Assembly: GCA_016930155.1 (NCBI GenBank)
Contig: JAFGHL010000120.1
Location: 1 to 33,961 of the forward strand
Direction: 5' to 3'
Origin: Dehalococcoidia bacterium
Lineage (GTDB): Bacteria; Chloroflexota; Dehalococcoidia; GIF9; UBA5629
Length of the DNA: 33,961 nucleotides
Below the pieces are notes generated by a model. That model searched no databases. It was not told the DNA's origin and saw only the letters and a program-made list of their open reading frames with translations. Numbering within the stretch: the stretch's first letter is position 1; each line of letters starts with the position of its first letter. This document shows, piece by piece, positions 1 to 33,961 of the stretch. The translations under genes and the position numbers were made by a program.

Positions 1-507
1 ATTATCCCCCAGCACGCGCGGCATGTTCTCATTGACTTCGACTATCAGGGTTTTGCAGGCGCGCGCGGCTGTCCCGCTGTAATCGTTGGCGGCGCCGAAG
101 GTGAAATAGCCGTGTTTATCCATGGGCGAGATCGTGGTCATCATGACATCGATGTCCATACGCTCCAGCATCAGCCTGGGAATCTGATGGATATGTGTCG
201 GCACGTAGTAGCTCAGACCGATCTTATGCCGCGACCGGTCGGCCTCGGTTACAAACCAGGAGTTCGATTCTATGCAGTCGGAAAGGTCGGGGGACAGAAC
301 TGTACTTGCAGCATGTTTCATGGGAAGGCTGGAAAATACTTTCAGTCCGGAAAGGCCTCCCCCTCTGACATGGTCCGCCAGCGCCGACAGAAGGGCGGGA
401 GGCTCCGTTACGCTCGATCCGTGGACGATGGTATCGCCGCTCTTGATCCTGTCGGCGGCATCGTGCGCCGTGGTTAATTTATGCCGGTATTGATGATATA
501 CACCCAT
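1..507 (-). CDS. Acetyl-CoA hydrolase/transferase family protein, N-terminal part (cut by window edge)
   Basis: The 169 visible codons run from an ATG at 507 to the left edge without a stop. They read as the N-terminal half of an acetyl-CoA hydrolase / 4-hydroxybutyrate CoA-transferase type protein. Recognisable segments are the opening KLTTAHDAADRIKSGDTIVH (around residues 10-29), the middle DIDVMMTTISPMDKHGYFTF, and the following GAANDYS (sheet-loop residues of the family's N-terminal domain). Family members move CoA between acyl-CoAs and free acids such as acetate, or hydrolyse acyl-CoA. The catalytic glutamate lies in the C-terminal half, which is outside the window, so the substrate cannot be told. 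The start sits 7 nt after the stop of the upstream lipoprotein gene, with AGGGG as a possible weak ribosome binding site, so translation may be coupled to that gene. The start is inferred from family alignment; family assignment is fairly sure. Confidence 0.85.
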   Translation of the reverse strand, partial: MGVYHQYRHKLTTAHDAADRIKSGDTIVHGSSVTEPPALLSALADHVRGGGLSGLKVFSSLPMKHAASTVLSPDLSDCIESNSWFVTEADRSRHKIGLSYYVPTHIHQIPRLMLERMDIDVMMTTISPMDKHGYFTFGAANDYSGTAARACKTLIVEVNENMPRVLGDN

Positions 508-514
508 GCAGCCC

Positions 515-2089
515 CTACTGGTTCCAGGTGGCGCCGTTATTCAGGCTGTGCGAGAAGGCGCTCTCCGTACCGCTGGTTCCTGCGTAGGCAACGGTCCCGG
601 ACGGTGACCATCTTACCACGGCATTGCGGGATCCCGTGGGCGCCTTCTGGCTGGGCTGCCAAGCCGGATACATTGAGGTCGGATTGGCCGTGAAATATGT
701 TTGAACCTGGTAGCAGCCGCCGGTCTGGCATTTCACAGCGCCCGCCAGCAGCTTGCCGCCGGTGATACGTCCGTGGTAGGCGATGGATGCGATCGCTTCA
801 GGGGCATTCATGCGGTAGACCTGGTAATCGGATATCTGATAGACATCTCTGCCCGGATTGTTCTTATTCCACGAGGCAAAGGCCCTGCGCGAATAGGGAT
901 TGCCGCCATTATAGTCGGAGGGTAAGGCTATGTCGGCATGGTTGAGCGGCTCGCCGGCCTGCCCTATCTCAACCGGATAGCCCGTCCAGGAGTTCCATGT
1001 TATGGAGTTTGAGCCGATGTCACGCTCCCCGGCATAGAGATATGTTTTTGCTGCGCTGGAAGTTACCAGTAACAGGGCGCCGTCGGCGCCGAAAGACGGG
1101 GAATAGCTGATAGCCGCTACATCTACTCCTCCTCCGCCCGGAGGCGCCCAGCCGGTTATTCCGCTGCCTGCATTGAACCAGCCGCCCGAGAAGGCGGTCA
1201 AAATATTGATCAGCACGCTTCCACCGGCAGCGCCATTCCATGTCCCGGCAGCCAGCTCGCGTCTGGGCGAGCCGTAACCCGGCGATATGGCTATGCACCT
1301 GACCGCCTGGCCGGGCCCGAGATGAGATGATATGTCCGTGCTCTGGAAAGTGACGCCGCCGTCTGCGGAGATATGAACCTGGCTGCCTCCTGCTGTAACC
1401 ACCGCCAGAAATGCGGGATCGTCAGGCGCTACGGCCAGGTCGATCCAGGGAGCGCCGGCGCCCAGAGCTGCCGATATATCGCTCCATTCGACTCCCGCCG
1501 AGATGGAACGGTACAGGCGGGAGCTGGTGGAATCGAGCGCGTAAACGGTTGATCCGTCGCCGGCCACGGCAATGCGGCTGACATCAGCGCCTATCAGCAG
1601 CAGACCCCCACCGCCACTTGGCGCTGTGGGCAGGGACTGCGCCGCCTGTGGGACAACTCCTGAGATGACAAAGGGCTGGCTCGGAGTCGCAGGATCGATA
1701 TTGCCGTTGAGATCCTGGGTTTTTACATAAAATTTGTAGCTTCCGTTAGGCAGGTTGCTGAAGGAGCGAGAAGTATCTGTCAAAAAAGGCGTGTAGTCCT
1801 TGTCCCAGCCCTCTAAAAATGTGGCATATCTATAGTTGGAGGAATCCACCGAGGAAAGGCTGCTTCCCCATTTGAACATCACTGTGTTGTAGTTGATTGT
1901 GCCGATGGGTCCTTCGAGGATCACGGTGTTAAAGCGCGGGCTGTCACCCGAGGGCAGAATGGGTGGGGATGGCGAGGCCGGAAGGGCCGGCGGTTGTGAC
2001 GGCTGAGTGTAACAGCCGGTCTGGGGGCAGATTAATATAGCCGAAGATAAGAGGATGAACGCCGCCGTTTTCAAGCATTTGCGGAGCAT
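515..2089 (-). CDS. Secreted lipoprotein with Fn3-like region and BNR/Asp-box beta-propeller
   Basis: The 524-aa product begins with a signal peptide: basic MLRKCLK, a hydrophobic stretch, then PQTGC. The cysteine at about residue 26 could be a lipidation site, although Q at -3 is unusual. A proline-rich spacer (residues 30-47) leads into an Ig/Fn3-like sandwich (about 50-145, with NLPNGSYKFYVKTQDLNGN). A propeller-type region follows (about 165-524) with Asp-box motifs such as SADGGVTF and, at the very C-terminus, NNGATW. Proteins of this kind sit outside the membrane and may bind glycans or other ligands; no catalytic residues are visible and the ligand is unknown. The chain stops two residues after an Asp-box, which would leave the last blade incomplete, so a C-terminal truncation is possible. 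A TATAAT box lies 25 nt upstream of the ATG. Confidence 0.7.
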   Translation of the reverse strand: MLRKCLKTAAFILLSSAILICPQTGCYTQPSQPPALPASPSPPILPSGDSPRFNTVILEGPIGTINYNTVMFKWGSSLSSVDSSNYRYATFLEGWDKDYTPFLTDTSRSFSNLPNGSYKFYVKTQDLNGNIDPATPSQPFVISGVVPQAAQSLPTAPSGGGGLLLIGADVSRIAVAGDGSTVYALDSTSSRLYRSISAGVEWSDISAALGAGAPWIDLAVAPDDPAFLAVVTAGGSQVHISADGGVTFQSTDISSHLGPGQAVRCIAISPGYGSPRRELAAGTWNGAAGGSVLINILTAFSGGWFNAGSGITGWAPPGGGGVDVAAISYSPSFGADGALLLVTSSAAKTYLYAGERDIGSNSITWNSWTGYPVEIGQAGEPLNHADIALPSDYNGGNPYSRRAFASWNKNNPGRDVYQISDYQVYRMNAPEAIASIAYHGRITGGKLLAGAVKCQTGGCYQVQTYFTANPTSMYPAWQPSQKAPTGSRNAVVRWSPSGTVAYAGTSGTESAFSHSLNNGATWNQ

Positions 2090-2114
2090 GAATTATCTCT
2101 GCCTCATCAGTCTA

Positions 2115-2120
2115 ATTATA
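2115..2120 (-). promoter_or_regulatory. Candidate -10 box for the lipoprotein gene
   Basis: Read on the minus strand, a perfect TATAAT lies 25 nt upstream of the ATG at 2089. No good -35 hexamer is present at 16-18 bp; TTGGGC is 19 bp upstream. The call rests on the -10 box and its position alone. Confidence 0.4.
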
Positions 2121-2161
2121 CAGCCTGCCGCCCGATGCGGCCCAATCCCTGATTTCCTATT

Positions 2162-2190
2162 TTGACTGTATCTGCCTTTACCCCTATAAT
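2162..2190 (+). promoter_or_regulatory. Sigma-70-type promoter upstream of glyQS
   Basis: TTGACT (2162-2167) and TATAAT (2185-2190) are separated by exactly 17 bp, a near-consensus housekeeping promoter. Predicted transcription starts near 2197, leaving a leader of about 105 nt before the GTG start of glyQS. No T-box consensus or intrinsic terminator is visible in that leader. Confidence 0.75.
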
Positions 2191-2259
2191 CAAGTGCGTA
2201 TGCCGATCTAAGCTAATCTTATTCGCCGCATCGATTAGCCTGCCCGCCCGGTCAGGCAA

Positions 2260-2268
2260 TGGTATAAT
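2260..2268 (+). promoter_or_regulatory. Second, extended -10 promoter upstream of glyQS
   Basis: TGG-TATAAT forms an extended -10 element with no recognisable -35 box. Its predicted start near 2275 would give a leader of about 27 nt that still contains the AGGAGG ribosome binding site at 2291-2296. It may act in tandem with the promoter at 2162-2190. Confidence 0.45.
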
Positions 2269-2301
2269 TTATCAGCCTTTGGTACTCATCAGGAGGATAA
2301 T

Positions 2302-3615
2302 GTGCCGGAAGATAACATGAAAGTCACTATGGAGAAGATCGTCTCGCTGTGTAAAAGGCGGGGCTTTATTTTCCAGAGCAGCGAGATATACGGTGGGCTG
2401 GGAAGCTGTTGGGACTACGGCCCGCTGGGCGTCGAACTCAAGAAAAATATCAAGGACTTCTGGTGGAAAAAGGTGGTGCAGGAACGTGACGACATGGTGG
2501 GACTGGATGCCAGCATCATGATGCACCCGCAGGTGTGGGTGGCCAGCGGCCATGTGGCGGGCTTCTCCGACCCTCTGGTCGAGTGCAAGGACTGCAAACA
2601 CAGGTTCCGCTCCACCGATATCGATCTTTCGGCCTGTCCTGATTGCGGCGGCGCCCTGTCCGAGCCCCGTATGTTTAATCTCATGTTCAAGACCTTCATG
2701 GGACCTGTCGAGGATGCCTCCAATGTAGTATACCTGAGGCCGGAGACTGCACAGGCGCAGTTCGTTAACTTCGATAACGTGCAGTCCACAACCAGGAAAA
2801 AGCTGCCCTTCGGTATCGCCCAGGTCGGCAAATCATTCCGCAACGAAATCACTACGGGCAATTTTATCTTTCGTACGCGTGAGTTCGAGCAGATGGAGAT
2901 CGAGTATTTCGTCAAGCCCGGCACCGACGGCGAATGGTTCGGTTACTGGGTCAATGAGAGGCTTAACTACTACGTGGGCCTGGGCATAAAAAAGGATAAC
3001 CTGAGGCTCAGGCAACATGACCAAGAGGAGTTGGCGCACTATGCCAGGGGCTGCTTTGACGTTGATTATAACTTCCCTATCGGCTGGTCGGAGATCGAGG
3101 GCATTGCCAACCGGGGTGATTTCGATCTTACCCAGCACTCCAAGTTCAGCGGCAAGACGCTGGATTATTTCGATGAGGAGAAGAACGAACGCTATATACC
3201 TTACGTTATCGAGCCGTCATCCGGCGTGGACCGCACGCTGCTGGCCGTTCTATGCGATGCCTACGATGAAGAGATGGCCGACAAGGAATTGCGTGTGGTG
3301 CTGCGCATTAATCCGCAGATAGCCCCGGTCAAGGTGGCCATTTTACCGCTCAGCCGTAACGCCAAATTGCTGCCCATGTCGAAGGGAGTCTCAGCGCTGT
3401 TGAGGCAGCATTTTATGACGCAGTACGATGACGCTCAGAGCATCGGCAGGCGATATAGAAGGCAGGACGAGATAGGTACGCCCTATTGCGTGACCATCGA
3501 CTTCCAGTCCCTGGATGATAACCAGGTAACCATACGTGAGCGCGACAGCATGCAGCAGTCCAGGGTACCTGTGGCGGAATTAGTTGAAACGCTGAAAGAC
3601 AAATTTGGATTGTGA
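2302..3615 (+). CDS. glyQS: Glycine--tRNA ligase (alpha2 type)
   Basis: This class II aminoacyl-tRNA synthetase charges tRNA-Gly with glycine in the cytoplasm. The 437-aa chain is the homodimeric type found in eukaryotes, archaea and many bacteria, not the alpha2beta2 type. Visible marks are a zinc-like set C95/C98/C112/C115, the glycine-pocket segment [12 protein letters not shown] (about 146-157), motif 2 around [13 protein letters not shown] (170-182), motif 3 [11 protein letters not shown] (304-314) and a C-terminal anticodon-binding domain from about residue 335. The GTG start at 2302 is chosen because AGGAGG (2291-2296) lies 5 nt upstream; the next in-frame ATG at 2317 would be 20 nt away. 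The stop codon overlaps the start of the following histidine kinase gene, so a housekeeping synthetase heads a signalling operon. Confidence 0.95.
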
Positions 3616-5768
3616 TGGACAAGAAAGACAACGGAGAAAAGAAACAGGCCAGGGTCGCCAGCCGGATCGAGAAGATCAGGATCCGTTTCGGTATCCGGGA
3701 CAAGATACTCATATCGTTCCTGGCCCTTTCCCTGATTTCCGTTGGCATCATCAGTTCCCTGGCGCTGAGATATATCGGCTCGGTGGGGGAGCTGACCAAG
3801 GAATACAGTGTCTCGATGGGTGAAACGGTCATGTCCGTATCCATTGCGGCACTGGAGGACCAGGGCAGGCGGACCATCTACCAGAAAGCCTCGGATGTTG
3901 CTAAGGAGATATATTTCTATCTGCAGCTCCATCCCGGCCTGGGTCAGGATCAGGCCGCGCTTATGCAGAATCAGGAGTTAAGCACCATTGCGGTTGAGAA
4001 GGTGGGCAGGATGGGGAATACCAGGGTTTATGACAAGACGGGGAAGGTCATTTTCGCCGCCAATCCCGGTATCATAGGGGCAAATCTGCGTCAGCTTGGA
4101 GGTGAGCCGTCGTACTATTCATCCATTTTCGAGCGCAGCCTGCTGGGGGAGGAGGCCTCGGGCTACTATAAATACAAGGGGCCTACCGATACCGAGGAAA
4201 GAATCAAATATATGTACACGGTACCGGTCGAGTCTACCGACCTGATCGTGGCTGCCAATACGTATTTGGACGAGTTCTCCTCGGCGGCTGAGGAGACCAA
4301 GAGCAGGATCGCTTCGGCCGTGGATGAGATGAGCGACCAGGTCGACAAACAGGCCAGGGAGGCCGAACTGATCTTTATCGGCGTAATCGTGGCTATGGTG
4401 GTGGTGGTGTCCGGTGTCTCATTCCTGCTTTCGGAGACGATCACCAGGCCCATTATGGCGCTGACCAAGGGCTCGGAACATATCGCCAACGGCGAACTCG
4501 ACTACAGGTTCAATGTTAATACCGGGGACGAGATGCAGGTGCTGGCCGAGCAGTTCAATGTGATGACCAGGGCTTTAAACGAATCGTATACCAACCTCGA
4601 GCAAAAGGTGATCGAGCGCACCGAAAAGGAGAGACAGAGGGCGGAGCAGCTCCGTACCATTAACGAGGTCAGCCGCAAGATCAGCTCCATTGTTAATCTG
4701 GACGAGCTGCTGGCCTATGTGGGCAATCTGCTGCGCCAGACCTTTCATTTCCACAACGTTAATATCTTCCTGTTTGAGCCGAGCTCGGGCAAACTGATGC
4801 TCAAGACGCTGCATTTCAGTGGACAGAAATCAGTGATACCGGTGGGCGTGCCGCTGGAGATGGATGAGGAGGGCATAATAGGCAAGGCTGCCCGCACCGG
4901 GGAATACGTGCTGGTCAGCGATCTCAAGCTGGAGCCGGGCTACAGGAAACAGGATGGCCTGGGCGAGACCATGTCCGAGCTGGCGGTGCCCGTGCGTATG
5001 GGTGGCAGGGTGTTGGGTGTACTGGATATCGAAAGCACTGAAGTGGACGGCTTCGATGAGGCGGATGTTTTTACCGCGCAGACGCTGGCCGATCAGCTTG
5101 CTGTGGCCATCGACAATGCCCGGCTTTATCAGGAAACGAGGTCCATGGCCGTTACGGAGGAACGCAACCGCATGGCCCGGGAGATACATGATACGCTGGC
5201 CCAGGGATTTACCGGCATCATACTGCAGCTGGAAGCCACCGAGCAGGCTCTGGGCGACACCAGCGAAGATGTCCAGAAGCACCTGAACCAGGCGCGCAGC
5301 CTGGCCCGTAAAAGCCTGGCCGAGGCTCGCAGATCGGTGTGGAACCTGAGCCCGCAGGCTCTGGAACAACTCAAGCTGGATGAAGCTATTCAACATGAAG
5401 TGGAAAGATTTCGGCATGACAACGGCATAGAGGCCGGTTTTGCGTTGTACGGACAGAAACGTGAAATACCGCCTGATACCGGCACCGCCATTTTTCGCAT
5501 TTGCCAGGAAGCGCTGGCCAATGTGGCCAAACATGCGCAGGCGACGCACGTAGATGTTTCACTTAATTTTGAGGGCAGTGGAGTCGAGATGACGGTCAAG
5601 GATAACGGCGTGGGCTTCGAGCCGGGGCCCGAAGGCAAGATCACTAAAGCGGGAGGCTTCGGGTTGATCAGCATGCGGGAGAGGGCGCAGGGTCAGAACG
5701 GAAAATTCGAAGTGCAGAGCGGCAAGGGTGAGGGGACCGTTATCAGGGTGTCGATCCCTCTGTCGTAG
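3615..5768 (+). CDS. Membrane sensor histidine kinase, NarX/DegS class (Cache-HAMP-GAF-HisKA_3-HATPase)
   Basis: The 717-aa sensor has a first membrane helix (about 29-52) and an extracytoplasmic Cache-like region (about 55-250). A second helix (about 252-275), a HAMP linker with a coiled coil (275-345) and a GAF domain (about 355-500) follow. The HisKA_3 segment NRMAREIHDTLAQG carries phospho-acceptor H525, and the C-terminal HATPase has QEALANVAKHA and DNGVGF boxes. It should autophosphorylate and pass phosphate to the NarL-type regulator encoded 11 nt downstream. The ligand is unknown; the Cache fold is common for small organic molecules. The ATG overlaps the glyQS stop as TGATG and has little Shine-Dalgarno sequence, which suggests translational coupling; GTG at 3612 is an alternative start. 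Being cotranscribed with glyQS is unusual. Confidence 0.92.
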   Translation: MDKKDNGEKKQARVASRIEKIRIRFGIRDKILISFLALSLISVGIISSLALRYIGSVGELTKEYSVSMGETVMSVSIAALEDQGRRTIYQKASDVAKEIYFYLQLHPGLGQDQAALMQNQELSTIAVEKVGRMGNTRVYDKTGKVIFAANPGIIGANLRQLGGEPSYYSSIFERSLLGEEASGYYKYKGPTDTEERIKYMYTVPVESTDLIVAANTYLDEFSSAAEETKSRIASAVDEMSDQVDKQAREAELIFIGVIVAMVVVVSGVSFLLSETITRPIMALTKGSEHIANGELDYRFNVNTGDEMQVLAEQFNVMTRALNESYTNLEQKVIERTEKERQRAEQLRTINEVSRKISSIVNLDELLAYVGNLLRQTFHFHNVNIFLFEPSSGKLMLKTLHFSGQKSVIPVGVPLEMDEEGIIGKAARTGEYVLVSDLKLEPGYRKQDGLGETMSELAVPVRMGGRVLGVLDIESTEVDGFDEADVFTAQTLADQLAVAIDNARLYQETRSMAVTEERNRMAREIHDTLAQGFTGIILQLEATEQALGDTSEDVQKHLNQARSLARKSLAEARRSVWNLSPQALEQLKLDEAIQHEVERFRHDNGIEAGFALYGQKREIPPDTGTAIFRICQEALANVAKHAQATHVDVSLNFEGSGVEMTVKDNGVGFEPGPEGKITKAGGFGLISMRERAQGQNGKFEVQSGKGEGTVIRVSIPLS

Positions 5769-5779
5769 GAGGTGAAAGA

Positions 5780-6427
5780 ATGGAGCGGATAAAGATACTT
5801 GTCGCAGATGACCACGAGGTGGTCAGGGATGGTATCGTGGGTAACCTGGTACGGCAACCCGACTTTGCCATCGTCGGCCAGGCATCCAACGGGATGGAGG
5901 CGGTGCAGAGGGCGGCCGAACTATCCCCTCATATTATTCTGATGGATTTGCGCATGCCTGAGCTGGACGGCGTTGAGGCCATGATCAGAATCAAGCAGGA
6001 TAATCCGGAGATCAAGTTCATAGTTTTTACCACGTATTCCGATGACGAATATCTTTTCGCAGCCATCAAGGCCGGGGCCAAGGGCTATCTGTTGAAGGAT
6101 GCCCCCCGCGAGGAGCTGTTTAAGGCCATCAGGGCTGTCTCACGAGGCGAATCGTTGATTCAGCCGGTCTTTACCACCAAGGTGCTGGACAAGCTCGCTC
6201 TGGAGCTGTCCCGCAAAAGCACGGGCGTCGATGCCCTGTCCGACAGGGAGATAGAAGTTCTTGACCTCATGGCCAAGGGCGTTTCCAACAAAGACATAGC
6301 TGACCAGCTCTCCATTACGCAAAGCACGGTCAAAACCCACGTGACCAGCATCTTCCAGAAATTGAACGTAACGACCCGCACCGAGGCTGTGACAACCGCC
6401 TTTAAGCGCGGAATAATCCAGCTCTGA
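5780..6427 (+). CDS. NarL/FixJ-family response regulator
   Basis: The 215-aa protein has an N-terminal receiver domain with the acidic pair D10/D11, phospho-acceptor D56 in ILMDLRMP and the conserved lysine in YLLKDAP. A C-terminal LuxR-type helix-turn-helix follows (about 150-212: LSDREIEVLDLMAKG, NKDIADQLSITQSTVKTH). It is the expected DNA-binding partner of the HisKA_3 kinase just upstream, separated by 11 nt containing a strong AGGAGG ribosome binding site. The target promoters cannot be read from the sequence. A perfect 18-bp palindrome begins at the last base of its stop codon and might be a binding site or part of an RNA structure. Confidence 0.94.
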   Translation: MERIKILVADDHEVVRDGIVGNLVRQPDFAIVGQASNGMEAVQRAAELSPHIILMDLRMPELDGVEAMIRIKQDNPEIKFIVFTTYSDDEYLFAAIKAGAKGYLLKDAPREELFKAIRAVSRGESLIQPVFTTKVLDKLALELSRKSTGVDALSDREIEVLDLMAKGVSNKDIADQLSITQSTVKTHVTSIFQKLNVTTRTEAVTTAFKRGIIQL

Positions 6428-6444
6428 TCATACTTAAGTATGAT
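6427..6444. repeat. 18-bp perfect palindrome at the end of the response-regulator gene
   Basis: ATCATACTTAAGTATGAT is fully self-complementary and starts on the last base of the stop codon. It has no loop, so it fits a dimeric protein-binding site better than a terminator stem. The remainder of the 170-bp gap up to 6597 holds the GC hairpin at 6449-6466 and no convincing promoter. Confidence 0.6.
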
Positions 6445-6448
6445 TTCG

Positions 6449-6469
6449 CCCGGCCTTTTGGACGGGTTT
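6449..6469 (+). terminator. Weak GC hairpin, possible end of the glyQS-kinase-regulator operon
   Basis: CCCGGCC and GGACGGG pair around a TTTT loop with one G-A mismatch, followed by only three T residues. It could pause or end transcription of the operon, but lacks a proper U-tract, so the call is tentative. Confidence 0.3.
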
Positions 6470-6597
6470 CGCCGTCACCTTTAGGCGGCCTGTAAAACCA
6501 ACCTATATCCCGATTATATAAACCCTGCTAATGCGTTAGACTTACTTTGTGTCAATATAAACAAATGTGAGTGCGTATTAATTTAGCAAGGTGAGAA

Positions 6598-6993
6598 ATG
6601 GAAGAACCGATTAGAGTACTGATTACAGACGATAACGAAGTAGTGCGAGAGGGACTCAAGAGCATCTTCGACGGGCATAAGGATATCGAGGTGGTAGGCC
6701 AGGCTGTCGATGGGCTGGATGCCCTGGAGAAAGCTGAGAAGCTGCAGCCCGATGTAATTCTTATGGACGGCCAGATGCCCCGCATGGACGGACCGACTGC
6801 CATACGGGCTATAAAGAAGATCATGCCCGATGTCAAAATACTGTTCCTGACAGTATACGGTGATTATGCGGGCGACGCGCTGGCATCCGGCGCAAGCTGG
6901 TATCTGACCAAGGACTGCCGCAGGCAGGACTTGCTCGAAGCCATCAGGGCGCTGGCGCAGAGCGCACGCTTGAAAGCCAAACAGGCCGGCTAA
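6598..6993 (+). CDS. Stand-alone receiver-domain protein (CheY-like fold, NarL-type REC)
   Basis: The 131-aa product is a single receiver domain with acidic residues D11/D12, phospho-acceptor D57 in ILMDGQMP, the conserved threonine in FLTVYGD and the lysine in YLTKDC. Its sequence resembles the receiver of the upstream NarL-type regulator, but it ends after the receiver with a basic tail (ARLKAKQAG) and has no DNA-binding domain. It may accept phosphate from the same kinase as a sink or act through a protein partner; this is inference from proximity. AAGGTGAG at 6588-6595 is a good ribosome binding site. The gene is separated from the upstream operon by 170 bp and followed by a strong terminator, so it is probably a single-gene unit. 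Confidence 0.88.
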   Translation: MEEPIRVLITDDNEVVREGLKSIFDGHKDIEVVGQAVDGLDALEKAEKLQPDVILMDGQMPRMDGPTAIRAIKKIMPDVKILFLTVYGDYAGDALASGASWYLTKDCRRQDLLEAIRALAQSARLKAKQAG

Positions 6994-7026
6994 ATCATAT
7001 ACTGAAGCATCTAACGTAACACGATA

Positions 7027-7062
7027 TGAATCCCGCTTTTTAAAAGGCGGGATTCAGTTTTT
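7027..7062 (+). terminator. Intrinsic terminator after the receiver-domain gene
   Basis: TGAATCCCGC (7027-7036) pairs perfectly with GCGGGATTCA (7047-7056), and the stem is followed by GTTTTT (7057-7062). The T-tract is on the rightward strand, so it ends transcription of the 6598-6993 gene, 34 nt past its stop. On the opposite strand there is no U-tract, so it does not serve the convergent acyl-CoA synthetase gene. Confidence 0.9.
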
Positions 7063-7071
7063 CCGGCATAC

Positions 7072-8664
7072 TCACTTCTGGCGGGATGCCCTTTCCTCGT
7101 CCACCAGGGCGCGCCGGTCCACCTTTCCGCTGGCCAGCAGCGGTAGCAAAGGTCTGACCTCGAACTGCTTCGGTACCTTATAGTTGGCCAGGTGCTTTTT
7201 ACACAGCTCGCGTATCTCTTCTGCATCGACGTTCTTGCCGGGCACCGGCATGATATATGCCTTGCCCACCTCCTGCCAGGTCTCGTCCGGTATGGGAATG
7301 ACCGTAACGAAGGCTATGCCTGGATATTGCTCAATGACCGCCTCGATCTCCCGCGGGTAAATGTTATAACCGCCCGACTTGAACATCTCTTTTGTGCGCC
7401 CCACGATCTTGATATAGCCGCGGTCATCCATGGTGGCCAGGTCGCCCGATTTGAGCCAGCCGTCCTTCGTAATGGTCTCGGCCGTGGCTTCGGGGCGTTG
7501 CCAGTATCCTTTCATTATCAGGTCGCCTTTCATCCATATCTCGCCCACTTCCCCTGTTTTGACCTCCTGACCTTTGCCGTCCATCAGCTTTATCTTGAAG
7601 GGGGGATAGCATTTGCCGGCCGTCTGAATCAGGTCTTCCATGGAGTCGCCCGGTTTGGTGTATGTTATGAAGCCGGCGTTCTCGGTCTGTCCGTATCCGG
7701 TCATCAGTGTCGCACCGGTCTTCGACAGCCTTGTGACCATCGATTCCGGGGCAGCCGAGCCGGCCCAGATGATGGTTCTCAGGCTGGACAGGTCGTAGCT
7801 GTCGAAATCGGGCAATGTGAATTGCAGCATGAACATGGCCGGCACCTGGCCCATAAAGGTGATCTTCTCGTCCTGCACCATCTTAAGAGTGGCCGCCGGA
7901 TCGAAGCGGTCCATCAATACCATAGTGGCCCCCCAGTGCAGGCAGCCCATTACGAGTTCCACCGCGCAGGCGACGTGGTTGATGGGGAAATGGATGAGGG
8001 CCTTGCCCTCGCCGCGCTTGCTGTTGGGCGCCATGAAGCGGGCATTTTGGGCGGCGGCGCTGGATACCATATTCTTATGCGTCAGCAGCGCCCCCTTGGG
8101 TTTGCCCGTGGTTCCCGAGGTATAGATGATCAGCGCCGGGTCGTCCTCTTTCACCTCACTGATGCGTTTTTTCAGGGCGGCGTCCAGGCTGCTGCGGTCT
8201 TTGCCCATCTCCTGTTCCCAGCTGAAGGTGCCTTCCCAGGGATTGTCTATAATGATCAGTCGCTCCAGATCGGGGTTGGCTTCCTTAAGGGCCGTCAGGT
8301 CGTCCTTGTAGTCGCGCATCAGGACTTCGTAGTTCCTGACCGCGAATCCGATTTTAGGTTTGGCATCCCCGACCATATAAAGAAACTCATCGCGGGTATA
8401 CCTGGGATTGAGCCCGAACCAGATTCCACCCACCATGACCGTGGCCATGTAGATATACTCAAACTCGTCGCGCGCCGCGCAAAGCGTAAATACCCGGTCA
8501 CCCTTTTTAACCCCCAGTTCGAGCAGCAGTTTCGCCACGCTGACCGTTCTCTCATAGAACGTTTTATATGTGATTCGCCTATCCTTGAAGACCAGCGCCT
8601 CCCTGTCGGGACTTTCATCCGCCCACTTTTTAACGTACTGCCAGGCCAGCTTCTGCTTATCCAT
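7072..8664 (-). CDS. Acyl-CoA synthetase (AMP-forming, ANL superfamily)
   Basis: The 530-aa enzyme activates a carboxylic acid with ATP to an acyl-adenylate and then to acyl-CoA. Seen are the P-loop YTSGTTGKPKG (181-191), the adenine-binding GYGQTEN, the hinge region around KSGDLATMDDRGYIKIVGRTKEM, and the C-terminal lysine motif SGKVDRRAL needed for adenylation. The length is usual for medium/long-chain or aryl acyl-CoA ligases, but the substrate cannot be assigned. The start is ATG at 8664, because GGGAGG lies 7 nt upstream; the longer frame beginning with TTG at 8679 would swallow that ribosome binding site. It is the last gene of the hpt-ade-crotonase-synthetase operon, 47 nt after the crotonase gene, so it may feed acyl-CoA to that enzyme. 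Confidence 0.92.
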   Translation of the reverse strand: MDKQKLAWQYVKKWADESPDREALVFKDRRITYKTFYERTVSVAKLLLELGVKKGDRVFTLCAARDEFEYIYMATVMVGGIWFGLNPRYTRDEFLYMVGDAKPKIGFAVRNYEVLMRDYKDDLTALKEANPDLERLIIIDNPWEGTFSWEQEMGKDRSSLDAALKKRISEVKEDDPALIIYTSGTTGKPKGALLTHKNMVSSAAAQNARFMAPNSKRGEGKALIHFPINHVACAVELVMGCLHWGATMVLMDRFDPAATLKMVQDEKITFMGQVPAMFMLQFTLPDFDSYDLSSLRTIIWAGSAAPESMVTRLSKTGATLMTGYGQTENAGFITYTKPGDSMEDLIQTAGKCYPPFKIKLMDGKGQEVKTGEVGEIWMKGDLIMKGYWQRPEATAETITKDGWLKSGDLATMDDRGYIKIVGRTKEMFKSGGYNIYPREIEAVIEQYPGIAFVTVIPIPDETWQEVGKAYIMPVPGKNVDAEEIRELCKKHLANYKVPKQFEVRPLLPLLASGKVDRRALVDEERASRQK

Positions 8665-8711
8665 TGCGCAACCTCCCAATTATGAAATTAATATTTATAC
8701 TCTGCTTTCCA

Positions 8712-9539
8712 TCAGGCAGGCAGATCGAATTTAGGCACTCCCGACTCCGTCTTGAATGCCGGCGGTCGTTTCTCTATGGATGCCATGATGCCCTCCTGCA
8801 GGTCGGGGGAGAGCTGGTTTCTCTCCCACAGCTCGGACTCGAAGAGGTGAAGGTCGGACATGCGGGCCACCGAGGCCGCGTTTATCTGCTTCTTGCAGAT
8901 GCGTATGGCCAGCGGACCCCTGCGCATGATTTTATTGGCAAGTTCGTAGCTGGCCGGTATCAACTGGTCTGCCGGGACCACCCTGTTGACCATTCCTATG
9001 TTTAAAGCCTCTTCGGCGCCAAGCGGATCAGCCGTCATAATGAATTCCTTGGCTCTGGCCGGGCCGAGCAGGGCTGTCAGCCTGGGTGTGGCGCCCCAGC
9101 TAAGGTATACTCCCAGGCCGGTTTCAGGCACACCCATACGTGCGGTGTCGGCTGCCACGCGGAAGTCGCAATTAGTAGCGATGCACAGCCCGCCCCCCAT
9201 GGCCGGGCCGTTAATGGCGGCTATAGTGATCTGTTCAAGGTTTTCGATGTCCGTCATCAGGTCCAGAAAAAACAGCTGCCATATCCTCTCGTTGGGCATC
9301 TCTTTCTGAGATAAATGCTGTTTCAATGCCTCTATACGCAGGTCGACGCCGGCGCAGAATGCCCGTCCGGATCCCGTGAAGATGACCACCCTTGTCTCAA
9401 GGTCATACCGGAATTCGGCCATCAAGTTTTTCAGGTCCAGACAAAGCTGCGTATTGAGGGTGTTCAGTTTGTCGGGACGGTTGAACGTGACCAGCGCAAT
9501 GCCGTCCTTCTTTTCTACCAGCAGTGTTTCATATGTCAT
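8712..9539 (-). CDS. Enoyl-CoA hydratase/isomerase (crotonase) family protein
   Basis: The 275-aa protein has the crotonase fold that binds acyl-CoA and stabilises an enolate in an oxyanion hole. The two oxyanion-hole segments are AFCAGVDL (60-67) and GPAMGGGL (111-118). Of the two catalytic glutamates of true hydratases, the second is present (E139 in GVPETGLG). The first is replaced by cysteine C119 (GGGLCIA instead of the usual GGGCELA), so classical hydration is not certain. An isomerase, thioesterase or lyase role within the superfamily is possible. GAGGAG precedes the ATG at 9539. It lies 12 nt after ade and 47 nt before an acyl-CoA synthetase, consistent with acting on that enzyme's product. 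Confidence 0.9.
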   Translation of the reverse strand: MTYETLLVEKKDGIALVTFNRPDKLNTLNTQLCLDLKNLMAEFRYDLETRVVIFTGSGRAFCAGVDLRIEALKQHLSQKEMPNERIWQLFFLDLMTDIENLEQITIAAINGPAMGGGLCIATNCDFRVAADTARMGVPETGLGVYLSWGATPRLTALLGPARAKEFIMTADPLGAEEALNIGMVNRVVPADQLIPASYELANKIMRRGPLAIRICKKQINAASVARMSDLHLFESELWERNQLSPDLQEGIMASIEKRPPAFKTESGVPKFDLPA

Positions 9540-9551
9540 CAGATGCTCCTC

Positions 9552-11261
9552 TTAAACGACCGTCAATAGTTTGAACCGGACTACATCCACGATGCCTTTG
9601 TCGGTCAGGCGCAGCTCGGGTATGACCGGCAGCGCTATGAAGGACAGCAGCGCAAAGGGGGCCGGCGGCAGTTTGCCCAGGCCGGCTGCCACCCGTTCCA
9701 GGTACTCGAATTGAGTAGAGACCTTCTCGGCAGGCTCGGTCGAGAGCAGTCCGCAAATGGGCAGTGGAAGCCTGGCGATGGGCTTCCCATCCCGGCAGAC
9801 CACCAGTCCGCCCTGCATATCCCTGACGGCCTCGATTGCTGCCAGAATATCTTTATCGCCGGCGCCGACAACCACGATGTTGTGCGAATCGTGGGCTATG
9901 GTGGATGCGATGGCGCCCTGCTTTAGTCCAAAACCGCGCACAATGCCCAGGCCGATATTGCCGGTGGCTTTGTGCCTTTCCACCACCACAGCCTTAAGCA
10001 GGTCCCTGGCCGTGTCGGGCTGGAATTCACCCCGCCCGATCTTCACCATCTGTTTTTTAGTGATTATCTGGCCGGGTACGATCTCAATGACTGGGAAATG
10101 ATCGTTCTTGGAGATAAGCTCCAGGGCGGATGGTTTGAACGGTTTATAGTTGACCGATTTCATCAGGCGGGCCGGCGTTTTCACTACCGTGCTTCCCAGG
10201 TATCGGCCTCCCTTGGCCGCCAGATTGCCGTTGTAGAAGACCATGTCTATATCCAGCTTCTCCAGGTTTTTGATGGTCACCAGGTTGGCCCTGCTGCCCG
10301 GCGCGATGCGGCCCAGGTCGTGCAGGCGAAAGTACTCGGCGGGATTGAGCGTGACCAGCTGGATGGCCCTGATCGGATCCAGCCCCAACCCGATGGCCTT
10401 CCTTACCACTGCGTCCACGTCCCCGTCCCGCAGCAGGTCCGAACAGCTGCGGTCGTCCACCACGAACATGCACCTGTGCCAGGTCTTGTCCGTTACCAGC
10501 CGGATCAGGTCCTCCAGGTTCTTCTCGGACGTGCCTTCCCTGATCATGAGGAAGAGTCCGCGCGAGAGCTTCTCCCTGCTCTCTTCAAGCTCCGAGTTCT
10601 CGTGGTCGGAGTAGATGCCGGCGGATACATAGGCGTTCAGCTGCTTTCCCCTCAGGCCGGGCGCATGCCCGGCGATCACATGATCTCTGGCGGCGTATAT
10701 TTCGTCTATCACCGGCGGAAAGGCGTTGATCACGCCCGGGTAGTTCATCATCTCGCCCAGGCCGATGTTATTCTTCCATTTAAGCAGCCGCCGGATGTCG
10801 GAAGCAGTAATCGAAGCGCCCGATGTCTCCATATGCGTGGCTGGCACGCAGGACGCAGCCTGGAAGAAGAAATCCAGCGGCAGGTCGCGCGCACAGTGAA
10901 GGACAAAACGTATGCCCGCCATGCCCGACACGTTGGTGATCTCGTGCAGGTCCGTGGAGATGGAGGTCGTTCCGTGCGGCACCACGGTGCGGGCGTAATT
11001 GGCCGGATGCAGCATCGAGCTCTCGATGTGTATGTGTCCGTTGATGAAGCCGGGAGACAGGAAAGCCCCGCGGAGGTCGATGATCTCCGCGGCATCAGTG
11101 TAGTCGCCTATGCCGGCGATGCGGTTGCCGTACACGGCGACGCTGCTTTTTTCGATGCTGCTGGTGAAAACGTTGATGATGCCGGCGTTCTTCAGCAGCA
11201 GGTCCGCCGGTCTGTCGCCCCGCGCTACCGCTATTAAATCCGGCAGGTTCATATCACTCAT
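9552..11261 (-). CDS. ade: Adenine deaminase
   Basis: The 569-aa amidohydrolase converts adenine to hypoxanthine and ammonia. Visible marks are the metal-binding GHIHIESSM (H76, H78, E80), TDLHEITNVSG (usually DPHEI in the family), GHAPGLRG, SDHENSE, and the C-terminal part with IAHDSHNIVVVGAG, typical of the Ade family and absent from adenosine deaminases. Length matches the family (about 570-600 aa). The start codon follows the stop of hpt with no gap (TAAATG), so the two are translationally coupled. The product hypoxanthine is the substrate of that neighbour, giving a two-step salvage of adenine to IMP. Confidence 0.94.
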   Translation of the reverse strand: MSDMNLPDLIAVARGDRPADLLLKNAGIINVFTSSIEKSSVAVYGNRIAGIGDYTDAAEIIDLRGAFLSPGFINGHIHIESSMLHPANYARTVVPHGTTSISTDLHEITNVSGMAGIRFVLHCARDLPLDFFFQAASCVPATHMETSGASITASDIRRLLKWKNNIGLGEMMNYPGVINAFPPVIDEIYAARDHVIAGHAPGLRGKQLNAYVSAGIYSDHENSELEESREKLSRGLFLMIREGTSEKNLEDLIRLVTDKTWHRCMFVVDDRSCSDLLRDGDVDAVVRKAIGLGLDPIRAIQLVTLNPAEYFRLHDLGRIAPGSRANLVTIKNLEKLDIDMVFYNGNLAAKGGRYLGSTVVKTPARLMKSVNYKPFKPSALELISKNDHFPVIEIVPGQIITKKQMVKIGRGEFQPDTARDLLKAVVVERHKATGNIGLGIVRGFGLKQGAIASTIAHDSHNIVVVGAGDKDILAAIEAVRDMQGGLVVCRDGKPIARLPLPICGLLSTEPAEKVSTQFEYLERVAAGLGKLPPAPFALLSFIALPVIPELRLTDKGIVDVVRFKLLTVV

Positions 11262-11780
11262 TTATTCAATATAGCAGATATCCGGCAGGTTGCGGTATTT
11301 TTCGTTGTAGTCTATACCGTAGCCGACGATGAATTTATCGGGCACCTTAAATCCGCGGTAGTCTATTTTGATGTGCGTTTTCCTGCGAGATGGCTTATCG
11401 GCCAGGGCGCAGATGCTCACCGAGGCGGGCTTCTTCCTTTTAATAAAGCGGAGGAAGAAAGCTAAGGTCAGGCCTGTATCTACGATGTCCTCTACCAGGA
11501 TGATGTGCCTGCCCTGCACCGCCTCATTCAGCTTCGACAGTACCTTGACCCTGCCGCACGACTCGGTGCCGCTGCCGTAACTGGACAGCCGTACGAAATC
11601 GACCTCCAGCGGTATATCCAGCTTCCTAACCAGGTCGGCCATTAAAACGAAGGACCCCTTGAGGATGCCGATGAGCAGCGGATTCTTGCGCCGGTAGTCT
11701 CTCGTTATTTCTGAGGCCAGCCTCTGCACAGTGGTTTCTATCTCGGCGCTGGTAAGGAGCTTTTTAAGCCTGGGTGGCAT
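11262..11780 (-). CDS. hpt: Hypoxanthine phosphoribosyltransferase
   Basis: The 172-aa enzyme joins hypoxanthine (and usually guanine) with PRPP to form IMP or GMP. The PRPP motif HIILVEDIVDTGLT (92-105) has the acidic pair E97/D98. GILKGSFVLMADL supplies the flexible loop, and the C-terminal VPDKFIVGYGIDYNE is the purine-binding part of type I HPRTs. It is the first gene of the operon with adenine deaminase, crotonase and acyl-CoA synthetase. The ATG lies 6 nt after a TATAAT box of a strong promoter and has no Shine-Dalgarno sequence, so its mRNA is predicted to start at the A of the start codon (leaderless). Confidence 0.95.
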   Translation of the reverse strand: MPPRLKKLLTSAEIETTVQRLASEITRDYRRKNPLLIGILKGSFVLMADLVRKLDIPLEVDFVRLSSYGSGTESCGRVKVLSKLNEAVQGRHIILVEDIVDTGLTLAFFLRFIKRKKPASVSICALADKPSRRKTHIKIDYRGFKVPDKFIVGYGIDYNEKYRNLPDICYIE

Positions 11781-11786
11781 ACCGGG

Positions 11787-11815
11787 ATTATAGCTGCATG
11801 ACCGGCCTTTGTCTA
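11787..11815 (-). promoter_or_regulatory. Promoter of the hpt-ade-crotonase-synthetase operon (leaderless start)
   Basis: On the minus strand, TAGACA (11815-11810) and TATAAT (11792-11787) are 17 bp apart. Only six bases separate the -10 box from the hpt ATG at 11780, so the predicted transcription start coincides with the start codon. Confidence 0.75.
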
Positions 11816-11832
11816 TCTGACATCCGTAGCGG

Positions 11833-13002
11833 CTACAGTTTGGAGACCAGCTTCTTCACGGCGCGGTTGAGGCCTTCCAGCGATAGGTTGTACATGGGGA
11901 AAAGCTTGGAGATGATCTGCACCGTGGGGTAGCTGCGCAGCACCGACGTCTCGGGGTTGAGCCAGACGACGTGGGAGAAATGCGCTTTGAACTGCTTGAG
12001 CCTGTCGATGCCGGCGTGCTTCTGGTATCCGTGGAAATAGAGGTCGCCGAAACGGTCCATTAGCTCGGAATAGGCCATGCAGGCATCTCCCACAAAGATG
12101 ACCTTGTAATCGGGCTCCAGCACCTTGAGCAGGTGCTCGATCGGCTCCCCCTTGCGCTGCTGGATATCGCTGTAGAGCACATCGTAGGGGCAGTTGTGGA
12201 AGTAGTAATATTTGAATGCGCGGAAATGGCTGAGGGAGTTGGCGGCTGAGAAAAGCTGGCTGCACAGGTCCGCATACGGTTCCATGGACCCGCCGGCGTC
12301 CATGATGAGCAGCAGCTTGATGCTGTTCTTGCGGGGACGCTTCCATTTGAATTCGATCTCTCCCGCGTTTTTACACGTGGCGTCGATGGTACGGTCCAGG
12401 TCGAGCTCGTCCTCGGGACCGGCGCGGTTGAGCTGCCTGAGCTGTTTGAGGGCGACTTTTATCTGGCGGATATCCAGCGTGACGTCGTCCCGGTAATTGC
12501 GGAAATACCTCTGTTCGGCGATACGCACCGCGCTGCGCATGCCTCCCGGCCCGCCCACCAGCATGCCCTGGGGATTTTTACCCGAGTGGCCGAAAGGAGA
12601 GGTGCCGCCCGTGCCGATCCAGTAGTTGCCCCCGTCATGACGTTCCTTCTGCTCCTTGAGGCGCTTCTCGAACTCCCTGAGCAGTTCCTCCAGGTCCATC
12701 TTCTGGATGGCCGCCAGCTCCTCCGGCGTGAGCTCCGGCCGGTTCCTGGGGTCCGTCAGCCATTGGACCAGCTCCTCGGTGACCTCGAAGGGAGGGGCTA
12801 TGCCCCCGAAATATTCCTGGAAGGCGATATCGTACTGGTCGAAGTGGGTTTCGCTCTTAACAAGAATGGCGCGGGCCAGATAGTAGAACTCGCTCATGTT
12901 GTGAATGAGACGCTTGTCCAGTGCTTCCATCAGAATCATCCACTCGTTGATGGAGACAGGCACCTTCTTGTCCTTGAGCGTATAGAAAAATGGAGTAAAC
13001 AT
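11833..13002 (-). CDS. VWA domain protein, CoxE-like
   Basis: The 389-aa protein has an N-terminal helical part (MFTPFFYTLKDKKVPVS, IHNMSEFYYLARAILV), a charged linker rich in E/K/R (about 105-140) and a C-terminal von Willebrand A domain. The MIDAS motif is DAGGSM, with glycine where the canonical DxSxS has its first serine; GDACMAY supplies a later acidic residue. CoxE-type VWA proteins work with MoxR-type AAA ATPases as chaperones for metal insertion or complex maturation. Here the MoxR gene lies 27 nt upstream in the same operon. The client is not next door: no CO dehydrogenase or other metalloenzyme gene is adjacent. The ribosome binding site is weak, suggesting coupling to moxR. Confidence 0.88.
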   Translation of the reverse strand: MFTPFFYTLKDKKVPVSINEWMILMEALDKRLIHNMSEFYYLARAILVKSETHFDQYDIAFQEYFGGIAPPFEVTEELVQWLTDPRNRPELTPEELAAIQKMDLEELLREFEKRLKEQKERHDGGNYWIGTGGTSPFGHSGKNPQGMLVGGPGGMRSAVRIAEQRYFRNYRDDVTLDIRQIKVALKQLRQLNRAGPEDELDLDRTIDATCKNAGEIEFKWKRPRKNSIKLLLIMDAGGSMEPYADLCSQLFSAANSLSHFRAFKYYYFHNCPYDVLYSDIQQRKGEPIEHLLKVLEPDYKVIFVGDACMAYSELMDRFGDLYFHGYQKHAGIDRLKQFKAHFSHVVWLNPETSVLRSYPTVQIISKLFPMYNLSLEGLNRAVKKLVSKL

Positions 13003-13029
13003 AGCCGGCTTAACTTAGGGCGAATTTAC

Positions 13030-13896
13030 TCAGTTACCGTATACATTATAGCCCCGCGTCTGCGCCTTCTTTTTTACGTGGTGCGTCACGTAAAAATCGA
13101 TGTCGTTTTCCTTCTTTATCAGCGTGCCCAGGAAAGGAATCTCGCCGTCCTTGATCTTGCCGTCCAGCCCGCTGGCCATTAACGCCTGAATCCAGTCGAT
13201 CAATTCGCTGGTGGAGGGCTTTTTGCGGAAGTCGTCGATCTTGCGCAGTGTGTAGAAGGTCTCCAGCGCTTCCTTGAGGAGGGTACTCTTAATATCAGGG
13301 AAATGCACCTTGACTATCTCCTCCATCAGAGGCGGCTCGGGGAACTCGATATAGTGGAAGATGCAGCGGCGCAGGAAGGCGTCGGGCAATTCCTTCTCGT
13401 TGTTGCTCGTGATGATGACGACGGGGCGGTGTTTGGCGGAGATGGTCTCATCGGTCTCGGGAATGTAGAAGCTCATCTCATCCAGCTCGTTGAGCAGGTC
13501 GTTGGGGAACTCCAGGTCGGCCTTGTCCACCTCGTCGATCAGCAGCACCACCTGCTCGGGCGCCGTGAAAGCCTGTCCGAGCTTGCCCAGCTTGATATAG
13601 TGCTTAATGTTGGAGACATCCTTGCCTCCGAAACGGCTGTCGTTGAGCCGCTGCACGGTATCGTAAACATACAGGCCTTCGGCCGCCTTGGTTGTGGATT
13701 TGATATGCCAGCGTATCAAGGGTTTGCCCAGCGATACCGAGATGCTGTGCGACAGCAGCGTCTTGCCCGTGCCCGGCTCGCCTCTGACTAAAAGCGGCCT
13801 TTTGAGCACGATGGATACGTTTACGGCGTTTTTAAGCGCATCCGAGATGACATAATCCGCCGATCCTTTAAACTTTTCGAACTGGTCAGCTTTCAT
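13030..13896 (-). CDS. MoxR-family AAA+ ATPase
   Basis: The 288-aa ATPase has Walker A GEPGTGKT (about 40-47), Walker B VVLLIDEVDKA, sensor 1 in VVIITSNNEKELP and an arginine finger in DAFLRRC. MoxR ATPases act with VWA proteins as remodelling chaperones in the cytoplasm, and the VWA gene follows directly. GGAGGAAAAAT precedes the ATG. A near-consensus promoter lies at 13991-14019 and a GC hairpin lies in the 5' leader at 13932-13956. The helical C-terminal lid (LRKIDDFRKKPSTSELIDWI) is typical for the CoxD/MoxR subgroup. Confidence 0.92.
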   Translation of the reverse strand: MKADQFEKFKGSADYVISDALKNAVNVSIVLKRPLLVRGEPGTGKTLLSHSISVSLGKPLIRWHIKSTTKAAEGLYVYDTVQRLNDSRFGGKDVSNIKHYIKLGKLGQAFTAPEQVVLLIDEVDKADLEFPNDLLNELDEMSFYIPETDETISAKHRPVVIITSNNEKELPDAFLRRCIFHYIEFPEPPLMEEIVKVHFPDIKSTLLKEALETFYTLRKIDDFRKKPSTSELIDWIQALMASGLDGKIKDGEIPFLGTLIKKENDIDFYVTHHVKKKAQTRGYNVYGN

Positions 13897-13931
13897 ATTT
13901 TTCCTCCGGGGCGTCCTGGTTCACAGTTAAA

Positions 13932-13956
13932 CCCTCCGGCCGGTGTGACCGGAGGG
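13932..13956 (-). other. GC-rich hairpin in the 5' leader of the moxR-VWA operon
   Basis: CCCTCCGG and CCGGAGGG pair perfectly (8 bp) around a 9-nt loop, 35 nt upstream of the moxR start. Read leftward it is followed by only TTTAA, too short for a convincing terminator. It may be an mRNA-stabilising or attenuating structure. Confidence 0.4.
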
Positions 13957-13990
13957 CCTGACGATGTGGTCCTGAATTTATTACGAGAAA

Positions 13991-14019
13991 ATTTTAGGTT
14001 AACGGTGGCATAAAATCAA
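13991..14019 (-). promoter_or_regulatory. Promoter of the moxR-VWA operon
   Basis: On the minus strand, TTGATT (14019-14014) and TAAAAT (13996-13991) are separated by 17 bp. Transcription would begin near 13984, giving a leader of about 88 nt that includes the hairpin at 13932-13956. Confidence 0.65.
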
Positions 14020-14095
14020 GTAATGTTGACTGACCCGTCAATTTCGCTGATCGTTTAAATGCAGCAAAATATTTAATATTATCCGCCGCCGCGCA

Positions 14096-14104
14096 TGATA
14101 TAAT
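14096..14104 (+). promoter_or_regulatory. Extended -10 promoter of the corrinoid-activator-like gene
   Basis: TGA-TATAAT is a perfect extended -10 element with no clear -35 box. Predicted start is near 14111, about 18 nt before the ATG at 14129, leaving room for the GGAGG site at 14120-14124. Confidence 0.6.
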
Positions 14105-14128
14105 CACAGATTGATGCTGGGAGGGAAA

Positions 14129-15733
14129 ATGAAAAAACATGTAATCCTGTTCAAACCATCAGGGCGGAGAGTTTCCTGTAGCGCCCGCACCGATATTCTC
14201 AGCTGCTGCCGCGAAAATCAGATTGAAATTGACAGTGTCTGCGGCGGGCAGGGAAAATGCCGCTCCTGCAGAGTGCGCATTGAGAAGGGCATTGCCAGCG
14301 CGCTGACGCCAAGCGAATTAAAGAAACTCTCGCGCGACGAATTAGAGCGCGGCTGGCGTCTGGCCTGCCAGGCCATGCCGGCCGGCGATCTGACTGTTTT
14401 TTTGCCGCCCGGGAAGGGACTGTCTTCAACCCCTGCATTTAAGGAAGGGCTATTGGCCGGTGTGGTTCCGGATCGCAGGGGAAGGTGTAGAGGAAAGGAC
14501 TGCGGAGTTGCCGTCGATCTTGGTACCACCAAGATCGCGGGATATCTGGTTGATCTCTGCGACGGCGCTATTCTGAGCAGCTGCGCCATGGCCAATCCCC
14601 AGGCTGTTTATGGAGATGACGTGATCAGCCGTATCACATTCGCCATGAACTCACCCGCAGGCGGCGGTAAGCTGCAGAAAAAGGCGATTGCAGCAATCGA
14701 TGACCTGATAGAGGGGCTGTGCGGAAGGGTGAATTGCCCGCCCGTGTCGATAGCCGGGGTTTCCGTGTGCGGCAACACGGCGATGCATCATCTGCTGCTG
14801 GGATTGCCGGTAAACCAGCTTGCCCGCGCGCCCTATCTGCCGTGGACCAGGGATCCCGTGAATATCAGCGCTGAGGAATTGGGGCTCAAAGCTGCTCCGA
14901 ATGCAGCGATATATTTACTGCCCAATATCGGGGGTTATGTGGGTGGCGACCATGTTGCGGTGCTGGCGGCAATGGGCGCCGACAGCCTCAAATCAGCCAC
15001 TCTCATTGTCGATATAGGCACCAATACCGAGATATCGCTGGTGACCGCCGGTGGGATTGCCAGCGTATCCTGCGCCTCCGGTCCTGCCTTCGAGGGTGGG
15101 CACATAAAACATGGTATGAAGGCCACAGCCGGGGCGATCGATAAGATAACGATAAAGGACAGCAGGGTCAGATACAGGACCATCGGGAGACACTATCCGG
15201 TCGGGATTTGCGGCTCAGGCATGCTGGACGCCGTGGCGCAGATGTCCGCCGCCGGCGTAATCGACTCAAGAGGCAGGATGCAAAGCGATCATCCTCTCGT
15301 TCGAGTGAACGCCGGACGGCCTGAGATGTTGATCGCGGGCAGGGATAGATCGGCTAACGGTGAAGAGATCGTTATCACACAGGGGGATATACGAGAGCTA
15401 CAGCTGGCCAAGGCCGCCATCAGAACGGGTATCAACGTTTTGCTGGAGACTGCGGGTATGGCTGCACAGGATGTCAGGCGCGTAATCATCGCCGGGACGT
15501 TCGGTAATTATATCGACATAAAAAGCTCTGTGGAGGTAGGTATGCTGCCGGACCTGCCGTTAAGGCGTTTCAGGCAGGTCGGCAATGCGGCCGGCGCAGG
15601 CGCCTGCATGGTGCTCGTGTCCAACGCAGCCCGCAAAAAAGCAGAAGCAACGGCACGGCGGGTGAAGTACCTGGAGCTGGCTGACAGGCCTGACTTTACA
15701 GAGTTGTTTGTCGGAGCATTGAACATAGGCTGA
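14129..15733 (+). CDS. 2Fe-2S/ASKHA-domain protein, corrinoid-activator (RACo/RamA-like) family
   Basis: The 534-aa protein starts with a plant-type [2Fe-2S] ferredoxin domain with ligands C38, C44, C47 and C80. It continues into a large DUF4445 ASKHA ATPase region: VAVDLGTTKIAGY, SVCGNTAMHHLLLG, LIVDIGTNTEI, SCASGPAFEGG and GICGSGMLDA. Relatives use ATP to reduce inactive Co(II) corrinoid cofactors of methyltransferases or of the corrinoid iron-sulfur protein. No corrinoid protein or methyltransferase gene is visible nearby, so the partner is unknown. The ATG at 14129 is chosen because GGAGG sits 4 nt upstream; in-frame TTG at 14111 and ATG at 14114 lie at or before the predicted mRNA start. 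The C-terminus lacks an obvious extra cysteine cluster of the RamA 4Fe-4S kind. Confidence 0.87.
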   Translation: MKKHVILFKPSGRRVSCSARTDILSCCRENQIEIDSVCGGQGKCRSCRVRIEKGIASALTPSELKKLSRDELERGWRLACQAMPAGDLTVFLPPGKGLSSTPAFKEGLLAGVVPDRRGRCRGKDCGVAVDLGTTKIAGYLVDLCDGAILSSCAMANPQAVYGDDVISRITFAMNSPAGGGKLQKKAIAAIDDLIEGLCGRVNCPPVSIAGVSVCGNTAMHHLLLGLPVNQLARAPYLPWTRDPVNISAEELGLKAAPNAAIYLLPNIGGYVGGDHVAVLAAMGADSLKSATLIVDIGTNTEISLVTAGGIASVSCASGPAFEGGHIKHGMKATAGAIDKITIKDSRVRYRTIGRHYPVGICGSGMLDAVAQMSAAGVIDSRGRMQSDHPLVRVNAGRPEMLIAGRDRSANGEEIVITQGDIRELQLAKAAIRTGINVLLETAGMAAQDVRRVIIAGTFGNYIDIKSSVEVGMLPDLPLRRFRQVGNAAGAGACMVLVSNAARKKAEATARRVKYLELADRPDFTELFVGALNIG

Positions 15734-15755
15734 TGGCAGGCCTGGAATAAGGCGG

Positions 15756-15764
15756 TGATATAAT
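15756..15764 (+). promoter_or_regulatory. Extended -10 promoter of mnmA (near-leaderless)
   Basis: TGA-TATAAT repeats the element seen before the preceding gene. Ten bases separate it from the ATG at 15775, and no Shine-Dalgarno sequence is present, so the mRNA would have a leader of about 3-4 nt or none. Confidence 0.6.
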
Positions 15765-15774
15765 TTCTGTGTAA

Positions 15775-16845
15775 ATGGGCAGCAAAGGAAAACAGAAAGT
15801 CATTGTGGGGATGAGCGGAGGCATCGATTCGTCGGTGGCCGCCGCACTGCTGGTAAACCAGGGTTATCGGGTCATCGGCGTGACCATGAAAACCTGGGAT
15901 GAGAGCACCCCGGTCTGCCGCAGCAGTTGCTTCAGTCCAGGACAGCAGGAGAGCATCGAAAGCGCCGGCCGGATCGCCTCCAAGCTGGCAGTGCCTTTTC
16001 ATGTGATAGATGTGGCAGTGGAGTTTCGAGAACACGTCCTGAATTATTTTTGCAGGGAATACCATCTGGGTAATACCCCTAATCCATGCGTGCGCTGCAA
16101 CCGGCTGATCAAATTGGACTTATTATGGAAGAAGTCGCTGGCCATGGGTATTGAAGCAGACTTCTTCGCCAGCGGGCACTATGCTCGCGTATGCAAGGGC
16201 GCCGGCGGGCGTAACCTGTTGAAAAAGGGACGCGACGTAAAAAAAGACCAGTCTTATTTCCTTTACGGACTGAGCCAGCCACAGTTGGCCCGAACGCTGT
16301 TTCCGCTGGGCGGATTTCTCAAGCAAGATGTGCGCAAAATGTGCGCGGAAATGGGATTGGATGCCGCAGCCGATAATGAGAGCCAGGATTTCGCCGGGGG
16401 TGATTATTCGTCACTCTTTGAAGGGAAAGGCATCCCCGGCCCCATTGTGGACAGGCAGGGCAACGTGCTGGGCAGACATAGGGGCATCGTCTATTTTACT
16501 CACGCACAGCGCAGGGGACTGGGTATTGCCTCCAAAAAACCTTTATATGTGATTGATATCAGGGCTGAAACAAACACGGTAGTTGTAGGCGGTATGGAGG
16601 AACTGAAGACTGAGGAGCAGATCGTGTCTGAAGTCAACTGGATCGCCCGGGAATCTGTGGCAGATGCCATGCAGGTAACAGCCAGGATCAGGAGTTCGCA
16701 TGCGGGGTACGAAGCTGCAATATTCCCCCGCCATGATGGGGAAATCGTCGTTAGATATAAAGAACCTCAGATAGGCGCTGCGCGCGGGCAGGCTATTGTT
16801 TTCTATGATGGTGATGTGGTTGTGGGAGGCGGTATCGCCCAGTGA
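15775..16845 (+). CDS. mnmA: tRNA 2-thiouridylase MnmA-family protein (one catalytic cysteine position altered)
   Basis: The 356-aa protein belongs to the family that adenylates and thiolates U34 of tRNA-Lys, -Glu and -Gln. The PP-loop SGGIDSS (14-20), the TPNPCVRCN motif (C105 nucleophile position, C108), ASGHYARV and KDQSYFLYGL are all clear. The second conserved cysteine, normally in a segment like SQDICFVPGGDY, is missing: the sequence reads ESQDFAGGDY (202-211), three residues shorter and without Cys. Either another cysteine (for example C48, C52 or C190) substitutes, or the enzyme uses a different sulfur-transfer mechanism such as an Fe-S cluster. The cysteine desulfurase gene 65 nt downstream is the natural sulfur donor. 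The start has no ribosome binding site and follows a TATAAT box closely (leaderless). Confidence 0.88.
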   Translation: MGSKGKQKVIVGMSGGIDSSVAAALLVNQGYRVIGVTMKTWDESTPVCRSSCFSPGQQESIESAGRIASKLAVPFHVIDVAVEFREHVLNYFCREYHLGNTPNPCVRCNRLIKLDLLWKKSLAMGIEADFFASGHYARVCKGAGGRNLLKKGRDVKKDQSYFLYGLSQPQLARTLFPLGGFLKQDVRKMCAEMGLDAAADNESQDFAGGDYSSLFEGKGIPGPIVDRQGNVLGRHRGIVYFTHAQRRGLGIASKKPLYVIDIRAETNTVVVGGMEELKTEEQIVSEVNWIARESVADAMQVTARIRSSHAGYEAAIFPRHDGEIVVRYKEPQIGAARGQAIVFYDGDVVVGGGIAQ

Positions 16846-16852
16846 AGGGCGG

Positions 16853-16858
16853 TATAAT
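16853..16858 (+). promoter_or_regulatory. Possible -10 box in the mnmA-desulfurase gap
   Basis: A perfect TATAAT lies 52 nt upstream of the desulfurase start, but neither a -35 box nor a TG extension is present. The desulfurase may have its own start in addition to readthrough from mnmA. Confidence 0.3.
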
Positions 16859-16910
16859 CGTAAAAGCATTTGCGCTAAAATAGAGGGATAAATCCGGACT
16901 CGAGGATTAT

Positions 16911-18095
16911 ATGAAACATATTTACATGGACTATGCGGCCACCACACCCATGCTGCCGGAAGTGGCCGAAGCCATGCAGCCTTATTTCAGCCGGAGGTTC
17001 GGCAATCCGTCCAGTATACACTCAATGGGCCAGGAGGCCGGTGACGCCGTCGATCAGGCTCGCACAAAGGTTGCGGCCCTCATTGCGTGCAGGCCGGAGG
17101 AAGTGGTCTTTACCGGCGGTGGGACGGAGGCTGACAACCATGCCATAAAAGGGGTTTGCCTGGCCAACCGGGAAAAGGGAAACCATATCATCACCACGGC
17201 TATTGAGCACCACGCAGTGCTCAATACGTGTATTTACATGAAAAACCTGGGCTTTGACGTCACAGTGGTGCCCGTTGACAAACAGGGAATGGTGGATCCC
17301 GACCATATCAAGAAAAGCATCACGGCTAAAACCCTGCTGGTGTCGGTCATGCATGCCAACAACGAGGTGGGTGTCATCCAGCCGATCGAAGAGATCGCCC
17401 GCATCACGCGGCAGGCCGGCGTGTATTTTCATGTCGATGCGGTCCAGACCACAGGGCACCTGCCTATAGATGTCGACAGGCTGGGTATCGACCTGTTGTC
17501 GGCATCGGCGCATAAGCTCTATGGGCCCAAGGGTGTGGGTATGCTCTATGTGCGTGAGGGCACCAGTATAGCGCCGCTGCTGCACGGCGGAGAGCAGGAA
17601 AATGAGAGGCGCGCAGGTACGGAGAACGTGCCGGGTATCGCCGGCTTCGGCAAGGCCGCTGAGATCGCCCTGGCAGACATGGGTGAAGAGGCAGGCCGGC
17701 TCACGAAATACAGCGACCGGCTGATCGATTCAGTCATGGGAAAGGTGGCTGATGTTTACCTTAACGGTCACAGGACATCCCGCCTGCCCAACAACGCTAA
17801 TTTCAGTTTCGACTTTATCGAGGGGGAGTCGATTCTGATGTACCTTGATGCCGAGGGTATCTGCGCATCCACCGGCTCGGCCTGCAGCTCATCGAACTCG
17901 GAGCCTTCGCACGTACTGACGGCGCTGGGCATACCGGTCGAGCGGGCGCGCGGCTCGGTCAGGTTTTCACTGGGAAAATGGACATCCGCAGAGGATATAG
18001 ATAAAGTAGTGGAGGCGCTGCCGCGTATCATTGAGAAATTGCGAGCCATGTCGCCGCTGGTGAAGGAGAAGTGCGGCTGGATTAATTACCTCTGA
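16911..18095 (+). CDS. iscS: Cysteine desulfurase (IscS/NifS family)
   Basis: The 394-aa PLP enzyme removes sulfur from cysteine as an enzyme-bound persulfide and releases alanine. Visible are MDYAATTP at the N-terminus, H101 in the stacking position (AIEHHAV), D176 (FHVDAVQT), the PLP lysine K202 (SASAHKLYGPKG) and the persulfide cysteine C325 in the mobile loop STGSACSSSNSEPSH. The loop length and position match group I (IscS/NifS) desulfurases. With mnmA just upstream it most likely supplies tRNA thiolation, and possibly Fe-S assembly; no iscU-like scaffold gene is adjacent. CGAGGA is the ribosome binding site. The iscS symbol is used by family, and nifS would be equally defensible. Confidence 0.93.
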   Translation: MKHIYMDYAATTPMLPEVAEAMQPYFSRRFGNPSSIHSMGQEAGDAVDQARTKVAALIACRPEEVVFTGGGTEADNHAIKGVCLANREKGNHIITTAIEHHAVLNTCIYMKNLGFDVTVVPVDKQGMVDPDHIKKSITAKTLLVSVMHANNEVGVIQPIEEIARITRQAGVYFHVDAVQTTGHLPIDVDRLGIDLLSASAHKLYGPKGVGMLYVREGTSIAPLLHGGEQENERRAGTENVPGIAGFGKAAEIALADMGEEAGRLTKYSDRLIDSVMGKVADVYLNGHRTSRLPNNANFSFDFIEGESILMYLDAEGICASTGSACSSSNSEPSHVLTALGIPVERARGSVRFSLGKWTSAEDIDKVVEALPRIIEKLRAMSPLVKEKCGWINYL

Positions 18096-18136
18096 ATCTG
18101 ACCGGCTGGAAACAACAAAAGAGGGGAGCTTGAAAG

Positions 18137-18214
18137 ATGACGGTTGAGAAGCAGGGAGATGTACAGCGGCGGCTGATCCAGCAGATGCGTGATATTACAG
18201 ATCTGCCGCGATAA
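18137..18214 (+). CDS. Possible 25-aa small open reading frame
   Basis: An ATG at 18137 with GGGGAG about 8 nt upstream opens a 25-codon frame (begins MTVEKQGDVQRRL) ending in TAA. The product is charged and matches nothing I recognise. It lies in the gap after the desulfurase gene and overlaps, in antisense, a degenerate acyl-CoA dehydrogenase fragment. The good ribosome binding site is the only support. Confidence 0.22.
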   Translation: MTVEKQGDVQRRLIQQMRDITDLPR

Positions 18215-18275
18215 TGTGGCGCTGTATCTCGCCGGCCCCCTCCGGTATCATCATGGCGGGGCGTAAATAAGCCCC
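18195..18275 (-). pseudogene. Remnant of an acyl-CoA dehydrogenase C-terminus
   Basis: On the minus strand a frame ends with IPEGAGEIQRHIIAADL and a stop. This matches the well-known C-terminal signature of acyl-CoA dehydrogenases (EGTSEIQRLIIAREL-like, where the E and G shape the flavin/substrate site). Similarity spans only about 17-20 residues from 18254 to 18195; the frame upstream soon runs into the end of the HD-GYP gene and carries no more of the enzyme. It is best read as a leftover of a deleted gene. A chance match over this length is unlikely but not excluded. Confidence 0.5.
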
Positions 18276-18276
18276 G
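18257..18276. terminator. Short GC hairpin between convergent genes
   Basis: CGGGGC and GCCCCG form a 6-bp stem with an 8-nt loop, directly abutting the stop codon of the HD-GYP gene. No T-tract is present on either side, so at best it is a weak bidirectional end signal. Confidence 0.3.
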
Positions 18277-19713
18277 TCACGGCCCTGTTACCGGCTGAGT
18301 GTTGAAGCTGAAAGCCTTGTCTCTGAAAAGTCCGAGACAGGTATCCACCGCGGCCGGATCGTAAAGGGTGCCCTTATTCCGCTCGATTTCGTTCAGGGCC
18401 TTCTCAATGCCCAGAGAAGGACGGTAAGGCCGGTGTGAGGCCATGGCCTCCACCACGTCGGCCACCGCCAGAATCTTTGCTTCTGGAAGTATCTGGCCGC
18501 CTTTCAGCCCGTTGGGGTATCCCGAGCCATCCAGTCTCTCGTGATGCTGCAGCACCGTCAGGGCAACCGACCCCGAGAATTCGATGCCGGCCAGGATGTC
18601 GAATCCCCCCTGCGAATGAGTTTTGATTATCTCCCACTCCAGATCGGATAGCCGGCCGGGCTTGGTCAGGATGTCGGCCGGCACATACATCTTGCCGATA
18701 TCGTGTACCGTAGACGCCATAACGAGGTGTTCCACCGCCGCATCGTCCATGCCCATCTCACGTGCTATTTCACCGGCCAGACGCGCAACTTTTTGTTGAT
18801 GGCCGGCTGTATACGGATCGCGCAGGTCCACTATGCGGGCCATGGCGTTGATGGAGTCACGCAGCGTTTTCTGCAGTGCACTGTAGCTGGCTGCAAGTTC
18901 ATTTTCGGCCTTATGTCGCCTGGTTATATCCCGGCCATATCCGAGCACTGCGAATGCATTACCTGATTCATCGTACAATGGAATTTTTGAAGTGTCGTAC
19001 ACGTGCAGGGATCCGTCACCCCATGAAACGAGGTTATCAAGATTGTGCAGGACCTTGCCGCTGAGTGCCTGGTCATCATCGGTGTGAAAGCCTGTAATCC
19101 CTTTGGCAGGATTGCCGCAGCATAGCTCCTGGGAGAAGAAATCGGTATCAGGCCTGCCGATCATATCCTGGGGCTGTACGTGCTGCGATTCGGCGAAAGT
19201 CCTGTTGACCAGAACAAACCTGTGCTGCGGATCCTTGGCGTATATCCAGTCCGGCGTCGAGTCTATCACGTTCTGTAACAGCATTTTGGATTTCAGTATG
19301 GCGTCCTCGGACTGCTTGCGTCCGATGGCATAACGCATCGCCCTCAGAAGTACGTGCCCGTCGATCCGGCCTTTGACCAGGTAATCCTGGGCGCCCATCT
19401 TGAGAGCTTCCAGTGTGGTCTTTTCATCATCAGGGTCGGTCATCACGACAACCGGAGTGTGTACATGCTCGTTTTTCAGCGTCATTAATGTATCTATACC
19501 CTGACAGTCCGGGAGATTGAGGTCGAGCAATACGACACTGATATTGTCGTGTCTAAGCAGTTCCAGGCCGTCGGCCAGGTTTACGGCGTATTTATCCCGG
19601 CAGTCGATGCCGGGGGTCTCTTTCAAAAGCTTCCTGACCAAACGCGCATCCGCTGGATTATCTTCAACAATCAGAAGGGTGATGGGCTTTTCCTTTTCGT
19701 CGGGTGTGGTCAT
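18277..19713 (-). CDS. REC-PAS-HD-GYP response regulator (predicted c-di-GMP phosphodiesterase)
   Basis: The 478-aa protein has an N-terminal receiver domain with acidic E17/D18, phospho-acceptor D64 in VVLLDLNLP and the lysine in DYLVKG. A PAS sensor domain follows (about 145-270; VIDSTPDWIYAKDPQHRFV, AVLGYGRDITRR), and then a C-terminal HD-GYP domain (about 285-470). HDIGK and HHERLDGSGYP are both intact, so hydrolysis of cyclic di-GMP is predicted. The partner kinase is not adjacent. AGAGGAG lies 5-6 nt before the ATG. It stands alone, 204 bp downstream of tyrA on the same strand. That gap is AT-rich near tyrA and shows no clear promoter or terminator. Confidence 0.92.
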   Translation of the reverse strand: MTTPDEKEKPITLLIVEDNPADARLVRKLLKETPGIDCRDKYAVNLADGLELLRHDNISVVLLDLNLPDCQGIDTLMTLKNEHVHTPVVVMTDPDDEKTTLEALKMGAQDYLVKGRIDGHVLLRAMRYAIGRKQSEDAILKSKMLLQNVIDSTPDWIYAKDPQHRFVLVNRTFAESQHVQPQDMIGRPDTDFFSQELCCGNPAKGITGFHTDDDQALSGKVLHNLDNLVSWGDGSLHVYDTSKIPLYDESGNAFAVLGYGRDITRRHKAENELAASYSALQKTLRDSINAMARIVDLRDPYTAGHQQKVARLAGEIAREMGMDDAAVEHLVMASTVHDIGKMYVPADILTKPGRLSDLEWEIIKTHSQGGFDILAGIEFSGSVALTVLQHHERLDGSGYPNGLKGGQILPEAKILAVADVVEAMASHRPYRPSLGIEKALNEIERNKGTLYDPAAVDTCLGLFRDKAFSFNTQPVTGP

Positions 19714-19917
19714 TTATTCTCCTCTGGCTGACAGCATCAGCACGATATTAGTAATGATTGCTGACTGTATGCCGGGACCGGTCTATCATTGTGCAGGCGT
19801 TTATCATCGATGTTTAACAGGATGTCCCATCACCGGGACGCCTTGCCTTGCCGGATTTTTTTTATCAGCAGGATGCTGACGATATATGCTTTTATTAATA
19901 TATCATATAAGTATTAA

Positions 19918-20796
19918 TTAGTCAGCCAGTCGGTATAAATTTTTATAGGCGGATGAAAAATCCGGGTCTTCGCGCTCGAACTGCTCGCGAAGGTAACGCA
20001 TTCTCTGCGCGAAATTTTCTCCATCATGTTCGCGTACCAGTTTAAGCCAGAGATCAGTTTTCTCACGGAAAAGCTCTTCTGTGCTGGCCATGTCCGGCAA
20101 GCTCATCTGAAGTGAGGAATAAAAATCGGGATCCTCGGAAAGGACGGCCTTTGCCAGCGTGAGCAGCAGGCGGAAACTGGTGCCGCTGATCTCCCCCGCC
20201 TCCTTCAGGCTGCCCAGGCTCAGTAACGTATCGGCCGATACGAGAGCGATGAAATGGGGCAGTCCCAGCACCATGCCCATCAGTTGGTCGTGCCGTGCCG
20301 GGCTCATAACGGTGACTCTGGCCCCCCTGCTTTCGATCAGCCTGCGCAGCTGCGCTGTCAGCGATTCCTCCGCATCTCCCACAGGTGTAAATACGAATCG
20401 CTGCCCCTGCAACGATGCAGCGCCCGGGCCGAACATAGGATGCGTGCCCAGTATGCGGCAACCGCTTAAATATGTATGCATTATCTCAACCGGGCGTTGT
20501 TTGACGGAAGTGATATCGAATACATATTGTCCCGGCCTTGTATGCAGCGCCATCCGGCGGACTACGGCCTCGAAGTTGCCGATGGGAACGGAGATTATTA
20601 TAGCCTCGGCCTGTTTGACAGCTTCCTCAAGGGGCGCAGACCGGCAGCCCAGTTCCCGGGCCGCGTCCTCGAGCTTCTGCAAATTGCGGCCGGCCAGCGT
20701 CACCTCTATGTTCTCTTGCTTCAGGAAGCGCGCCAGCCACCTGCCCATTTTACCGTATCCTCCTACGACGGAGATCCTGGTTATGTTACCTGTCAT
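19918..20796 (-). CDS. tyrA: Prephenate dehydrogenase
   Basis: The 292-aa enzyme oxidatively decarboxylates prephenate to 4-hydroxyphenylpyruvate for tyrosine. It has the Rossmann motif VVGGYGKMG (10-18), the catalytic-site H119 in LGTHPMFGPG, and the second conserved histidine segment RHDQLMGMVLGLPHF. There is no ACT domain at the C-terminus, so allosteric control, if any, is not of the ACT type. The start overlaps the pheA stop as ATGA. It is the last gene of the aromatic operon, in keeping with its being a terminal branch reaction. Residue usage for NAD versus NADP was not resolved. Confidence 0.93.
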   Translation of the reverse strand: MTGNITRISVVGGYGKMGRWLARFLKQENIEVTLAGRNLQKLEDAARELGCRSAPLEEAVKQAEAIIISVPIGNFEAVVRRMALHTRPGQYVFDITSVKQRPVEIMHTYLSGCRILGTHPMFGPGAASLQGQRFVFTPVGDAEESLTAQLRRLIESRGARVTVMSPARHDQLMGMVLGLPHFIALVSADTLLSLGSLKEAGEISGTSFRLLLTLAKAVLSEDPDFYSSLQMSLPDMASTEELFREKTDLWLKLVREHDGENFAQRMRYLREQFEREDPDFSSAYKNLYRLAD

Positions 20797-21866
20797 GTCT
20801 GTCTGGCCTTGGGATAGGACCCCAGCACCTTGAGGAAGAGGGAGATATCCTCCAATTGTAACAGCGTCTGCTGCACTTCGCTATCGCTGCGGTGCCCCTC
20901 GAAATCCAGGTAGAAATTGTATTCCCAGGGCTTCTGCCGGGTGGGACGCGACTCTATTTTGGTCAGGTTGATACGCCTTTTGGCGAATTCGCCCAGCGCC
21001 TGGTACAGCGTGCCGGGTTTGTGCTTGAGCAGAAACACGATGGAGGTCTTGTCATGGCCTGAAGGCGGGGCATCGATGCGTCCGAGAACGAAGAACCTTG
21101 TGGTATTGCGTGGGTTATCCTCGATCTCGCGGTCCAGTATTTTCATCTCGTAAATCTGCGCGGAACGGGCGCCTGCGATGGCTGCGCCGTCCATGATCTT
21201 TTTCTCCTTGATCATCTTAACGCTGCCCGCCGTATCGTAGGCGGGGATTATCTCGCAGCTCAGATGCCTCAGATAGGACTGGCACTGCGCCAGCGCCTGA
21301 GGATGAGAATAGATACGCTTGATGGATGACATCGAAGCGCCGCGGTTGGCGATAAGGCAGTGCGAGACCCTGATCTGCGTCTCTCCGCAGACCATCACGT
21401 CCGCGTCCAGCAGCAGGTCGTAGGAGCGGCTGATACTGCCTTCCTGCGAGTTCTCCACGGGCACTATGCCGTAAGGCACGACTCCTTCCTGGACAAGTTT
21501 AAACACTTCGTCCAGCGTTTCGCAGGGGCGGGTCAGTACGGAATTGCCGAAGAAGTCGAAGGCCGCCTCCTGGCTGTAGGCACCGTCCTGTCCCTGAAAG
21601 GCTATTTCCATACCCTGTACGCCTCTCGATGCTGCGATAATCTGCTGGTAGAGCTGCTCCACGTCTTGCGGATTGACGCCCTCTTTTTTGGCCAGAAGCC
21701 TGACATGGTCGACGACCTCTTTTTCACGCGCTGCGTCCTGAATGCGACCTCGCCCTTTTCTCTTTAGGTCCCCTATTTTGCGGGCTGCCCTCAATCGCCG
21801 GGACAGCAGCTTAACTATATTTGAATCGATGCTGTCGATATCTTTTCTTAAATCGTCCAGACTCAT
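20793..21866 (-). CDS. pheA: Bifunctional chorismate mutase / prephenate dehydratase (P-protein)
   Basis: The 357-aa protein joins an AroQ chorismate mutase (about 1-85; LRKDIDSIDSNIVKLLSRR, KIGDLKR) to a prephenate dehydratase (about 88-270; AFQGQDGAYSQEAA, VPVENSQEGSI, catalytic NTTRFFVLG) and a C-terminal ACT domain. The ACT domain has the phenylalanine-binding ESRP segment; the usual GALV is replaced by GTLY. It makes phenylpyruvate from chorismate and is probably feedback-inhibited by Phe. The start ATG at 21866 overlaps the aroC stop as ATGA and follows GGGAG. The upstream in-frame start at 21911 lies within aroC and adds residues without family similarity. Confidence 0.94.
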   Translation of the reverse strand: MSLDDLRKDIDSIDSNIVKLLSRRLRAARKIGDLKRKGRGRIQDAAREKEVVDHVRLLAKKEGVNPQDVEQLYQQIIAASRGVQGMEIAFQGQDGAYSQEAAFDFFGNSVLTRPCETLDEVFKLVQEGVVPYGIVPVENSQEGSISRSYDLLLDADVMVCGETQIRVSHCLIANRGASMSSIKRIYSHPQALAQCQSYLRHLSCEIIPAYDTAGSVKMIKEKKIMDGAAIAGARSAQIYEMKILDREIEDNPRNTTRFFVLGRIDAPPSGHDKTSIVFLLKHKPGTLYQALGEFAKRRINLTKIESRPTRQKPWEYNFYLDFEGHRSDSEVQQTLLQLEDISLFLKVLGSYPKARQT

Positions 21867-22954
21867 GAGATTATTCTCCCTATATAGCCGGCCCGCAGAG
21901 CGAAGTCGCACAATACCAGCGACATCATGGCTTCAACCACGGGAACGGCCCTCGGCACGATGCAGCTGTCATGCCTGCCTTTGACCGCTAAATCGACCTT
22001 TTTGCCGGTTTTCAGGTTAACCGTCTGCTGACTTTTACCAATGGAAGCCGTCGGCTTGAAGGCCACCCTCGCGATAATCGGCATGCCGTTGCTCAGTCCT
22101 CCCGATATGCCGCCTGCGTGGTTGGTAAGTGTGACTATTTTCTTGTTTTTTACGCTGAAAAGGTCGTTGTGCTGCGATCCTCTCATGGCTGCCGCGCCGA
22201 AGCCGGCGCCGAATTCGACTCCCCTGGCGGCAGGGATGGCGAAGAAGGCTTTAGACAGCTCGCCCTCCAAGGTGTCGAATACGGGCTCCCCCAGCCCGCC
22301 GGGCACGTTGAGCGCCAGCGCTTCCACCGTGCCGCCGATGCTGTCGGCATCCTTCTGAACGGCCTGTATGGCGGCCATCATTTTTTTTGCCGCCGCAGGG
22401 TCCGCGCATCTGACAGGTGTCTTATCTATGTATCGTCTGGTGATATGTGATGGGTGCGGGTCGGACTTAACGTCTCCGATCTGCACGGTGTGGGCGATAA
22501 TCGCGATACCGCGCTGCGCCAGCAGCTTCCCGGCTATGGCGCCCGCCATGACGAATCCGGCGGTAATGCGGCCGGAAAACCTGCCGCCGCCGCGGAAATC
22601 GTTGTATTTGCCGTATTTAAGAAAGGCCGTGTAGTCGGCATGGCCCGGCCTGGGCCGGGAGATAATCTCACTATAGGCGCTGGAGTCGGCGTCTTTATTC
22701 CAGGCCAGCAGGCAGATGGGCGCCCCTGTCGACCTGCCGTTAAATATGCCCGAAAGGGCTTCCACCCTGTCCTCTTCCCTGCGCCCCGTGCCGCCGGCGC
22801 TGCTCTGCGGTTTTCGGCGGTCCACCTCGGCCTGTATCTCATCCAGCCCGATGGGCAGGCCGGCCGGGCAGCCGTCTATCACCACGCCCACGCACCTGCC
22901 GTGGCTTTCGCCGAAACTGGTTACTACGAACTGTGTGCCGATACTATTGCTCAT
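21863..22954 (-). CDS. aroC: Chorismate synthase
   Basis: The 363-aa flavoenzyme makes chorismate from 5-enolpyruvylshikimate 3-phosphate by 1,4-elimination and needs reduced FMN. Signature segments are SFGESHG near the N-terminus, RPGHADYT, the KYNDFRGGGRFSGR block, and the late GGISNG-like AGGISGGLSNG and AVPVVEAM. Length and order are normal. The start overlaps the aroA end by 11 nt and the end overlaps pheA by 4 nt. No flavin reductase domain is present, so it is the monofunctional kind. Confidence 0.96.
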   Translation of the reverse strand: MSNSIGTQFVVTSFGESHGRCVGVVIDGCPAGLPIGLDEIQAEVDRRKPQSSAGGTGRREEDRVEALSGIFNGRSTGAPICLLAWNKDADSSAYSEIISRPRPGHADYTAFLKYGKYNDFRGGGRFSGRITAGFVMAGAIAGKLLAQRGIAIIAHTVQIGDVKSDPHPSHITRRYIDKTPVRCADPAAAKKMMAAIQAVQKDADSIGGTVEALALNVPGGLGEPVFDTLEGELSKAFFAIPAARGVEFGAGFGAAAMRGSQHNDLFSVKNKKIVTLTNHAGGISGGLSNGMPIIARVAFKPTASIGKSQQTVNLKTGKKVDLAVKGRHDSCIVPRAVPVVEAMMSLVLCDFALRAGYIGRIIS

Positions 22955-24206
22955 CGAAAACCACCTCCCCTCCCAGGCCCTTCAAGCCGGCCCAGAAGTC
23001 AGGATAAGTTTTAGTTACGCACTCTGCGTCCTCTATGACCGTGTTGCCCGCCAGCACGCCCGGTATGCTGAAGGCCATGGCTATCCTGTGGTCGCCTTTC
23101 GCATCGATGGCGCAGCCTGCAGGCCTTCCCCCGGTTATATACATGGAATCCCTTTCCTCCCTGACTGGTATGCCCATGCGCTGCAATCCCTCCTTTACGG
23201 CAGCCACCCTGTCGGACTCCTTCAGCCGGGCGCGGCTGATGCCGCTCAGGATGCTCTCTCCCTGCGCTGCGGCAGCCAGCACAGCCATGGTCGGAAGCAG
23301 ATCGATACAGTCCGACAGGTCAGCCTTCACGGCTTTCAGTCGCGCCTTCCTGGCCCTAACGCCGTCGCCTCGTACCTGCAAATCGGCGCCCATGCGCTTG
23401 AGCAGGGTCAGTATCTCCCTGTCGGCCTGCAAGCTCGACCTGTTCAGATTAAACACGTGTACATCGCCCGCCACGGCGCCCAGCGCCAGCAGGTATGAGG
23501 CCGACGACCAGTCCCCTTCCACGCGGTAGCGAGCGGGCCTGTAGGCCTGCGGCTTGATCTCGAACACCATATCGTCCGAACTGCGCCCCACCCTGATCCC
23601 GAACTTCTTCATACAGTCGATCGTCATATCAATATAGGGTTTCGATTCAACCGGCGGGGCCAGCTCTATGCTCATCCCCTCCTCAGCCCTGGGCGCGATG
23701 AAAAGCAGGGCTGAGACAAGCTGAGAGCTGATATCCCCCGGCAACCCGGCCGTGCCGCCCTTTAACAGGTCTCCACGGATGGTAACCGCCGCGCTGCCGT
23801 CGGTGGTGCAGTCCACGCCCAGCAGCCTGAGCGCCTCCACCAGCGGAGCGATGGGCCTTCGCGATAAGGACAGGCCCGCCGTCAGCCGGCAGATGCCCGG
23901 CACGAGCGAGCAGATGGCCGTCATAAAACGCAGCGTGCCGGCCGAATCGCGGCAGAACAGCTCCGAATCCGGCTGGCGGAAGCTGCCCCCGCTAACCAGC
24001 CATGAGCCATCCTTTTCGCTGATCGCCACGCCGATTTTACCGAGCGCTTCACGCCCGGCTTCAGTGTCGTCGGCATAAAGCGGACTTTCGATCTCGCTCA
24101 ATCCGTCCGCCAGCGCGGCGCACATCAGAGCGCGCAGGGTATAGCTCTTGGAAGATGGAGCCTGTATACTGCCGCTAATCATGCTTTGGGAGATCGTGAC
24201 TCTCAT
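22944..24206 (-). CDS. aroA: 3-phosphoshikimate 1-carboxyvinyltransferase (EPSP synthase)
   Basis: The 420-aa enzyme condenses shikimate 3-phosphate with PEP. It shows APSSKSYTLRAL (16-27; shikimate-phosphate lysine and arginine), SSQLVSALL, EGDWSSASY, RLKESDRVAA (PEP-binding arginine region) and KGDHRIAMAF. The loop that is GNAGTAMRP in E. coli reads RDSAGTLRF here (86-94), with Ala at the position of the glyphosate-sensitive glycine if aligned on the arginine. The N-terminus RVTISQSMISGSIQAPSSKS fits the family start, so the ATG at 24206 is kept although it overlaps the aroK end by 32 nt. Confidence 0.95.
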   Translation of the reverse strand: MRVTISQSMISGSIQAPSSKSYTLRALMCAALADGLSEIESPLYADDTEAGREALGKIGVAISEKDGSWLVSGGSFRQPDSELFCRDSAGTLRFMTAICSLVPGICRLTAGLSLSRRPIAPLVEALRLLGVDCTTDGSAAVTIRGDLLKGGTAGLPGDISSQLVSALLFIAPRAEEGMSIELAPPVESKPYIDMTIDCMKKFGIRVGRSSDDMVFEIKPQAYRPARYRVEGDWSSASYLLALGAVAGDVHVFNLNRSSLQADREILTLLKRMGADLQVRGDGVRARKARLKAVKADLSDCIDLLPTMAVLAAAAQGESILSGISRARLKESDRVAAVKEGLQRMGIPVREERDSMYITGGRPAGCAIDAKGDHRIAMAFSIPGVLAGNTVIEDAECVTKTYPDFWAGLKGLGGEVVFDEQ

Positions 24207-24717
24207 TAATTTTCAGCTCCGCAAGTATTTTTTTTACCACGCCCTCGATATCGAGCGTCGAAGTGTCTATCGTCAGGTCGGCTGCCGCCTCGTATAAAGG
24301 TATCCTGTGTTTAAGCAGGCTGTCCATGGCCGAGGCGGGATCGAATACCTGAAGCAGGGGACGCCTCTCAGGGCTGTTCAATACACGTCGCAGCAGGATG
24401 GAGGGCTTGGCCGATAGATATACGATAGTTGCATTGCGCTTGAGCGCCCCGATGTTGGACTGATCAAGGACCACACCGCCCCCGCAGGCGATCACCGTAT
24501 TTTCTCTGCCGATGACCTCATTGACGGTCTCAGACTCGATACGCCGGAAGGCGTCCTCCCCGTCGTATGAAAAAATCCGGGATATCGACATCCCGGCTTT
24601 TTGCTGTATCCGAGTATCCAAATCGATGAAATCCATTCCGGAGGCCGCCGACAGCGTCCTGCCGACGGTGGATTTGCCGGCTCCCATAAATCCGATTAAA
24701 GCGATATTACTTTGCAT
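24175..24717 (-). CDS. aroK: Shikimate kinase
   Basis: The 180-aa P-loop kinase phosphorylates shikimate at O3. Walker A GFMGAGKST (9-17), the shikimate-binding DLDTRI (acidic pair near 32-34) and FRRIE (arginine near 58), ACGGGVVL and the lid region with RRPLL are all seen. Length is usual. It overlaps aroE by 11 nt upstream and aroA by 32 nt downstream, the longest overlap in the operon. Confidence 0.95.
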   Translation of the reverse strand: MQSNIALIGFMGAGKSTVGRTLSAASGMDFIDLDTRIQQKAGMSISRIFSYDGEDAFRRIESETVNEVIGRENTVIACGGGVVLDQSNIGALKRNATIVYLSAKPSILLRRVLNSPERRPLLQVFDPASAMDSLLKHRIPLYEAAADLTIDTSTLDIEGVVKKILAELKINESHDLPKHD

Positions 24718-25579
24718 AGCGTTTCATTGCCTGGACGGCCGCCCGGCGCATCACATCGACCGGCGCTCTGCAGCCGGTCCATATCTCGAATGACAGCGCC
24801 CCCTGCCATGCCAGCATATTCAACCCTCCAATAATCCTGGCCCCGGCTTTCTCCGCATCCCTGAGCAGCCTGGTTACGACCGGATTATATACGATATCGA
24901 CCACGATGTGCCTGCGCTCCAGCAGTTTGCCGTTGACCGGGCTCTCGCCGGCATGCGGGGCCATTCCCAGGCTGGTGGCGTTCACCAGCAGGTCGGCCCT
25001 GGCCAGCGATTTGGTAAGGTTGTCCGGATTCAGTTCCAGCGCCGCGAATGTGCGGCCGGTATATTTCGCCATGTCCTCCGCGCAGTCCCGTGCTTTCTGT
25101 AGGGTCCTGTTGAGGATGGTGATATCGCTGCCGAGTGAAGCCAGCGCGAAGCAGACGGCCCTGGAGGCGCCCCCCGCGCCGAGAACAACTGCATGCAGGC
25201 TGTGAGTCTCTATGCCCTGCTCCTTCAGCAGGCGCAGGAAACCCTCCGCATCGGTATTGCCGCCGGTCAACCTCCCGTCTTTATTATGAACAACGTTTAC
25301 TGCGCCGATGCGCTGCGCCAGCGGATCGACCTCATCCAGCAGGGGTATAATCGACACCTTGTGCGGGATGGTGATGTTCATGCCCGCCATATGCAGCGCC
25401 CTGATGCCTTCGACGGCGCTCGCCAGCCTGTCTCTGCTGACCCTGAAGGGTAAATAAACATAGTTGAGCCCCAGTTTGCGAAAGGCGGCATTGTGCATGG
25501 CGGGTGAGACGCTGTGTTCCACCGGATCCCCCATCACACCGCATACCAGTTTTCGGCCGTTCAATTCAAAGCCTGTCAT
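24707..25579 (-). CDS. aroE: Shikimate 5-dehydrogenase
   Basis: The 290-aa enzyme reduces 3-dehydroshikimate to shikimate with NADPH. It has HSVSPAMHNAAF (shikimate binding), NITIPHKV with the catalytic lysine, GGNTDAEGF with the catalytic aspartate, the nucleotide motif VLGAGGASRA, LNRT, and a C-terminal GGLNMLAWQGALSFE. The ATG at 25579 overlaps the aroD stop as TGATG; a GTG one codon earlier is also possible. The LNRT segment after the nucleotide fold fits AroE rather than the YdiB type. Confidence 0.95.
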   Translation of the reverse strand: MTGFELNGRKLVCGVMGDPVEHSVSPAMHNAAFRKLGLNYVYLPFRVSRDRLASAVEGIRALHMAGMNITIPHKVSIIPLLDEVDPLAQRIGAVNVVHNKDGRLTGGNTDAEGFLRLLKEQGIETHSLHAVVLGAGGASRAVCFALASLGSDITILNRTLQKARDCAEDMAKYTGRTFAALELNPDNLTKSLARADLLVNATSLGMAPHAGESPVNGKLLERRHIVVDIVYNPVVTRLLRDAEKAGARIIGGLNMLAWQGALSFEIWTGCRAPVDVMRRAAVQAMKRYAK

Positions 25580-26232
25580 CACGCCATCGTCCCGTAAATC
25601 CTGCGCAGGAACTCCACGCTCAGCTGCCCGGGGGCGGAGCCTCCGGTCTTATCCATTGAGGCATAGGTCAGGTAGCCGCCCGCCAGGGGCGAAAGGACGC
25701 GGCTGAGCGTCCCCGCAGTGCCCATGGCAAAAGAGATTATATCGATCCCCGGGAAGCGGCCCGGCAGTTCGAGCACGACCAGGTTGTCGTCGATATCTCC
25801 AGCCATTGTAACCACCTTGCAGATATCCGCTCCCGCGGCGAGCTGCTGTTTTACGATGATGGATAACTGCTCCGGCGGGGGTGTTTCATACCAGTTGTGA
25901 TAGGAGATCAGGCAACCGGCGCTGCTTTTTATACGTTTAGCCGTATCTTTCAGCGAAGGGCAGTCCAGCTCGATATCCACCATACCGGCGCCCAGCTCAA
26001 TCGCCCGCAGCAGTTTGATGATGCGTTCCTCCTCGCTGCCGGCGAATTTTCCGCGGTGCGAGATGTCCCGCATGGTGGCTATCCAGGGCTTATGTATTTG
26101 CGATACAATCTCCTGCCAGCCATCGCCCACCAGGTCCATGCGCAGCTCAAACAGATCCGACAGAGGTTCCACCCTTTTGAGGGCTGCCAGGTCGCCGCTC
26201 GTGATCACAGTGCAGATTCTGGGGCTATGCAT
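25579..26232 (-). CDS. aroD: 3-dehydroquinate dehydratase, type I
   Basis: The 217-aa TIM-barrel enzyme converts 3-dehydroquinate to 3-dehydroshikimate through a Schiff base. The catalytic lysine is K139 in GADICKVVTMA and the partner histidine is H112 in LISYHNW. ELRMDL near residue 29-34 and SFAMGTAGTLSR are further family marks. The chain is at the short end of the type I range (about 220-250 aa). The start ATG at 26232 overlaps the aroB end by 8 nt; the 20 residues of upstream open frame are inside aroB and unlike the family. Confidence 0.94.
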   Translation of the reverse strand: MHSPRICTVITSGDLAALKRVEPLSDLFELRMDLVGDGWQEIVSQIHKPWIATMRDISHRGKFAGSEEERIIKLLRAIELGAGMVDIELDCPSLKDTAKRIKSSAGCLISYHNWYETPPPEQLSIIVKQQLAAGADICKVVTMAGDIDDNLVVLELPGRFPGIDIISFAMGTAGTLSRVLSPLAGGYLTYASMDKTGGSAPGQLSVEFLRRIYGTMA

Positions 26233-27307
26233 TATCGTTCTCCAGCACGTCGACGGCCAGTGCGAAGCTGACGTCGCTCGATATGAAGACACGGCCTATC
26301 CTTTGCGGCAGGATGAACCTGGTTTTGCCGTCGACCACTTTCTTATCATGGTCCATGGCATGCAGCACCCTGGACATGTCCACCTGGGGCATGCGCGCCG
26401 GCAACCCCGCCCTCAGCAGCAGGTCTTTCAGACTGGCGAGGTCTTTGGATGGGAATATGCCCAGACGGTTTGAGATTGTTGAGGCTTTGACCATGCCTAT
26501 GGCCACAGCCTGGCCGTGCCCTATCTTGAAATCCATTGCTGCCTCTATGGCGTGGCCTATGGTATGGCCGAAGTTCAGTATATTGCGCAGCCCGGTGTCG
26601 CGCTCATCTTTTTCCACGATGCGGGCTTTGATGTGCACGCAGCGCTGGACCACCTCCTCCAGCAGGTCGTTCTCAAGCGCGCGGATAGCGTCCATCTTTC
26701 TCTCGAGCAGGTTGAAAAAGGGCCGGTCGCGGATCATCCCGTATTTGATCACCTCGGCCAGGCCGTTGCTGATCTCCTTGGGCGGAAGGCTGCCCAGCGT
26801 ATATGTGTCCGCGATGACCATCTCCGGATGATGAAAGACGCCGATATTGTTTTTCACCGGGCCGTGGTCCACCGCCGTTTTACCCCCCAGGCTGCTGTCC
26901 ACCTGCGCCAGCAGCGTGGTGGGTAGGGCCACCAGGGGCAGGCCCCCCATGTAGGTGGCTGCCACGAATCCCGCCAGGTCGCCTATCACTCCTCCTCCCA
27001 GCGCCAGCACGGGAGTAGACCGTTCCGCCCGGGCGTTTTGCATACCGCCGTAGAGCCTGGCAGCGGTATCGAGGGATTTATGCTGTTCCCCCTCGGCAAC
27101 CAGCAGCGTCACGGTTTTAAAGCCCTCTTTCTCCAGGGCCTGCCTGACCATGCTGCCGTACAGCCGGTCGATATCCGGATTGCTGATAATAACAGCCTTT
27201 TCGCCCTTAAACCTTTCCCTGGCCCACCTGCCCGCATGGTACAGCAGGCCGCCGCCGATGCGCACATCGTAAGCTTCCTTGCCGGGCCTGATCCTTATTG
27301 TCCTCAA
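26225..27307 (-). CDS. aroB: 3-dehydroquinate synthase
   Basis: The 360-aa NAD- and metal-dependent enzyme cyclises DAHP to 3-dehydroquinate. Visible are the nucleotide-binding GGGVIGDLAGFVAATYMGG, ALPTTLLAQVDSSLGGKTAV, KYGMIRD and the metal-binding NFGHTIGHAIEAA. The start is taken as TTG at 27307, as no ATG or GTG is near the family start. AGGTGG lies about 9-10 nt upstream, in the 16-nt gap after aroF. A TTG start would lower its translation relative to its neighbours. Confidence 0.92.
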   Translation of the reverse strand: MRTIRIRPGKEAYDVRIGGGLLYHAGRWARERFKGEKAVIISNPDIDRLYGSMVRQALEKEGFKTVTLLVAEGEQHKSLDTAARLYGGMQNARAERSTPVLALGGGVIGDLAGFVAATYMGGLPLVALPTTLLAQVDSSLGGKTAVDHGPVKNNIGVFHHPEMVIADTYTLGSLPPKEISNGLAEVIKYGMIRDRPFFNLLERKMDAIRALENDLLEEVVQRCVHIKARIVEKDERDTGLRNILNFGHTIGHAIEAAMDFKIGHGQAVAIGMVKASTISNRLGIFPSKDLASLKDLLLRAGLPARMPQVDMSRVLHAMDHDKKVVDGKTRFILPQRIGRVFISSDVSFALAVDVLENDNA

Positions 27308-27323
27308 CCTTCGATACCACCTG

Positions 27324-28391
27324 TCAGTTTACGGATTTCGAGGATACCATGCCGTGTATCTCACGGCAGGCCTTTATTATATCCTGTAATTCGCCGGGCG
27401 TAATTGTCTGCCGGCCGTCGACGATGGCCTCCTGCGGATTATAGTGCACCTCGATCATCAATCCGTCGGCGCCTGCGGCTACAGCTGCGCAGCTCATACT
27501 GAAGATCAGGTCGCGCCGGCCTGTGCTGTGGCTGGGATCGATAATCACCGGCAGGTATGTCTCCTTTTTGATAACCGGCACTGCCGCCAGGTCCAGAGTG
27601 TAGCGCGTGTACTCCTTGCCCTTGCCCACCGGCACGATGCCGCGCTCGCAAAGGATGATGTCCTTGTTGCCCTCGGCGGCGATGTAATCCGCGAATGAGA
27701 GGAACTCCTCTATGCCGGCGCCGAAATGCCTTTTGAGCAATATGGGCCTGTTCTTCTTGCCGACCTTGGCCAGCAAATCCTGGTTGTACATATTGCGCGA
27801 ACCGATCTGAAGTATATCGACATATTCAGCCGCCAGGTCTACATGGTCCTCGCCCCTGACCTCGGTGACCACGGGCAATCCGTACTCTTTGCCGGCGTCG
27901 CGCATCCATTTGAGCGCCTGTTCGGCGCTTTTCATGTCGCCACCGCCCAGTCCCTGGAAGGAGTGGACCGAGCTCCTGGGTTTGAATATACCTCCTCTCA
28001 GAATGTGCGCGCCGGCCTTTTTGATGCTCTCTGCGATCATGTAGAGCTGTTTTTTGTTCTCCACCGCACAGGGCCCGGCCATGATGATGGGTTCACCGTT
28101 GCCGATATGTATGTTACCTATATCGATGGTGCGGCGCAGCCCGCCGCTGCCGTCGGCTGCGCGCCCGTACTCCCTGCTGATCAGCTTGTATGGGGTTTCG
28201 ATTTTGACCACCTCCTTGACGCCCGGCAGTATGGCGAAGTTATCGAAGGGCACCTTCCTCTCATCTCCCACCAGTCCTATGACTGTCCTGAAATCCCCCC
28301 GTGAGACATCCGCCTTGAGGCCGTGCACCTTGATCTCTTTGATCACGTTCTTGATCTCCTCTTCCGTAGCGTCGCGTTTCATTATCATCAT
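27324..28391 (-). CDS. aroF: 3-deoxy-7-phosphoheptulonate (DAHP) synthase, type I-beta
   Basis: The 355-aa enzyme condenses PEP and erythrose 4-phosphate, the first and committed step of the aromatic pathway. An N-terminal ferredoxin-like regulatory domain (about 1-90), like that of the Thermotoga enzyme, precedes the barrel. Barrel motifs include [47 protein letters not shown] and [11 protein letters not shown]. The N-terminal domain in relatives binds Tyr or Phe, so protein-level feedback is probable. AGGGAGG lies 10 nt before the ATG. It is the first gene of the nine-gene operon and lies directly behind an attenuator (28421-28574), so its transcription is predicted to depend on charged aromatic tRNAs. 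Confidence 0.95.
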
Positions 28392-28420
28392 TGTATGTGT
28401 ACCTCCCTTATATTTTGTGT

Positions 28421-28456
28421 AAAAAAAGAAGGGCCCTCCGCCTGGAGGGCCCTTCT
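28421..28456 (-). terminator. Attenuator terminator hairpin ahead of aroF
   Basis: On the minus strand AGAAGGGCCCTCC (28456-28444) pairs perfectly with its 13-nt complement (28439-28427) around the loop AGGC, and is followed at once by seven T residues (28427-28421). The aroF start lies 30 nt further on, so unless this stem is prevented from forming the whole aromatic operon is not transcribed. Confidence 0.93.
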
Positions 28457-28523
28457 CGATCTTCTTACTTACAGCTACTTAAAATTCAGGTATGTTGCAT
28501 CGTCCCCCAGGCAGTCTGCCGGG
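28438..28523 (-). promoter_or_regulatory. Attenuator arms 1-2-3 (pause and antiterminator pairings)
   Basis: Three segments can pair in exclusive ways. Arm 1 (about 28523-28517, CCCGGCA) pairs with arm 2 (about 28513-28507) in a small hairpin. Arm 2 extended, CTGCCTGGGGG (28514-28504), can instead pair with CCCTCCAGGCGG (28449-28438) over 11 positions with two G-U pairs; this uses up the loop and left arm of the terminator. A ribosome waiting on codons 15-16 of the leader peptide would cover arm 1 and leave arm 2 free, favouring readthrough. Pairings were worked out by eye. Confidence 0.75.
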
Positions 28524-28574
28524 CGTAAAATAATAATAGGCGTAAAACCAGCGGGACAGTATGCAATTAACCAT
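28479..28574 (-). CDS. Aromatic-codon leader peptide of the aro operon attenuator
   Basis: A 31-codon frame opens with ATG at 28574 and ends with TAA at 28479. Codons 8-16 read R-W-F-Y-A-Y-Y-Y-F: seven aromatic codons in a run of eight, covering Trp (TGG), Phe (TTT twice) and Tyr (TAC, then TAT three times). The stop codon lies 22 nt before the terminator stem. This is the arrangement of trpL/pheL-type leader peptides, in which ribosome stalling at codons for a scarce amino acid switches off termination. The frame is preceded by a TTGACA/extended -10 promoter whose predicted start falls on or next to the ATG, so it is probably leaderless; no Shine-Dalgarno is present. Function is inferred; codon content and position are directly seen. 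Confidence 0.88.
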   Translation of the reverse strand: MVNCILSRWFYAYYYFTPGRLPGGRCNIPEF

Positions 28575-28581
28575 GGAGTAA

Positions 28582-28610
28582 ACACTAACATAGAATTACA
28601 GGTATGTCAA
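28582..28610 (-). promoter_or_regulatory. Promoter of the aromatic operon
   Basis: On the minus strand a perfect TTGACA (28610-28605) lies 17 bp from TAGTGT (28587-28582), which is preceded by the TG of an extended -10 (TGT-TAGTGT). Seven bases separate the -10 box from the leader-peptide ATG. Confidence 0.7.
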
Positions 28611-28612
28611 AA

Positions 28613-28626
28613 TGCCCGCTCGGGCA
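28613..28626. repeat. Palindrome between the divergent aro and P-ATPase promoters
   Basis: TGCCCG-CT-CGGGCA is a perfect 6-bp inverted repeat with a 2-bp centre. It adjoins the aro -35 box on one side and covers the -35 position and part of the spacer of the P-ATPase promoter on the other. This position suits an operator; the regulator is unknown. Confidence 0.5.
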
Positions 28627-28632
28627 CGCAAC

Positions 28633-28641
28633 TGCTATAAT
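28633..28641 (+). promoter_or_regulatory. Extended -10 promoter of the P-type ATPase gene
   Basis: TGC-TATAAT is a perfect extended -10 with no -35 box; the expected -35 position is occupied by the palindrome at 28613-28626. Transcription would start near 28648, about 34 nt before the ATG. Confidence 0.6.
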
Positions 28642-28681
28642 TATGCGTTGATCCGTACGATATCACCAAAGGAAGCCTTAA

Positions 28682-31384
28682 ATGAATTCTGATAAGAAAG
28701 ATGTCTGGTATAACCTGACGGCTGATGAAACACTGGTCAGATTAGATTCCCGAAAAGAAGGCCTGAGCCATGAAGAGGCCACCGCCAGGCTTGAGAAATA
28801 CGGGTACAACGAGCTGGAGGGTGACGACAGCGTGTCGGCCTGGCGTCTTTTACTGGAGCAATTTAAGAACGTCCTGATCATCATACTGCTGATAGCAGTC
28901 GCACTCTCCGCCTTCCTGGGTGAGACCACCGACGCCATCGTAATTTTCATTATCATAGTCTTTGCCGCCGGGCTGGGCTTTTTCCAGGAGTACCGGGCGG
29001 GACGCGCCATACAGGCGCTCAAGCGTATGGCGGCGCCGCTGGCCTCGGTGCTGAGGGGTGGGGTGGAGACCGATGTGCCCGCCAGGGAGCTGGCGCCGGG
29101 CGATGTTATCCTGCTGACCATGGGCGACATGGTGCCCGCCGACGCCCGCATTATCGAGGAGGTCAACCTGAGGACCAACGAGGCGCCGCTAACCGGGGAG
29201 TCCAATGCTGTGGAGAAAAACTGCGGCTGCATGGCCTGTGATGTCAACCTGGGCGACAGGACCAACATGGTATTTTGCGGGACTGTGGCTGTCTACGGCA
29301 GGGGCAAAGCCGTGGTGGTGGAAACGGGCAGCGGGACTGAGTTTGGAAAAATCGCCCGCATGCTGAAGGAGGTCAAGGAGGAGAGGACACCGCTGCAGGT
29401 CAACCTGGACAGCATCGGCAAATATATCGCCATTGGCGCGCTGATACTGTGCGCCGTGCTGGCCGGCATGGGCATCTGGCGCGGGCATCCGCCGCTGGAG
29501 ATGCTTATCTGGGGCGTGAGCCTGGCTGTGGCGGCTGTTCCCGAGGCGCTGCCTGCTGTTGTGACCATATCTCTGGCGCTGGGCGTCAGGCGCATGGTCA
29601 AGCGCCACGCGCTGGTGCGCCGTCTATCGGCTGTCGAGACGCTGGGATGTACTACCGTGATCTGTTCCGATAAGACCGGCACGCTGACCGAGGACCAGAT
29701 GACGATGAAAAAGGTCTTTCTGGACGGGCGGTTTATCGACATCACCGGCACGGGCTATGAGCCTGTGGGAGAATTTTACAGCGACGGCAGGGCACTGGAC
29801 CCGGCCGATGCCGTACTGCAAAAGTATTTGAAGGCGGCCAACCTCTGCGCCAACGCCAAGCTCTACCGGGAGGACGACCGCTGGAAGATCAAGGGTGATC
29901 CCACGGAGGGCGCCTTCCTGGTGGCGGCAGCCAAGGCGGGCCTGATGGATTACCAGGCCGGAAACGATAATCCGCTGGTCGGCGAGATACCCTTCACGTC
30001 GGAGACCAAAAGGATGGTGGTCGCCTACAGGGAGCCGGATGGAGTCGTGGCCTATTCCAACGGCGCGGCCGAGGTTATTTTGAATGCCTGCGACTATATT
30101 TACCGGGACGGGCGCGAGGTCAGGCTGGATGGGGATGAGCGGGCCAGAGTCCAAAACACCATCCATCAAATGGCAGGGGAAGCTCTCAGGGTGCTGGGCA
30201 CCGCGTATAAGCTGCTGCCGGACGAGTTCAGTTTGGACGAATCCGCCATCCGCGGAATGGTTCTACTGGGGTTGGGTGGTATGATAGATCCGCCTCGTGC
30301 GGAGGCGAAGGGGTCCATCGGGGTATGCGACCAGGCCGGGATCAGGACCATTATGATAACAGGCGACCATAAGCTGACGGCGGTTACCATCGCCGGCGAG
30401 CTGGGCATAATGAAGGGAGGGATGGCGCTGACGGGTGACGAGATAAATCAAATGCCTGCGGATGAGTTCAATCGTACGGCGGAAAAAGTGGATGTATATG
30501 CCAGGGTTTCGCCGGAGCATAAGCTGCGCGTGGTGGAGGCGCTGGCCCGCAAAGGTCACGTAGTAGCCATGACAGGCGACGGCGTCAACGATGCGCCCGC
30601 GCTCAAGAAAGCGGATATAGGCATAGCCATGGGAATTAAAGGCACTGACGTTACCCGTGAAGCCGCCGATATGATCCTGACCGACGATAACTTCGCCTCA
30701 ATCGTGGCGGCGGTGGAGGAGGGGCGGGCCATCTATGACAATATCAAGAAATATCTGGTCTTCCTGCTTTCCTGCAACCTCGGTGAGATACTGCTGATGG
30801 CCACCGCCATACTGCTGGGTCCTTTGCTGGGTATACCGGGAGGAGCGCTGCCGCTGATCGCGGTGCAGATACTCTACGTTAACCTGGCGACGGATGGGTT
30901 GCCGGCGCTGGCCCTGGCTGTTGACCCTTACTCCAAAGATGTCATGTTCAGGAAGCCGCGGCCCAGAAACCAGACCGTCTTTACCCGTAATACGGTCAGC
31001 TATATGGTTATCATGGGGGTTTGGACCTGTATCGCCGCCATCTCCGTTTTCGTATGGGCCCTGAACCGGGGAGAGAGTCTGCTGGAGGCGCAGAGCCTGT
31101 GCTTTGTTACCCTCATCATCATCCAGTTCCTCAACGCTTTTAATTGCCGTTCACTGGAGCGGTCGCTTTTCAACCTCGGCGTCAATCAGAACAGATGGCT
31201 GCTGGCCGCTGTTGGATGGGAGCTTGCGCTGCTCTTACTTGTAGTCTATGTTCCCTTTCTGCAGGGTGCTTTCAACACCTTTGCCCTGACTATCGAGGAC
31301 TGGATTGTGGCAGTGTCCGGCGCGTTGACTATAGTCGTGGTAGCCGAGATCTACAAGTTGATTTCCGTCCGGTTCAACAGGTGA
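28682..31384 (+). CDS. Calcium-type cation-transporting P-type ATPase (P2A-like)
   Basis: The 900-aa membrane pump has the N-terminal cation-ATPase domain (WYNLTADETLVRLDS), actuator motif LTGES, and a TM4 cation-site segment AAVPEALPAVVT. Phosphorylated D330 is in CSDKTGTLT, the nucleotide domain has KGDPTEGA, and MTGDGVNDAPALK and the TM6 NLATDGLPALAL follow before four C-terminal helices. TM4 E plus TM6 N..TD is the Ca2+-site pattern of SERCA and of bacterial LMCA1-like pumps, so Ca2+ export is likely and Mn2+ is possible. AAGGAAG lies before the ATG. It is transcribed divergently from the aro operon, sharing a palindrome-bearing promoter region. It has no partner gene downstream. Confidence 0.92.
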   Translation: MNSDKKDVWYNLTADETLVRLDSRKEGLSHEEATARLEKYGYNELEGDDSVSAWRLLLEQFKNVLIIILLIAVALSAFLGETTDAIVIFIIIVFAAGLGFFQEYRAGRAIQALKRMAAPLASVLRGGVETDVPARELAPGDVILLTMGDMVPADARIIEEVNLRTNEAPLTGESNAVEKNCGCMACDVNLGDRTNMVFCGTVAVYGRGKAVVVETGSGTEFGKIARMLKEVKEERTPLQVNLDSIGKYIAIGALILCAVLAGMGIWRGHPPLEMLIWGVSLAVAAVPEALPAVVTISLALGVRRMVKRHALVRRLSAVETLGCTTVICSDKTGTLTEDQMTMKKVFLDGRFIDITGTGYEPVGEFYSDGRALDPADAVLQKYLKAANLCANAKLYREDDRWKIKGDPTEGAFLVAAAKAGLMDYQAGNDNPLVGEIPFTSETKRMVVAYREPDGVVAYSNGAAEVILNACDYIYRDGREVRLDGDERARVQNTIHQMAGEALRVLGTAYKLLPDEFSLDESAIRGMVLLGLGGMIDPPRAEAKGSIGVCDQAGIRTIMITGDHKLTAVTIAGELGIMKGGMALTGDEINQMPADEFNRTAEKVDVYARVSPEHKLRVVEALARKGHVVAMTGDGVNDAPALKKADIGIAMGIKGTDVTREAADMILTDDNFASIVAAVEEGRAIYDNIKKYLVFLLSCNLGEILLMATAILLGPLLGIPGGALPLIAVQILYVNLATDGLPALALAVDPYSKDVMFRKPRPRNQTVFTRNTVSYMVIMGVWTCIAAISVFVWALNRGESLLEAQSLCFVTLIIIQFLNAFNCRSLERSLFNLGVNQNRWLLAAVGWELALLLLVVYVPFLQGAFNTFALTIEDWIVAVSGALTIVVVAEIYKLISVRFNR

Positions 31385-31403
31385 CGTCCTGCTGCCGGCA
31401 GAC

Positions 31404-31441
31404 GTAGGGGCGGACCTTCAGGTCCGCCCGCAAAGCGGGAT
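31404..31441. repeat. Palindromic intergenic repeat-like unit
   Basis: GTAGGGGCGGACC-TTCA-GGTCCGCCC holds a perfect 9-bp stem (31408-31416 with 31421-31429), overlapped by a second stem CCCGC-AAA-GCGGG (31427-31439). Units beginning GTAGGGGC are, from general knowledge, often dispersed in intergenic regions of Chloroflexota and some Firmicutes. Only this copy is seen in the window. It lies between convergent genes, so it may also help end transcription, but no T-tract follows. Confidence 0.55.
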
Positions 31442-31467
31442 GTCTCAGATACGTGTAGCTTTGGAGG

Positions 31468-32481
31468 TTAGAATAGTGCCTGCCCCATGGTCAATTGCAG
31501 TACGTAATAGATGATGCCGGCGATGATTGCTGCGCCGGGTATGGTCAGCAGCCAGGCCCAGACGATGCGCAGGGTGACGCCCCAGTGAACCGCGGTCCAG
31601 CGGTTGGCCGATCCCACGCCTGACACGGCGCCGGTTATCACGTGTGTGGTGCTGACCGGCACGCCCAGGTAGGTGGCCAGGAAGATGGAGAAGGCGCTGG
31701 CGGTCTCGGCGCAGAAGCCGTCTATCGGCCTCAGCCGTGTGATCTTCTGGCCCATGGTTTTGACGATGCGCCAGCCTCCCGTCAGTGTGCCCAGGGCGAT
31801 GGCTGCATGCGCGATCAGGACGACCCATAGCGGTACAAAATACTCCTCCAGAAAGCCCCCTGCGAAGAGCAGGCTGGTGATAATGCCCATGGTCTTCTGC
31901 GCGTCGTTGCCGCCGTGTCCCAGGCTGTAGAGTGCGGCTGATACCAGCTGAGCAATGCGCGACCACCTGTTGACCACACCCGGACGCTGCCTGCACAGCA
32001 TCCATGACGTTAACACCTTCAATACATATCCCAAAACGAGTCCGATGGCCGGGGCCAGAATAATGAATATCAATGTCATGTACCAGCCCGCGGTTATGAT
32101 CACACCGAAGCCGCTTTTTACGATGGCGGCGCCGGCGTAGCCGCCGATCAGGGCATGAGAGGAGCTGCTGGGCAGCCCCAGGTACCAGGTGATCAGGTTC
32201 CAGCTTATCGCGCCCAGCAAACCAGCCAGTATGACCGTCTCGTTGACGTAGCTGACGTCGATCATACCCTTGCCGATGGTCATGGCCACTGCAGTTCCGA
32301 AGATCAGGAAGGCTATGAAGTTAAAGAAGGCCGCCCAGATCACGGCCAGCCTGGGGGAGAGGACGCGGGTGGAGACAACTGTAGCTATGGAATTGGCGGC
32401 ATCGTGCATGCCATTGGTGAAATCGAAAGCCAGGGCGACAAGTATGATGAAGCCGATGAAGATTAAGTTTAAATCCAGCAT
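31468..32481 (-). CDS. pit: PiT-family inorganic phosphate permease
   Basis: The 337-aa membrane protein moves phosphate, normally with H+ or Na+ or as a metal-phosphate. The two inverted signature motifs are NGMHDAANSIATVVSTR near the N-terminus and GHGGNDAQKTMG in the middle. WYLGLPSSSSHALIGGYAGA and YLGVPVSTTHVITGAVSG are the matching repeat segments of the two halves. Hydrophobic helices fill the rest, with a charged cytoplasmic loop around CRQRPGVVNRW. The ATG at 32481 is preferred to TTG at 32490 because the N-terminal helix starts directly after it; neither has a good ribosome binding site. No PhoU-like regulator gene is adjacent. Confidence 0.93.
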   Translation of the reverse strand: MLDLNLIFIGFIILVALAFDFTNGMHDAANSIATVVSTRVLSPRLAVIWAAFFNFIAFLIFGTAVAMTIGKGMIDVSYVNETVILAGLLGAISWNLITWYLGLPSSSSHALIGGYAGAAIVKSGFGVIITAGWYMTLIFIILAPAIGLVLGYVLKVLTSWMLCRQRPGVVNRWSRIAQLVSAALYSLGHGGNDAQKTMGIITSLLFAGGFLEEYFVPLWVVLIAHAAIALGTLTGGWRIVKTMGQKITRLRPIDGFCAETASAFSIFLATYLGVPVSTTHVITGAVSGVGSANRWTAVHWGVTLRIVWAWLLTIPGAAIIAGIIYYVLQLTMGQALF

Positions 32482-32516
32482 GAAGCACAAGGTGATAATA
32501 ATAATTCAGGCGCCTA

Positions 32517-32522
32517 ATTATA
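32517..32522 (-). promoter_or_regulatory. Candidate -10 box for pit
   Basis: TATAAT on the minus strand lies 35 nt upstream of the pit ATG. The -35 region is poor (TAACAA at 17 bp). The 117-bp gap between pit and the upstream surface-protein gene shows nothing else firm. Confidence 0.35.
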
Positions 32523-32598
32523 TTATGTTTTGAGGTTAATTGTTATTCACCGGATCAGGATGTTATGGAATTGAGCGCCGGATTCCAAATGGCTGCAT

Positions 32599-33961
32599 TC
32601 AATATTGACGTTGCCGGCGGCGCAGGATCATAAGCATGCCTATGAATAGCGCTGCCAGCAGGCAGAGGGAGCTGAGTACCAGTACGATATTGTTGCCCAG
32701 GTTGTCGCTCACGTTGAAGCTGCCCGCGCTCACACCGTTGACGTACACCGAATAAGTACCCGGTATTTCGCGGCTGACTGCGAACTCGACCCTGGTGGAT
32801 TTTCCACTGTTAACTGAGACGCCGTAGCTCTGGTCCTGCTCTCCATTGACATAAATCGTAACACCGGTAGAGCCGTTCACCCTGCCTTTGTTGGTAACCA
32901 GCGCTGAGACTGTCACGGGAATTCCCGGCTCGGTACTTGATGAAGATAGAGACGCCGATTGTACAACAATGTTGGATAAATTAATGGTGTTCGATTCCCA
33001 CGTCCAGGTATATGTGTTTGAAACCGTGGATGAATGCGAGGTAATCTGCTGCTGTGCGGGCGGAACAACATCTTCAGGTGGTGGTGGTGGTGGAGTTGGT
33101 GATGGTGATGGTGATGGTTGAATATGTGTCCTCGCAGTATCAAATGCGGGCCCGTGCATATTACCTGCCGGGTACTGCCAGACAGCAACGCCTGTGGAAA
33201 TGATATCCGAGCCGGCGGGAGCGTCGCAGCAGGAGATGGTCACCGTTACCTGCCGTGTACTTGCGGCCGCAAGGGAGCCCAGATTCCAGGTGACCACGCC
33301 GCCTGCATAGGCTCCGCCGTCGCTGGAACCGACATAATTGCAGCTGGAGGGAAGTAGATACTGCGCGATTACGTTGCCGGCGTCTACGGTTGAGCTATTA
33401 TTGGTAAGGGATAGTGTGAAGACCAGGTTGGTGCCGCACTGCCCAGTGGGCGGCCCGCTCACGGTCATTGATAGCACAGGGAAAAGATATGCGGTGGTGG
33501 TGAAGCTTTCGCCGGCAGGTCCGTATTCATTGGTGAGACTGTCTTTCCAGGTGGCCGCTGCCGTATCAACCAGCACCGTCTGCTCGGCGATCAGCGGGTC
33601 AACCTGCAGAGTAACTGTTACCGAGCGCGATCCATCCGGGTCGATGGTTCCCAGGTTCCAGGTCACTATGCCGGCGGCATAGGCGCCGCCATCGCTGCTG
33701 CTCACATAGATCATACCTGTCGGAACGTAATCCTTCAGCTCGGTATCGAGAGCACTTCCTCCCGAAGAATTGGTCAAAGTAATGGTATAGGTGCATTGAT
33801 CGCCCGGGCTGGCTGTGGCCGGGCCGGATTTGGCAACTGTCAGATGAGGAGTGGTGTAGATGATGGTGGTCAGGGAGCTGCCGGCTGGGCCGTAGCTGTT
33901 GCCCACACCGTCCTGCCAGGTTACCATGGCGCCGTTGGACAGGGGCGTACCGTTGGCCACG
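32599..33961 (-). CDS. Membrane-anchored surface protein with DUF11 and CARDB-like domains (5' end beyond window)
   Basis: The visible 453 residues continue in frame through the right edge, so the N-terminus is missing. The part seen has about two and a half DUF11 beta-sandwich repeats, each with SSDGGAYA.G.VTWNLG and most ending in a W..(x)..N.YGPAG segment. A proline-serine linker (PSPSPSPTPPPPPP) and a CARDB-like sandwich (VTVSALVTNKGRVNGSTGV) follow, then one C-terminal helix and RRRQRQY facing the cytoplasm. It is a cell-surface protein held by its C-terminus; the role is probably structural or adhesive and no enzymatic motif is seen. The two best repeats (about 33280-33332 and 33649-33701) are alike at DNA level, suggesting recent duplication. 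The stop lies 117 bp before pit. Confidence 0.8.
   Translation of the reverse strand, partial: VANGTPLSNGAMVTWQDGVGNSYGPAGSSLTTIIYTTPHLTVAKSGPATASPGDQCTYTITLTNSSGGSALDTELKDYVPTGMIYVSSSDGGAYAAGIVTWNLGTIDPDGSRSVTVTLQVDPLIAEQTVLVDTAAATWKDSLTNEYGPAGESFTTTAYLFPVLSMTVSGPPTGQCGTNLVFTLSLTNNSSTVDAGNVIAQYLLPSSCNYVGSSDGGAYAGGVVTWNLGSLAAASTRQVTVTISCCDAPAGSDIISTGVAVWQYPAGNMHGPAFDTARTHIQPSPSPSPTPPPPPPEDVVPPAQQQITSHSSTVSNTYTWTWESNTINLSNIVVQSASLSSSSTEPGIPVTVSALVTNKGRVNGSTGVTIYVNGEQDQSYGVSVNSGKSTRVEFAVSREIPGTYSVYVNGVSAGSFNVSDNLGNNIVLVLSSLCLLAALFIGMLMILRRRQRQY
33077..33119 (+). repeat. Triplet/hexanucleotide microsatellite coding for the Pro-Ser linker
   Basis: About five GGT units followed by GGA and three GATGGT units run through the linker of the surface protein. 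Units are multiples of three, so copy changes alter linker length without frameshift. Confidence 0.8.

Follow-up and report, generated by a model that had tools for sequence, protein, structure and literature searches.

What controls the nine-gene aromatic operon found in a genome of the class Dehalococcoidia, and which amino acids does the short peptide encoded ahead of it report on? The stretch of DNA analyzed here (33,961 nt, referred to below as the window) belongs to a 2.6-Mb MAG in 131 contigs, 98% complete and 8% contaminated. Its minus strand carries the genes aroF-aroB-aroD-aroE-aroK-aroA-aroC-chorismate mutase/prephenate dehydratase-tyrA, joined by overlaps or short gaps and ending at position 19918, with no trp genes among them. 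All nine were recognized by profile matches (Table 1), which bears out the complete aromatic operon of the original prediction. The closest relatives of the window aroF protein come from MAGs of Dehalococcoidia (phylum Chloroflexota), from 94% identity downwards. The 31-codon leader ORF with the codon run W F Y A Y Y Y F lies where it had been placed, with its ATG at 28574 and its TAA at 28481-28479; likewise present is the terminator before aroF, whose U tract consists of seven T residues (28427-28421). The aroF gene, with the ribosome site GGGAGG, begins 29 nt past the terminator. A P-type cation-transporting ATPase gene (28682-31384, plus strand) is divergent from the aro leader, and a 107-nt intergenic region is common to both.

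Table 1. Window positions of the leader elements and of the operon genes, with the basis of each assignment
Feature	Position	Strand	Basis
-35 element TTGACA of the leader promoter	28605..28610	minus	sequence; TTGACA in ~70/76 relatives
-10 element TAGTGT	28582..28587	minus	consensus match only; 17-nt spacer; ends 7 nt before leader ATG
Leader peptide ORF MVNCILSRWFYAYYYFTPGRLPGGRCNIPEF, stop included	28479..28574	minus	sequence; similar ORF in 67/68 homologous regions
Arm A, codons 3-9, upstream of/at start of aromatic run	28548..28566	minus	own vs swapped partners, z = -8.2 (68 loci)
Predicted sensor codons 9-16, W F Y A Y Y Y F	28527..28550	minus	sequence; stall simulation
Arm B, pairs with left part of arm C	28517..28523	minus	69.6% paired vs 62.4% shuffled; weaker than C:D
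Arm C, antiterminator 5' half	28504..28514	minus	covariation
Arm D, antiterminator 3' half	28438..28448	minus	covariation
Intrinsic terminator, 14-bp stem (13 on strict count), loop AGGC	28421..28457	minus	sequence/fold
aroF, type I DAHP synthase (AroF type A)	27324..28391	minus	TIGR01361, 327.9 bits; PRK08673, 443.6 bits
aroB	26225..27307	minus	TIGR01357
aroD, type I dehydroquinase	25579..26292	minus	PF01487
aroE	24707..25582	minus	TIGR00507
aroK, shikimate kinase	24175..24717	minus	PF01202
aroA	22944..24206	minus	TIGR01356
aroC	21863..22954	minus	TIGR00033
pheA-like chorismate mutase/prephenate dehydratase with ACT domain	20793..21911	minus	PF01817, PF00800, PF01842
tyrA, prephenate dehydrogenase	19918..20796	minus	NF006409, over cut-off

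The ORF, the RNA arms and their covariation, the terminator, the operon and the conservation of the arrangement, as read from sequence and its comparison, indicate that this element is very probably a ribosome-mediated transcription attenuator of the nine-gene operon; stalling, antitermination in the cell and the tRNAs that count most are what we infer from them. An ORF rich in codons for the products of the operon and an intrinsic terminator before the first structural gene are both in place, the former in the window and in 67 of 68 homologous loci, and the leader is proposed to read charged tRNA through its own translation. Transcription would begin at the leader AUG or beside it, and the short ORF would be translated by a ribosome. 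When charged Tyr-tRNA or Phe-tRNA is short, the ribosome would stall in the aromatic codons and, where a W codon is present, a shortage of Trp-tRNA could perhaps stall it as well. The stalled ribosome would cover arm A or B and leave arm C free to pair with arm D once D is made, a pairing expected to block the terminator hairpin and to let the nine aromatic genes be transcribed. With the aromatic tRNAs charged, the ribosome would run over arm C or be released; C would then be masked or folded back on A and B, D would pair with its terminator partner, and transcription should stop before aroF.

The comparison of upstream regions proposed in the original prediction drew on 80 aroF relatives, 4 of which came without an upstream region, one (L083) was left out and 7 were archaeal, so that 68 intact Dehalococcoidia regions ahead of type A aroF were compared. 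A similar leader is found in 67 of them, ∼160 to 330 nt before aroF and with a terminator between leader and gene; these leaders have 4 to 8 aromatic residues per stretch of 8, and the likely start codon of one of them (L109) is TTG. The aromatic codons proved to be conserved and the arms to covary. A region that keeps the terminator while losing the aromatic codons or the frame was sought as counterevidence, and there is none among the 68; in L096, the single exception, no leader was seen. The aro leader is also present in three Dehalococcoides-like and eight Dehalogenimonas-like genomes (one family of the class, mostly single contigs), where it reads MLNVKSFKNYYYFTKTSLLGR in Dehalococcoides and, for example, MVAQSFYAYYYFTWCLQGTSGRYGVIA in Dehalogenimonas, these putative genus assignments being drawn from group codes and gene content, among others. 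The paralogous type B aroF genes, which are 45 to 50% identical to type A and often adjoin trp genes, served as a negative control: none of 14 has an ATG-started aromatic leader within 500 nt. None of the 7 archaeal relatives has an ATG aromatic leader either. Judging from these regions, the attenuator is kept across almost the whole class Dehalococcoidia. The probability that an aromatic-rich ORF merely happens to precede an ordinary terminator is negligible, as nothing was found in favor of such a coincidence and conservation, covariation and the negative controls refute it.

The archaeal aroF proteins, from Bathyarchaeota and other archaea (L101-L108), are 55 to 63% identical to the Dehalococcoidia type; such similarity in genes that lack the leader points to gene transfer or, in single cases, to mis-binning. 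One lineage carries two type A aroF copies (L061/L071, L077/L082, and the genomes of L050, L069 and L080), and where both copies were inspected, each has its own leader with a differing Tyr/Phe/Trp mix.

The antiterminator is formed by CUGCCUGGGGG (28514-28504) and CCUCCAGGCGG (28448-28438), with 11 contiguous pairs and a predicted energy of -23.1 kcal/mol; because arm D spans part of the terminator 5' arm, the loop and the start of the 3' arm, the two structures are mutually exclusive. Covariation has kept this alternative, as expected of an attenuator. In 50 distinct rows of the alignment, C and D pair in 88.1% of cells (80.1 ± 0.8 with shuffled partners), with 51 double-change cells (16 ± 4.7) and a covariation score of 0.363 (0.220 ± 0.014), none of which was reached in 500 shuffles; these counts ignore relatedness and are strong, yet not exact, probabilities. 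Slid C:D registers, which keep the relatedness, pair in only 37 to 63% and point the same way, and a separate count on 68 rows agrees with the 50-row result. Binding between own as opposed to swapped partners across the 68 loci gives z = -10.8 for C:D, next to the value for A:C in Table 1. Of the competing pairings that had been proposed, C:D and the weaker B:C are therefore real, whereas the covarying arm A, whose partners are 28522-28518 and 28506-28495 (arm C and beyond), had been missed. The leader is predicted to fold as a long A:C hairpin with B:C inside it and with the aromatic codons mostly in the bulge between A and B; its MFE fold has z = -5.1, and none of 200 shuffles was as stable. 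RNAalifold returned only 4 pairs on the leader alignment, because C:D competes with the terminator and the terminator has more than one register; pairs were therefore counted for the named structures.

Could the terminator instead be governed by a T-box, a riboswitch or a protein, the short ORF being incidental? In Dehalococcoides, trpE and trpB-like genes have been reported to have T-boxes upstream (PMC2494555). An Rfam scan of the leader gave no T-box or known riboswitch over threshold, and 67 of 68 loci keep both the ORF and an aromatic block placed alike with respect to the arms, so that control of this kind is highly improbable. The best, weak Rfam match was Phe_leader (RF01859, 22.8 bits versus a cut-off of 55), a family whose members the Dehalococcoidia leader would resemble in operation without belonging to them.

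The promoter of the original prediction held up: the window -10 element is weak taken alone, and a generic promoter scan did not list it, but TTGACA, a 17- to 18-nt spacer and TAnnnT precede ∼70 of 76 leaders (consensus match only). What the prediction had not noted is how close to the AUG transcription would start. In 25 of the 76 leaders, the window among them, the -10 element ends 9 nt or less before the ATG, and the RNA should therefore begin at or adjoining the leader start codon; in the window, the leader start is predicted to be leaderless, at 28575/28574. Spacing like that of the window is seen in L032-L034, L098 and the Dehalogenimonas-like genomes. In the remaining leaders, the -10 element is further upstream, and few have a clear ribosome site. 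Since leaderless leader genes are known in Streptomyces (PMC8079986) and a leaderless trpL in Sinorhizobium meliloti (PMC7298713), such a start is not new in itself.

The effect of a stalled ribosome was simulated by masking, for each codon, 15 nt on either side of the P site and folding the RNA up to the end of D, that is, before the terminator 3' arm is complete, in an equilibrium rather than a kinetic calculation. For the window, stalls with codons 9 to 15 in the A site give C:D probabilities of 0.97 to 0.82, a stall at F16 gives 0.11, and codons 17 to 30 give ∼0. The earlier proposal that a stall at codons 15-16 frees the antiterminator is thus supported for codon 15 and those before it, but hardly for codon 16. 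In 64 leaders, 398 of 424 aromatic codons (94%) are productive stall sites, as against 136 of 802 codons after the aromatic block, and the productive zone ends, in the median, 1 codon past the last aromatic one. Codons before the block are on average productive too; what matches the end of the block is therefore the 3' boundary of this zone. By computation, then, the control codons are positioned such that a stall would expose the antiterminator. Two model results do not simply fit. A ribosome at the last codon or stop of the window leader still gives a C:D probability of 0.91, and without a ribosome the value is 0.01; a ribosome terminating at the stop codon, which had been thought to permit the terminator, would in the window model do so after release, and shut-off would need such release or a moving ribosome. 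In addition, 42 of the 64 leaders favor C:D at equilibrium with no ribosome, which argues against superattenuation as a general property.

The aromatic blocks of the 68 leaders total 274 Tyr, 140 Phe, 31 Trp and ∼80 other residues, which fits the expectation that the response would be strongest to Tyr. Tyr outnumbers Phe 2:1, and both are present in nearly all leaders; predicted sensing of Tyr and Phe is well supported. A response in practice to Phe (or Tyr) alone, with the other aromatic codons as tolerated neighbors, appears unlikely. It would agree with the Corynebacterium glutamicum aroR-aroF attenuator, whose Phe-Tyr-Phe leader is reported to respond to Phe and not to Tyr (Neshat et al. 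2014, as summarized in PMC11802643 and PMC4046766), and a single change turns a Phe codon into a Tyr codon, so that their mixing could be drift. Against it stand the abundance of Tyr and the presence of both residues in nearly all leaders; moreover, some leaders are almost pure Tyr and a few (L077) nearly pure Phe and Trp, so no residue is universal.

The original prediction of joint Trp, Phe and Tyr sensing stands for Tyr and Phe, whereas the case for Trp is weaker, and Trp sensing in the organism of the window is doubtful. A Trp codon occurs in 31 of the 68 leaders, at varying positions, and is absent from 37, including three of the window's genus. At the class level, Trp is the commonest block residue after Tyr and Phe, even though two changes separate TGG from every Tyr or Phe codon, which makes selection for Trp codons likely. 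Also in favor of Trp reading, the aroF tree implies at least 15 gains or losses of W in the block, and the leaders of operons that do make Trp contain WW or WWW. The association with trpE is weak: the gene is found in 22 of 29 genomes with W and 17 of 34 without it (Fisher p = 0.04, or 0.07 counting partial matches), and the link is not significant with tree-based independent pairs. A tie between W and the absence of a second, trp-operon DAHP synthase was rejected (8/24 with W versus 8/20 without; p = 0.76). The chances are about even that the Trp codon is neutral in the window, left over in a lineage where Trp synthesis is lost or lacking, and that the element reads only Tyr and Phe. No trpE, trpB or trpA scored over the cut-off in the window's genome (G000), complete to 98%; within the same genus, three genomes without trpE have Tyr at the W position, while G006, with trpE and trpB, keeps W. 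Set against this, a trp operon may be missing from an assembly in 131 contigs, W persists, and W codons occupy productive stall positions in 37 of 38 cases.

The mechanism proposed for the Dehalococcoidia leader is classical, as in trpL and pheL. The leaders of the ilvGMEDA, ilvB and thr operons also show that one leader can read several amino acids of its operon, but these are branched-chain amino acids or Thr/Ile, not aromatic ones. The E. coli pheL-pheA and pheST leaders share with the present one a leader rich in Phe, alternative hairpins and an intrinsic terminator, but read only Phe and control a single gene or a synthetase operon. The trpL attenuators of E. coli and S. meliloti have the same competing-arm layout, and the latter also a leaderless start (PMC7298713), but they read only Trp. 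The closest relative in kind appears to be C. glutamicum aroR-aroF, in which an aromatic leader peptide (F-Y-F) precedes a DAHP synthase gene and regulation is ascribed to ribosome stalling; that actinobacterial leader has three aromatic codons only, whereas the Dehalococcoidia leader, in Chloroflexota, has 4 to 8 in 8, Trp often among them, and precedes a complete chorismate-Phe-Tyr operon. According to a 2010 survey, leader-peptide systems had been demonstrated in Proteobacteria and Actinobacteria alone, to which the survey added an example from Firmicutes (PMC2965389). No description of a leader-peptide attenuator in Chloroflexota was found in the open-licence literature; within this scope, the system is provisionally, and apparently, undescribed in the phylum. 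The class includes cultured organohalide respirers used for chlorinated-solvent clean-up, so the attenuator is testable in isolates. Its many natural versions could show what weight one attenuator gives to each of several amino acids and how the codons of a leader change when pathway genes are lost or gained.

A separate Trp leader (..NNWWWRNMLL..), followed by a terminator, precedes trpE in genomes of the window's family, and MANTSQTYFAYYFWWYTF.. or a near copy precedes aroF (type B)-trpE in two genomes. Further sites in the phylum were found with a covariance model of the arms, whose low-scoring matches are partly chance. Phe/Tyr leaders with the same arm motif (e.g., MFQGRFGYTFSFTQRTRVRLGRSNTN), found in Dehalogenimonas-like and other genomes, are followed by genes for an AMP-binding CoA ligase, a branched-chain-type (Liv-type) ABC transporter and a phenylacetate-CoA-ligase-like (PaaK-like) protein, a possible operon for aromatic amino acid uptake or use under the same control. 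In three genomes of another genus, which belongs to Chloroflexota outside the class of the window, MLNMSGLLVVVLVISALLVLSDL.. precedes ilvB-ilvN-ilvC. It is tempting to suppose, with slightly less than even confidence, that Chloroflexota possess an undescribed phylum-wide attenuator set with one C:D arm design and differing sensor codons (Tyr/Phe(/Trp) for aro, WWW for trp, Leu/Val/Ile for ilvB and Phe/Tyr for the transporter-CoA-ligase genes), in which the aro version would integrate several aromatic tRNAs and its codon mix would shift with the pathway genes of the lineage.

Several covariance-model matches were set aside: L195, L204 and L208-L211 appear to be chance terminators that lack a suitable leader, and L212 has no aromatic leader. 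The Trp-specific leader MVKAYSNITPVRNTNNWWWRNMLLHVREDIA and its kin, with a terminator before trpE, were seen in L118 and L123 (leader at ∼1168-1263), in L128 and in L120/L170, so that trpE in the window's family appears to be under a ribosome-type attenuator, in contrast to the T-box reported for Dehalococcoides. Upstream of type B aroF, leaders that combine Y and F with two W codons (..TYFAYYFWWYTF.., ..YDFYFWYWF) occur in L166 and L167 (on the minus strand, from 1491 and 1399, respectively) and in L191, with trpE following in two cases. The Leu/Val/Ile-rich leader (MLNMSGLLVVVLVISALLVLSDLE..), with matching arms and terminator, is found with ilvB-ilvN-ilvC in L198, L201 and L203 (∼1400-1595) and in L224. 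The CoA-ligase/transporter genes are those of L196, L197, L199, L205, L213 and L215-L218, and the operon in L221 extends from 508 to 7890.
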